64,000 nt of DNA from Spinacia oleracea (taxonomy: Eukaryota; Streptophyta; Magnoliopsida; Caryophyllales; Amaranthaceae). The notes beneath the pieces were generated by a model. It made no database searches. It saw only the letters and a program-made list of their open reading frames with translations, and was not told the DNA's origin. Both the position numbers and the translations under genes were made by a program. The DNA is taken from positions 5,009,143-5,073,142 of the forward strand of contig NC_079491.1 of the NCBI RefSeq assembly GCF_020520425.1, written 5' to 3'. Below, one piece after another: positions 1-64,000 of the stretch; positions within the stretch are counted from its first letter, which is position 1; each line of letters opens with the position of its first letter.

Positions 1-329
1 TTAGACCAGATTTTTCTTTGTTTGAGCTGTTCCCACGCGATCTAACTAAAGATTTTAATTCCAGTTGGAACTGCTATGATCATGGTAGTTGCTGATGTTA
101 AGAATTTTATACCCATCGAATGACTTTCATAAGATGCAAAATAGTGGGCTTCCTCCTTCTATGAGTCGAAGACAGCCTCGAAGCGCTCCTTCTTATCCCG
201 AGTCTTGCTAGTCTGCTCCTTCGGACTAACTCCCAAATCGGGTTGCCTTCCCGGGTCTCGCCGGTGTTACTTGTAGGTCGTGATGTGCCTTGAGATAAAA
301 ACATACACTAGTAAAGACACGTGCCACTT
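1..329. other. No recognised gene
   Basis: The stretch reads like coding or recently coding DNA around 120-210, where the + strand has a short Ser/Pro/Arg-rich reading frame ending in TAG, but I do not recognise a family. The minus-strand open frame here is Arg-rich and has no family features. It could be the last exon of a gene lying to the left of the window or part of a repeat. Nothing more can be supported. Confidence 0.3.
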
Positions 330-642
330 CACTACTACATTTTTTATCAAATGCAACGGTCAAGAAAAGGCTAATGCGACACCTTACCGAGAACCGTTGC
401 AATAGAGAAGGCTAATGTAACGGTATCTTGTATAACATTTCAGAAATCTGGGCTAATGCGACGGTGCGTCTAATGTCGTTGCATTAGAGGGTCAAATGCG
501 ACGCATATTAGGCTAATGCGACGGGTGTGCCAATTTACTTTATTCCCTCCCATTTTACTTTATGTCTGCGCCTACCATTTTTGTTTATTCCCTCCCATTA
601 TTTCCCAAAAATTTCAAAACCTGGCCACACATTTAAATTTTC

Positions 643-679
<37 letters not shown>

Positions 680-930
680 CTAAAACACACACCAAACACT
701 GCCTTTAGAAAATATAGGAGAAAGCCTAAGAGAAAATAGGATCGATTTTTTAGGGTTTCATCAAAATTTTGGCACATTCTAACGATTTGGTCTGGAATTC
801 GCAATTAGGCTCCAGATTAATCGAATTTCTTGGCTGCGACATTCTCTCTTACGTTGCTTGCTTGCCGTTCATCGAGCAGGAGGATGGAATTGGTGTTTCG
901 CATAATAATTCGAACAAGTTAAGAGGAGGT
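330..930 (+). mobile_element. CACTA (En/Spm-like) transposon terminus with subterminal repeats and leader
   Basis: The sequence CACTACTACATTTTTT at 330 resembles a CACTA-element terminus. The next ~190 bases hold about seven short direct and inverted variants of CTAATGCGACGG (for example at 351, 371, 412, 433, 464, 496 and 512), which is the subterminal repeat layout of CACTA elements and their transposase-binding sites. From ~740 the DNA looks like a transcribed leader and reaches a consensus splice donor (GAG|GTATGT at 929). No matching right-hand terminus (ending TAGTG) was seen, so the element is truncated or decays into the following DNA. A poly(A)/poly(T) tract at ~645-674 creates spurious Lys- and Phe-rich frames. 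Confidence 0.55.
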
Positions 931-2214
931 ATGTAATCTGTTCACAATCTGATGTTATTCACGGTATGTTATCGATGTTTGTATGGGATTCGTCGCGTTC
1001 TTTACAAGCATTATGTTTGATAGATGTGAATCATTTGTGAGGTTGAAATTTGGACGTTTGGTTTGTATTGTGGTAGATTATTGTTGCAATATTAGCTATT
1101 TTCTTCGATTTTGTTTTGAATGAGTGCAAAATTGACTGTGCTCGATGAGATTATCGATGTACCGGATGGTCGAAATTGATTAAAACATCGAATCCTAGTT
1201 ATGAGATAGATTAATTAGGGGTTTTGCAGAACAGCCTTGCAGGGTCAAAATGTTGCTGCTATGTGAATGTGGTGATAGTTGTAGCTGAATAAAACTAGGC
1301 TCTGTAACACTCAAAATTAATACTCTATCTGAGAATTACCTTTTGATGTCTTCATTTGCTGCTATTAAGCTTCTGTAGTATACTACAACGCACTAGATTT
1401 TCGTCTATAGTTCAGTTCGTGTTCAACTTGTTCTCCCCATCCCCCGTGTTTAGCTTAAGTAACTTGCGTTGGTACCTTAAGGCTTAGATGACTGTTGGTT
1501 GTATGTTGGATTTCTTATAGTCGGGAGGTGCATTCCATGCACCCCCTTCTAGGTACCGCTCCTAACAAAACAATTAAGACTTCTCATAACTTGCGAATCT
1601 GCGATAGTGAGCAATATCACTCGTACTTGTTCCAATCAATTTATGACTCTGCAGGCCCGGATATAAGCCTGTGCAGGCTGGGCTATAGCACAGGGCCCAA
1701 ATTATAAATGAATTAAAAGGGCCTCTAAATTCTGGATATATAATCAAATATGTAACAAAAGATAGTTAGTACTGTTTGTTATAATGGTTGAGAGTTATCT
1801 CTTTAGCTCACATGATCCGGGTTCGACTCCAATGGTATGTAACAAATAGACGGGTCAGCCTCAGCAAGAAGGTTAGCCCAGTTGCTGAAATCGTCGGCGC
1901 CGACAGTTGAGTTGATGATGGAGTTAAATTGTTGTTGTTCGCGTGAATTTTGGAGGTGAATCAACGGTGGTTGCCAGAGGTCAGAGAATGAAGGAATTGG
2001 TGGTGGTCAGTGGCAGATCAAACATTTTTATATTAGGTGGGCCAAAAGTTTATTTTCTAATTCTTTTCCAAAAAAATTACAATAAGCATACTATAAGCTA
2101 GATCTTTATTTTCTTCTCAAACGAAAACTTAATTTATATTTTGAAACTGACATGGAGTTATCTCTATTCTATAAGGGAAGAGCTGAGGTTAACTTCCTTC
2201 TTTGTATCGACAAC
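931..2214. other. Gene-free stretch, degraded repeats
   Basis: No open reading frame here has family features. The region may include intronic remains of the CACTA element to its left. Apart from the SINE-like head listed separately, I see only AT-rich unique-looking DNA and a weak hairpin at ~1525-1545. Confidence 0.4.
1776..1860 (+). repeat. tRNA-derived SINE-like head
   Basis: The stretch carries an A-box-like start (ATAATGGTTGAGAG) and, about 35 bases later, a good B box (GGTTCGACTCC), the internal RNA polymerase III promoter of tRNAs and SINEs. It does not fold as a complete tRNA (no recognisable acceptor stem pairing), so a degenerate SINE head is more likely than a tRNA gene. Confidence 0.4.
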
Positions 2215-2400
2215 CTAATTTACATATTTTCATAGTAAAAAATATTGCATTGATAGTAAATTATTTTGATAACTCATATTACGCAAAAATACCATTTAGA
2301 ATACGACACGTAAGATTGCGACAACTATATATTGTCGCAACTTGCGACCTTCATCATCACCACAAAATCTGGATTTCCTAATTGTCTTATTGTTCGGAAA
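2215..2400. repeat. Dispersed repeat, second copy at ~20660-20830
   Basis: A block including ATTTTCATAGTAAAAA, TTGATAGTAAAT, GACACGTAAGATTG, TTGTCGCAACTTGCGACC and ATCATCACC recurs in the same order at ~20660-20830, inside the Stowaway-type element there. The GTCGCAA/TTGCGAC motifs can pair locally. It is probably a non-autonomous DNA transposon; neither copy gave clear ends. Confidence 0.5.
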
Positions 2401-2477
2401 ATAAAATTGTTGAATGATTGTTGAATGATTATCAGAATTATAACCTACAATAAGTCTTCAAGTACCTGGTGTCCAAA

Positions 2478-2621
2478 TTTTATGGTAAATCGAGTAATTT
2501 TTTACATATTTTTGATAATTTTTAAGATTAACTTTTTATATTATGGTACATCGGATAACTATAAACATTATTTTCAACAATTATCAAAAATATGTTAAAA
2601 ATTACTCGATTTACCATAAAA
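2478..2621. repeat. Foldback element with 43-bp inverted arms
   Basis: The arm at 2478-2520 is the reverse complement of 2579-2621 with a single mismatch over 43 bases, separated by a 58-base spacer that itself contains a diverged copy of TTATGGTAAATCG. A transcript would form a long near-perfect hairpin. It abuts the SINE that starts at 2622. It may be a small foldback transposon or a hairpin siRNA source. Confidence 0.65.
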
Positions 2622-2760
2622 TGATGTCTTGTCCTAGTGGTTAAGGCTGAGGGCATGTGTACAATAGGTCTTAGGTTCGCATCCCCCCGGCCCCATTTGT
2701 AATTTATATTGCCTTTGAGACTCATTCGCACCAAAATAAAATATAAAAATAAAACAATTT
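2622..2760 (+). mobile_element. SINE (tRNA-derived), family 1
   Basis: The sequence has an A box (CTAGTGGTTAAGG) and a B box (GGTTCGCATCC) about 35 bases apart, a short body (TTTGTAATTTATATTGCC, CTCATTCGCAC) and an A-rich tail. A diverged copy with the same order of blocks lies at 26354-26480, which makes a dispersed SINE family much more likely than a tRNA gene. Confidence 0.65.
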
Positions 2761-3771
2761 TATTTGACTATATATAAGGAATTTCCAATTCCTGTAAATA
2801 GTTTGGAAAAGGCTAGGAATACATGCACATGGTGTACAAGATTACCACTCATATTTAGATACCTCACATATCCCACTAAAAAAAAAGAGGGAAACCAAAA
2901 CTAAAGCAAAGATTTTTGGCGGTATTTTTTTCCGCTCTATTGCGCCATAACACTCCTATTCAGCGGGATAATTTGGTTGAGCGCCAACATCACCTTCAAG
3001 CTGCCATTAAGAACTAGAAAAACCTTCAATTTCTGACATTAAAGGTTAGATTTTTTTTATTGTTTTTATTCCATCCTCCGTTTAGGCAAATAATTCGTGG
3101 ATGATTTTCAAATTGAATGATTTTGTGCGTTTAATCAACGTTTCTCCTTCACTTTGCCTCTCTCTCCTCTTCAAAACTCCGTTCCTAGGTCTTTCTTCGT
3201 TGGCTCCCCTCTCCCACTCGGCCTCTCCTTCTCAATTATCTTCTAAGTTTCGGTCTATTACAAGATCAAGTCTATTACACGATCAATTTAACAACTACAT
3301 CTCACGAATTATGCAATTAACAAGATTAAAAGTAGTAATAGGATCAATACAAGCCAAGAAAAATAGAGCCCATCATAGTACCAACATCCATGCACAACAC
3401 AACACAATTTAAACTTTGTATCTCAATAGTTTCCCAAAAATGAAGTAGAAAATTCTTCGAACTAAAATCCGGAAAATCCTTTCAATTAAAATCCAAAGGA
3501 GATGGCACGAAAACTCTATAACCTCGAAACAGATCAATCGGCGTAGCATACACCCATAATCCTCCCAGTGACACTCATATAGAATGTGAGAGACGTGGGC
3601 CAACAACAAATATTTAGGGATAACGCAAAGGTACATCTTCATAATATTGCTATTTAAAGTCATCAAAAGCATCGTTTGAATCGGCAATAGTTGGAATAAA
3701 CCCCACTCTCTCTTCCACGAGGAGAGGGGTGATATTTCCCCAAAAGAGTGGTTATGAATAACAGTTTGAAT
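2761..3771. other. Gene-free stretch
   Basis: Short open frames occur on both strands (103 aa on + at 3101, 121 aa on - at 3774) but they show no domain signature and no splice context. The 3101 frame is rich in Ser/Leu with C/T-rich codons, typical of chance translation of pyrimidine-rich DNA. Confidence 0.35.
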
Positions 3772-4145
3772 CATGGTTATTAAAATCGCGATTCAAATCA
3801 TAGAATCTTACGATTTTACGATTCAAATATGTCTTACGATTCGATTTACGATTCTACACGATTCTACACTTTTTTCTTGACTATCGAAAATCTCGTAAAT
3901 TTGAATCATGTAGAGAAAGTAAATAATAGAAAAATATTGTTAATTATTGCTTATATAACTATTAAACAACTATATATTTCAATTATTGAGTTTTTTCCTA
4001 TGATATAAGCATTTTAAATAAAATTTGATAATAAAATCTTGATTATATTTGTTTGTAGAATCTTACGATTCTACGATTCGATTTTACGATTCGATTCTAA
4101 TAGTCCCTTCCGATTCAAAATAGAATCACGATTTTGATAACCTTG
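3772..4145. mobile_element. Mutator-type MITE with 9-bp target duplication
   Basis: Inverted ends read approximately GGTTATCAAAATCG inward from both sides, with many subterminal CGATTC/GAATCG motifs in both directions. The nine bases GTTTGAATC occur immediately outside both ends (3763-3771 and 4146-4154), the target duplication length of Mutator-family elements. A related copy lies in inverted orientation at 27346-27729. Confidence 0.7.
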
Positions 4146-7100
4146 GTTTGAATCGCATGAACTGAGACCATACTACTGTGGAATAAATCTGGATGGGTCA
4201 GGTTTGACCGAGGGAAAGAGTACGGAGGTTGGCCCCAATTGGTAACTGTCGGAGTTCAGCGAAAGTCAACTTCCAAGGAATCGTGTGTTAAGTTAAGAGA
4301 AGTTAGTTTATGGGTTTTTCGGAAAAAAAAAACACCGTGTTTTAGAAGGAACAAGGTGATGGGCCAGTGGCGTATCCAGGAATTTGAAGTAGGGTAGACA
4401 TTTTTTAATAAGTATTTAATATGGTGTATGAAGTAAAAATAAAACTAGTTTAGTACCCGTGCAACGCACGATTATTACTACTTCGTAAATATTTTTATGT
4501 AATACTTTTAATAATTTAATAATTATTTACAGAAATGTTAATAAAATAAAATATATTTCGTAAATGAGTTCATCAACACCAATTGATTTAATCTTTACTA
4601 AATAAATAATTAAAAAGTTTAAGTTTGTTTCAGACATTTTAACACACAATTTATTTTATTTCAGTCAAAATAAGTTTTTTTCAAATAAGCTGAGATAATA
4701 TAAGTTCAGACAAAATAAGTCGAATAAAACAAAGCCTTAAGTTAACTAAATTTATCTAAACTTATATTCCTTGAAATAAGTGTATTCATATTTATTTTCA
4801 ATATAAGGTAACAATTTGCTTATTTTTTTTCTTTCAGTACGTTCTTTATAAAAAATTCTAATATTTACTCTTTTCGCAACTTTTTCTTTTCCCCCTTTTC
4901 ACCCCTATTCCAGCTTATTTCTTTACTTAAATTATTAATTTCATTACATATTTTTTTTGAAGATACGACACATTAATTTTTTATAAGACAAAAGGATTTT
5001 AAGTCATTATTAAATTAATATAATACAATGAAGTTTAAAATGTTGTTAACAAGTTTTGAAAATTATTTCTTTTGTAATTTAACCAATACAGAGTACTTTT
5101 TTTTTTCAAATACTAATTTGTATATATAATGCATATGAGAGATATGGGCTACAATTATCTTTCTACAATAAGAATTGATAGCTAAAGCAAATTATTTTCT
5201 CCATTTTTGTAAGTTTTATTAATAAACATTTTTAAATTAAAAAAACAAAAAAAAACCCTAAAAACTCACCAGGAGATGACACGTGTCATTTCTGGTGTGT
5301 CTTTTAGTATATAGTTACTAGATTTTAGCCGTGTGATGCACGGATTCTATTAAATTGTTAATTTCAAATAAAACTATTATATATATACCAATTGCTGTAT
5401 TTATATACTTCGTATTAGATTAGATAAGTGTTTGATGTTGGATTGAATTTCATGTTAGATTTATTTTTTAATTGTTAGAGTGGTTGATTTTGGATGGAGT
5501 TGTATATACGTATTATTCGTAATTAATTAATAAAAACATATACGTGTAACCTAATAATTTATCTACGTGACACTCGACTTTTTTAATTCATAAATAATTT
5601 TGAAATGTTATTTTTCATTCACCGAAACCATTAGGTTTCCTATGTGACGCTCTAATATTGGATTAGTATTTGATTTTGGATTGAATTTTATTTTAGATTA
5701 GTGTTTGATTTTGGATTCAAATTTATTTTAGATTAGTGTTTAATTTTGGATTGAATTTTATTTTAGATTTATTTTTTAATTATTAGAATGTTTGATTTTG
5801 GATAGAGTTGTATATATTAGTAATTAATTAATTAAAATATCTACGTGGCACCTAATTAATTATCTACGTGGCACTCGATTTTTTTAATTCAAAAATAAAT
5901 TAGAAATCTTATTTTTCATTGGCCGAAACCATTAGTAATCCTATGTGGCGCTCTAATAATTCAGCAAATATGCCTCCTTTATATATAAATATTAGATTGA
6001 TTATTGATGGTTGAGGCTTACTTATGGAAAAAATTTAAGCATTAATGGACTTCTATGTAATTTTTTCCCAATGTAGATTTTTTTTCCATATAAATATCCA
6101 TATAATATATATATTTTAATTAAAAAATACAGGAAGCACCAGGAGATGATGTGCATTGTTTTGTGTGTCTTTTTTTTAGGGAGTTTTGCGTGTCTTTAAG
6201 TATATATGTATTATTGTATTTAATTGGAATAATGTTTGTATTACACAGGCTAATTGTTCAATTAACAACACATATACTACGTATTATATAATTAACCCAT
6301 AATCATCAAGCAAGCCAATTAATTTTCTATTAGATAAACATATTCTTACAGGGGCTAATTATATCTAGGGTGTGTGGGATAAGTTTGGGAGAAAAAATGA
6401 GCAAGATGTAGAATATCAAATACGATGGTGTTTAGGATATAAAGAGATTGCAATTATCGAACAATTCTGTGCAAACGATTGCGTATTAAAAATGAGCTAC
6501 GGTGAAGAATATCAAATACGATGGTGTTTAGGAAATAAAAAAGATTGTAATTATCAAGCAATTTTGTCTAAACATAAGCTAGCCTCGAAAACCTATCACG
6601 AAATCAATATGTTATCTTAAGATAAAGAACACATAATGTGAGCTTAGAGTCTGAAGATAACTTATATATTAAACTTTACTAAACTTACAAAACCTTATAA
6701 CTGATCAAATAACTGAACCTGTAGACCAAAACACTGCATTATGATGTATGACGGGGACATTGATTCAGATTTACAATCCAACACAAAAACTGATACGATG
6801 GCTCCAGGAATAAGGAGTACTTCCTTTTAGATCAAATTCACATTGTTGCAACGAAAACCATATGAAAAATCCTCCTTAAAATAGCCGTCGTCACGAAACC
6901 ATCGTAAGTGATGGTTGCACAATGCAAAGCCATGTAGCATGTACCTTCTCTTTGAACTTTCCCGTCAAAATCCTATAATTTGAAACAACATAAGTCCTTA
7001 AAACTTAGAAACTCAATGATAAATTATTCAAGCATTATCGGCTATCCAATGGTAAACCCCAATGTTAGTGGTAACTAATTTATCATCAATGCTGTCATAC

Positions 7101-8361
7101 GAAATACATAATAACATAACCATTATAATTTGAAATTCAACATTAAAAGGAAATAGGGAAATTAAAATGATGAACAATTACAATTGACAACATACGCTGC
7201 TACCTCTAAGAAAGTCAAAAAATCAAAACCCTAGCCGTCGCAAGCTCGCTGGTGGTCGAGGCCTTATCAGCCGCCGGCGAGCTTGTGTACCTTCGGTAAT
7301 AGTAATTTCCTCGTCGTAGCCTTGCCGTTCTACTTCTCTTATTAGCGGCAGTAGTCCGGGAGAGAAGAGGAAGACAGAGCCAAGATTTTCGCCGATGACG
7401 ATCGCTTCTCCCTAAAGATGGTCGTGGGCCTACGACAGACCCACGTTGTATCGTGTCGGGCCTGGCTGAAAAGTTCAAAACAAGGCCCGACCCTAGCCCA
7501 CGGGCTTTAGTGCCGGGTCGGGCCGGCCCGTCGTACATAAGTCTAATTTAACTAAATATAGCGTGCTTTGTCATGACGTGACTTGTCACGCTTTTTTCCA
7601 AATAATCAAGGCCCAGACCCAGCCCCCGGCCCACGACTTCGTGCTTGTGCCCAGCTTTTTTCTTGCTCGGGTCGGGCTGGACTTTTTTTCGTGCCGGGTC
7701 AAGTCGGGCTTCGGGCCAACCCGACCCACAATCTCCCTCCTCTTAGTGCCTACTCTTCTCACCGGATGTCACATCACTGAAAATGTTGAGTTCACGACAT
7801 GCCAATTAACATGCATTTAAATAATCGAATAATTGAAATATAATTAAATTCGAATTAATTTAATAAGTTTTCGAAAATAAAATAACTAAATAAACATAAA
7901 TAATTTTCGAAATCTTTTTTTTACTTGTTTAGTCGTTTGTGTAAAGGTTTATAAAGGTCTTAGCGGTGTTTTACTTCGTACTTAGTAAACAATTTAATTT
8001 ATGCAAATTCATCTTATGTAAAAAAAAAAAAAATTGACAACATGCAAGTATGCAACAACAAAAGGATGATCTTAATGCACTTAACAACATTATATAATTA
8101 TGAGATTATCTCATAATGCACTTAACAACATAACGGGTTTAAAGGTAGTACTTGACAACTTTTTTTGCAAAACGTAGTAACTAGTAAGTGACAAAATGTC
8201 TAGTTTGTTAGGTAGTAACCGACAAATTTCCAACATTCAAATCCAGATAAAACCTAGCTATTCTTCGATTAATAAATACATACTACTCCATAATATTATG
8301 AAGAATTTGTTGGAAATGGAAAATATATTTAAAAAAAATTGACACTTTCAGTCTCTACTCT
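4146..8361. other. Gene-free stretch of decayed repeats
   Basis: The blocks starting near 4441 and 5311 share the motif CGTGCAACGCACG / CGTGTGATGCACGG near an ACTAG, a common plant repeat signature of unclear class. 5650-5790 holds short direct repeats of TTTGATTTTGGATTGAATTTTATTTTAGATTAG type. 6380-6560 contains an internal duplication (ATATCAAATACGATGGTGTTTAGG at two sites) that produces a meaningless 82-aa frame. 7215-7750 is GC-rich and built of GGCCCG, GCCCACG and GTCGGGCT variants around a hairpin-like centre, resembling the degenerate hAT-type repeats at 29640-29820. No gene is supported. Confidence 0.4.
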
Positions 8362-8561
8362 TAAAGCTCTGTTCTATTCGACTTATTTTGTCTAATTTAT
8401 TATATGAATTTATCAGAACTTAACTAAACTTATCTAGACTTATATAAACTTACTTTATCTAAAATAAACTTATGTGTGTGTGAAAGTGTCTTGGATAGTT
8501 GGAAAAAGTATTTTTTGAACTCATATTATTTGAACTTATTTTATTTAAAAAATGTCAAAAT
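8362..8561. repeat. MITE-like repeat interrupted by the LTR element
   Basis: Sequence beginning GCTCTGTTCTATTCGACTTA and containing many AACTTA/TAAACTTA motifs runs up to the LTR insertion. Just beyond the element (10737-10760) the DNA reads AAACCCTGAGCC, which resembles the inverted complement of the starting end. The copia-type element therefore probably inserted into an older MITE. Confidence 0.35.
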
Positions 8562-8999
8562 TGTTATAACCAAACGCGTGCCACGAACGATTGAGAACAA
8601 ACCCAGCAAATACAATATAGAACAAATAGCAAAAACAATAATAAAAGACGCAAGTGTTTATGAGGAAATTTAGATTTCCTCCCCTCAAATATTATCGTAT
8701 TATTAAATTCCTGCAAAATAACACAATAAGCCCTCAATTGATGATTCCTCTCACCAATGTATTTTCCCTCTTATATTCTAGCTAGGCCTAACCCCCCTTT
8801 TATAGGCTAAACTAGAAACCCACGTCTACTAGAATTATACTTGATCCCCAAGTCTAAATAATCCTAGAGATTGTTACATACCAAAATATATCTAGTTTCC
8901 TAATTACAATTCTAATTAAACTAGGAAACAAGATATTAAATCAAACAAGCCCGTTTCGTATTTTTGTCAACTTAACTAAGTTGTGTTTATTTCCTAACA
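8562..8999 (-). repeat. 3' LTR of gag-only copia element
   Basis: It aligns with 10295-10731 apart from a few substitutions and one indel (for example TATTCTAGC against TTTTCTAGC). Polarity follows from the minus-strand gag and from the polypurine tract at ~9000-9012. A handful of differences over ~437 bp indicates moderate age, clearly older than the copia element at 21-26 kb. Confidence 0.9.
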
Positions 9000-9126
9000 A
9001 ACCTTCCCTTAAGCTCAACTTAGTCTCTTCTTGAACTAACGAACAACTTTCGGAGTTTGCTTTCCCTTGAGACAAAACCCGTCTTCCAATACCTCCTTCA
9101 AGTATGAAGAGGTTTTGTTTGTTACG

Positions 9127-10290
9127 TCATCCCCTCAAGATCACGCTCCTAGCCTTGGTGACTTGCATACGACCTCCCTCAATATGAACAGCATAACCCA
9201 AGCCATCCAAATGACCCAAAGATATAAGATTGCAATCAAGTCTCGAAATATACCTCACCTCTCGTAATTTTCGAGTCTTCCCATCATGTGTCTTGGTCTC
9301 AACCTCACTTATACCCTTAACCTTAGCCTCTTCCCCGTTAGGCAAGGTAACACACAATCCATCACTTTGTTTATAAGAATTAAACCACTCCTTCCTACAA
9401 AAAATATGTTGTGAGCATCCCGAATCTAAAATCCAACCCTCTTTTGGATCTTTACTCTCCTCCACCATTAGAGCCATATCCTCATCAATAGCAATAGTAG
9501 CAGCACCTCTAACCCTTCTGTTCCTCAACGCCATCAAGTCTTTCTTGTACCTAGGACACTTTGATTGTATATGTCCTACCTCGTCACAGTACCAACACTT
9601 GATATTAGGGTTTGTATTGCTCGCCTTCTTCTTGCCTTTCCAGTTATTGCTACTACCCTCCGCTACCAATCCTGCTCCTCCATGGATTGATGATGATCCC
9701 CCTTGCTTCATGAACCTCTCCGCCTCGAATAACGCCACCACAGTATCGTCCAAAGCAATTGTTGTCTTCCCTACAAGTAAACTAGTTATCACAGAGTTAT
9801 ACCTTTTAGGGAGAGATGTCAACAATAAAATTGCTTTGTCCTCCTCCTCGATTTTCACATCTAAACTCGCCAATTCGGTGATCAATCCATTAAACTTATT
9901 CAGATGATCTTGTAGTGCGTTGTCTTCCTCCATCTCGAGTGAATAAAGGTCTTTTTTCAAGAACAACTTGTTGGCCAATGACTTAGATGCGTACATCTTA
10001 ATCAATTTGTCCCACAACTCTTTTGGATTATTATCATCTAAGACGTTGTACTTGATCTCCGGTGCAAGAGCCAATCTGATCGTACTAGTAGCCCGTAGTT
10101 GCATATCCTCCTACTTGTCCTTGTCCACCGAATCGGGTTTCTTATCCTCCAAAGTCTTGTGAAGACCTTGATGTATAAGAATATCCTTAATTGTACTTTG
10201 CCATAATGAGAAATTCGTCTTCCCATTAAAAAGTTCTACCTTGTACTTGTTCCCGAAATCATCCAAGGCTAATACCCAGCTCTTGATACC
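9127..10290 (-). pseudogene. Copia gag with protease start, broken
   Basis: On the minus strand the frame can be followed from ~10290 (GIKSWVLALDDFG...) through a typical copia gag opening (VELFNGKTNFSLWQSTIKD) to an in-frame TAG at 10109-10111, then on from a Met at 10104 for 325 residues. These include the UBN2-type gag core, a CCHC zinc knuckle (CWYCDEVGHIQSKCP) and the protease start (WILDSGCSQH), ending at a stop at 9127 before integrase. The TAG sits where this family often has Trp, so it may be a G-to-A nonsense change. No Met was found at the usual start. The nucleocapsid part is otherwise intact. It is inferred to be inactive as a protein source but possibly still mobilisable. Confidence 0.8.
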
Positions 10291-10293
10291 AGT
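10280..10293 (-). other. Primer-binding site (initiator-Met tRNA type)
   Basis: On the minus strand TGGTATCAAGAGC lies immediately inside the right LTR. It matches the common plant PBS TGGTATCAGAGC with one extra A, and it fixes the right LTR as the 5' LTR. Confidence 0.75.
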
Positions 10294-10294
10294 T

Positions 10295-10731
10295 TGTTAT
10301 AACCAAACGCGTGCCACGAACGATTGAGAACAAACTCAGCAAATACAATATAGAACAAATAGCAAAAACAATAATAAAAGACACAAGTGTTTATGAGGAA
10401 ATTTAGATTTCCTCCCCTCAAATATTATCGTATTATTAAATTCCTGCAAAATAACACAATAAGCCCTCAATTGATGATTCCTCTCACCAATGTATTTTCC
10501 CTCTTATTTTCTAGCTAGGCCTAAACCCCTTTTATAGGCTAAACTAGAAACCCGCGTCTACTAGAATTATACTTGATCCCCAAGTCTAAATAATCCTAGA
10601 GATTGTTACATACCAAAATATATCTAGTTTCCTAATTACAATTCTAATTAAACTAGGAAACAAGATATTAAATCAAACAAGCCCGTTTCGTATTTTTGTC
10701 AACTTAACTAAGTTGTGTTTATTTCCCAACA
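10295..10731 (-). repeat. 5' LTR of gag-only copia element
   Basis: This is the upstream LTR in the element's own orientation (minus). It starts and ends with the TG/CA dinucleotides and is followed outside by the AAAAT target duplication. Confidence 0.9.
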
Positions 10732-10911
10732 AAAATAAACCCTGAGCCCACGAAAAGTAATGGAAAATTTTAATGTTAGGTCTCCTTTTTTTTTATATAA
10801 CAAGTTGGTCTGCTATATTAGGTCTAGTAAGGTACTCCCTCAATCTCTTTTTGTTCTTTACGTTTTTCTTTTTGGGTGTCTAAAATATTCTTTACATTTC
10901 CTTTTATATTA

Positions 10912-11169
10912 CTCCCTCCGAATCTAAATGTTTTTCCTATTTAGAATTTTGACATTATTCACAATGGAAGAGAATCTTATGAATTACGTTCAATATATAA
11001 GAAGAAACATAGTCATGTGAGGTTTTGTTTGATTCGTCTCAATGAATACTTTAACAATATGAAAATTTATAATTTTTAATAACACGTAACTAGAGATATT
11101 AACCATGTAAACTGTGCATTGGCATGTGTGCCAACAGAAAATGGGAAAAACATTTAGATTCGGAGGGAG
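10912..11169. mobile_element. Stowaway MITE (Tc1/mariner type)
   Basis: A 258-bp element begins CTCCCTCCGAATCTAAATG and ends with the matching inverted sequence, flanked on both sides by the dinucleotide TA. Inverted ends match over ~26 bp. A second, incomplete end of the same superfamily (CTCCCTCAATCTCTTTTTG) lies just before it at ~10843. Confidence 0.88.
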
Positions 11170-11334
11170 TATCACATAATGCTTAATATTCTATCAAAAT
11201 TTGTGTCCAATGATTATTTTAACCAATTAAATTCATTGGGTCATTTAATCTTTCACACTTTTTCATTGGAATATTAAAATTTTCTCATTTTCTAATAATC
11301 AGAATTTTGATAAAAGTGAAAACATTATAAATAA

Positions 11335-12835
11335 CGGATATTTCATGAAATGCCCTCGAGTTTTTCCATAATTCACCAAACGCCCATCAAGTTTCAATAA
11401 TTCATAAAATACCCCTCACAATTCGTACAAATACCCAACATACCCTTACTAATAACGGACCGTTAGTCTGCCGTTAGCCAAGTTTTCAATTCACCCAAAT
11501 GCCCCTATTCTGAAACTTATTTCACCAAATGCCCCTATTGTGAAACTTATTTCACCAAATGCCCCAAACTTAACTATAGCTATTTTGATGTTTCAGCGAC
11601 TAGTTTTTGTGTTTGAAAGGTAGCTGTTGGTCACGGTTGACTATAAAAGCCCCTTTGCTGAATTGTTCTTGTAAGTTAGATGTTATTTTGATTTGCTTTG
11701 CTAATTTCATAAGATTTTTGTCATGAGTTTTCTTTCAAAATCATCATCTACACCCAATGAGTCCACATATATTAGAGTACCTACCAAATTTTGTTATTGT
11801 GCTAGGAAATTTGTCATTCGAAGCTCTGATACAACACTCAATCCACAAAGGTTGTACTACAAGTGTGATCCTTGAAACAATCTGAGATGGTGAAAGGGAG
11901 TAGTTGAGCAAAAAAACAAGGGGCAACAACACGAAGGACAATGCGGGGGAAGCTTAGACGAAGGAGAAAGTATTGAAAACAGGCGAAACAGTAAGATGCA
12001 AGAAGAATTTAAGCAAATGAAGAAGAAGCTAAAACAACAACAAAAAGTAGTCAAAGTTGTAATACAAATGGGGATATTGATGTTTGTAATTTTACTGTTT
12101 GTAATCATGAAGTAAACACAAGTAATGAGAAACAAATTCACATTTCATAAATAATTGATGTTGCATAATCTGCACAAAATACCAAACTGGGAAGCATTTC
12201 TGTTTTTAGCTTCACTTACAAAACATCTTTGCACCAACTACATTTAATGTTATTTTGTACTCAATGAATATGTGCAAGATCAAAACAGATGTGCAAAAAA
12301 CTACCCCAAAAAGCATTAGCAGCTATCCAGAAGAGCTTGTGGAACGCCACTTCAACCTCCATTCCTACCACAATAACAAAATTTGTTAGGTACCCTAATA
12401 TATGTGGACTCATTGGGTGTGGAAGATGATTTTGAAAGAAAACTCATGAATCAAATCTTATGAAATTAGCAAAGTAAAGTAAAATAACATCTAAAATACA
12501 AGAACCATTCAGCAAAGGTGTTTTTATAGCCAACCATGACCAAGAACCACTTTTCAAACACAAAAACTAGCCGCCGGAACATCAGAATAGCTATATTTAA
12601 ATTTGGGGCATTTGGTGAAATACGTTTCCTAATAGGGGCATTTGGTGAAATAAGTTTCAGAATAGGGGCATTTGGGTGAATTGGAAACTTGGCTAACGGC
12701 GGACTAACGGCCCGTTATTAGTAAGGGTATGTTGGGTATTTGTACGAATTGTGAGGGGTATTTTATGAATTATTGAAACTTGATGGGCGTTTGGTGAATT
12801 ATGGCAAAACTCGAGGGCATTTCATGAAATTTCCG
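11335..12835. mobile_element. Mutator-like element with ~475-bp inverted repeats
   Basis: The arms 11335-11808 and 12361-12835 are long inverted repeats, outermost bases CGGATATTTCATG and CATGAAATTTCCG. The nine-base duplication TATAAATAA flanks it exactly (11326-11334 and 12836-12844), diagnostic for Mutator-family insertion. There is no transposase inside. The 550-base interior, together with the inner end of the left arm, encodes a decayed GRF zinc-finger protein. The arms hold repeated CATTTGGTGAA-type motifs. Confidence 0.88.
11723..12115 (+). pseudogene. Decayed GRF zinc-finger / coiled-coil / membrane-anchor gene inside Mutator element
   Basis: A single 131-codon frame runs from ATG at 11723 to TAA at 12113-12115, interrupted by two in-frame TGA codons (first at 11873-11875, second six codons later). 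Before the first stop it reads as half of a GRF zinc finger (CYCARKFVIRSS... LYYKC). After the stops comes a charged Lys/Gln-rich coiled coil and a hydrophobic C-terminal segment (GILMFVILLFVI) ending in Met-Lys. This is the same architecture as the intact gene at 44770-45312, but without its intron. The start codon and first ~28 codons lie inside the left inverted repeat. Both stops could be TGG-to-TGA changes, the kind expected from methylated transposon DNA. Confidence 0.7.
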
Positions 12836-12844
12836 TATAAATAA

Positions 12845-13972
12845 ATGTTATTTGTCTTATTTAAATAAAAAAAATAGAACAATCTCAATACACATTAAGT
12901 AGTTGTTAAAATGCGTGCAAAATGTCAACACAAATTCTTATTTACATAGGGTGTACGATAAATATTGTACACCAAAGTTAAAGTTAACGCAAAATTCAGG
13001 GTTTTTCTATCAAGCATCAAAACTTTACTACCATTTGTATATGTCAAATTGTCAATACCATCGGCTTCGAATGACCTTAAAACTAAGTTTTCCAAATCAA
13101 AAGAACATATCAAATACAGGGCACTTCATCATTAACATATGCTGCATTGATCTACCCATCCTATACAGATTCGCAGCTGACTTCAACTCGGTCACATATG
13201 CTGCACTAGATGATCAACCCATCAATGTTTTCAAATGAACTTCCCATCCGTCCTGTGACACACAGAAAATACAATCTTAATTGCAGCTTCAATTAAGGAA
13301 ACAGAGACAAACCCAGTTCCAAAAAGGCAATAATGATAACAATAGACATTGCCTAAGCCTAACAGGAGAAAACAGAGGGTTCATGACTTTTTCCTTCTGA
13401 TTTGATCTTTTTGAACTTGTTTTTTTTGTGATCTGAATTTAGTATATAAGGTGAACTACTAATCAAGACCTAATACTTGAATCGAATAATGGAATAAGAC
13501 AATTTGTTCATTTCCGAAAGAATACCATCATTCCTCAAATCATAATCCAAAGGCACAAAGGCAATGAAGAGCGAAAGATAGAGATTCTGATGTAAGCTTC
13601 TTTGACTCTTTTTTTTAGTTTCAGGACTTGTAACAGTGTAACAGACTCTTAACGGTTTTCAAGACACGTCCTAACTTTCTAAATAAAAGAGCAAGAATCA
13701 AGATAAAAGGAAATGTACTTTCCTGCAAGAACTAAGAAGATGATGATTCTAACAAACAATAAAGGTCATCCTGCAGCAAAGAATATTCTATCTTTGCTTG
13801 CCCAACACCATCTACCTTATTATCAACCTAAGAACACTTTCCAAGTTTTCCCAAGTTACCCAACTTTTAATTATAAATTAAGAGCCCTGACCTCTACTGC
13901 AATTCACAATATATATCTTTCATGTTTCTTCTAAGCTCTTCGAAACTACACATTTGAAAGGTGAATCCGTTT
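12845..13972. other. Upstream region of the remorin gene
   Basis: No recognisable coding region. An open frame at 12903-13238 lacks any domain signal. The last few hundred bases probably hold the promoter and 5' UTR of the remorin gene; I could not place a convincing TATA box or UTR intron. Confidence 0.35.
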
Positions 13973-15606
13973 ATGGAAGGTCTGCTCAATCAAGTGAGGT
14001 ACCTTCACAATTACTCCTAATAATAACAGTATTCGTTTTCCCCAGGGGTAAATGCTAATATATTTCGAGATTTTTATGACTGATATTATGTAAACTCGTT
14101 ATTAACTGATTTTTTTTGCTTCTGTTAGGTTGAGATTTAGTGGGAAAGAAGAGTTTGGCAGCACAAGGGACCGAAGGACGTCATCCTTCAGAGGAGGTAA
14201 GGTTTATGCTTTTGCAAATCACACAGCAGTATGTTAAAGAAAAAAATGAAGAAATAAACAGTTATAAATATAACTCTCTTACCATATGCAGGGAGGAAAC
14301 CTCAAAAGTGGCCGAGGAGACAACTACCGCGCCAAATGAGTTTCAAAGAGCCGACTGAGGAAGCTGAGTATGCTGCAGCAGTTGCAGCTGCTGCCTTCGC
14401 CATTACTTCGCTAGAATCAGACAACACGGATCAAAGAACACCGGATGTAGGACTACAATTCAGTTTACCAAGAATCATAAGTGGAATTGTTGACAGAATT
14501 GCTGCAGCAGCAGAACCTGGTGAAGCATTAAAAAGAAACTCAGGTAAAAGCTTACCAGGAAAATTTAACAAGCTTGTTTTCCCTGACAATTCAATTAGTT
14601 GAAGGAATTTACATGATTGTATCAGATGAATATTATCATGCCGAGGAAAAAGAGATGATACCGGAGAAAACTATACATCCAGTACCATCAATCAGAAGAA
14701 TTCCAACTATGCCAAAGAAGAGACTGACCTTTGCTGATGAGCAGCAAGATGATACCAGTATGCCCTACAATTTCGTTGAAATGACTCCAAATTTTGATGA
14801 AGAAGAGCCAGAAGATGCCAAAAAAATGAAACCAGTCATTCCCTTCACTACAAAGAGTCCATCTGTGAAAAGGACTCCGACTTTTGGTGAAGGAAGGAGT
14901 CCATCTGTGAGAAGGACTTCAACTTTTGGCGAAGAACAGTTGCAAAATTCCAAAACCAGAAAACAAGAAAGTTCAGCACCAGGAATCTTTCCACCATCCC
15001 CAATCCGCCACCCACCATCAGTTCCACCACTTATACAGCCCACTGCTCCGCCAAAACGGGCACAAGAAACCCGGCGTGGCAGGACAGATACAGATACAGA
15101 TGCGGATGCGGATGCGTGGGAGATAGATGAAATGGCTAAAATTAAACAAAGGTAGATTGGGAACTTCTATACCCAAAGTTCTACAACCAAATTGGGTAGC
15201 AATTTTAGAATATAAATATTAATATGTATTTTATATACACAGGTATGAGAAACTAAATGCAACAATTCTAGAATGGGAAGAGAAGAAGAAGAAGAAAGCC
15301 AGACGCAAATTGGAGACAAAAGAGGTTCGCTTTAAATCTAAGCAAGACTCCAGTTGCTATAAAATTAGGAAAGGTTTTTTAACGAAGATCTGCTTACAAG
15401 AATCGCAGAGTAATCAGGGAAAAAGGAAGGCCAAAGCATTGCAGAATTATCAAATCGAGATGGAACGTATAAAACAAATAGCTGACGGAGCAAGAGCACA
15501 GGCAAAAGAAAAAAGGCGGAATGAAGAGCTCAAGGTGATGGACAAGGCTAACAAATACCGAGCAACAGGAGAACCTCCTCTGCCTCCAATGTGCCTTTGT
15601 TTGTAA
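13973..15606 (+). CDS. Remorin family protein
   Basis: Five exons splice cleanly: 13973-13998, 14129-14196, 14292-14543, 14599-15151 and 15243-15606, giving 420 residues. The N-terminus (MEGLLNQVRLRFSGKEE) and the EAEYAAAVAAAAFAI block at ~55-70 are typical of the long remorins. The middle (~116-285) is Ser/Pro-rich with two SPSVxRTxTFGE repeats. The Remorin_C domain follows from ~286 (DAWEIDEMAKIKQRYEKLN) with its Lys/Arg-rich coiled coil and the ending PPMCLCL, whose cysteines may be palmitoylated. Remorins are plant-specific plasma-membrane nanodomain scaffolds acting in signalling and plasmodesmata. Oddity: after RRKLETKE there is an insertion of ~30 residues (VRFKSKQDSSCYKIR...) before KRKAKALQNY that family members usually lack; it may be an unspliced intron or a real insertion. 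Confidence 0.88.
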
Positions 15607-17301
15607 AGGAAACAGATCAATATGGCATTTTAGCAAGTTTCCACAGCACAGAGGAAATGAACAGACTTTCCACATTACTTTCTATCACATTTTCCATCAA
15701 AGATGTCTGCAAAAAGACGATCAAGGGGAAACTATAACATATTTATCTGTAAATAGGTAACAAGCAAGTCATATGTACAATACAGTTTGAACAAAGAATG
15801 AGGTGTGAAAATTTATTGGTATTACAACTTTACAAGTTAACATGGACAGCATCATAAACAAATGTTATTTCAACAAGTAAAATGTTTGTGCAAGGGTCTT
15901 TTGGGGACAGTCTACCAATTAGCATCAATTTGGGGTAAGATTGTGTACTTTAAACATCCCCAAACCTTGCTCTAGGTGGGATCCCCACTTGATGGTTCAA
16001 TGGGTCTATGACCGGGCCTCGAAATATATATCAAACCGGGAAAAGTAAAACAAAGCAGCAGCTAAAATTTCAAGAACTGACAGACAAGACTTCAAACTCA
16101 ACAGAAAAATGTCAGAAATTGCATCCAAACAGCTTCCCCTGAAAAGAGACAACATTCTAAAATGACCACAATCAAGAGCCAAGTAAATGTGAAGTACTCC
16201 ATCTATCAGACAGGCAGAATTTGGTTGGTTTGGGTTGGGTTGGGGAATCTTGAGGGAGACATCTAACAGAAAAGATCACAAAACCAAAGACACTAAAATA
16301 GCAAGACACAGTATGAATAACAGCAAAATAACAGGGGTAGCAAAGCATATACAGGACATTTCCCCGTCAAAAGTTAAAAACTATAGTACGCAGTTCATCT
16401 CAGCTACCAAAACAACAAAATCATGCAACACAAACATAAATGATAGGACCTCCAAGCTAATGAAGCAACAACCTTTTTTTGAGCGCACACAGAATTGCAA
16501 GTAAATTCATTCAAAAGAATTGCAAGTAAATTATGCTACAACATACTTCTATTTAACACTTGATCTGTTGCAGAGAAGAAAAACTCAATCAATTAATCAG
16601 GAGTTCAAGGAATATGATCGAGATCCAGTCTTACATTAAAATAAAATAAAAAACAAAAGGGACGTGAAAAAAAATGATCAATAACTTCATTCAACAAAAC
16701 GTGACGCAGAATCACATCATCTCAAAAGCTTACTCCGTATTTATTAGAGAAACAGAGACTTGACTGCATAGGCTCTTCTGGTATAGCAGTATCATATTCT
16801 ACCACAAAGAAATCAAGCTCTAAATTTGTGTTTAGGTGTACATCAAAAGAAAAATGTTGTAATTTAAAGGAGACTAAATTCCAAGGTGCAACCCAATTAT
16901 TGATATACTAGAATGATGCTCAACTGAGAATTTTCGATACAGTGTCTTCTGTATTTCTGGAAAATCTTTTCCAGCTTTGCTTTACTGGACACTCCTACAA
17001 GATACACCCAGAACAACTGTTGTAGCAGCAGGTATATGAATATATCAATGGTGCAATCTGCACAACTGTTTAAGTGACCCGATGAACTGTTTAAGGTTCC
17101 CTCAGGCAGACTAAACAGAATCACAAATGAATCGAAATCCATAGAATTGTAATTTAGACATAGGAAATACAGAGTAGTACTTATCACAACACAAATAACC
17201 ATAAAAGACCCAGATATGGGAAGCACGATTCAATATGAGCCTTTATGACTCCAAATAATCACACCAATTCATTGGACAAACTGCTGGAATCAAACAAACC
17301 C
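15607..17301. other. 3' flanks of two convergent genes
   Basis: This holds the 3' UTR of the remorin gene (left) and that of the RING gene (right, minus strand). No family-like reading frame is present. The minus frame at 16897-17226 lies directly downstream of the RING stop codon and is probably 3' UTR. Confidence 0.45.
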
Positions 17302-18102
17302 TTAGCTGGCGATTTCTCTCAATAACCAATCCAAAGTAGGGTAAGCAAAGTACAGAACCAAAATAGATGGCAGAGCTAATAAAACACTGACTAGCAAATA
17401 CAGGACCAGAATAGCCACACTTCCTGGTATTACACAGAATATGATCACCAAGAAAAGAATAACCAGCGGGAACTTAGAAGCAACATGAATGAAGTAATCA
17501 AGGGATTTGTGAAGTGAGAACTGAGGCCTTTCCACATTAATATTACCAGTAACACGGCCATCATCAAGGTTGCTTCCCAACAATCCTCGAGATTGAGTAT
17601 ATTGAGCCCTCCTAGGACTGTGATTGTTGGCTGGACAACCAATAAGAGAACTTACTCTTGGTGAAAAAGTTAGACGATTATCATCACGTACTGAACAAGA
17701 AGACTTAGCTCGCTCTCCATTCAAACTCTCTACCATCCAAAGGATAAAATAGTTTTTCCGAGGAAACTTAAGATTTCCTCTATACACCCATCTAAAAGAT
17801 AACAAGTTGCACCATGGACAGGAAACAAAAAATGGAAGCTTAATCTTCTGGGCAGGCAACTTTAGAATAGCCCATTGAAGTCCAAGAACACAATTCTGGC
17901 AGAGTGTGTGGCCACACCATAAGACATAAGGCACATTCTCAACAATATTGAAAGATTCCCAGCAAATCGGGCATTCTAGACCTTCCTCTGTGCTGGAAGT
18001 TGATCCAGTATCTTCATCCGACAAATCAGAGCAACACAGTTTCGGCTCAGTAGAGACCTTCCGAAGACGAAGATTTGGGATTGTATTTGGGAAACTCCAC
18101 AT
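17302..18102 (-). CDS. RING-finger E3 ubiquitin ligase-like membrane protein
   Basis: The product is 266 residues with its coding part in one exon. A C3HC4 RING finger is complete: Cys44, Cys47, Cys63, His65, Cys68, Cys71, Cys95 and Cys98, with a longer than usual gap between the last two ligand pairs. Two hydrophobic segments close the protein (~211-227 and ~229-253), so it is probably anchored in an internal membrane with the RING facing the cytosol. The layout resembles plant relatives of the RNF152/RNF182 type; substrate and partners are unknown. It is convergent with the remorin gene. Upstream, a 5' UTR intron is inferred (19501 down to 18104). The start at 18102 is the first Met after the splice acceptor. 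Confidence 0.85.
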   Translation of the reverse strand: MWSFPNTIPNLRLRKVSTEPKLCCSDLSDEDTGSTSSTEEGLECPICWESFNIVENVPYVLWCGHTLCQNCVLGLQWAILKLPAQKIKLPFFVSCPWCNLLSFRWVYRGNLKFPRKNYFILWMVESLNGERAKSSCSVRDDNRLTFSPRVSSLIGCPANNHSPRRAQYTQSRGLLGSNLDDGRVTGNINVERPQFSLHKSLDYFIHVASKFPLVILFLVIIFCVIPGSVAILVLYLLVSVLLALPSILVLYFAYPTLDWLLREIAS

Positions 18103-18103
18103 T

Positions 18104-19501
18104 CTAGGTCAATGAGAATTTACTAGTTAGTTATACAGTTGGAACCAATGTTCAACCACTAAACATAAAGAGCATGTTTGGCATAGAGTTTTTAAGCGAG
18201 GTAAATGGAATCAAATAACTATTTCCATTACTTAATGTTTGATATGAGAGGAGTGATAATACAATCCATTTCCTAAGGGTAACCATTACCACCATTTGTT
18301 ACCTCTTCTTACCATATGGTAACAACATTGTTATCCTCCTCAATCCCCAATTTGTTACAAGTGATTCATTTCCTTAGGTATACCAAACAACTAATATTGG
18401 TAATAGCTAACACATTCCTTTCCCCTTCATATTTATTTCCTTTCCAATTCCTTTCCTAAGTTTATACCAAACATGCCCAAAAAGAACACAACATAAACCT
18501 ACATGTCATAGACTCTTTCATTCACTATAAGGTCCTTAATGTAGCAATAAAACTCATGTCTTTTTGTGTGTTGACATAGTAAGACCGTAGCATGTATGAG
18601 TCAGAGGACAATGATCAATATTATGAATGTGGGTACTAGACTAGTGTATTCGAGTTCGCCCAAAGCTATCAACACTTAATTATTCAAGAACTTCTAATTA
18701 ATACACTAGAAAATATCAATGAGCACGCATATATAAAGTTTCAAACTACTATCAGCTCTACAAATCACTATAAATCAAATTGTTCCACAAATCAGGCTCC
18801 AAAAAGGCAAAAACCAGAAATCATAGATTAACTAGCTACGCTTGGAAATATGACGAAAACAAACTTCTATCCTGCAAAATCTGTCGATCCAATCACCTAA
18901 TTGATCAAGCAAAGTTTTGAAATCACTAACTAAACTTCCTCTTCGCAAAAGAGGGCCTATAATTCCAACAAACCAAACCATTTCTCAGGATTCACTTGTA
19001 GTATCATATAGAACATGATCATTCACATAACTTGTTTATAACCTAAAAGGCCAAAATATTGTATGAGACGATTTTACAATAACTTTATCGCGAAACTGGG
19101 GGGACTTTTTTAATCAATTCAAGTGTAAACCTTTGACATCTTACAACAAGTTAGTTAGTGTGAGATTATTTCGCCCAAAACTTGCTCTCCTTACCCTAAA
19201 CTAGCATGTCCATCAATAATGAAACAAAAACAATTGCAAAAAACCCAGAAAAACAAATACAAAATTTTAATTTTCATGGTAATTCAGCTTACATGTCAGT
19301 TAACATCACTTACTAATAACAATAATAGTTGCAAAAACCCCAGAAAAACAAATCCGAAATTTTAATTTCATGGTAATCAGAAGATGCTCAAACTCTCAAA
19401 GGGTAAAATCAAAAGATGGGAAGGGTCGTTTCATTGGACATTTATTTAATTGATTCAATAAATAGCAAAATTAAAATTAAAGGGAAAAGATGTGATCTTA
19501 C
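18104..19501 (-). other. 5' UTR intron of the RING gene
   Basis: On the minus strand, a leader exon (~19590-19502, CT-rich and ending TTTTGCTCG) is followed by the donor GTAAGATC at 19501. The acceptor TGACCTAG lies one base before the start codon. A MITE sits inside (18172-18478). The intron is inferred from splice consensus only. Confidence 0.55.
18172..18478. mobile_element. MITE inside the RING gene 5' UTR intron
   Basis: The ends are inverted (GCATGTTTGGCATAGAG and the complement of TTTATACCAAACATGC) and the interior is rich in TTCCTTT/AGGAAA-type motifs, a common plant MITE style (hAT or Harbinger type). No clean target duplication was found. Confidence 0.5.
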
Positions 19502-19599
19502 CGAGCAAAATTGATGGAGAGAGAAATACGGATGTTGAATCTTTGATCTCAATCTCTTTTCCGGAGAATATCAAATTATAATGCCTTATTATTTTTCCA

Positions 19600-20285
19600 T
19601 ATTTGTTGTTTTGGTTGGTCAACAAGAATTCAAACGGTATAACCAGATCGGCAAAAACTGATAACCAGCATCATACGACATCGTTTCACCATGGAAGAAG
19701 CAAGAAAAGGGAAAGGGGGGCCATACAAGTATTTCCTTCTGAAGTTGTTGATGGGCTCAGGGTGGGCATGGATCCAAGACTGGGCCCCCAACTTTAGATT
19801 TTGGGTTCTAATATTTGAGTTCATTGGATAAAAGATTGAACCGATCGTGTTGACCCGATTTGTAATCCAAGTATCCAACCGATCCATTCCGATACGAATA
19901 AAGGACATCTGATCTGTAATCTGTTTCCCAAGTTCCAACAATGAGATAATCCAAACCAAATATTCGGAAATTTTTGGCTCGGATTTGGATTGTCTTTAAA
20001 ATTTCCAGGACAACCAATTTTATATTTCCTTCGTTTCTTAAATATTGTACTACAGCTGACTTTATGTTTTCCAACATAACTTTGACTTTTGTTGAATTAT
20101 ATAGGTAAAAATTATAAAAAGTTGATATTTAAAAAAATACTTCGTATATAGATCAATATGAATTTAAAAGATCCCGCAACACCACAATGTATGATTCATA
20201 CAAAAAGACTAAAGGTTTAATGTGAATAGTGTGAAAATTCAAATAGTGCGATATTTAAGGAACAAATTAAGTATATAGATAAATA
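19600..20285. other. Gene-free stretch upstream of the RING gene
   Basis: No coding features. Degenerate motifs such as TTGACCCGATTTGTAATC and CCGATCCATTCCGATACG at 19840-19940 resemble the GGTCGGGT-type hAT MITEs elsewhere in the window, so part of this may be an old repeat. Confidence 0.35.
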
Positions 20286-21103
20286 CTCCATCCGTTTCAA
20301 AATGTTTGTTACGTTTGGATTTTGGCACGTTTATTAATGTATAATTAAGATCCTTTTTTTTTAATTTTAAATGTTCTAGATTCCATCATAAATCACATTC
20401 CATCTTTTCAAATTCTGACATTTATTACTCTCTTTGAATATAGTGCAAATATGCTTTCATCTTTTATTAAAAAAAATACGAAAATGATAAGGGTCGCAAC
20501 ATGCGACCTTTAAGCCGTGTCACAATGATGACATGACATGCTTACGTGTCATGATTTAAGTTGGAAACTAAAATATTTAACTTATATAATATATTATACA
20601 TGTTTCAAAAAAAGGTTGAAAAATCTTAATATTCTAATTTGTTTCCTTATTTATATCGTCTACCTTATTTATATATTTTCATAGTAAAAATATTGAATTG
20701 ATAGTAAATGTATTCTGATGACACATAGCCTAAGTGGTGCCTATATGTACCAATTAAACTGCGACACGTAAGATTGTGACAACTAAATGTTGTCGCAACT
20801 TGCGACCTTTATCATCACCCAAAAAAATATACCCCAATCCACTAATCATTGAAACAACCAATAAGATTGTTTTATTATCAAAATGAACCAATAATTAAAA
20901 ATCACACAAATTGCTAACTTGTCATAGTGTGACTTTTGGTTGCATGAGATTTATTGAGTTGAAAAGTTGGACCAATTAGAAATAAAAGTTGGCTCAAAAA
21001 ATAATAATAGTAACAAGTTTATAAATAGAAAGATTCTTTATGTAACAAACATTTTGAAACACTATTAAAGGAATACGTAACAAACATTTTAAAACGGAGG
21101 GAG
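20286..21103. mobile_element. Stowaway-type element with a nested repeat
   Basis: The ends are CTCCATCCGTTTCAAAATG and its inverted partner ending CGGAGGGAG, with TA on both sides (20284-20285 and 21104-21105). At 818 bp it is long for Stowaway. The right end contains the inner terminal motif GTAACAAACATTTT twice, 35 bases apart. The interior holds the dispersed repeat also seen at 2215-2400, suggesting an insertion or captured segment. Confidence 0.7.
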
Positions 21104-21367
21104 TATTGGATAAAGGGATGGAGGAAAATATTGACGTACGAATATAGTCGAAATTTAGCCAAATCATGAGATCCGACAAGACCATACCTTATCTTAGAAA
21201 ATTTAGACTCAAACACCTTATTTCAGGTAAAGAGAACAATGCTAAGCAATTAATTTTGGAAAATTTCCCATAAATTTGAATTTCATGGGAATTTTTATTT
21301 CCTATATTAGGTCAAAGAACCCCTAAAATTATCACGCATACTACCTATTATCCTTTTAATAATAAAG

Positions 21368-21518
21368 TGATAAGATTGTTAGGTTATCAATTTCCTTGAT
21401 TTGTATTGCTTCACAATTTGTGTTATATAGTACAACATAGCGACGGGATTGCTAGGTCAAATACAATAAATACAAACTCAATCTACAAGGCCCATTACTC
21501 AATATATAGGCCTTAATA
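21368..21518 (-). repeat. 3' LTR of young copia element
   Basis: It is 151 bp and identical to the other LTR. On the minus strand it follows the polypurine tract, starts TATTAAGG and ends CTTATCA. Confidence 0.93.
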
Positions 21519-21525
21519 CCTCCCC

Positions 21526-24500
21526 TCAAGTTGGAGCATGGGGATCACAAATGCCCAACTTGCGAAGTAAACACAAAAACTGGCGCTTGCCCAAAGCTTT
21601 TGTAAAAATGTCGGCAAGCTGATTATCTGTAGAAACATGGCTCGTAGTGATGATGCCCTCCTGAATAGCATCTCGAACATAGTGGCAATCAATCTCGATA
21701 TGTTTCGTGCGTTCGTGAAATACAGGATTCTGAGCAATGTGAAGAGCTGACTTACTGTCACAAAATAAGGCCATGGCTCGAGGGTGATCAACTCCCAGAC
21801 TACGAAGTAATTCCTTAAGCCATTTCAATTCTGAAGTAATGGTCGCCATAGCACGATACTCCGCCTCTGCAGACGAGCGAGACACAGTATGTTGTTTCTT
21901 GGTTTTCCAAGATATAGGTGAGCAACCAAGAAAAACAACCCAACCAGTCAGTGATCGTCGAGTCAATGGACAACTAGCCCAATCAGAGTCACACCAACCA
22001 GACAAAGTAAGATCACAGTCAGTCCGTAGCAGAATTCCTTGGCCTGGGCACCCTTTCAAGTAACGCACTGCCCGAATGGCCGCATCCCAATGTTCCTGAC
22101 GCGGAGCCTGCATGAACTGTGCCAAAATGTGAACCGTGTATGCCAAATCCGGACGAGTGAACGACAAATAGATAAGGCGACCCACAAGCCGCCGATAGGG
22201 TTCTGGATCATCTAGGAGATTACCAATAGCAAGGGCGAGAGTATGATTTTGTTCTATGGGAAACCCTGCCGGTTTCGAACCCAATAACCCTGCTTCTGCA
22301 ATTATATCAAGGGTATATTTTCGCTGGCATAAAAATACCCCCTCTGGACTTCGGGCCACCTCGATGCCAAGGAAATATTTCAGGACGCCCAAATCTTTCA
22401 TATGAAAACATTCGCCTAAATATTGTTTGAAAGAAGTAATAGCGGAAGAATCATTACCAGAAATAATCAAGTCGTCAACATACACAAGCACATTTAATTG
22501 AACAGTGCCCTTAACGAAGGTGAACAACGAGTAATCCGAGTATGATTGAAGGAAACCGTAATTTCGTAAAGATGCAGCTAACTTAGCAAACCAGCACCGT
22601 GGTGCTTGCTTCAGACCATAAAGTGACTTTTTCAAACGACATACCATCCCGGGTTTATTCACAGTAAATCCCGGTGGCAATTTCATGTACACTTCCTCAT
22701 CAAGATCACCATGCAAAAAAGCGTTGTGAACATCCATCTGATGTAATTCCCAATTCTTTGCTGCAGCTACGGCAAGAAAAGCGCGAACAGTGACCATTTT
22801 AGCCACCGGTGCGAACGTCTCATTATAATCAATGCCCTCAACTTGGTGATTCCCAAAAATGACTAAGCGCGCTTTGAGGCGCTCAATATCTCCATTTGCA
22901 TGAAATTTGATCTTATAAACCCATTTGCATCCAAGAGCTTTCTTTCCAGGAGGTAATTCTTCCATAACCCAAGTTTCATTGTCTTCCAGTGCTCCAATTT
23001 CTTTCTGCATTGCTTCCCTCCACCCAGCATCCTTCATTGCCTCATTGAACGTCTTAGGTTCAAGACCTGCTAATACAGCTGCAAGAAATATACGGTGTCG
23101 CATAGAAAATTTATCACAATTCACAAAATGTGCTATAGGATAAGGAGTACCTGGGGGGCCAATAGAGGATGGTGAACGGGTGGACGGACTCGTTGCTTTT
23201 ACAGTGTGTGTGACATAATTCTTGAGAAGCACAGAAGGTCGTTTGAGACGGAAACCCTTACCCAAACCAATCGGACCATCCTCACACAAAGTATCAACAC
23301 TCAAATCTGTATTAGAGCTTTGGACCTCCTGTTGGGTTGCAATAGGCGAGACTGCAGCCTGTTGGGCCGCGGAATAGCTAGCTGGCCCAGTAGAAGGAGA
23401 CTGCAAGGATGTTGGCAAGAAAATAGGAGAGGGGTCTTGGGCCAGGCCTGGAGCTGAAACACAAGGAGTGTCAGCGTGCTCCACTGCTGGGCCGCGGGTA
23501 GGGGATGCATCCCACACCTCAGTTGTGGGCTCTGCTGTTTCAATTGCATTTTGATCCAAAATAAGTTCCAAGTCATCCAGGAAAGGAACATCAACATACC
23601 CATTGTCAGTGTTCACCAAATTGTCATCCCCAATTAACGCAGCATTATTAAGAGCAAATGGAAATTCATTTTCGTGGAATTTAACGTCACGAGATACAAA
23701 GATGTCAGATGTTTCCATGTCGTACAATTTCCACCCTTTCTTGCCATTAGGATAGCCAACAAATGCACATTTTCGACTCCGAGAAGCAAATTTATGGCCC
23801 TTTGATTTTTGATTATATGCGTAACATAAACAACCGAAAATACGGAGATGATCTAATTCGGGTTCTTTGCCAAAGAGAACCTCAAATGGAGTTTTATTAT
23901 GCAATATGCCTGAAGGAGTGCGATTAATTAAATAAACGGCGCCTAAAATGCATTCACCCCAAAGAGATATAGGGAGATTACCCTCAAACATCAAGGCTCT
24001 GCCAACATTCAAAATATGTTGGTGTTTCCGTTCTACCCGCCCATTCTGTTGAGGAGTACCAACACACGAGGTTTGAAAAATAATTCCATTTTCATTAAAA
24101 TAATCCAACATGCATTTGAATTCCGTGCCATTATCACTTCGAACCAATTTAACAGTAGTTTCAAATTGACGTTCAATCATGGAAAAAAAAGAACGAAAAG
24201 CTTTATAAACTTCTGTTTTTGAATGTAGTAAATACACCCAAACTGCTCTAGAAAAATCATCGACTAATGTCAAAAAATAATGCGCACCACTAGTGGAAGG
24301 TATAGAGTTACGCCCCCACAGATCACAATGTATCAATTCAAATATTCTATTGGCTTTGCTATCACTAACTGGAAAACTATCACGATGTTGTTTAGCTTGC
24401 GGACAAACATCACATGCTTTATTCAATTTCTTCATAATATTACTAGAACAATTCTTAATTGCAGGAACTAACTTGAGAACTCTATCAGACGGATGCCCCA

Positions 24501-25278
24501 GACGACGATGCCATAGCTCAAATGTAGACACTCCAGGAACGGTCACCGCACACACTGTAGGAACTTCCCGAAAATAATAGAGTCCATCTTTCCGTTCACC
24601 GGCTCCAATCAGGCTCCCCGAACGTTGGTCCTGTATAGCACATAAAGTGTTAGTGAATTGAATAAAACAGTGAGAAGAATCAATCAATTGCGACACCGAT
24701 ATTAAATTGCAATTTAATGTAGGAACATATAAAACATTATCAAGGGTTATTTTTCCGGAGAGAACTGCACGACCCTCCTTTGTGGCAGTAACAAGAGAGC
24801 CGTCTGGCAAACCAACGGGGGAAGCAATAATAGAGTTAATGTCGATCAAACAGGAGGCATCACCGGTAACATGACGAGACGCACCCGTATCTATAATCCA
24901 CGAAACAGTAGACTCACCTGTCATTTTGTCCAACTGTGCATTATTATTGTTGGAGTTTTTATTGTTGAGGGAGGTACTGTTGAGCATATTAATGATTGTC
25001 CTTACTTGCTCAGGAGTATAATCAGCAAAAGTGGTAACATTACCACTCTCAGTCACGCCCAAAGCATTACTCTCCCCTACATTGGTAGTAGAAATTGCAT
25101 TAGCTCTCGCGGGTATACCTCCGCGACTGCGAGCTGCCGTCACGGGCACAACACCACCTGTAGACGACCCAGCCTTTGCACGACGTTGCTTCATCTCATC
25201 ATACCACTCCGGGTATCCGTGAAGCTTGAAACACGTACTGTTGTCATGTCCATTGCGCTTGCAATGAGTGCAGTTCAG
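21526..25278 (-). CDS. Copia Pol: protease, integrase, reverse transcriptase, RNase H
   Basis: The frame opens directly after the gag stop and runs to TGA beside the polypurine tract. From the Met at 25194 there are 1222 residues. In order: just before that Met, the CCHC zinc knuckle (CTHCKRNGHDNSTC); protease DTGA (~102); pre-integrase HRRLGH and C-x2-C (~230-264); integrase core with HCDLWG, RSDNGTEF and VERKHQ (~290-390); reverse transcriptase from ~730, with active site YVDD (~905) and the segments ALGCKWVYKIK and QMDVHNAFLHG; RNase H with FCDSKSALHIA (~1150) and TKHIEIDCHYVRD. All catalytic residues expected for copia are present and the frame has no breaks, consistent with its youth. 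Confidence 0.92.
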   Translation of the reverse strand: MNCTHCKRNGHDNSTCFKLHGYPEWYDEMKQRRAKAGSSTGGVVPVTAARSRGGIPARANAISTTNVGESNALGVTESGNVTTFADYTPEQVRTIINMLNSTSLNNKNSNNNNAQLDKMTGESTVSWIIDTGASRHVTGDASCLIDINSIIASPVGLPDGSLVTATKEGRAVLSGKITLDNVLYVPTLNCNLISVSQLIDSSHCFIQFTNTLCAIQDQRSGSLIGAGERKDGLYYFREVPTVCAVTVPGVSTFELWHRRLGHPSDRVLKLVPAIKNCSSNIMKKLNKACDVCPQAKQHRDSFPVSDSKANRIFELIHCDLWGRNSIPSTSGAHYFLTLVDDFSRAVWVYLLHSKTEVYKAFRSFFSMIERQFETTVKLVRSDNGTEFKCMLDYFNENGIIFQTSCVGTPQQNGRVERKHQHILNVGRALMFEGNLPISLWGECILGAVYLINRTPSGILHNKTPFEVLFGKEPELDHLRIFGCLCYAYNQKSKGHKFASRSRKCAFVGYPNGKKGWKLYDMETSDIFVSRDVKFHENEFPFALNNAALIGDDNLVNTDNGYVDVPFLDDLELILDQNAIETAEPTTEVWDASPTRGPAVEHADTPCVSAPGLAQDPSPIFLPTSLQSPSTGPASYSAAQQAAVSPIATQQEVQSSNTDLSVDTLCEDGPIGLGKGFRLKRPSVLLKNYVTHTVKATSPSTRSPSSIGPPGTPYPIAHFVNCDKFSMRHRIFLAAVLAGLEPKTFNEAMKDAGWREAMQKEIGALEDNETWVMEELPPGKKALGCKWVYKIKFHANGDIERLKARLVIFGNHQVEGIDYNETFAPVAKMVTVRAFLAVAAAKNWELHQMDVHNAFLHGDLDEEVYMKLPPGFTVNKPGMVCRLKKSLYGLKQAPRCWFAKLAASLRNYGFLQSYSDYSLFTFVKGTVQLNVLVYVDDLIISGNDSSAITSFKQYLGECFHMKDLGVLKYFLGIEVARSPEGVFLCQRKYTLDIIAEAGLLGSKPAGFPIEQNHTLALAIGNLLDDPEPYRRLVGRLIYLSFTRPDLAYTVHILAQFMQAPRQEHWDAAIRAVRYLKGCPGQGILLRTDCDLTLSGWCDSDWASCPLTRRSLTGWVVFLGCSPISWKTKKQHTVSRSSAEAEYRAMATITSELKWLKELLRSLGVDHPRAMALFCDSKSALHIAQNPVFHERTKHIEIDCHYVRDAIQEGIITTSHVSTDNQLADIFTKALGKRQFLCLLRKLGICDPHAPT

Positions 25279-26064
25279 TTAGGATTTGTCGGACCTCTCA
25301 TAGCGAGCCTTGGGACGTTGCTCGGCCTGTAACGCAAAGATAGATTGCGTGTGAACTTGTTCTTTCGCAGCATTGGACAAAGCAATTCCCCTTGAGCGTT
25401 CTTCTTGCTCAAATGCTAGGTAGGCTTCATCTAATGTTGGCAAAGGAGTCCTGGATAAGAGGTTCGTACGTACCGTTGCATAGAGATCATCATCTACCCC
25501 AATTAAAAACTGATGCAAGATCTCCTCATCTCTGTCCTCTTGCAATTTCCCAACCATATTACAGGAGCAGTTACCACATTCACAAGAGCGTAAAGGCTTG
25601 AATTGCACCAAATCGTCATACAAACCCGTCAAAGTCGTGTAGTATTCTTCAATTGTCATCCCCTTGACTTGCTTGCACGCAACAATCTCACCACGTAGCT
25701 GCTGCAGACGAGGACCATTTGCAATACCATATTTCTTGGCTAAGTAATCCCACAATTTCTTAGCATTGTCATGATAGGGAATAGAAGTAGCAATCTTGGG
25801 CTCCATGCCCTTCAACATCCATGAGACGAGCATAGAATTAACCGTTACCCAGTCGAGTTGCTTCTTCTTCTCCATAGGTTGTGTGATTGTTCCATCAACA
25901 AACACAAATTTTCGGCGCGATTGTAGCGAGAGCTGCATAGCCCTAGCCCATGCCATGTAGTTAATACCACCCCGTAACAATACATGGGTGATAATAAGTC
26001 CCGGTTGATCTCCAGAACTTAGGTAATACGGAGACGCGGGATCGATTTTACCGTCGTTGTCCAT
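25279..26064 (-). CDS. Copia Gag, terminated by in-frame TAA before the zinc knuckle
   Basis: The product is 261 residues with the opening of copia gag polyproteins (DPASPYYLSSGDQPGL, GINYMAWARAM), followed by the helical UBN2/retrotran_gag core. It ends DKS-TAA. The next codons in the same frame encode Leu-Asn and a CCHC knuckle, then pol. The stop therefore separates capsid from nucleocapsid and pol. It is either one recent nonsense change in an otherwise intact gag-pol or a stop that is read through at low frequency. The following bases are CTG AAC, not a strong known readthrough context. Confidence 0.85.
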   Translation of the reverse strand: MDNDGKIDPASPYYLSSGDQPGLIITHVLLRGGINYMAWARAMQLSLQSRRKFVFVDGTITQPMEKKKQLDWVTVNSMLVSWMLKGMEPKIATSIPYHDNAKKLWDYLAKKYGIANGPRLQQLRGEIVACKQVKGMTIEEYYTTLTGLYDDLVQFKPLRSCECGNCSCNMVGKLQEDRDEEILHQFLIGVDDDLYATVRTNLLSRTPLPTLDEAYLAFEQEERSRGIALSNAAKEQVHTQSIFALQAEQRPKARYERSDKS

Positions 26065-26190
26065 GAGAATTTGTTAGCAATCAACGCTGGTGAAGCTTCA
26101 AACTCTACTGGAAACGGCGTTTGAAAGGAATGAAAGTAATAGACGAGGAAAAACAAAAATTTTGAGATGATAGGGTTTGCTAGGCTGCTA

Positions 26191-26202
26191 GCTCTGATAC
26201 CA
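26191..26202 (-). other. Primer-binding site, initiator-Met tRNA
   Basis: The minus strand reads TGGTATCAGAGC immediately next to the 5' LTR, the classic copia PBS. Confidence 0.9.
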
Positions 26203-26353
26203 TGATAAGATTGTTAGGTTATCAATTTCCTTGATTTGTATTGCTTCACAATTTGTGTTATATAGTACAACATAGCGACGGGATTGCTAGGTCAAATACA
26301 ATAAATACAAACTCAATCTACAAGGCCCATTACTCAATATATAGGCCTTAATA
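26203..26353 (-). repeat. 5' LTR of young copia element
   Basis: It is 151 bp and identical to 21368-21518, and it is followed by the TAAAG target duplication and then the SINE body. Confidence 0.93.
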
Positions 26354-26480
26354 TAAAGTCTTGACATAGTGATTACGATTGAAGGCCAATATAGGATAGG
26401 ACTCAAGTTTAAGTCTCCTTTCCCGTTTGTAATTTTATTATTTCGTCACTCATTTGCACAAGAAGTTTGTTTTTTCAACT
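26354..26480 (+). mobile_element. SINE family 1, split from its left flank by the copia insertion
   Basis: The blocks GTCTTGACATAGTG, GGACTCAAGTTTAAGTC (a degenerate B-box region), CGTTTGTAATTTTATT and CTCATTTGCAC follow the same order as in the SINE at 2622-2760. The copia target duplication overlaps its first bases. Confidence 0.55.
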
Positions 26481-27345
26481 TTTTGCTTTGCCTAATTCTC
26501 ATCTATGATTGAGATATAATTTCTTCAAGTACAATTATGTTCATTTTAGATTTGAGCGTTGCATTGCTTTTATTTTTAAAGAAAAACCCAGAATAGCAAC
26601 ATCAATTTTAGCCAATCTTTCTACGACTCCGTTTTATATTGTTCCCAATATGAATATTTACACAAAAATTAAGATAAAGGAGATATAATGTAAAAAGGAG
26701 GACGAGTTAAAGAAAAAGACAGATAAAGGTAAGTAAAAGAGATTAGAGTATAAAAAAAGGAGGGTAAATCTAAGAAAAATGTAGGAATAAATTAAGAGAA
26801 ATTGAAGGAAAATATGTAAAAATTATAGGGTAAGATAGTTTTTAACGGCCTAAAAATAGTGTTAAATAAAATGAATATTATGAGACAAACTTATTAAAAG
26901 CAAGTATAAAAAGACATCATGAAACGGAGATTGTATTATGTTGCTCCAATGGCTCCGTAATAGCTTACGAGTAAGTAGCATGTTAAATACTACAGTATGT
27001 ACAAAAATAAAAATAAAAATAAGAAATGCCCTTTTTTTCATGCTTAAAGTTTCCAATATTGTCCAACCATCTTAATTTTTCCTACAACTACGAAAGTGAG
27101 TGAACTCGTGAATTTGATCGATATTTAGTTTTTGGTATGTTCTCTCGGTTTGGAAAACGATATGTTCTCTCGGTTTGGAAAACGTGTTCAAAAGGTCTTG
27201 TATCTATAGGGTGTATAATTAATTTGTTGTATACTAAGGTAATTTTTATTCCGTTTTTGGTAACTTAATTTTACCTAGTTTTTGTAATTTTAAATATATA
27301 TGTTTGTTAACTTTTCTATTATGTAAAAAAAATTGATAAATAAAC
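26481..27345. other. Gene-free stretch
   Basis: AT-rich DNA without coding signal. A 24-base segment (TATGTTCTCTCGGTTTGGAAAACG) is tandemly duplicated near 27138-27184. Confidence 0.4.
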
Positions 27346-27729
27346 AAGGTTATCAAAATCGCGATTCTACTTTAAAACGGAAGGGACACTTAGAATCGAA
27401 TCGTAAAATTGAATCGTAGAATCGTAAAATTGAATCGTAAGATTCTACGAACAAGATAATCAAGATTTTATTCTCAAAATTCATTTAAAATGCTTATATT
27501 ATAGGTAAAAAACTTAATAATTGAAACATATAGTTGTTTAATAGCTAAATAAGCAATAATTAACAATATTTATCGGTTAATAACTTTCTCAATGTGATTT
27601 AAACTTATGAGGTTTTCGCTAGTCAACAAAAAAGTTTAGAATCGTGTAGAATCGTAAATCGAATCGCTGACAATATTTAAATCGTAAAATCGTAAGATTC
27701 TACGATTTGAATCGCGATTTTAAAAACCA
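27346..27729. mobile_element. Mutator-type MITE, inverted copy of the 3772-4145 element
   Basis: Ends are AAGGTTATCAAAATCGCG and CGCGATTTTAAAAACC, with dense CGATTC/GAATCG subterminal motifs. The interior (for example GCTTATATTATAGG, ATTGTTAATTATTGC on the complement) matches the first copy. Flanking nine-base strings TAAATAAAC and TAAACAAAC differ at one position and are a probable target duplication. Confidence 0.6.
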
Positions 27730-27991
27730 TGTAAACAAACATTTTGAAAAGTTAAATGGTTAATTTTATACATTACTAGTGATTTTGAATAAATATTTTT
27801 TATTAAAATGAAAAAATTTATCACTAAAAACTAATACGAAGTAGATACTTTTACCTATGTAAGGGTCATTTTTAAGGATTTTGAGTTAATTTTTACTCTG
27901 TTTTACAATATATTATACACCATTTATAAATAAGAAACTGTGAAATCAGTTTTGAGGTCATTTGAAGCCGATGTTTTTCACATACACAGAT

Positions 27992-28692
27992 TAGGGGTGT
28001 TCATAAAAAACCGTAACCGCGTACTGTACCGAAAACCGAAAAAACCGACCTAAATGGGCGGTAAACCGAACCGAAAAAATAATATAAACGGTTACGGTAA
28101 CCGAACCGGCAAAATTAACGGTTAAACGGGTCGGTTACGGTTACAATTTTTGACAAAACGGTTAACCGAATAAACCGAAACTTATTTTTTCAAAAAAATT
28201 ATTCAATTTGATTTAGTTGAAGGTGACAAAATCACAAAATTATAGGTGAAGTATTTTAGTAAAAAAATGTTTGTTTGTGCACAACTAGCCCAATTAGTGT
28301 ACTTACTTCTTAGGCTCTTAGCCCATTAGTCCTTTCTTGAAACAATAAGTACGTTACTTCGTAATTTTGTTTGAATTTGATGAAATTGTGTAATTTTAGA
28401 CGTTGTTTAGACTTATTTTTCTTTGACTTGATCTTCTATTTCAAATTGTTGTTTTTTGTAAAAAACATAATACGATAAATGTGATCCAAAATAAAAATAA
28501 ATAATTTAATAGCGGTTTATGGTTAACCGGGTAACCGTACCGAAACCGCGGTTAACCGTTTAAACGGTAACCGGTTTAAACGGTAACCGGTTTAAACGGT
28601 ACGGTTACGGTTCATGAAAATGCCGAACCGAAATTTTCGATTACCGAACCGAATCCAATTTCGGGACGGTTAACCACCCATGAACACCCCTA
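27992..28692. mobile_element. hAT-type MITE with 8-bp target duplication
   Basis: Ends are TAGGGGTGTTCAT and its exact inverse ATGAACACCCCTA. The eight bases ACACAGAT lie directly outside both ends (27984-27991 and 28693-28700), the hAT duplication length. The interior is built of GGTTAACCG, CCGAACCG and GGTTTAAACGGTAACC motifs in both directions, so much of it can fold on itself. Confidence 0.85.
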
Positions 28693-28700
28693 ACACAGAT

Positions 28701-30200
28701 GGCCGATGGTAGTAAAGCTTTGATGCTTGATAAAAAAAATTAAAAAAAAAACCCTGATTTTGGTTGCTTTTTCTAGTTCGTTCGCAAAGAAAAAAAAAAA
28801 AATTGTTGTTGCGACATGCGTTCAAGTTTATGGATTAAAGTTTTATACTTTGTAGATATTTAGTTAACTAATTATTGGCCCAATAGCTGTTTAGAAAAAT
28901 GGTTTAATTAGGCCCTGGTGTTTGAGATTGAAATTTTTTGAACTTACTTGCACTGAACTGAATTTACTGGGCCGAAATATAACTGAACTGAACTTAATAG
29001 GACTTGAACTGAACTTAACTTAACTTATTGAAATGACCAAACTTAACTTAATTGAAATAAAAAAATCCTAATAATCCTAATAATTTCAAATGTTTATTAA
29101 GCATATTATTATAAATAATAACAATATTAATAAATATAATATAGTTAGGAATAATATTTAAATAATAGAAAAATGTGAAAAATAATTAAAGTAGCATAAA
29201 ACAAATATAAAAAATGCTAAGTGCTAGATTTGGATAACGGGATATGATCGCATATTTGTCGTCAAGTACTATATACCATTTATCGGGATATATGGAAACA
29301 CCATCTGGAGGAACTTCATACCACTTTAATCATCGACATTCATCGATGAGATTACCGTTGAAATGACTCTCTTGATAATTTCAAAGTTGAATAAAAGACG
29401 TCCTTTCTGGTTTCAACTGATATAATTCATAATTATCTTTGATGTGAATACGCAATTCTTTTCCTAGCAAGAATTTTCAAGTGATTAGTGAGTGTTTAGA
29501 ATCCATTGATGTGTTTAATTCTATGGCAATTGGTTCTGTATTTTTAATTAGCCTATGATTGAGATTTTAAAAGGGTGCAGGATGTGTTTAATTCTAGGGT
29601 AATTAGTTCTGTATTTTTCAATTAGGATAGGAGGTATGCAGATCGCCCCACGTTAAGCCCACTTGTTGCCTTTCACGTCTGGCCTTGCCAAAAAAATTCA
29701 TAAAGCAAACACGGCCCAAGCTCAATGTGTCTCATGTCGGCCGTACTTTTTTTTTTTGTGCCCGAGTCAGGCCATGTTTTTTTCGTGTCGGGGTCTCGGG
29801 CCATCCCGGACCAGTGTCATCTTTAGTCGTGATTGTTTTTTTATAGAAAGAAAGACATTTTTGCAAAGTTAAGGATTAAGGTAATTAGATAAATCATACT
29901 ACGTAAAATCAATATAGATAAGTAACATAACTAATACTGAATATATGCCCCAATTTGCTTTCCCCTCTTACATTATTCCCTTCTCCTAAGAGATTTTTCT
30001 GACCCCCACAATGAAGGGTTTGTATTTATAGCTTTTTGGGAAAAGTACTACGTCAACTTTTACCCTAAAATCAAGGCATATGATTGGCTCATTCATGTCA
30101 TAAGAACGGGAGATGATACAGTTACACTGGGGGTAATTGGGGCCCAGGTACACTGCCATCTTAGTGGTCCAAATCAGCATGGATTAATTGAGTTTTAGGG
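28701..30200. other. Gene-free stretch of degenerate repeats
   Basis: 28910-29060 is rich in AACTGAACT/AACTTAACTT motifs, a MITE style also seen at 49660-49810 and 58110-58260. 29510-29630 contains a diverged direct duplication (GTGTTTAATTCTA...GTTCTGTATTTTT). 29640-29820 resembles the GC-rich degenerate block at 7440-7740. No gene is visible. Confidence 0.4.
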
Positions 30201-31056
30201 GGAAATGCATTTGGTTTTAGGGGGAAAATATTTGGCATCAACCGCCCTTTAGTGTTTTCAAGCGGGAACATTACCTCCCCTTTCCTCCCCAAAACAAATC
30301 CCGCCCAAGCAGCAAAATAATTAAAAAAAAAAGAAATAAAAATTCAATCTTTAACTTTAAAAAAAAAAGCTCATTCAACCTTCAACGGTAATATTTTCTG
30401 GAAAACGGTTCAGCAAAGAAAATAAAGGCAAAGCTGAAGGGGTTGTATCATCTCCCATTTTATCGAGTTTGCCACAAACAAAAACGCACAGGAAAGTTTT
30501 TAGCAAAACGTTTAGAGCTGCTACAACATTATTAAGCTTCGAAATTCAGCTTCGAAATCTCGCTTCGAAATTAATGTAAGTTTTTCGTTAAATTGTTTTT
30601 GTCAAATGTAGTTAATTAATTCCTGAAAATAACAATGCTATATGAATGTTTTATTTTTGGGTAGTTAAATTTGTTTGAATTAATGAAAAATTGGAGTTTC
30701 ATGATATTGATGAATCTTGATTGTTTGGCAGATATTGATGAGTTAATGAAAAATTGTAGTTTCATGTTAATTTGATAAATTTGTTTTTGGTGAGAAAGTA
30801 GATCTGCACGACGGAGAAAACAAGGTGTTTTTTTTGTTTATTTCATACATTCTATAATTACGTAGTATTAAGAATGTTATTAAGTTGTATGTTATCCTAT
30901 ATGGTTAAACACTAAACTAAGTGGTTATTCTAAAATCGTTGTATATAATTTGTTTGTTTGTTGTATTTTATAAAACCCTAAACGTTTGGCAGCATTTTAT
31001 AAAACCCTAAACGTTTTTCGTATTTTGTACAACAGTGATATACGTGGGAGTTCTGT
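30201..31056 (+). promoter_or_regulatory. Promoter and 5' UTR with intron of the FAR1-like gene
   Basis: A leader ending near 30575 is followed by a strong donor (AAT|GTAAGT). The acceptor CAACAG at 31030-31035 lies 21 bases before the start codon, giving a ~460-base UTR intron. Upstream at 30240-30310 are two near-matches to E2F sites (AGCGGGAAC and ATCCCGCCC). The TSS and TATA box are not clear. Confidence 0.45.
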
Positions 31057-33768
31057 ATGGCTTGGGTAGACCTAAACGAAAGTGTCCCTGATCTGAATGA
31101 AAATGTTCCTGAAAGCTCACAATATAGATTAATAACTGATGGACAAGAAGTTATCGTTAACCCCCCTAGTGTAGGGATGTGTTTTACAACGGGCCATGAG
31201 TTTTTCGAATTTTGTCAGTTGTATGCCTTCAAAGAAGGATTTGAGATGTTTATCAAAAGTAATAAGCTGAAAAAAGAGTACAAAGAAAAGGGAGTATCTA
31301 AGTCTGGTGTGGGAAAGTATGAGGCAAAGCCGCATATGATGGAACTTATTAGATTAAAATGCAAGAAGGGAGGGGTGAAAAAAGGTGTTGGGTCTAATGT
31401 GACCGGTTGTAAGATGAATATTTACGGTGTAAGTAGAGATGGGCTATTTACTATATTGACTTGTGACTTGCAACACAATCATCCTTTAAATCCTGACTGT
31501 AGTAGACTGATGGTTAATTATAGATGTATAGACGGTACTACATTTAAGAGGGCGATGATCAATGACATGGGTGGTGTTAGCATAAGTAAGAACTTTGGTA
31601 CGCATCTAATTGAAAAGGGAGGTTATGAAAATATTACATTTAATAATAGAGACTTGAGGAACGCAATCAACGTCGAACGTCGTTCATCAAGATTTAGTGC
31701 TGCAGATGCCGCAGGACTCGATGCTTACTTTAAGGCACAACGTGATTTGCATCCCGAGTTTTATAGCTCAATACAAGTAGATGATGATGGTGTTTTTACG
31801 AATGCATTTTGGTCGGATGCACGTAGTAGGGGTACATGCAAATATTTTGGGGATGTTATTACTTTTGATACTACTTTCGCTTGCAACCGGTACGTGTTTT
31901 AATTAAGTTTTTATTGATTTAAATTCTTTGTAATTGTACTTTGGTCCATTTGTTTGAAAAAGTAATATCCAATACATTTATATTGTTTTAGGTATCGGAT
32001 TCCATTTGCTCCATTCATTGGTGTAAACCATCATGGCAAATCAATTATATTTGCTGCGGCCTTAATTTCCCATGAAAATACTCCCTCATTTGTTTGGGTA
32101 TTTGAAGAATTCCTGAAGTGTATGGGGAAGGCACCACTAGGCATCTTAACCGACCAAGACAAAGCAATTTGTAGAGCAATTGAGCTAGTCTTCCCGGGCG
32201 TCCGTCACAGACTATGTTTGTGGCACATGCTCCAGAATGCTAGTAAGAACCTAGGTAGTCTCAGTGATTGGAAGAAAATAGACACCCTGATCAGAACTGC
32301 AATACATGATCTGATTGATCCAGATGAGTTCGATGAAGCTTGGTGTCATGTGATGGATGAGTACGGTTTAAGGGGTCCTGGGTGGATGAAGGACGCGTAT
32401 GATAACAGGCGTCAGTGGGCTCCGGCATATAATAGAGGAAAGTTTTGGGCAGGTATGTCTTCTACACAAAGGAGTGAGGGTATGAATAGATTTTTTAAAA
32501 CTCACGTGAACTTAGATTGTGGTTTAGTTTTGTTCATTCATAATTATGAATATTGTATGAGGATAAAAGCTGAGGAAGAGAAACAGGATAATTTTGATAA
32601 CATTGATAAGCCTGCTAAGATTGATGTTGATAAGAGTGTTTTAGTTGAGTATGTATTGGTTAAGACGTACACTAGTGAGAAGTTTGCTGAGGTTGTTAAA
32701 GAGCGTAGAGGATTGACACACACAAATGTCACGAAAACCTCATGTCATGGATCAGTGGTGTTGTATAGAGCTGATGAAAAACTAACCTCACCGTTTTGGC
32801 GGAAAAGGTTTAAAAGTTATGATGTTAGGGTGGATAAGGAAAATGGTGATTTACATTGCTCTTGTAACTTGTTTGAATTTACGGGAATACTTTGTAGACA
32901 TATAATGCGTGCAATGGATGTAGAGGATTTTCAATTTGTTCCAGAAAAGTACATACTACAACGGTGGATGAAGTGTGTTAGGTCGTACGAGAGCATTCGA
33001 GTATCTTACTTCGACCCTCTTGAATCTATCAGATTGGGCAAAGCCAAAGAGCTTTCACAACGGCATAATTACTTGTCTGAATTAGCTATGCGTAATGATG
33101 ATGCACTTCGGTTGTACAAGGAGGCTATGGATGTTGTGCGGCTAAAAATGGAGGATGTAGTCGGAATACGAAAGACTGGGGAAAAAGGGGACGACCTTAT
33201 ATGTTGGTGGGACCCAGATGCGAGAAATGTATTTGGTCGTCGAAGGCTACGTCCACGAGAATTTGGTGAGAGAGCCAGATTAAGGGATGTAGAACCGGTC
33301 GTGGACGAGAACAGGATCAAAACACCGGTTGACAAACGGCATACTGGTAGGGCAAAGACAAAAAGGAATGCTCCTTTTGGTGGAAAGGCCGGTGGGAATT
33401 CTAAGAACAAAAAAGTGGTTACTGAAGAGGAAGTTATTGCTAATGAGGTAAAATTTATATTTTATTTGTTTGGTGATTCGTATCGTATATGCAAGTTTTC
33501 ATTAGGAAATATAACTTTACTTTTCTACTTAAATGTTGTTTGTGCAATGTAGGAACTTATTTGCAACGCATTTGGAAATCTTCCAAGTTACCGTGCTAGG
33601 CAACAACACGCGAATCACGTTGGGGGTACATATGCGGAGAACGTCCCACAAAGTTCTAATGTACATCCTTCTCAAAGTTCTCAAGCACACCCGTCCCAAT
33701 TACATTTGTCTCAGGATTGTTCACAGTCATTTGAATTTGATATTAACGATTGGCGCACCAGATTGTGA
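31057..33768 (+). CDS. FAR1/Mutator-type transposase-like protein
   Basis: Three exons (31057-31889, 31992-33447, 33553-33768) give 834 residues without a break. The N-terminus repeats DLNE twice. A FAR1-type WRKY-GCM1 zinc-binding region follows (~45-155, with KCKKGG, TGCKMNIYG and CDLQHNHPL). The MULE transposase core has Asp271 (FDTTF), Asp332 (LTDQD) and Glu440 (QRSEGMN), the complete DDE triad, with the CLWHML helix between. A SWIM zinc finger (C567-x-C569...C579-x-H581) closes the core, then a basic tail and a Ser/Gln-rich end. FAR1/FHY3 proteins are transcription factors domesticated from such transposases. An intact triad and the company of transposon-type genes make an active or recently active transposase equally plausible. 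Confidence 0.85.
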
Positions 33769-33934
33769 ATGTTTTGTGTAAATGTAATTTAATTTGATTT
33801 CTTCAAAGATATATTTTCGTTTAAACGGTATTTTAAGAATTGAATTTTTTAATCCAATCCTCCCTTTTTGCTATGTACTTTACGTTATGTCTATATATGT
33901 AATTGATGTAACCTCAATTACTTTATCAGTGTAA

Positions 33935-34070
33935 AAAAAAAAAATACAAAATGAGTTTTATTAGGCGTCGAACCCACAACCAACGGGTAGACAATATGCT
34001 CAATGAGGAGGAAAGAGTAACCATTGTGACAGTGAGGCTAAGCCAGTGATATTTGTGGGCAACAATACTA
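33935..34070 (-). mobile_element. SINE family 2, minus orientation
   Basis: The complement contains GGCTTAGCCTCACTGTCACA, ATGGTTACTC and a B-box-like GGTTCGACGCC, then a T-rich tail. GCCTCACTGTCACAATGGTTACT is shared with the SINEs near 45650 and 48170. T-tailed plant SINEs (Au type) are known; that assignment is tentative. Confidence 0.55.
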
Positions 34071-34385
34071 TTTATTGTATAATTTATATTAATTAATAAT
34101 GTACATACAACGAATCTATTACACTGGGAAACAATTATAAAAACAACGACTTCATTATACTAGTCTTACCAAATGTAAACATGATGTGTTTGGTCATTGT
34201 AGTCAAAAAATGCATTCCCATGTCATGCAAAAGTCAGCCCCTTATTTTTTGTAATATATGAATATTATTTATTGGAAACAACATGATCCATCAATGACAT
34301 GTTAGAACTAGGTGAATATAAGGGTGTGTTCAATCCCTCCATTTCAAAGAAAAAGTAATTATAAGAGATTACTACATCACAAAGA

Positions 34386-35189
34386 ATGGCTACTAGTGTA
34401 AACAAAATCACAACGAGATGCAGTGAAATCGATTCGATGTTGAGTGGGGGAATAACAATCGGTGAAGTGACTGAGGTGTGTGGCGAAAATGCATCAGGTA
34501 AGACTCAATTTTGCCTTCAAATTAGTCTCTCTTGTCAATTGCCGCCTTCAAGGGGTGGTATTTGTTCCTCGGCTATATATATCCATTCACTTGGTCCCTT
34601 TCCCATACGTCGTTTAAGTAGATTAGTTCCATATGTTTTAGGGGACCTTGAAACATTAAATGGAAATCCTTTGGATTACATAACTACAAAGCAAGTTGAC
34701 ACTCCTCATGAAATACCGGATGTGCTAGAATGGACTGTAAAACTTATTAAAATGTCTCAAAATTCATCAATGCCAATCCGCGTTGTTGTTATTGATTCAA
34801 TAGGTAGTATGTTCACTGGTCATTTTGAAAACAATGTTGTTGGCTCAACCGAAAGAAAGGATCTTATACAAGCTATTGGTTATGGGTTACGTACAATTGC
34901 CGCATCCAATCATGTTGCCGTTGTTGTGGCTAACAATGTGATTGACGTATTTCCATCTGATCACGATACAACGCAAAATTTCATTATATCGTCCGGGAGA
35001 AAGGTCCGTCCGGCTTTGGGCGCCTCATGGACACGCAATGTACGCACTCGTCTAATGTTGTCCAAAAGATTTAATTCGTTTACCCAACAAATTGACAGAT
35101 TTATAAACATTGCATTTTCACCATCATTAGAGGTAGATGCATGTATGTTCAACATCACTGAAGAGGGGATTGTCGGTGTTTGTAGTTAA
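34386..35189 (+). CDS. XRCC3-like RAD51 paralogue, intronless
   Basis: The product is 267 residues from one exon. It has the RecA/RAD51 core: Walker A GENASGKTQ (33-41), Walker B VVVID (133-137), an SSGRKVRPALGASW stretch (~202-215) and a C-terminus (FSPSLEVDACMFNITEEGI) that resembles plant XRCC3 more than other RAD51 paralogues. XRCC3 works with RAD51C in strand-exchange repair and meiosis. Host XRCC3 has introns and a short extra N-terminus; this copy starts at the ITTRCSEIDSMLSGGI motif. Absence of introns suggests a retrocopy or transposon capture, yet the frame, both Walker motifs and the C-terminus are preserved, implying selection or recent origin. It is convergent with, and only ~140 bases from, the next gene. 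Confidence 0.8.
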   Translation: MATSVNKITTRCSEIDSMLSGGITIGEVTEVCGENASGKTQFCLQISLSCQLPPSRGGICSSAIYIHSLGPFPIRRLSRLVPYVLGDLETLNGNPLDYITTKQVDTPHEIPDVLEWTVKLIKMSQNSSMPIRVVVIDSIGSMFTGHFENNVVGSTERKDLIQAIGYGLRTIAASNHVAVVVANNVIDVFPSDHDTTQNFIISSGRKVRPALGASWTRNVRTRLMLSKRFNSFTQQIDRFINIAFSPSLEVDACMFNITEEGIVGVCS

Positions 35190-35331
35190 AAGATACTAAG
35201 AAATTGTGCCAATAAGACCAATGAACATTAGAAAATGTTTAACATGTTTAAAAGACGCAGTTATGCTGCGAGTAATACGCTACTAAATTTTTTGTTAATG
35301 AAATCCTACCATACAACCAAATCAATAACCA

Positions 35332-38300
35332 TCATTGTCCGTCAGTCAATTTCCTTATTAGCTCGTCCACTTTGATTTCATTGTGTGGGTTTGTAACTAG
35401 CCGTCCGAGCATGTAATTCCGGACGTCCCTCACCTCCTCTACGTAGCCCTAGTCATAATTAATGAACACACGGTTAGTGTAGTGATTAATAAAAAAAAAT
35501 TAAAACAACTTATTTCCACATGTAAATTAAATAGTCTTACCTCCAACCACTCTGCCACGTTCTCAACGGATGACAAGAGGTAGATCATACACAGTACACC
35601 CCCGTCCTGGCGACATTTCTCTTTTGGTCCATTTGACCATAGATCAAAAGAGGCAGTATTTAAGGTCAATTCATCATTTTTTAATCCCAAGTGCGATTGA
35701 AAACCCAAAAACATACGTTCCTGTTACAATTGGGTTTTATCGAATTAATACGAGATTAAGGCGGAAGTATGTTTCCCGAAAATAGCAGTACGTACCAGTT
35801 TGTATACGAATTTATCCCTAGCATTTAAACCCATAACCTTTTGCCTTGGTGCAAAAATAGTCATTTTCAACATATTTGAGTTAAGATCCTCCTTATGCGC
35901 AACACGGTCCACTTTAACAACCACCCACCGTCCTCGGCGTTTAATCGGGACATAAAGCTGATTGCACAACATAGAGTTAATAGCCGTAAACCACCATTTC
36001 TGTGCGAAAATAAGACTACTTACCTTTTGTATTGCACCCAAATCAATCTGGTAGTAGTTGATGTCCTCAAGTAGTTGCTTTGATTTCATTAACAAAGCTT
36101 CTGTGTAGTTCTCACTTGATTCTTCAAGGTCTAACAATTCACCCTACGTTTTAAACATCCATAGCATTACTTCGTATATAAGGTTAATGGGTGTCTACTA
36201 CTATGTATTTGCATAATAAGCTTACCATGAGATCTGGCATAAGCACGTAAGACCTTATGCCAACTCCGGAGGTCGTATCAGCATTCAAACACGCGCACCA
36301 TGCAGACATCACCTAACCAATAAGACAATGTTAGTATGAGAAAACTAATCCAGAGACCTATTAACTAATTACAAAATGCAACCCCCATACATTATCATGT
36401 ACTTCGCCTTTGGACTTAAAGGACGTTTGAAGCATGATCCGATCAATCGTGATATCACCAGCTTTAAACACCATTTGGTTTGGAAACTTGTTCACGGTCA
36501 AAATCATAGTTGAAATCTTTAACGTTCTTGGTTCAATGACAGTTTTATGCTGTAAAGCATCTGGCATGGAAAGTCCATCATCGCTGCCAGTTGTGTAACC
36601 ATCAACAACTCCAACACTGTCAATGTCATCACCCGTGTTGTTTTGAGGTTCCTCAACACCATCATCCTCATTCAGGTTTCTGTTTTCAGGCCCCGTAGCG
36701 TATTCCTCGTCCTGATGAGGACCATCAAGGTCATCAATGTTTTTATTGGCAGCTCTATAACTTCGTCCACGCCTTGTATCATAAGCATTTTGTTGTACGG
36801 AGCCTTCAAGTGTGGCCTGTGTAGTTTAGTGATAATTATCACGGTGAAGTAGGTTGTAACAAAAACCAGTTACAACAAACAATAATATAATAAAGACTCG
36901 TACCTTCCTCTTCCTCTTGCCCCGGCATCTATAATCCACGTTCCTTGATCGACTATCCGCTTTGGTTGACGCTTTAGAGGGTAACATTGGTGTACCAGTC
37001 CTCTTACTAAGAAGTGTTCGTTCAGCAAGGGCATCCCATGGGGTCCGCTCTAACGGCTTGCCAATGGGGTATGGTTTCCCATACTCAACATTCAGTACAA
37101 CCTAAATAGGCGTATAAATGATCACTACTGAATAACATATATTGTTCAATACAACAAAAAAGTTAGATATTGGTTTTTACCTCTGCATGGCCATATTCGC
37201 CATCCGGTCCCAAATCTTGTGCAATAGCGTTTGTGACATCATCTTGTAGCCATGCCCCTAATCTAGGTGTATCAGTTTTCCAAGCCAACGGAGTAACACC
37301 ATACTTTAACCTGTCCAGGTAAGCAATCTGCCAAAAGATGGAGTAGTTATCATTCGCGGGGAGGAATAACTAATTACAAAAAAAAAAAAAAACACGGACG
37401 ATGCGCACAACGTCTATCCTCACTAACCATTAAAATAATCGAAGATGGTCTTCCCTTCTCCTTCTCATGACCTGCAATCCAGTCGTAAAGAAACCCACAC
37501 CAATTCCAGTCTCGGGGTGTTGTAAAGTATGTTGATTTCAGTAGTGCCAATAATTTGATGGATATGAAGTTGTATTTGGTCATGCAAAACAAGCAACCAA
37601 ATGACAGTAGTATGAAATCGCGAAGAAAAACCATCTCATCCTGAACCTCCCATAAACACTTGTTATACAACCAGACATAGTCTATTCCTCCATCCTTTTC
37701 CCTGACGTACTCCTTAAACAATTTTCCAAGTTCCTTATCGGTCTTATTTAAAAAGGGGATTCTATAAACCCCTACAGGAATTCCAGTGATCCAAGAAACC
37801 ATTCTCTCATCAATCACTATCTCATAATCATCGCGTATGCGAAGCACTCGTCTTTTCCAATCCCACCTACTCTCTAACCAGGTAATGAAATATCTATCTA
37901 CCTTACTTATTTTTAGGTTCAAAATAGACCCAAAACCAGCAGCTATGACCCAATCCTTCCTTATAGGACACAACTCGGTTAGGATGTCACAAACAAGGCC
38001 AGGGTACGTCCGTAGGGCAGTGTGCTGAAATATTTCAAAAATTACAACACAATGTCAATCAAAATAGTTTAAATGAGTTAGGATAATGTCAATCAAAAAA
38101 TTACACAAAGTACAGATAATGTTGTACGACCAATACCTTAGTTCGTGGCCCCTGTTCCTTTGGTGGTCTACCTGGTCCGCCCTTTACCCATTTACCACCC
38201 GTTTTTTTTTTTTGAACTGTTGCTGTTTTAACCGTTCGTGGACGACCATGCTTGTTTTGAACCTTACCCTCTTCAACCGGCAGATCATTGTTTACTCCAG

Positions 38301-39773
38301 AAGCAGCATTACCCTCATTGGGTAATATTGGATCGCTTTCAATTGTATTATTAGTTTGTTGACCCTCGATATCCTACAACAAAAAGTTTGGTTAAAGATA
38401 ATCATCTTTGTACCCACAAACAATGGCAACGAATATATGAAAAGTTGCCTACCCCTCTGTTCGTGCCCGTGGGAGCCTCATAAGGTATGTCACATTGGTT
38501 GTCAGGATTGGAATAGTTAATGTCGTTCCATATGTTGTCCTACAAAACATAAAATGTGTTGTCAAGCGGTGTTGTGATTATTTCTTAATAAGTGATTTAA
38601 ATATTTCGTATGGATAAATCAAACCAAATCAATATAGGGATGCAGTCATTACCTGTGAGAAATCTTCGAAAGTTAAATTATCATCAAAATTGAAATTTAA
38701 TGGTTGACTATTGTTCACCGCAAATGCGGGGTTTTCAAATTCACCGCGAACATCAGTGACACTATTAATTGTGTTTGACTCCTATAACAGAAAAAACAAG
38801 AGATTTTTTTTTGGTAAAGAAGGTATAACTATACAACGAAAAACAAAAGTTAACCAATAAATAATTTTTAGTCACCAGTTCAACACAATCTTACCCCCAA
38901 CAAGGGCTGCATACAAATTGGTTCATTGCTAGTGAAATCATCACCGGACTTGTTAATTCCACTACTTTTCTGGGTGTTCTTATCAATGAAATTAGAATCC
39001 TACAAATTAAAATCAATCCACATAGTGAATAAAAAAATTCAAAAAAGATAAACATGTAATTCATACTCAAGGCTCACTGGTTTTACAAACAATACCTCAG
39101 TTTCATTGCCCACGAACTGTCCAATTGGATCGACAGTTTCTTGTTCGAGCTAACAAAGGTTTTTATAGGAACACTAATTAGAGAAGCGCTACTAACAATA
39201 ATTAGTTACGATAAATCTAAAATTACAAGTTAAGTGATACTGTACCTCTGAGAGTTGAGAAGGTTGGGTGGATTGGGACTTGTGCGGCTGGCCGGAGTTA
39301 GAGTCATCGTCGTCGGAGTCATCCCTGTAGCACGCCGCTAGTTTAAGAATGCAATCGTAGTGCGTATGCGCCGGATCTGCCTCCCTGGGGGTTTTATTAC
39401 ACACAATTCAAACATTAACAACGGAGCAACACAAACAAATCAATAAATTCCGGGTTTTTAATGTGGAATAGCTACATGCAACACTCAAACATAGCTTCTC
39501 GGATTCACTTTTTGGCGAATTTAATACTTCGGTTACACAATTATGTAATGGTTGAAACAAATTAAGAACTTACATTTCAATTGGCTCAAAGAAACTCTTG
39601 ACGAATTTTCCTATGTTTCCGGCGAACGAATATCGGATGTTCACCTTGTTGGGGTGGGTTTTGGAGTGTGAACAGAGATGAGAAGATTGAGTGCTTCTTT
39701 TTTTTTTTGGCAGATTTTCAAAACGGAGACACTTTTTGCAATGAATGGCACGCGTTTGATTCTTCCTATACAC
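35332..39773 (-). CDS. AT-hook / mobile-domain / Ulp1-like pseudoprotease fusion
   Basis: Fifteen exons splice in frame with GT-AG borders: 39773-39574, 39384-39246, 39149-39096, 38999-38895, 38781-38653, 38539-38453, 38373-38137, 38024-37428, 37327-37181, 37101-36904, 36816-36373, 36312-36226, 36143-35796, 35720-35541, 35448-35332 (1022 residues). There are acidic low-complexity regions (~80-280), two AT-hook-like GRP cores (~281 and ~306), a plant mobile domain (318-565) paralogous to the one at 43570-44461, a basic RGKRKRK signal (~625), and a Ulp1/C48-like fold (~809-1000). In that fold the HW motif reads GRW (880-881) and the catalytic DCG reads DGG (963-965), so it should not cleave SUMO. 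The start is uncertain: exon 1 may be partly UTR, since a Met codon is also formed across the first splice junction. Confidence 0.75.
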
Positions 39774-40050
39774 AAAAGAAAAGCAAAATGTAGTTTTGTT
39801 GACATTAATTACACTATTATCTTTCCCTTTTTTTATTTAACTTTAATTCAAATTTATTTAATTTTTTTCGGTCTTAATGTTTTTATTGTATTATAAATAC
39901 ACATAGCTAAGGACACCGTTAACTTTAAATTGTATGTATACGTTTAATTTCACTTGCCAAGACATATTTTAGGTGAGTATTAGGCCCGATTATAAATTAT
40001 GTGTAAATTTCTAACTAAAAGTCCATTATCGTTCACTAAGGGTTAAATAG
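39774..40050 (-). promoter_or_regulatory. Probable promoter of the Ulp1-like gene
   Basis: This AT-rich DNA upstream of the minus-strand gene ends at the tandem array. No clear TATA box can be assigned. Confidence 0.3.
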
Positions 40051-41253
40051 GTAAAACAATAAACACTTCACTCACTTAAATCGAATCACTAGACGGTTTG
40101 TTTCAATACGGGGTGATTAGGTTTAGTTGGCCATTTGGTCCGATCAAAGTAGAACCAATTGTATCGACGGATTAGGAACAAACAAGAGTTACAAGTGTTA
40201 ATCTGGTCTTGAATACTCGAATCAAATCTCATTAAATGGTGTCGTTCCACACAGGGTGATTAGGTTTAGGTGAACATTCGTTCCGATCAAAGGTCAACCA
40301 ATTGAACAAAACAATAAACACTTCACTCACTTAAATCGAATCACTAGACGGTTTGTTTCAATACGGGGTGATTAGGTTTAGTTGGCCATTTGGTCCGATC
40401 AAAGTAGAACCAATTGTATCGACGGATTAGGAACAAACAAGAGTTACAAGTGTTAATCTGGTCTTGAATACTCGAATCAAATCTCATTAAATGGTGTCGT
40501 TCCACACAAGGTGATTAGGTTTAGGTGAACATTCGTTCCGATCAAAGGTCAACCAATTGAACAAAACAATAAACACTTCACTCACTTAAATCGAATCACT
40601 AGACGGTTTGTTTCAATACGGGGTGATTAGGTTTAGTTGGCCATTTGGTCCGATCAAAGTAGAACCAATTGTATCGACGGATTAGGAACAAACAAGAGTT
40701 ACAAGTGTTAATCTGGTCTTGAATACTCGAATCAAATCTCATTAAATGGTGTCGTTCCACACAAGGTGATTAGGTTTAGGTGAACATTCGTTCCGATCAA
40801 AGGTCAACCAATTGAACAAAACAATAAACACTTCACTCACTTAAATCGAATCACTAGACGGTTTGTTTCAATACGGGGTGATTAGGTTTAGTTGGCCATT
40901 TGGTCCGATCAAAGTAGAACCAATTGTATCGACGGATTAGGAACAAACAAGAGTTACAAGTGTTAATCTGGTCTTGAATACTCGAATCAAATCTCATTAA
41001 ATGGTGTCGTTCCACACAGGGTGATTAGGTTTAGGTGAACATTCGTTCCGATCAAAGGTCAACCAATTGAACAAAACAATAAACACTTCACTCACTTAAA
41101 TCGAATCACTAGACGGTTTGTTTCAATACGGGGTGATTAGGTTTAGTTGGCCATTTGGTCCGATCAAAGTAGAACCAATTGTATCGACGGATTAGGAACA
41201 AACAAGAGTTACAAGTGTTAATCTGGTCTTGAATACTCGAATCAAATCTCATT
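40051..41253. repeat. 255-bp tandem array, about 4.7 copies
   Basis: The anchor AAACACTTCACTC starts at 40061, 40316, 40571, 40826 and 41081, an exact 255-base period. The copies are almost identical, differing for example at CACAGGGTGA against CACAAGGTGA. Each unit contains two diverged half-repeats beginning GTGATTAGGTTTAG and continuing CCGATCAAAG, 144 bases apart. The array sits exactly between two divergently transcribed gene blocks and ends inside a unit at 41253. Near-identity means recent amplification or active homogenisation. Confidence 0.95.
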
Positions 41254-41541
41254 CTGATCTTGGTTACCAAGGTTGTCTAGGTTAATTTGACTCTTGAACC
41301 CAATCAAATCATGTTAAAGTGACGAAGACTTTAGACATTCATTTCACTTTAGTTAAATACAAAATAAAGATCTGATGTTATACAAATTAAATCTTTAACC
41401 CATTATAGTCATACATAATATTATACAACTTAAATCTTTAACCCATTAAACTTCACTTCTGCAAAGTATCGAAGCTAGTGCTATATAGCACATTTTACAA
41501 TGCAACCACTTTTCAGCTTTTGGGACTACCAATGCAAATGT

Positions 41542-41717
41542 CTGGCGGGAAAACTACGCTATTCAATATATAACGAAACTACTTTACATACAACCATGTT
41601 TGTCTACGATTATCTACGTAATTAACAACAAAACTATTAATTTGGTCTGAAAAATTCATAACGACGTGATAAACAACACACTAAATTACGCCTAATTAGT
41701 TCTACTTTTCCCGCCAG
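41542..41717. promoter_or_regulatory. Inverted pair of E2F-type sites
   Basis: CTGGCGGGAAAA (41542-41553) and its exact inverse TTTTCCCGCCAG (41706-41717) lie 152 bases apart, 148-323 bases before the start codon of the 155-aa gene. Each contains TTTCCCGC, the canonical plant E2F site that drives S-phase genes. A TATA-like ATATATATACATA follows at ~41760. Regulation by E2F is inferred from sequence only. Confidence 0.55.
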
Positions 41718-41864
41718 AAAACACATGTGCTCCAAATCCATATATGGTGCATTGGTGCATATATATACATAAGACATACAAAATGAAATAGCAATTCAAC
41801 AACTACAAACAAACCACGAATACAATTTGTTGAACATTTAAGTACATCAAGAACTATTGTGGGA

Positions 41865-42429
41865 ATGGCACCGGTGAATCGAAGAGGTAAGCTAACTCAT
41901 GGCGTCACAAGTTCGTCAAGAATGAAGGAAATATCAAAAATTCGAGTATGTGGAAAAGGTAAGCTAACTCCTACTAAAACGGCGTTTTAATATTATTAGC
42001 GAGTTACACTTAAAATAGCCTAATATAACATGGATTTCGGACATGTTTGTTGTAGATGTACCATCTACACCCCGTTGGTGTAAGTACTTGGCGGTGGAAC
42101 TTCAACAGGAGCAATTCAAAATTGATTGGAGGAGATTTATGCGGTTCATTATCAAGCGTTTAGGACCTTCTGAAACTTCCAAGATAGTAAGCGATCTACG
42201 ATGCGCTCCTAATGTAAGTGAAGTATTTATGGAAGAACGTGACTATTACTTAGTTGAGAATTGGTCTTTTGAAAAAATTAAACCAAACCAGAAGGGAGAT
42301 CGACTAATTGCGGTAGCAAAAGCGGATGATCGACTACTAAAGCGAGAACCTTTAGAAGAGGACGAATTTTTGCTCAAGGAAGGGAAACAGAAAAAGATAG
42401 TGTTCGTTGATTTAACACAAGAAGACTAG
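41865..42429 (+). CDS. Unrecognised 155-aa protein
   Basis: Two exons (41865-41958 and 42056-42429) join within a GAT codon with clean GT-AG borders. The protein is basic and soluble. The core runs CKYLAVELQQEQFKIDWRRFM, IIKRLGPSETSKIVSDLR and VEEN-like acidic ends, with no signal peptide, membrane segment or zinc ligand pattern. It ends EEDEFLLKEGKQKK then IVFVDLTQED; the last part (VDLT next to acidic residues) resembles a SUMO-interacting motif. I do not recognise the family. The promoter has paired E2F-type sites. Its place between the Ulp1-like and PB1-like genes suggests it belongs to the same unit. Confidence 0.65.
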
Positions 42430-42749
42430 GGAATTTTGTTGTAGAAGTGGTTACATGCAACGTTTATCGTATGCACTTTCTTAAATATTACGTTGTACGG
42501 CTTGAAAAAGTTTTTATATTAAAATCAATGACGTCTTTGTTTTATTCGTATTGAAATATAATTTTTTTTTATATTCGTCGTATTGCTTTTGCTTTTGCTT
42601 TTGCATATACTATTTCGACATTTACGGGAATTGTGGGGAATACTTTGTAAATATCACCAGCAACCACACTTAGTTTACCGGAAACCAAAATCTCCTTTCT
42701 TCAAATTAATCTACACAACCAGATCTGAGTTCAATTTTTTTGGCAGATA

Positions 42750-44461
42750 ATGAATAATCAAAGAGGACTGTCGCTATTAAGGTATGTTAATCGATTACCT
42801 TTATCTGGGTTTGTTTTTGTTTTTTAATTTGTTGAATAATTTGTAATTGAATCGTTTTATCGCAGAGAACCAATAACACAGACCGCCAAAATATGGCTTG
42901 TAGTTTGGCGTGAGGGGAAAATTGTTTTCCATCCACGCCGCCAATATAAAAAAGGGTCGTCAAAATTGTATATGATAGCAACGACCATATTAAACTTCAA
43001 CTATCTGCATAATATAATTAGATCTATGGGATACTATGACTACAAGATCTGGTATGTCGCCGACATTAAAAAATTTCACAGCGAAGGGAGGTTACTTTCA
43101 AATTCAGAAGACTTTCAGGCAATGGTGGATTTGGGTCTGAAGAAAAGATTGGTTAACATCATTATCCAACACACTAACTATGCGGCAACTCATCCAACTG
43201 GGAAAAAAAAGAAAAATGTTACAAATCTAAGTCCAATTAAAAAGGTATGTTTATGCCGATTAAGGTATTTAGATTTTTAAAGTTTGTCTTATTATAGTAA
43301 CTTAAATTCATTTTTGTTGTATAGCCGAATATCAATGCACAACAGCATACGGAGGCTAATGAAGGGGAACATAACGACTATGGTCAATGTTCGACAACGG
43401 TTAGTGACATTTTATGAGTTACATATGTAATATTATTTAAATATGATCGAAGTTTTTAGAAATAGGGATTGTATAATTAGAAATGTATGGATTTTTTTTT
43501 AATTAAAATGTTTATAGTTTTAAATAAATCACTAAATTCATGTACTGTATTGTTTTTTTTTTTGGTCAGATTCCTGGAATGGGTTGTGGTATAAGTCAAT
43601 TTGCACAAATGCTTGCAAAATTAACAGAACCACAAAAAAAATGGGTGGTGGAAATGGGTTTCGAGGAACTATTGTATATAAGGGTCAATCATATTGACGC
43701 AACATTTGGTTATTGGATCATGTCTAGGTTTGACCCGGACAACTTAGAGCTGAAGATACGGGACAATTACTACGTTAAAATAGACGAGGAAACAATTAGT
43801 TGGGTTTTAGGTTTAAATTCGGGGAAGCACCTTTTGCTACCAAATAATTCTTCAAAACTTGTAGATATTCACACAAAGAGGCAGTATAAACAAAACACAT
43901 CTTATGGTGCGGTTACAGAATCTGAGGTTTATTCAAAAATAATCGACTGTCATATAGACAAGATTAGTTTCAAAAAACATTTCTTACTATATGCTTTAGG
44001 AACTCTCCTTTGTCCTACACAAAAATGTGGTTGGATAAGCCCGATACATATCACCGTCTTAGACAAAGCTTCAGAGGCAACAAAGTATAATTGGGCAGCA
44101 TATGTGTTGGATTGGCTTGTCAAATACGGGGAAAAATTCAAAAATTCAATTCAGGGCTATGGTGGATGCACACTTCTACTGCTTGTAAGTTATAACAACA
44201 TTAATAACAAACACTCGTTTGTTTATGAAAACCATAGGTATACATGTACCTAACAACAATTATTTCCCTTAAAAATAACAGATCATATATATCGATAGGC
44301 TAGCATCGTCCAGAGCTGATCTGAACATGGCACCCGACGCCTGCCGCGTACGAGTATGGGACCAACAGGACATTGACAGGACATTAAAAGCAGATCAAGG
44401 ACCAAATGGTGATTACGGATTTGGACCCGTCATTGAAGAATTTGTGTATGGGAATATTTAA
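42750..44461 (+). CDS. PB1-like plus plant mobile-domain protein
   Basis: Five exons (42750-42781, 42866-43244, 43325-43399, 43570-44184, 44282-44461) give 426 residues without a break. Residues ~15-115 (KIWLVVWREGKIVFHPRRQY, then GYYDYKIWYV) match the PB1-like N-terminal domain found in plant Mutator transposases. A Lys-rich linker follows. Residues ~163-426 form the domain that usually precedes Ulp1 in plant transposon proteins (MGFEELLYIRVNHID, LKIRDNYYVKIDEETISWVLGL, FLLYALGTLLCPT, TKYNWAAYVLDWL). It is paralogous to residues 318-565 of the minus-strand gene, and an intron falls at the same place, before IIYIDRL here and IAYLDRL there. Function is unknown; DNA or protein binding is likely. 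Confidence 0.75.
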
Positions 44462-44680
44462 TAATTGTCGTCGACTTTGTTTGCAAACAATTTTCAAGTA
44501 TGTGTCCAAATAACTTTCCTATAGTTTTATTAATTTGTTGTATTCATTTTAGTTATCCTATCTCCCACGATTAGATTTTTTAATTTTTTATTATTTAACT
44601 AGGTTAGGTTTTCGTTGTATTGTTATTAGATTATTATTTTTTTATTCAAGTTAAATTGCAACGGTAACAATCTGGACTTC

Positions 44681-44687
44681 TATATAA
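44681..44687 (+). promoter_or_regulatory. TATA box of the GRF gene
   Basis: TATATAA lies 83 bases before the start codon, in otherwise gene-free DNA. Confidence 0.5.
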
Positions 44688-44769
44688 TGACCGTTTCTGT
44701 GGGATATCTACTTACATTACGTGCCCAAAAAAAAAAAAAAACAAAAATTAACATTTAGTAAGAATATAT

Positions 44770-45312
44770 ATGGCTATTGAGCAAGGAACACCCAATTCGG
44801 CAAATTCTTCGCGAGGCAGTTCTTGTAAGGCACAGCAAGTTCAATGTTACCATGGTTACAAGGCCAAGCTACAAACATGCAAACACACAAAAAACAAGGG
44901 CCAACAATTTTACTCTTGCCCGGTATGGAAGGTAATATAATCGATTCATTAGGTAGATTTAAATCACTTTTTCCCAACATTTTGGTTTTCAGAATGATGA
45001 TCGGTTTTTTTACAGGATGATACTTGTGGTTTTTTCTTTTGGGAAAGTGAGGTAAACGGTAACATTCTAGATGAGCTACAAGATGAGAATTGTAATCTCA
45101 AGCAAGAAACTGTGCGCTTGAAATTCCAAGTTGAAAAGATATTTCTAGAAAATAAAATGCTGTTGGAAAAAGTTGCATATTTGGAGGCAAGGAATGAGGA
45201 TATCATGCTACGCTTTTATGAATCAAAATCAAATGAAAAACTAAGTTTTAGAATGTGCGTTATTTTGACATTCTTTGTATTATTTTTTTCTCTAAATACT
45301 TGGAGAGTGTAA
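44770..45312 (+). CDS. GRF zinc-finger / coiled-coil / tail-anchored protein
   Basis: Two exons (44770-44931 and 45016-45312) give 152 residues. The GRF-type zinc finger has Cys26, His28, Cys50 and Cys58, with the family core GQQFYSCP and CGFFFWESE. GRF fingers bind single-stranded nucleic acid in topoisomerase 3, APE2 and others; in plants many small GRF proteins accompany transposons. A Leu/Glu/Lys coiled coil spans ~73-128, and a hydrophobic segment (CVILTFFVLFFSL, ~135-148) ends the protein as a tail anchor. The intron splits the finger after CPVWK. A decayed intronless relative sits in the Mutator element at 11.3-12.8 kb. Confidence 0.8.
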
Positions 45313-45421
45313 CAGTAGATAATAAAGTAGGGGTTTCTTTGGACGCAATATATTTCTTTATTATTTTTTTGGTTACAGGTTTTTATTCTAGTTTTATTGT
45401 TAATTACCGAATAATGGAATG

Positions 45422-45803
45422 TATTGATTTAAATTATAAATTCGGTTCAAAAAAATAAAATAATAAAATACAAAATAAATGAGTTCATTTTTATAAGACA
45501 TACAAATGTATAACATAATAGGGGAGGTATCATCATACATTATATAAAAACGTACAACACAATGATGGGGAGTCAAAATTGATCTACAACGTAAAATTAA
45601 TTACTCATTAACGTTTAGAACTACAAGGAGTGCTTAACTAGAAATTTGCATGACAATTGCCAATGGCTTTGCCTCACTGTCACAATGGTTACTAGCATTA
45701 TCAATAGCTCTTTCATTCATCCACGCTGAGGTACAGGGTTCGAGCCTTGAGAACCTCTATTTTTCAATTTTTTTTTGGGCACCTTTTAAAACTGAATATT
45801 TAC
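45422..45803 (+). repeat. ~385-bp duplicated block, copy A, containing a family 2 SINE
   Basis: It matches 47920-48305 almost base for base from ATTGATTTAAATTATA through GAATATTTAC. The second half (~45650-45770) is a SINE: GGCTTTGCCTCACTGTCACA, ATGGTTACTAGC, B box GGTTCGAGCCTT and a T-rich tail. It forms the 3' flank of the GRF gene. Confidence 0.85.
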
Positions 45804-46879
45804 ATTACGAAGGGTTTTACACTGCTCGAGTTGCCCTAATACACGAGCCATGCAGTGATAATTTAAGCCTCACAGCAAATGTAACTTAGTCCTATTAATC
45901 TTCTCAGCTAACAAAATATAAATAGGATACTGTGCTACCTTTTAATTTGGATATGTTTTTATGTTTTATAATATTTTTAAATAATATTTAATTTATTCAT
46001 ATGATCATTTAAATTCGATATTGGTAATTTAAGGCGTGTTTGTTAAACGCTCGTTTATTAAGGCACGTTTGGTAATACCTCGGCTAGGCTCGAGCTTGAA
46101 CTTAAACAAGCTACTCGTGACCTAAGCTAAAACAACGGAAAAATGAAAGCTCATTTAAGCTCCGCTCGAGCTCGAGATCGGAAATTTCTCATCAAGCCTA
46201 ATCCTAGGTCGAACACCGAAATACTCGGTTGAGCTCGGCTCGTTGACATAACATGCAAAAAGATCTGATAACTAAAATTGTTAATTTATGGTTATATATT
46301 ATAAATTATATACTTATTTAAATCAATAAATTTTTCATTACCACTCTTTAAAATATGAGTTTTTTACGATAATTTACATTGTTATATCTATCTAATATTG
46401 TTAATGTCGTTATAAAACTAACATGCGAAATAAAACAATATATATACCAACTTATCTGATTTTTTCTTTTACTAGTAAATAAACCAAATGAATTTTACAC
46501 AATTGTGAAAAAATTTACCAAAATTGTTTACGAATTTTTTCAGAAAATACATAAAAATGAACCCACTTTTATTGCATTATTGCGCTGGCTTCCTCTAATT
46601 TATTACATGCACCACGCGTCTCACTTATATCAATAAAGCTGATTTACTTTTTCGTTTTTCAACGAAAGTAAATTTGTTCAAAATCATATACAACAAAACT
46701 GTAAATAGCAACAATTAATTGTTCACAGCTGGGGAATGCTCTAACATCTCAATACAACTTAACTCATTTGGCAGTGTGAAAATAAAATCCGGAAGTTCAA
46801 AAGTTTCTCGTATTACAATAACAATTCAAGCCTCACATTATAGTTTACATTGCCCTAAAACACTTACTTGGAAACACAT
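45804..46879. other. Gene-free stretch
   Basis: 46020-46250 contains GCTCGAG/CTCGAGC-type degenerate repeats, probably an old MITE. The rest is AT-rich without coding signal and leads into the promoter of the small F-box-like gene. Confidence 0.4.
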
Positions 46880-46887
46880 TATAAATA
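46880..46887 (+). promoter_or_regulatory. TATA box of the small F-box-like gene
   Basis: TATAAATA lies 101 bases before the ATG at 46981, followed by a CT-rich leader. Confidence 0.6.
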
Positions 46888-46980
46888 GGATCTTCAAGTT
46901 CACTTGAAAAATCCTACTTCACCTTTCTTCCACCCAACACTCTCCAAAACCCTCAAGTTTCCACCAAAAACCACTCAACA

Positions 46981-47617
46981 ATGGAGGAGATCAAGGTAAT
47001 TAAACATTTTCTTTTTTTTAGTTACTCAAATGGGAGGTTGTAAGATCATGATTTCGATTTTTTTTAGTAATAGTCATTTTTTGGTAATTTTGGCAAGTTT
47101 TTTTCGTAACAAATTTACCACTAAACTTAGGGTTATTTTTGTTAATTTTACTTCAATTCTATTTAGGGTCAATTAGGCTTAATGAGTGTTAATTTTAGTT
47201 AAATTATATTGTTAATTTTGACTTGAAAATAATATTTTGTACAAAATTTAAGGTGAAAATATTAGTTACTTTCTATTCTTATTTTTGGTTTTGGTACATA
47301 ATTTAGGTGAGAAGTTTTAATTATGTTTGTTAGTGTTATTATTCCGAAATTTTGAAAATTATGTTTTGGTCTTTATTTTGATTTTAATTTAGGTTGCGTA
47401 ATGTTAGTTTTAGTTAAACAACAATTCCTAACTAAAATGTTCAATGTTGTAGGCGCATGATGTGTTTTATAACGAACTCATTTTAGCTCTTCATATTTTC
47501 CCGAATTTTTCGGCCCGTCAAGGGAAAATAATTCGAGCTGTTTGCAAGGAATGGAAACGTATTTGGGACGACGACGATTACGGGGAGTCGTTGCGTAGGT
47601 TGTTCGCTGAGGAATAG
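46981..47617 (+). CDS. 59-aa F-box-like protein
   Basis: Exon 1 (46981-46995) encodes MEEIK. After a 457-base intron, exon 2 (47453-47617) encodes NELILALHIFPNFSARQGK, VCKEWKRIWDDDDYGESLRRLF and stops at TAG. The VCKEWKR stretch and the preceding Leu/Ile helix resemble the second half of an F-box, the motif that binds SKP1. There is no substrate-binding domain. It could compete for SKP1, or be a fragment. A TATA box and clean splice sites support expression. The same ~385-bp block follows this gene and the GRF gene. Confidence 0.55.
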
Positions 47618-47919
47618 GTTTTCGGCAATAGACTAATATGTAACATTTTGTTTATCGTTACTTATTAGTGTCTAATTTAAGTAGTAAAAACGGTACTTAA
47701 TACTGTTTCGGAGGGGTTTAGGACTTTGGTATGACACTTTTGAATTTGTGTACGGTACTATGATGTAACATTTGTGTACGCAATTAGGATATAACAACGT
47801 ACGACTGTGGACTAAAGGATATATATTATAAGTTGTTATTTTGATGTACTATTTGTTTAACAAGAAATTTTAATTATTGAATATTCTTATAACTTGCAAT
47901 TATAGTTTATTAATGAAAT

Positions 47920-48305
47920 GATTGATTTAAATTATAACTTCGGTTCAAAAAAATAAAATAATAAAATACAAAATAAATTTGGGCATCATTTTTATAAGAC
48001 ATACAAATGTATAACATAATAGGGGAGGTATCATCATACATTATATAAAAACGTACAACACAATGATGGGGAGTCAATATTGATATACAACGTAAAATTA
48101 ATTACTCATTAACGTTTAGAACTACAAGGAGTGCTTAACTAGAAATTTGCATGACAATTGCCAATGGCTTTGCCTCACTGTCACAATGGTTACTAGCATT
48201 ATCAATAACTCTTTCATTCATCCACGCTGCGGTACGGGGTTCGAGCCTTGACAACCACTATTTTTCAATTTTTTTTTTGGGCGCTTTTTAAAACAGAATA
48301 TTTAC
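47920..48305 (+). repeat. ~385-bp duplicated block, copy B
   Basis: See copy A at 45422-45803. Differences are few (for example AAATGAGTTCATT against AAATTTGGGCATCATT). The two direct copies bracket the F-box-like gene at 2.5 kb spacing. Confidence 0.85.
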
Positions 48306-49108
48306 TTTGGAAACTCCGCAGTCATCTTCTCCGATTGGATCTTATCAAATCTGAAATGCAGAATTTTTTTTTCACAAATTAAACATTAATCAATTCGACA
48401 ATATTGATTTCGTGCCCATAACAGCTCTTAATTCGAACAAAATAATCCAAAAACACGACGGAAATTGCAATCTACAGCGATATTAACATGGTGACCTTAA
48501 TTAAAATGGTGTATCGCCTTTCATCACCTACCATTGACAGAGATGAGATGAAATGGAAAAAAAAAAATTCCTTCTAACTTTGGTATCATCGACAGAAAAT
48601 AAAGGAAAAAAAAATTCTCAGCCATTTGAATTTCAAATTCAAAGTGAAGCTGAAATTTCAAATTGAAATTGGGGGATGCTGAGGTGGATTGAACCAATAT
48701 ATGGCCAGGGTACACAGGGACCACTTACCCTCTGTGTATCCATAGCCTTTGCGCATAAGAACAAGTGTCCTTATATCTTTGTGGTCCTTTGCTAGATCAG
48801 GCTCTTCTTGTGGGTCTTGGGCCTACAAGAGAGTTTGTACTCATGCAAATAAGGGAAATATTCTGATTGCTTTCCATAGTGACACATGTCAAATAGCTAC
48901 AGGTTACTTTGCTATGTCATAGGTTAACAAGAAATAGGACATGTGTCCATTAATCTTGACACGTGTAACTCGATTGTTGGTCCGTGGTGGACATACCTTT
49001 TTGTCCACATCATAACTCACTAAACTCGCTTATCAACTTTTCACGTACCAAAACAAATACACAACACTCAATAGTCGAATGGGACTACACTTGACATTTA
49101 CAGTACTA
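48306..49108. other. Gene-free stretch
   Basis: No coding signal. 48600-48680 has self-complementary AAATTTCAAATTGAAATTT motifs. I searched by eye here for a partner of the DNA at 29.9-30.3 kb (expected terminal repeats of a large element) and found none. Confidence 0.4.
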
Positions 49109-49241
49109 CCTCCGTTTCATAAAATTTTTTACAGTTACTATTTGCACAAATATAAAGACAAAAATGAAAAAGTTGGTTGAATATAATAAAATATGGGTAA
49201 AGTAAGAGAAATATGTAAAAATCTAGATGAGTGTAAAAAAA
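49109..49241. repeat. Partial Stowaway-like end
   Basis: CTACCTCCGTTTCATAAAA resembles a Stowaway terminus. No right end was found, probably because the adjacent AT minisatellite replaced it. Confidence 0.4.
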
Positions 49242-49645
49242 CAATTAATAATTAATAATTAATAATTAATACTTAACAATTAATAATTAATAATTAATAC
49301 TTAACAATTAATAATTAATAATTAATACTTAACAATTAATAATTAATAATTAATAATTAACAATTAACAATTAACAATTAATGATCAATAATCAATAATC
49401 AATAATCAATATTCAATAATCAATAATCAATAATTAATAATTAATAATTAATAATTAATAATTAATAATTAATAATTAATAATTAATAATTAATAATTAA
49501 TAATTAATAATTAATAATTAATAATTAATAATTAATAATTAATAATTAATAATTAATAATTAATAATTAATAATTAATAATTAATAATTAATAATTAATA
49601 ATTAATAATTAATAATTAGTAATTAATAATTAATTAATATTATTA
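49242..49645. repeat. (TTAATAA)n minisatellite
   Basis: About 400 bases of a seven-base AT repeat, nearly perfect from ~49430 to 49615. The first half has blocks of variants (TTAATACTTAACAA, AATCAATAATCAAT) that are themselves repeated, showing stepwise expansion. Confidence 0.9.
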
Positions 49646-49820
49646 TATTATTATTATTAAGTTGAATTGAATTAAACTGAACTGAACTTAACTGAACTGA
49701 ACTAATTGCTCCTGAACTCAACTGAACTGAACTAAACTGAATGCTCCTGAACTGAACTGAACTGAACTGCGAAATAAGTCATGAAACTGAAATTAAGCCA
49801 AAAAGAACAGGGCCTAAACA
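49646..49820. repeat. AACTGAACT-rich MITE fragment
   Basis: Many copies of AACTGAACT and CTCCTGAACT, ending AAAAGAACAGGGCCT. The same style in the opposite orientation lies at 58100-58265 (GGCCCTTTTCTTTTTGGC...). Confidence 0.5.
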
Positions 49821-49920
49821 GAAATGATAGGCGAAGTACTTAAATATAATGTTAGTATGTAAAGGTTTGAACTAATACATAGTGGAGTGGGGTGTTTAAC
49901 GGTCTAGAGAATGTCCAAAG

Positions 49921-50587
49921 TAGAGATGTCAAAACAGGTCACTGAATCGGGTTCGGGTCAGGTCATCTCAAGTCTCGGGTCATGATCAGGTCGGGTCGTG
50001 TCGGGTTACTTTACGACTCGAGTGCATGTCGGGTTGGTTTTCGGCCGGGTCATGTCAGGTTTGTTTCCCATTTCGGTTACAAGTCGGGTTCAAGTCGAGT
50101 CATGTTCGGGTCGTGTTCAATTTCGGTTTGGGGTCTTATATAGTCGGGTTTGTAGCCGTTAATCTCGGGTTTGGGGTCAAGTTCGGATCGGATAATTTTT
50201 GGGTCGGTTTCACTCTCGGACATGGGTTAAGATCGAGTCAATACCTAATATGGTCATCTCATAATATTCAAGCGTAAATATTTACTCCACAAGTCGAGTC
50301 ACTAATAGGTTATGTGTAAAATTCCGGTTAAGGTCATTGTCGGGTCGGGTATCGAATCGGGTTCAGGTCATTGTTAGGTCAGGTTAGTTTGGTTATCGGT
50401 CATCTTTCGATCGGGTGTCGGGTTCGAGTCAAACAACATCGGGTTAAAATCGTTATCGGTTTTTTCGGATCAGGTACATGTCGGGTTTCGGGTTACCTAC
50501 TTTTACCAAAATTTCGGGTCATGGTTGGTTACGGGTTCATTCGGTTCATGTCGGATTTGCGAGTCAGGTCAGTTTTTGACGGTTCTA
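49921..50587. mobile_element. hAT-type MITE built of GGGTCGGGT motifs
   Basis: Ends TAGAGATGTCAAAACAGGTC and the complement of GACCT...TTTTTGACGGTTCTA are inverted with mismatches. Eight flanking bases GTCCAAAG and GTCCGAAG match but for one. The interior is a degenerate array of GGGTCA/TCGGGTC, so the open frames over it have no meaning. Confidence 0.65.
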
Positions 50588-52129
50588 GTCCGAAGCATTG
50601 AACTCCTAGATTATAAAGTGACCCAACAACACGTACCTTGCTATAATAGCTTGAGCAATTCCTCGATAAATAACACGACCGCTCATCTTGGGACTGTTAG
50701 TGAACACTCTAAAGAGATATTCTATCACTCATAGAAGGAGACCAACAACTAAAAAATTATCTCTTTTTATAGACAAAACTAGTGTGTGACCCGGGCGATG
50801 CCCCGGTTGCTACATTGAATAACTAATGTTTTAGATTTTCCTTGAGCTCAATATTTGACCAAAATACTTGTATTCTATAGAATGGAAAATATCCGTTAAG
50901 TTTGTGAACTACACAGGCACGCTTGAAGATATTCCGCAAATTCAGCAATGGGAAACTTGATTTTTTTTTTTGGTATCTTTGCTGAATTTGCAGGGTAAGA
51001 AAGGGTACCCTGCAAATTCAGCAAAGATACCAAAAAAAAGAAAAAAGAATCAGTGTAATCAGTACATATGTTGAAGTATTTCCTAATTCAGCATCCTCAA
51101 ACTTGCACAAAGCACTAAACTAGCAGACCAAGAATAAAGCAAGTGGAGTTTGCTGTCAGTACTTCAACTATTGCATCACAAATGATGAAAATTCGACAAC
51201 AGCAATACTAATGTTTAAAGACTAGCATCAAGTACTGTACTGCCTTAGCTCAAGGATTTCAAAACCTGCCTTAGCTCAAGGTTAATGAAACCTGCATTAG
51301 CTCACGTTTGAGTGTGAACTATTAAATTAAGTACTTTTTAATATGTATTAATGGAAAATTAACTAAAATTATGCAACTTTTTGGGCCAAGTGGGGTCGAG
51401 TAACCACACTTGGTATGCGTTGGCAGAAGGCAAGATTTCAAGGAGTAGATGTTAGCTCAGATTTGATACCAACTTTGAAAAAGATTTTGTAGCTGAAGAA
51501 GTATACTTATCTAGTTATGTTAGTTTCATGTCTTAGCTTTAGATGGGAAGAAAAGGAGGTTTTGGTCTACAAAGAACATAAGATACAATAGGTGCAACTC
51601 TATCCCAAGCCCTCTAAATCTAACACCGCCTAGCAATGACAACCCCGCACACCAAATCAACAATTGCAAGTACTGGAGGCTTGCTTGAGTCGCTACTTGC
51701 ACACAAACTCTTTTGCACAACCCTTGCCGCTAATAGGCAAGAGCACACGTACTGCATGATCCTTTGTCAAAACACTCGGATCATGACACATTGACACATC
51801 TACAACTCGGATGTGGTTGTACTTAAATCTAGTACACTCTACTAAATGCTAAGAAAATAGACAGTCAAACAAATAAATAAAAGTTTTGTTTTAAAGTACA
51901 AATTGACATGTATTCACATTATATGTATGTTTGATTATGAAAATTGAAAACACAACCAATAATTCATGATTAATCTATCCTTCTAGAACTATGGTTATTT
52001 GATAACTTAAAATTGGTTTACATAATTGCCATATGGTATATTAACCACAATGAGGAATCCCAGAAAGTAACAATAAATCCCAGAAACGCCACAGCGTTGT
52101 GTAGACAGTAGACAAGAAGCTGTAAAGAA
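50588..52129. other. Gene-free stretch with a hairpin
   Basis: Apart from the hairpin listed separately and a repeat motif GACCCGGGCGATGCCCCGG near 50790, I see no features. The last part is upstream DNA of the F-box gene. Confidence 0.4.
50964..51039. repeat. Perfect 34-bp inverted repeat with 8-base loop
   Basis: 50964-50997 pairs without mismatch with 51006-51039 around the loop AGAAAGGG. The stem contains GGTATCTTTGCTGAATTTGC. A further partial copy (GCAAATTCAGCAA) lies just upstream at ~50937. A transcript from either strand would form a long hairpin, a possible Dicer substrate. Confidence 0.85.
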
Positions 52130-52531
52130 ATGAGCTGCAGGCAAATATCTTGGTCAGAGTTACCACAGGATCTGTTAATGTCAATCGCTGAACGCCTTGA
52201 GATTCGGTCAGACATTCAGCGTTTCCGGGAAGTTTGCAAGGAATGGTGGAAAACGGTCCCTTTCTCTTTCCTCACCTCAAAGAATATCCTATCCCCTCTC
52301 TTCCCCCTCTCTCTTTCAACCTCTAGGAGTAGTTGGTTAGGAAGTTCAGAAGTTCTAGTAGCTAGCTCTGTTTTTCTCCTTCGATCAGCTCTGGATCCCA
52401 AGATCTCACCTTGGGTTTTCACAGCTGAAGAGTTCAATCCAGGTAAGCTGTTAGTCAAAAAATCCCTTTTACCAATCATCACTAGAAACTTTCCCCCTCA
52501 TTTTCCGAAGAATTTGGACTTGTCTCATTAA
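52130..52531 (+). CDS. SKIP23-like F-box protein, short
   Basis: The product is 133 residues in one exon. An F-box occupies ~5-45 (WSELPQDLLMSIAERLEI, then FREVCKEWWKTVPF), the SKP1-binding motif of SCF ubiquitin ligases. The rest reads LDPKISPWVFTAEEFNPGKL, like the region after the F-box in SKIP23/DUF295 proteins, which normally run to 350-400 residues. It is therefore truncated. A consensus donor (CCAG|GTAAGC at ~52442) inside the frame could lead to a further exon I cannot place. Decayed relatives lie at 62.2-62.6 kb. Confidence 0.65.
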   Translation: MSCRQISWSELPQDLLMSIAERLEIRSDIQRFREVCKEWWKTVPFSFLTSKNILSPLFPLSLSTSRSSWLGSSEVLVASSVFLLRSALDPKISPWVFTAEEFNPGKLLVKKSLLPIITRNFPPHFPKNLDLSH

Positions 52532-55326
52532 TCTCTAAACAGCAATACCTTGCTTTTTCAATGTCATTGTATATAGTGGTGGACCGTGGAATGTGTTTCA
52601 GATTTTGAAGCATATTTGCAAAATGGGTAGGAAATAAGGAATAAGTTCAAGACCACCAATTTACTACCTGTGGCCCTGTGGGAAGCTAGGAATTCAGTGT
52701 TTTAGGAATGCAAGTTTTCACTCCAGAATCTGTCTTGAAGAATCATAAATTTGGTGAAAGACAAAGTTAATAATGTAATCCCAAAACAAGTAGGTGTTAT
52801 TGATAAAATGTTCCGAGCATTTGTTAGTCTAACAACATAGCTACATAGATTATGCAGGTCAGCACATGTTTCCTATAATAGTTTGTTTTCAAAATTCTGC
52901 TAGCTTTAATGTACTGATATATGAACTTTGGCTCTAATTTAACTGAAGTATGATATTGAGTATAACCTATTCCAGCTAAAACACTAAAAGCAAGCCTTAA
53001 GTTTCTAACCCCATGTTTTGGACTAGATCTACACTCAAAAGAGTACAGGAACCAAAAAGTAAAAATAGACGAGCAAAATTAAAAGGCTTGTCAGCCATCA
53101 GAAGCTAATTTTCAGAGGGAGGAAAAGATGCGCAGACAATTGAATGCCAACAGGATATTTGCAACAAACTTATTAGTTGATTTACCAGGAAAACTGCAGA
53201 AAGTAAGTAGAGAAGAAAACTAAAGCAGCAATATGAACTTCTGAATAGTAGTAGGCATATAACACAGATCATAATTCGTCAGGCTATCTTTCACAACATG
53301 ATGAAAATATTGCATTTATTCAAATCATAGAATACAAGCTACGCACAGAGATAGCATACAACATCACAACTAAAAAGTCAAGTAAGGCTGCCAAACGCAC
53401 ACTTACAGAAAGAATCATCTTCACTTCTGGCGAATCATAAAGACATTTTGCAACCTCATACACTGTAGCCCTTTGTCCTTCCTTTCAGTTCCAAAGCTCA
53501 TTGACCACATCTCCAATTGGATTATATACTTTGAGCTCTTTACAAGGAACCTTTAACTGCTTTCTATAGTTCATCACCTTGGTGCTCTGTAATAAATTGC
53601 ATAAAAAGATATAGAAATAAGGAAGAAGAAGAGATTCAGAGAAAGGATGATAGTAGATTGATTCAATGCGATTAAAATCATCAAAATGAGCACACAATCC
53701 CAGGTTCAAAGTGACTGGAAGTGTACACAAAGCTAGCAAACTAAAAGTCTCATCAACATTCACCATGCCTTCTCTTTATATAAGCTCCTCTGTTTATGGA
53801 CTAACTCCCCTCTTCTTTTCATCCAAAAAAAAAAACCTAACTCCCGTCTTCTTGTTATTTGGCAATAATTACATACAAAAACACATAGCAGTTACCAATA
53901 TTGCCTAGCACTAATGGCTAGCCGCTAAATCATGGGCGCGACCAAACTTCTACTACATTTCCTAATACAGCAGCTAACCAGAGAATTAGCTAGGACTACC
54001 TATATCATAACTTGTTGCTCAAGCTACCTCTAACTGAATTATGATGGCATTTCCTAATGTGCCCTTCCCCTATACTCGATGCATTACATGCTCCTTGGCT
54101 TAAATACACTTTCTCATTATCATCAATTTCTCACTTCTAAATTGATTGCTTCCTGCAACAAAAGTTCATTGTAGGTAAGTGAAAAAACAAACAAAATTTG
54201 ACCTAATCCACCTCAGTCTTTTACATCATTTTACGAAATAACCACGCTGGACTTTTCAAACTCTCATACCACGAAGAGAATCCCTTACTTGCCTAAATCA
54301 AGACCTTGTCCACTGAATCTTTTCTGACATTTATCAACTAAGGCCTTCTCAATATTTTCATCAATCCCCCATTCATTAACTCCAGTATCAGTGTGATTAC
54401 TTTGCAGGATACCCAAGAAAACCTGGAATGTAAAAAACTAAATTACATATACATAATTATGTGATGTAGAGAAACAGAGTACAAAAACATAGCATGCAGC
54501 ACCCAATACAATACTGATGGATCCATCTCAAATGTCTGAAGTGTCTAAAATGCAGCTGAAGAATCAATCAAACAAGAATATAAGTATCAATATCCTCCAT
54601 TAATTTATATGATGTTTATTCTAAATGTTTATATATCTTGGAGAAAAGCGGCATACTGTTATTAACACATGGCAAGCTTCGCTGGCAGTTCACCATGCTC
54701 AGTCCTTATTTGATCACAAGTGTTTTATTTGCTGCATCTAGATGGTTCATACTTTCATTCTTCTTATCCGACTTTTCAGTAATCTATCCCATATGCTACA
54801 TGACTTCTACATTTAACTTCTCTGTCTCCAACTGAACCTCTGCCTAGCATCCAGCTACTTTTGTAACTGAAAATTTTACAATGCCTCTTCCTTCTCTCCG
54901 TGCACAACCAATCATAGTCAGTGAGGGTTAAAATAGGAATATGAATGCTTTGATGGCATATGCTACTATGCTAGTCAAAATTGAACAAGATTTCATCTAT
55001 AATGACATAAGCACACAATCTAAGACATGAAATGGACATAAGACAATGATGGCGTGGTAAAATTGAACCGCACAAAAGCCGAAATTAATTAACAATGAAC
55101 AGAGCAACAGAAAACGCATCATATACAACAGTTCCATAGTATGTTCAGTTCACTAAAATATTAAAAAAAAATAATAATAAAAAATCAGCAAATAAAGATT
55201 TTATTACCTAAAGTAAACAGCACAACATAAGGTAGCTATTACAAAGCTTTCTCCAAAACTCCTAAAACACCTCAGACAAAAACACTGGTTGGGTAGACTA
55301 AAACTGGAAATTACAAGACTTACAAC
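52532..55326. other. Mostly gene-free, one possible relic exon
   Basis: On the minus strand 53415-53590 reads KVPCKELKVYNPIGDVVNELWN, a TGA, then ATVYEVAKCLYDSPEVKMILS up to a GTAAGT donor, preceded by a plausible acceptor (TTATTACAG). It looks like one exon with a nonsense codon, but I do not recognise the family. Elsewhere no feature is supported. Confidence 0.3.
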
Positions 55327-55898
55327 CAGTGTTTAAAAAAGCGCAAAGCGCACTAAAGCGATATGAGTCCTAGAGCTTAAGCGTAAAGCGCAAAGCGCGA
55401 GCTTCATCGAAGTGAAGCGCACTTTTTAAGAATTCAAGGTTTCTTTACCATTATGGATATATATCTTACTAAAATAAGAACAAAAACACATAAACATCAG
55501 ATTTTCTTCCCTATTGCTCCTTGTTTTAACAAAATAAAGCATATAACATAGTGTTTATCATGTAATATCCACTAGGAAACAAATATACTATGCTATTTTC
55601 AAAAAGATATGTCATCTTATTTTTTCTTTTCTTTTGGACTCTTGGCCCACTTTCTAATGTTAAGGATTAATATGATGTGGTCTAATAGACAATAAAAACA
55701 TATAAAAAAAGCTTTTAACGTGAATTTTTTAAAAATAGAAGAATTTCAATGAAGCTCAAAAAAGCGCGCTTCATGCGCTTAAGTGCGCTTCGGTGCGCTT
55801 TTTCACAAACGCTTCGCTCAGACCTAATTAAGCCCTTTGCCCTAGAGCTTCGAGCTTCAGAGCTTAAGGGAGCTTTAAGTGCGCTTTTTTAAACACTG
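55327..55898. mobile_element. hAT-type MITE with perfect 8-bp target duplication
   Basis: Ends CAGTGTTTAAAAAAGCGC and its inverse GCGCTTTTTTAAACACTG match exactly over 18 bases. CTTACAAC flanks both sides. Subterminal AAGCGCA/TGCGCTT motifs are dense. The CAGTG start is characteristic of hAT elements. Confidence 0.88.
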
Positions 55899-56689
55899 CT
55901 TACAACTTAAGGATAATCCTTTTTATCCCTTTTTTATGTGTATAAATAGTGAGTGTCTCAAATTATATCTATTACAATTACAAATCTTCTTTTACCCAAT
56001 TGTCTTGCCATCTCATAAATCACCCTCAATCCCACACACTTATTCCTCTAGATGAGTTTGCAATCTTTTTCATCAAAAGATGCATAATAATAGACTAATT
56101 AAGAAACACATCATTAATGACCTATTAGTCAAATTCTTGTTCGAAAACACGATTTAATAAATAATCCATAATATTGTGGGTAGGTGAATCATGAATTAGT
56201 TCAAGACGGAGACAAAATAAGGTGATCAATTGATCAAGTACAAGTATGAGCTTCGAGATGGGATTCCCATCTTAGAAGAGAAGAGGCCAACTGCTCACCT
56301 TGAAAGGACGATAAATTGAACAACTCGTTCAGATAGAGTTTATAAAGGGATAGGGAGGGAAGGGAAGGGAAAGTGACGGATCCTTTTTCCACTTAACTTC
56401 CAATGTTGGAAGGACTTGGAAAGCAAAGGCAAGCTCGCAACTTCCCTTTCCTTCTAGAATACTAAATCCCGCAAAATGACTTCAGGATTGAAGGTGAATA
56501 TGCGTGTAGTAAGTTATAGTATGTTTTGCTTTACCAGTGAAACATACGATTTGAAGCAAATTAATAAAAAATAGAAATACAATTTTTGAAAAAGGAATTA
56601 AAAGGAAAATGCAAACTCACATCTTCACGGACTAAATCCTAAGGAAAATGCAAATTGGGAATATACTCCCTCGGTCCCATAATATAATG

Positions 56690-57880
56690 ACTGTTTTACG
56701 AAGGAGAAAATTGAGACCAATCTTGCTGTTTTAGACAAACATTTGTCAGCAGAGAGCAGGGGTTGGCCAGAACACAATATAATAGCCTGAATACAATGTT
56801 ATAGATCCACATTAACCATCTTCAAATTGAAAACAGCAATCATAAGATCGTCATCATCTCATCGACATCCCCTTGAAAATATCATCAAAGTACCAGTATA
56901 TTAGGCTTATAATCTTTAAAATTGAACATTATGTTAAGACCCTAAACCCTAAGTATATTTTACTTTAACAGTATGATAGAGCCTTAACCTTTTTTCTTGT
57001 GTATTAATAGTAGAAGCCTAGAAATCTATGACGGTCATCCACTTGTCCCTAATATTGTTTGTGAAGCCTAAATTAATAGGTAACAAAGAACTTTGTGTAA
57101 CACTTTGTTTGGATAAGAGGAAATAGCCTCTCACGAGATTAACAATCAAGAACAGATTAATTATGAAACATTAAAATGGCAATCCTAGGCATTCATAAGA
57201 ACTTAAATGACATTTTCTGCAGAATGCATCAATTACTAATTTAATTACATGAAATAGACAAGAAGCAAAAGAATCATTTGATCTTACTAGGACTAAATAT
57301 TACTTTGGGGTACTTAACCGACTTGAAAGATAAATAGTGTTACGAGATTATGCACCTCAAAGATGAAACCACTTCCAAAATCCCTAAACAATGCATTCCC
57401 CTCTTTGAAAAACAATGTTATTGACGAAAAATCTTCATTTTAATAAAGAATTGCATAATATTGAGGATAAGTTCTACTTTTATCATAGCTATGCCGGTTC
57501 TAAAAGAGTAAATTTTTCAAATGAAAAATTATATGACGAATATCTAAAAATGGATGCGCTCTGTCATATGCCAAAACAAAACCAACCTCCTTTCATAAGC
57601 TTTGAGTCATAATTTCTCCGGTTCTTCCTTTGAATTAACTCAAAACTTCTGAAAATGAGATTGATGATGCGTATAAGAGATCATGCATATTCTTAGATAT
57701 TGGTCATTATATTATCATTCCAAACCACGTACCATTTCGAAACCATAATAGATATGATAAAAAGTGGAACTATCACAGGATTAAGCAATATTTTTTAAAA
57801 GAAGTTTTTCGGTTCATAATATAGCAAACTCCAAAGTTTTAGGAATACTGGAAGTGGTTGTGGTCTTCCTAGGTGCATAA
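56690..57880. repeat. Triplicated non-coding block, copy 1
   Basis: It starts AAGGAGAAAATTGAGACCAATC and runs through AGACAAACATTTGTCAGCAG, GACCCTAAACCCTAAGTATA and GCAATATTTTTTAAA to CTAGGTGCATAAAC. Copies 2 and 3 follow at ~2.07-kb spacing. Open frames inside (65 aa at 57415) are not kept open in the other copies, so it is not coding. A Stowaway-like end (TACTCCCTCGGTCCCATAA) lies just before it. Confidence 0.8.
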
Positions 57881-58339
57881 ACACGTCTTGTACATTAGTG
57901 TGTACAAATTGGTCAAAACCTCAAACTAACGGTTTGGTCTTTTAAGATCCTCTAAGTCTAAACATGATGAATTTTGTAGAAAATTGTCATTCAAAGTACT
58001 TTTATGAAGGTTTAAGATTGTCTATTCAATATTTTATGCTTCATTAATCTGTTATCAGTTTGTTAAAATATTTCTCTTGTTCACATGCCTTAGAAAGGGA
58101 TTTTAGGCCCTTTTCTTTTTGGCTTCATTTCACTTTCAAGACTTATTTCGCAATTCAGTTCAGTTCTGTTCTTTTTGGTTTCATTTCACTTTCATGACTT
58201 ATTTCGCATTTCAGTTCAAGATCATTCAGTTCAAGATCATTCAGTTCAGTTCAGTTCAGTTTATTTACTTTTCTAAAAATCTGTTATCAGGACTTAGAAT
58301 AGTTATGTAAACTGTTCTTTACCTTTAACAGTTTGCGGT

Positions 58340-59975
58340 TTGTTCGGTTACACAATTTGCAATCCAAACCGAACCGTAAAACCGATTTTTTGTAAATTTT
58401 TAGTCCAAACCAAACTGATTTAAAAAAAACCGAACTAAATTGCTAATTCAGTTCGGTTCAGTTCGATTGTCGTTTTTCCCAACCAAATTTTCCCCCCTAC
58501 TAAAGATCACGACACTAAACACTTGCCAGGGACTAAATCCTACTTTCTTAAAGGTGATCAACTGAGAATATAAGAAACTACACTTGATTTTGCTCCACAC
58601 CTGTCTTCATTTGTTTTCCCACATTCACTCTCACTATCTATCATAGTGTGTAGTGTGCACAAGTTGCATGCATAATATAAATGAAGTGAATGAGTTTGAT
58701 TTTGTTTGAACCAAATTAGCAGAATGTTATACACAGCAGTTCATATTAAATGTAGTGCCGAAAAGCAAATATGTTACAAAGGAGAAAATTGAGACTAATC
58801 TTACTGTTTTAGACAAACATTTGTCAGCAGAGAGCAGGGGTTGGCCATAACACAATACAATAGCCTGAATACAATGTCATAAATCCACATTCATCATCTT
58901 CAAGTCGAAAAACAGCAATCATAAGATCGTCATCATCTCACCGACAGCCCCTCAAAAATATCATCAAAGTACCAGTATATTAGGCTTATAATCTTCAACA
59001 TTGAACATTATTTTAAGACCCTAAACCCTAAGTATATTTTACTTTAAAGGTTTGGTAGAGTCTTAACCTTTTTTCTTGTGTATTAAGAGTAGAAGCCTAG
59101 AAATCTATGACGGTCATCTACTTGTCCCTAATATTGTTTGTGAAGCCTAAATTAATACGTAACAAAGAACTTTGTGTAACACTTCGTTTTGATAAGAGGA
59201 AATTAAATAGCCTCTCAGGAGATTAACAATCAAGAACAGATTAATTATGAAACATTAAAATGGCAATCCTAGGCATTCATAAGAACTTAAATGATATTTT
59301 CTGCACAATGCATCAATTACTAATTTAATTACATGAAATAGACAAGAAGCAAAAGATCATTTGACCTTACTAAGATCAAATAGTACTTTGGGGTACTAAC
59401 CAACTTGAAACATAAATAGCGTTACGAGATTATGCACCTCAAAGACGACAACTTCCAGAATCCCTAAACAATGCATTTCCCTCTTGGAAAAACAACATTA
59501 TTGAAGAAAATCTTCATTTTAATAAAGAATTGCATAATATTGAGGATAAGTTCTACTTTTATCACATCTATGACGGTTCTAAAAGAGTAAATGTTTTTCG
59601 AATAAAAAATTATATGACGAATATCTAAAAATGGATGCACTCTGTCATATGCCAAAACAAAACCAACCTCCTTTCATAAGCTTTAAGTCATAATTTCTCC
59701 GGTTCTTCCTTTGAATTAACTCAAAACTTATAAAAATGAGATTGATGATGTGTATAAGAGATCATGCATATTCTTAGATATTGGTCATTATATTATCATT
59801 CCAAACCACTTACCATTTCGAAACCATAATAGATATGATAAAAAGTGGAACTATCACAGGATTAAGCAATATTTTTTAAATGAAGTTTTTCGGTTAATAA
59901 TATTGTGTTTTGCGAGAGCAAACTCCAAAGTTTAGGAACACTGGAAGTTGTTGTGGTGTCCCTAGGTGCATTAAA
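58340..59975. repeat. Triplicated block, copy 2
   Basis: It is closest to copy 3 and shares with it an extra leading part (CACAATTTGCAATCCAAACC, CTTGCCAGGGACTAAATCC, CAAGTTGCATGCATAATATA). The core from 58779 matches copy 1 with scattered substitutions. The DNA between copies 1 and 2 (58100-58265) is the AACTGAACT-type MITE fragment. Confidence 0.8.
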
Positions 59976-60079
59976 AATGAATTAGGTTTGACCCTTTTAT
60001 TTAGGGGTTGGAGTGGATAATTAGGTTTGGTTTTCTAGATGGTCCTTGTTCTTTGGTCTAGTTCGGTTTTATCAATTTG

Positions 60080-61770
60080 TTTGCTTACACAATTTGCAAT
60101 CCAAACCGAAACGTAAACCGATTTTTTGATACTCCCTCCGTCCCGGAATACTCGACCCGGTTTGACCGGCAAAGAGTTTAAGGGACTTGAATTGACTTAT
60201 TTAACTTAATAGGTAGTAGTTGATAGTGGGGTATTATTTTAATGTAGTTAGTGGGATGTGGGTTAAGAGGTGGGGTTGGGGGAGAGTAGGGGTTGAATTT
60301 TTAATTATTTTTGTATGGAGTAGGGGGTAGGTGGGTTAATAGGGGTGGAGTGAAAAATAATATAATATTGTTAGAATATTTCCATTTTTATAAACAGGTC
60401 AAGTATTAAGGGACGGCCCGATAAGGAAAACAGGTCAAGTATTCCGAGACGGAGGGAGTATTTTTTAGTCCAAACCAAACAGATTTAAAAAACCGAACCA
60501 GATTGCTAATTCAGTTCGGGTCGATTCGGTTAGATTTTCGTTGTTCGCTACCAAATTTTCGCCCCAATTAAAGATCACGACACTAAACACTTGCCAGGGA
60601 CTAAATCCTACTTCCTTAAAGGTGATCAACTTAGAATATAAGAAACTACACTTGATTTTGCTCCATACATCTTTTCATTTGTTTTTCACGTTCACTCTCA
60701 CTATCTCTCGTTGTGTGTAGTGTGCACAAGTTGCATGCATAATATAAATGAAGTGAATGAGTTTGATTTTGTTTGGACCAAAATTAGCAAAATGTTATAC
60801 GCAGCAGTTCATATTAAATGTATTGTCGAAAAGCAAATATGTTACAAAGGAGAAAATTGAGACTAATATTACCATTTTAGACAAACTTTGTCAGCGGAGA
60901 GCTGGGGGCGGCCATAACAAAATATAATGTTATAGATCCACATTCACCATCTTCAAATTGGAAAACAGCAATCATAAGATCGTCATCATCTCACCGACAG
61001 CCCCTCGAAAATATCATCAAAGTACCAGTATATTAGGCTTATAATCTTTAACATTGAACATTATGTTAAGACCCTAAACCCTAAGTATATTTTACTTTAA
61101 AAGTATGATAGAGTCTTAACCTTTTTTCTTGTGTATTAATAGTGGAAGCCTAGAAATGTATGACGGTCATCTACTTATCCCTAATATTGTTTGTGAAACA
61201 TAAATTAATTCGTGACAAAGAACATTGGGTATCACTTTGTTTTGAACAGAGGAAATAGCCTCTCACGAGATTAACAATCAAGGACAAATTAGTTATGAAA
61301 CATTAAAATGGCAATCCTAAGCATTCATAAGAACTTAAATGACAATTTTCTGCACAATGCATCAATTATTAATTTAATTACATGAAATAGATAAGAAGCA
61401 AAAGTTCATTTGGTCTTAATAGGACTAAATATTAGTTTGGAGTATTTCTGCGGTTTGGCCAAACAGCATAACTAGTTTATGCACATCAAGAACACTACCA
61501 CTTTGAATATCCTCTGAAACCCGCTGTCAATACCACATCAAAAACAGTGTATAAACGCCTAAAAGCCTCGTTCAAAAAGAAATCAGCAGAGTCTTGAGAT
61601 TAAATATCACTTTTTTCATTTAACTGTTAAAGGTAAAAGAGAAAAGGGACTTATTCTCATGATTATGCAGAGTTTTTCGAACGAGTTTCTCAATCAATAA
61701 GACAATGTTTTGTTGGTATTGATAACAGGAAGAAGAGTTCAGCGATACTGAATGTGAGGGTATCCCTAAG
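60080..61770. repeat. Triplicated block, copy 3
   Basis: The core from 60847 matches copies 1 and 2. After ~61440 it diverges strongly but returns to GTATCCCTAAGGTGCATAAAC at ~61758. Its leading part is interrupted by a complete Stowaway element absent from copy 2. Confidence 0.75.
60132..60458. mobile_element. Stowaway MITE inserted in copy 3
   Basis: The element is 327 bp, starting CTCCCTCCGTCCCGGAATAC and ending with its inverse, with TA on both sides. The flanks join to ACCGATTTTTTG / TTTTTAGTCCAAACC, which is continuous in copy 2 (~58380-58410), giving a direct empty-site comparison. Confidence 0.92.
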
Positions 61771-62218
61771 GTGCATAAACCAGTTATGTTGTTTAATGTT
61801 CAAAGTGATTTAATTATCCCAAACAAATCATGAAGTTGCTTTCATTTATTTCATGCTGTTAAAGTTATTATTGATGCATTACATAGAAATTGTCAAGTTT
61901 ATTATAAATGTACCATTAACAAAAGTGTGTAACAATAGTAAATTAACTTGAACCACTGTAATCAACTACTAGTAAAAGGAAAATATATTTCAAAGCACAG
62001 AGTTGAGAATAATTTTACCAAAGTTGACAATCACCGCCTTCAAATTGAGATACAGCAATCCCAAGATCGTCTCCGACATCCCTCATATCCCCTCGATAAC
62101 ATTTCGAGTAATGAATTGATCGAATCTACATAATTCAGACAAATGAAATTCAGACAAATCCAAAACTCGCCGACAATTTTTGGGCAAAATTAAAACAAAG
62201 GGTCAACAAAGGAAGAGC
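61771..62218. other. Gene-free stretch
   Basis: No coding signal. It probably represents intron or 3' flank of the former F-box gene whose first exons follow on the minus strand. Confidence 0.35.
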
Positions 62219-62401
62219 TCACCACCGGGGATTGATTCGGAACGGTGCATAACCATGGTGGCTGATGATCGTCATTTTTACAAGCTCGTCGGAAGTCGAG
62301 GACTTCATAAGGCGGTACGCGATGGATACCAAGAGAGCCGGTGAAATTCCCATCATTTTCTGTTCATCGCGATTTCGGACAAATGAAATTGAGACAATCA
62401 A
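62219..62401 (-). pseudogene. Decayed F-box first exon, copy 1
   Basis: The minus strand reads ISPALLVSIAYRL, then diverged sequence, and ends at a donor followed by GTGAGCTCTTCC, the same donor context as the neighbouring copy. It is the front half of an F-box related to the genes at 62437-62620 and 52130. A deletion after AYRL removes the second F-box helix. Confidence 0.5.
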
Positions 62402-62436
62402 AAAAATCGGGGAAAAATTAAACTAAAGGATTAACA

Positions 62437-62620
62437 GAGGAAGAGCTCACCGAGATTGAATTCCGCATTTCCACATCATATCGCTGCATTTCCGGCGAGG
62501 AGAGAGATGATGAAGAGGTAGATGATCGCCATTTTTCAAAGACTCGCCGGAAATCCAGGATTTCATCCCGGATTTCAAGGCGTTCTGTGATGGATACTAA
62601 GAGCTCCGGCGGGAGGATTT
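62437..62620 (-). pseudogene. Decayed F-box first exon, copy 2
   Basis: The minus strand encodes KILPPELLVSITERLEIRDE, FRRVFEKWRSSTSSSS and continues to the donor TCG|GTGAGC. This closely follows ELPQDLLMSIAERLEIRSD of the gene at 52130. Directly upstream is an in-frame TAG where relatives often have Trp, and no start codon is left. The exon is therefore a pseudogene or needs an unseen upstream start. Confidence 0.55.
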
Positions 62621-62845
62621 TCTATTCGTTGTGATTTGTAATTGAAAGAGAATTGGGGATTTTTTTATGGATTTAGGGTTCATGATTCATGAACAGTAAG
62701 GAAGATGGATTTTGGTCTGCTTTGAAATGGAGTGGAATGTTCGAGTATTTATATTTGAGTTGTTGAGAGTGACTACAGTGTTGTCTGCTTCTCTCCTGTT
62801 CCGCCCTTGGCGGCTTGCCTCTATTTGGGCTTTATCTTAAAATAA

Positions 62846-62945
62846 TAAAATATTTATGATCTTAGGTTAGGGTAATATTTAGGGTTAATCTTAGGTTAGG
62901 GTAATATTTAGAATTAATCTTAGGTTAGGTTAGGGTAATGCATTA
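62846..62945. repeat. Short tandem repeat
   Basis: Three units of ATCTTAGGTTAGGGTAATAT type. The TTAGG/TTAGGG runs are short and mixed and not telomeric. Confidence 0.7.
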
Positions 62946-64000
62946 TAAAATTACGTAGTTATTAGTCAGTGTTAATAACTTAATAATATTCCATGCTTAA
63001 TATTTTAAATTGTTAACACGAACCTAATTGTATGAGTTGTGAACTTGTGATTGTACACTTATAATTTTACATAGTAGATACTGTACATACCAAAATCAAA
63101 TATTAGACACTTATGTAAACCAACTTGATCTAGTAGGTGTGGGAGATAAACGATGCAATAATGGTTTAGAATTAGAGAAGGAAGTGAGGAATCATCTTTT
63201 CGACTCTTACTCTTCCACTCCAGTTGTCGCTTCTCTTAATGTTACGGAGTAATTTGAAAGTAGGTGCATGCTTCAGCTTCACCAACTCGAATTTGCCGAG
63301 AGAGAATTGGATTCAAATAAACAATGTTTGATTAGTAATTTTTTTAGGTACAGGATGTATTGTTAGATATTCTATAAGATTTCAGAAGACCTACTTTTTG
63401 TTTTTCAAACCGCATATTGTAGCTACTTAAAGAATCTTTTAATTAATTAATCTAGGAGTGGTTCGAATTCTATTAAACTTACATTAGGGTAATGCAAGAT
63501 AAAATTGTGTAATTACAAGTCGGTGCTAATAATCTTTAATGCTTAGGCTCTGTTTGGCAAACACTTTCAGTCACCTTAAATGATTAGGTGCTAATAATTT
63601 AAGTCACCTTAAATGATTAGGAGTGTTTGGTAGGAAGCTAAAATAAAATTTAAGGTGGATAACTTGACTGAAATTCAAACGTTAATAAAAGTAACGTTTC
63701 ACAATCAGTGACTGAAATCTTTTGCTTCCAAAGCACACGTTGTTGAGTTGTTGACTCGTTGTTGGGCAAATAGAAGGATTATTTAAAAAAAAGAAAAATT
63801 GAAGAACACTGAATTTTTAACAGTGCTTTGAAGAGTTTATCTTCTACAGTAGTTCTGCTCATGTTTTTGTTTATTTTGTTATGTTACTTATTTTATTTTT
63901 CAGCTATATACACTTTTCCTATATTGTTTAAAATAAAATAAAATCATACGGAGTACTCATATTTTCATTTGAAACAAATACCTTCCCTAATTGTTTTTTT
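62946..64000. other. Gene-free end of window
   Basis: 63545-63650 holds a MITE-like repeat (GGCTCTGTTTGGCAAACAC, with AGTCACCTTAAATGATTAGG twice). The rest shows no coding or structural features. Confidence 0.4.

What the first reader, a model, noticed from the sequence alone, without database searches (positions are those of the whole stretch)
30201..47617. Seven intact genes of transposon type in one island: candidate giant Mutator-like element with a RecA-family passenger
Seen: seven reading frames, six of them hand-spliced or single-exon at 152-1022 residues, none with a stop or frameshift, in ~17 kb while surrounding repeats are decayed. Known: FAR1/MULE transposases, PB1-like domains, the pre-Ulp1 mobile domain, Ulp1-like proteases and GRF fingers all occur in plant Mutator elements. 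Inferred: the genes form one mobile or recently mobile unit that also carries an XRCC3-like recombinase, a combination I do not know to be described. I could not find terminal inverted repeats or a 9-bp duplication around it by eye, so the unit could also be a domesticated cluster.
Basis: partly seen in the sequence, partly recalled or inferred. Interest (0 to 1): 0.9.

Follow-up and report, generated by a model that had tools for sequence, protein, structure and literature searches.

The report
Giant plant transposon carrying recombination gene
This stretch is one complete copy of an 18.6-kb jumping gene cluster that moved recently in what is probably the spinach genome, and besides its transposase it carries an intact gene for a DNA-recombination (XRCC3-like) protein that related elements have kept under selection, which suggests a transposon that brings its own DNA-repair helper.

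Summary
Confirmed, with better borders. Three paralogous sites that I read are empty. Of six other copies fetched, five have their own 9-bp duplication and one has rearranged ends. Copies in the window's subgroup differ by 0.06-0.17%. It is an autonomous Mutator-like element with short, degenerate inverted ends; the genome (894.2 Mb, probably spinach) has 18 exact left tips.

The RecA-type gene is not a chance passenger. It is XRCC3-like (37% identical to the host XRCC3) with ATP-binding motifs kept. It sits in the same place in three further families, 55-59% identical to it, with dN/dS 0.11-0.23. Of 19 transposase loci at 97-100% identity, 19 have it downstream (15 full-length, 4 partial). 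A sister family seems to have lost it.

Its role is inferred: repair of the element's excision gap by homologous recombination (about 35%). Giant FHY3/FAR1 mobile elements are known from kochia; I found no report of a recombinase in one, but a key 2025 paper could not be read. New variant of a known kind.

The parts
30108..48753 (+). Complete mobile element (giant Mutator-like element), 18,646 bp
   Evidence: Alignment with six other copies stops at these borders; empty paralogous sites
30099..30107 (+). Left copy of the 9-bp target-site duplication CATAAGAAC
48754..48762 (+). Right copy of the 9-bp target-site duplication CATAAGAAC
30108..30173 (+). Left tip GGGAGATGATACAGTTACACTGGGGGTAA..., imperfect terminal inverted repeat; 18 exact tips in the genome, control 0
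48688..48753 (-). Right tip; about 50 bp matches the left tip in register at the same offset from the end
31057..33768 (+). g1 transposase, 834 aa, exons 31057-31889, 31992-33447, 33553-33768; MULE domain and SWIM zinc finger
34386..35189 (+). g2 XRCC3-like RecA/Rad51 ATPase, 267 aa, single exon, Walker A GENASGKTQ and Walker B VVVIDS
35332..39383 (-). g3, at least 963 aa, 14 exons: AT-hook-like basic motifs, region resembling g5 (plant-mobile-domain-like), degenerate C48/Ulp1-like C-terminus; start codon not identified
40053..41253 (+). 255-bp tandem array (4.7 units) between divergent genes g3 and g4; length differs between copies
41865..42429 (+). g4, 155 aa, exons 41865-41958, 42056-42429; no known family, ends in a SUMO-interaction-like motif VFVDLTQED (VVIDLTDE in family 2)
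42750..44461 (+). g5, 426 aa, exons 42750-42781, 42866-43244, 43325-43399, 43570-44184, 44282-44461; plant-mobile-domain-like (below cut-off)
44770..45312 (+). g6 GRF zinc finger plus coiled-coil-like tail, 152 aa, exons 44770-44931, 45016-45312
46981..47617 (+). g7 short F-box-like protein (below cut-off), 59 aa, exons 46981-46995, 47453-47617; no match in the family-2 copy

Best explanation
Window 30108-48753 is a recently inserted, autonomous giant Mutator-like element. Shown: ends, 9-bp target duplication, empty sites, near-identical dispersed copies, an intact MULE transposase gene, and an XRCC3-like ATPase gene kept under purifying selection across families. g3 and g5, with the tandem array of variable length, most likely act like VANDAL VANC proteins and their target repeats against host silencing (about 35%). 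The stated confidence is for the element and for g2 being a functional component, not for its role.
For: Mobile unit. Recent: 0.06-0.17% divergence in subgroup A (window, c2_108.9, c3_75.65), 0.10-0.39% in subgroup B; RecA protein identical over 267 aa in 10 places, the window included. Component: same order transposase(+), RecA(+), g3(-) in four families, and g4, g5, g6 also in family 2. RecA dN/dS 0.14-0.16 among families 2, 3, 4 (dS 0.85-1.01) and 0.11-0.23 between family 1 and these (dS 1.55-2.65, near saturation); transposase 0.10-0.12 among families 2-4. RecA 0-6 kb downstream on the same strand in 19 of 19 transposase loci at 97-100% identity, 15 of them with the full 267 aa. Walker motifs invariant in four families and host. 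VANC-like feature: tandem arrays of different sequence at the same place in families 1 and 2, compare PMC5735166.
Against: No functional evidence for g2: no expression, no biochemistry. The sister family (transposase 78-81%) has no RecA match in 9 of 9 loci, 3 of them with open transposase exon, and at the one locus read nothing stands between transposase and g3. None of 20 loci at 47-59% has it, and 15 of 40 at 60-77% do not (12 of these 15 carry in-frame stops). Internal deletions are not rare in family 1: 5 of 20 RecA places at 98-100% identity are truncated or internally deleted, one fetched copy of seven has lost g3 with a 5-bp microhomology at the joint, and 4 of 18 left tips have no transposase exon at the usual 1.8-1.9 kb. 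That shows interrupted repair happens despite g2. One full-length RecA copy (C5:63379225) has an in-frame stop.
Confidence: 0.85

Rival explanations
1. g2 does not repair for the element but interferes: as a core ATPase without N-terminal domain it occupies host RAD51C or RAD51 filaments and biases break repair at donor or target sites, or protects cut ends.
For: Core ATPase only; 36-37% identity to the host protein leaves room for changed partners.
Against: Walker A and B are kept in all four families, more than a pure decoy needs; no direct test.
Confidence: 0.25
2. g2 is a captured host gene carried as inert cargo, as in Pack-MULEs.
For: No match in the sister family (0 of 9) or at 47-59% (0 of 20); truncated in 5 of 20 family-1 places.
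Against: Same position and order in four diverged families with dN/dS 0.11-0.23; no in-frame stop in g2 in the six copies compared with the window.
Confidence: 0.05
3. A domesticated, fixed host gene cluster rather than a mobile unit.
Against: Ends, 9-bp duplications, near-identical copies on all six large contigs, and empty sites.
Confidence: 0.01
4. g2 acts in anti-silencing or expression of the element, for example through chromatin or SUMO-linked repair foci together with g3 and g4, not in strand exchange.
For: g4 ends in a SUMO-interaction-like motif in both families compared, and g3 has a C48-like C-terminus without catalytic residues (motif names recalled).
Against: The C48 match is weak; nothing links g2 to these genes except co-location.
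Confidence: 0.15

Closest known systems
Kochia (Bassia scoparia) EPSPS mobile genetic element, 16,037 bp (PMC6808082; section 16 and passages read); follow-up Hall et al. 2025, doi 10.1002/ps.8798, seen only as a title in a reference list, not held
   Same: Giant element with an FHY3/FAR1-type gene and further genes, several copies in the genome, in a plant of the same family as spinach (recalled)
   Different: Its four predicted genes are FHY3/FAR1, ubiquitin-like superfamily, endonuclease/exonuclease/phosphatase superfamily and unknown: no recombinase reported. The RAD51 of that paper is a gene co-duplicated with EPSPS, not one of the four predicted on the element.
VANDAL / KIU non-TIR MULEs of Arabidopsis (PMC5735166, PMC13317346, PMC6446971; passages read)
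   Same: MULE with short or no inverted repeats, extra genes including Ulp1-type ones, non-coding tandem arrays that differ between copies
   Different: About three genes, no recombinase named in the passages; VANC homology of g3 or g5 not tested
Pack-MULEs (starts of abstracts in search listings)
   Same: MULEs holding host-derived sequence
   Different: Here the transposase is present and the captured gene is intact and conserved
Host XRCC3 (L030, C4:148009937)
   Same: XRCC3-like RecA core; best PDB match is XRCC3 for both
   Different: 36-37% identity; no listed transposase match within 500 kb

Membership tests
Mutator-like element (MULE) superfamily | MULE transposase | tested here: met
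   Pfam MULE 1e-29 above cut-off, SWIM 9e-7
Mutator-like element (MULE) superfamily | 8-11 bp target-site duplication | tested here: met
   9 bp, perfect in 6 of 7 family-1 copies and in the one family-2 copy held over its whole length
Mutator-like element (MULE) superfamily | long terminal inverted repeats | tested here: not met
   About 50 bp, imperfect, score 31 in window and c2_108.9 against a shuffled maximum of 32 and 31, though in register at equal offset from both tips; in c1_92.14 the best local match lay elsewhere. Non-TIR MULEs are accepted members (PMC6446971)
VANDAL/KIU-type non-TIR MULE | short or absent inverted repeats | tested here: met
VANDAL/KIU-type non-TIR MULE | VANC anti-silencing protein | not tested
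   No VANC sequence was at hand; g3 and g5 are only analogues by context
VANDAL/KIU-type non-TIR MULE | Ulp1 (C48) domain | tested here: inconclusive
   C48 E 0.073 in the family-4 segment, none in the family-3 segment; by eye the catalytic His is absent in the segments read and DCG is kept only in family 3
Kochia FHY3/FAR1 mobile element | sequence relation of transposase and ends | not testable with these tools
XRCC3 / RAD51 paralog | Rad51 core with Walker A and B, XRCC3 as best match | tested here: met
   Pfam Rad51 2.7e-26; PDB best XRCC3 3.6e-28; GKTQ and VIDS invariant in 5 of 5 aligned sequences
XRCC3 / RAD51 paralog | ATP-dependent function in homologous recombination | not testable with these tools
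   needs a bench assay
Pack-MULE | no transposase gene | tested here: not met
   transposase intact

The most novel reading that the evidence does not exclude
A lineage of giant plant DNA transposons has taken in a host XRCC3-type recombinase and kept it as a working part of transposition: the element carries its own homologous-recombination factor to copy an 18-kb unit back into the excision gap, a eukaryotic cut-and-paste element that encodes its own repair arm.
Probability: 0.35. Interest if true: 0.9.

Novelty: new variant of a known kind. Interest (0 to 1): 0.7.

Why it matters
How cut-and-paste transposons gain copies through host break repair is an old question (recalled: maize MuDR gap repair). 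An element lineage that has conserved its own RAD51-paralog gene offers a direct test: compare families with and without the gene for copy gain, internal deletions and footprints. It also shows that multi-gene giant MULEs were active recently in a crop genome, in the same plant group where such an element is tied to herbicide-resistance gene duplication in kochia (PMC6808082).

Tried and rejected
Rejected: domesticated cluster (empty sites, duplications); chance clustering of separate transposon genes (same order in four families); assembly artefact as sole cause (different flanks and duplications per copy); pure passenger status of RecA (dN/dS, conserved position). The rearranged copy c3_75.65 was kept in the counts as the one without a duplication. 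The syn/non-syn table was wrong by one base and was replaced; the transposase dN/dS was wrong (stops in the segment) and was replaced. One search ended with an error and was not used.

Led nowhere: structure prediction of g4 (tool off); genome search for the right tip (not completed); genome searches for g5 exons (not completed). Literature: 10 searches. One search (mutator-like + XRCC3 + transposase) found 0 papers; in the other listings I noticed no paper on a recombinase in a MULE, but nearly all were seen only as titles and starts of abstracts. Hall et al. 2025 on FHY3/FAR1 elements in Bassia was not readable and could lower the novelty.
Full report
WHAT IS THERE. The window lies at G000:C5:5009143-5073142 of an 894.2-Mb genome. 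The RecA-type frame of the finding gave 68 tblastn rows in this genome, 10 of them identical over 267 residues, the window's own included.

ENDS. I fetched six of those ten places in full. They align with the window from 30105-30120 to 48749-48754 and not beyond, with a diverged first 600 bp in one subgroup. Reading the joints gives the element 30108-48753, 18,646 bp, with CATAAGAAC on both sides. Five of the six other copies each have a different perfect 9-bp duplication (TACTGAAAA, CTTTTCAAC, CTTTACTAA, TTGATCGTC, GACAATTTG); the sixth, at C3:75.65M, has rearranged ends and none. The joined flanks of the window copy gave 20 rows in the genome; two are the window itself and 11 run across the joint. 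Three of these 11 that I read carry one copy of the target (CATGAGGAC, CATAAGGAC, CATAATGAC) and no element. This is direct evidence of insertion.

The inverted ends are short: in the window copy about 50 bp match at the same offset from both tips, but the score (31) is within the range of 100 shuffles (maximum 32), and in copy c1_92.14 the best local match lies elsewhere; by score alone they would not be called. Left tips of families 1, 2, 4 and the sister family share GG(G/A)AG(A/T)T(G/C)ATACA followed by a near-palindrome of the type GTTACCC-N-GGGTAAC, seen by eye; no such tip was found in the stretches held of family 3 and of the 49% family. The genome holds 18 exact family-1 left tips, control 0; 14 of the 18 have transposase exon 2 at 1.8-1.9 kb.

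AGE. Family 1 has two subgroups. A (window, c2_108.9, c3_75.65) differs by 0.06-0.17%, B (c1_92.14, c3_7.70, c3_10.94, c3_11.72) by 0.10-0.39%, A against B by 1.2-1.8%. About half of the A-B substitutions sit in the first 653 bp (119-120 of 568 compared sites, against 0.60-0.84% in the rest), so the left end was exchanged as a block. Against the window, g2 is unchanged in five of six copies and has one silent change in the sixth; g1 has no internal stop in five and alignment gaps in c3_75.65, where the genome search also shows a stop. Genome-wide 12 places share the top score for g1 exon 2 with no stop.

GENES. g1 is a MULE transposase with SWIM finger; the FAR1 domain is below cut-off. g2 is an XRCC3-like Rad51-core protein. 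g3 is a large antisense gene with AT-hook-like motifs (recalled motif), a part related to g5, and a C-terminus that resembles C48 peptidases weakly (0.073 in family 4, none in family 3); by eye the catalytic His is missing in the segments read, and the Cys is missing in families 1, 2 and 4 and present in family 3. g4 has no Pfam match below 0.08 and a tail like a SUMO-interaction motif in both families (motif recalled). g6 is a GRF finger. g7 is F-box-like, below cut-off, and has no match in the family-2 copy.

THE RECOMBINASE IS A COMPONENT. Family 2 (RecA 59-60% identical, transposase 65-70%) has the same order and strands for g1, g2, g3, g4, g5, g6, its own tips and a 9-bp duplication ATAGCAATG around 18.3 kb (chosen as the shared 9-mer with the best-matching tips). 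Families 3 and 4, read over 8 kb each, have g1-g2-g3 in the same order. RecA identity to family 1 is 55-59%, and 77-79% among families 2-4. RecA dN/dS is 0.14-0.16 among families 2, 3 and 4 (dS 0.85-1.01) and 0.11-0.23 between family 1 and these (dS 1.55-2.65, near saturation); transposase is 0.10-0.12 among families 2-4 and not computable between these and family 1. RecA lies 0-6 kb downstream on the same strand in 19 of 19 at 97-100% identity (15 with the full 267 aa, 4 partial), 25 of 40 at 60-77%, 0 of 9 at 78-81%, 0 of 20 at 47-59%; 44 of 56 RecA places have a transposase upstream. One of the 12 RecA places without is the host XRCC3 (C4:148009937; best PDB match XRCC3 2e-40). g4 relatives are found in the same families, the sister family and the 49% family, so g4 is more widely kept than g2.

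RESULTS AGAINST. The 78-81% family is the closest relative of family 1 in the transposase tree (support 95/95, seven sequences), yet shows no RecA; at the locus read (L033) nothing stands between transposase and g3. As families 2-4 have it, loss is the simpler reading, but a RecA transfer between families cannot be excluded; the RecA tree has few taxa and weak support (80/68). Of the 15 loci at 60-77% without RecA, 12 carry in-frame stops, 3 do not. Internal deletion is not rare in family 1: 5 of 20 RecA places at 98-100% identity are partial (C5:3198471, C3:21348719, C3:21332581, C4:188840690, C1:132463713), one full-length place has an in-frame stop (C5:63379225), copy c3_10.94 has lost about 4.5 kb with g3 and shows a 5-bp microhomology ATTAG at the joint, and 4 of 18 tips have no transposase at the usual distance.

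MECHANISM. Shown: mobility, intactness, selection on g2. From established knowledge (recalled): XRCC3 works with RAD51C in RAD51-dependent break repair; plant MULEs can gain copies when the excision gap is repaired from the sister or homologue, and interrupted repair leaves internal deletions. Inferred: for an 18.6-kb unit long gap repair is a bottleneck, and g2 promotes it. The conserved ATP sites fit; the internal deletions show that such repair takes place and also often stops short, so they do not by themselves favour a role of g2. I put this role at 35%. The 255-bp array between divergent g3 and g4 varies in length (5 to 11 hits of an internal 15-mer per copy; window 9 hits, 4.7 units) and is replaced by a different 157-bp array in family 2, which resembles VANC target arrays (PMC5735166, passages); this is why I propose an anti-silencing role for g3/g5. 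Homology to VANC was not tested.

KNOWN OR NEW. A giant FHY3/FAR1-type mobile element is known from kochia (PMC6808082), with no recombinase among the four predicted genes. MULEs with Ulp1-type extra genes are known (PMC13317346). No search here turned up a MULE with a RAD51-family gene, within a library that lacks most subscription papers and the 2025 Bassia paper. I rate it a new variant of a known kind.

Noticed in passing
L034-L037 (C6:3400000-3435999) and 13 further places at 49% identity: A more distant MULE family (transposase 49% identical) has, over about 32 kb between the outermost matches, three plant-mobile-domain-like genes, a g4 relative, a GRF protein and four related proteins sharing a YYPNHDEFG-like stretch; no RecA match. 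Ends not located.
   Followed up: partly
L033 (C1:64624500-64632499) and 8 further places at 78-81%: A sister family of the window element shows no RecA gene; the locus read has g1 and g3, with g4 and GRF matches further along the contig.
   Followed up: yes
30108-30760: Subgroup B elements have a left end only about 79% identical over aligned sites to that of the window while the rest is over 99% identical: a block exchange between elements.
   Followed up: partly
L018-L020 (C3:10.94M copy): Internal deletion of about 4.5 kb removing g3, with 5-bp microhomology ATTAG at the joint.
   Followed up: yes
45412-45806 and 47911-48308: Two direct repeats of about 400 bp, about 92-96% identical, flank the F-box-like g7; they contain a GGTTCGAGCC box and may be SINEs (recalled motif).
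   Followed up: no
C1:92448078 and C6:150305662: Two left tips lie 23 and 15 kb from the RecA gene instead of about 4 kb, as if other elements had inserted in between.
   Followed up: no
21526-26073: Long copia-type polyprotein frames upstream of the element (translations, read by eye).
   Followed up: no
L024-L026 (C3:75.65M copy): Copy with 0.06% divergence from the window but both tips rearranged, no duplication, and a disrupted transposase.
   Followed up: partly
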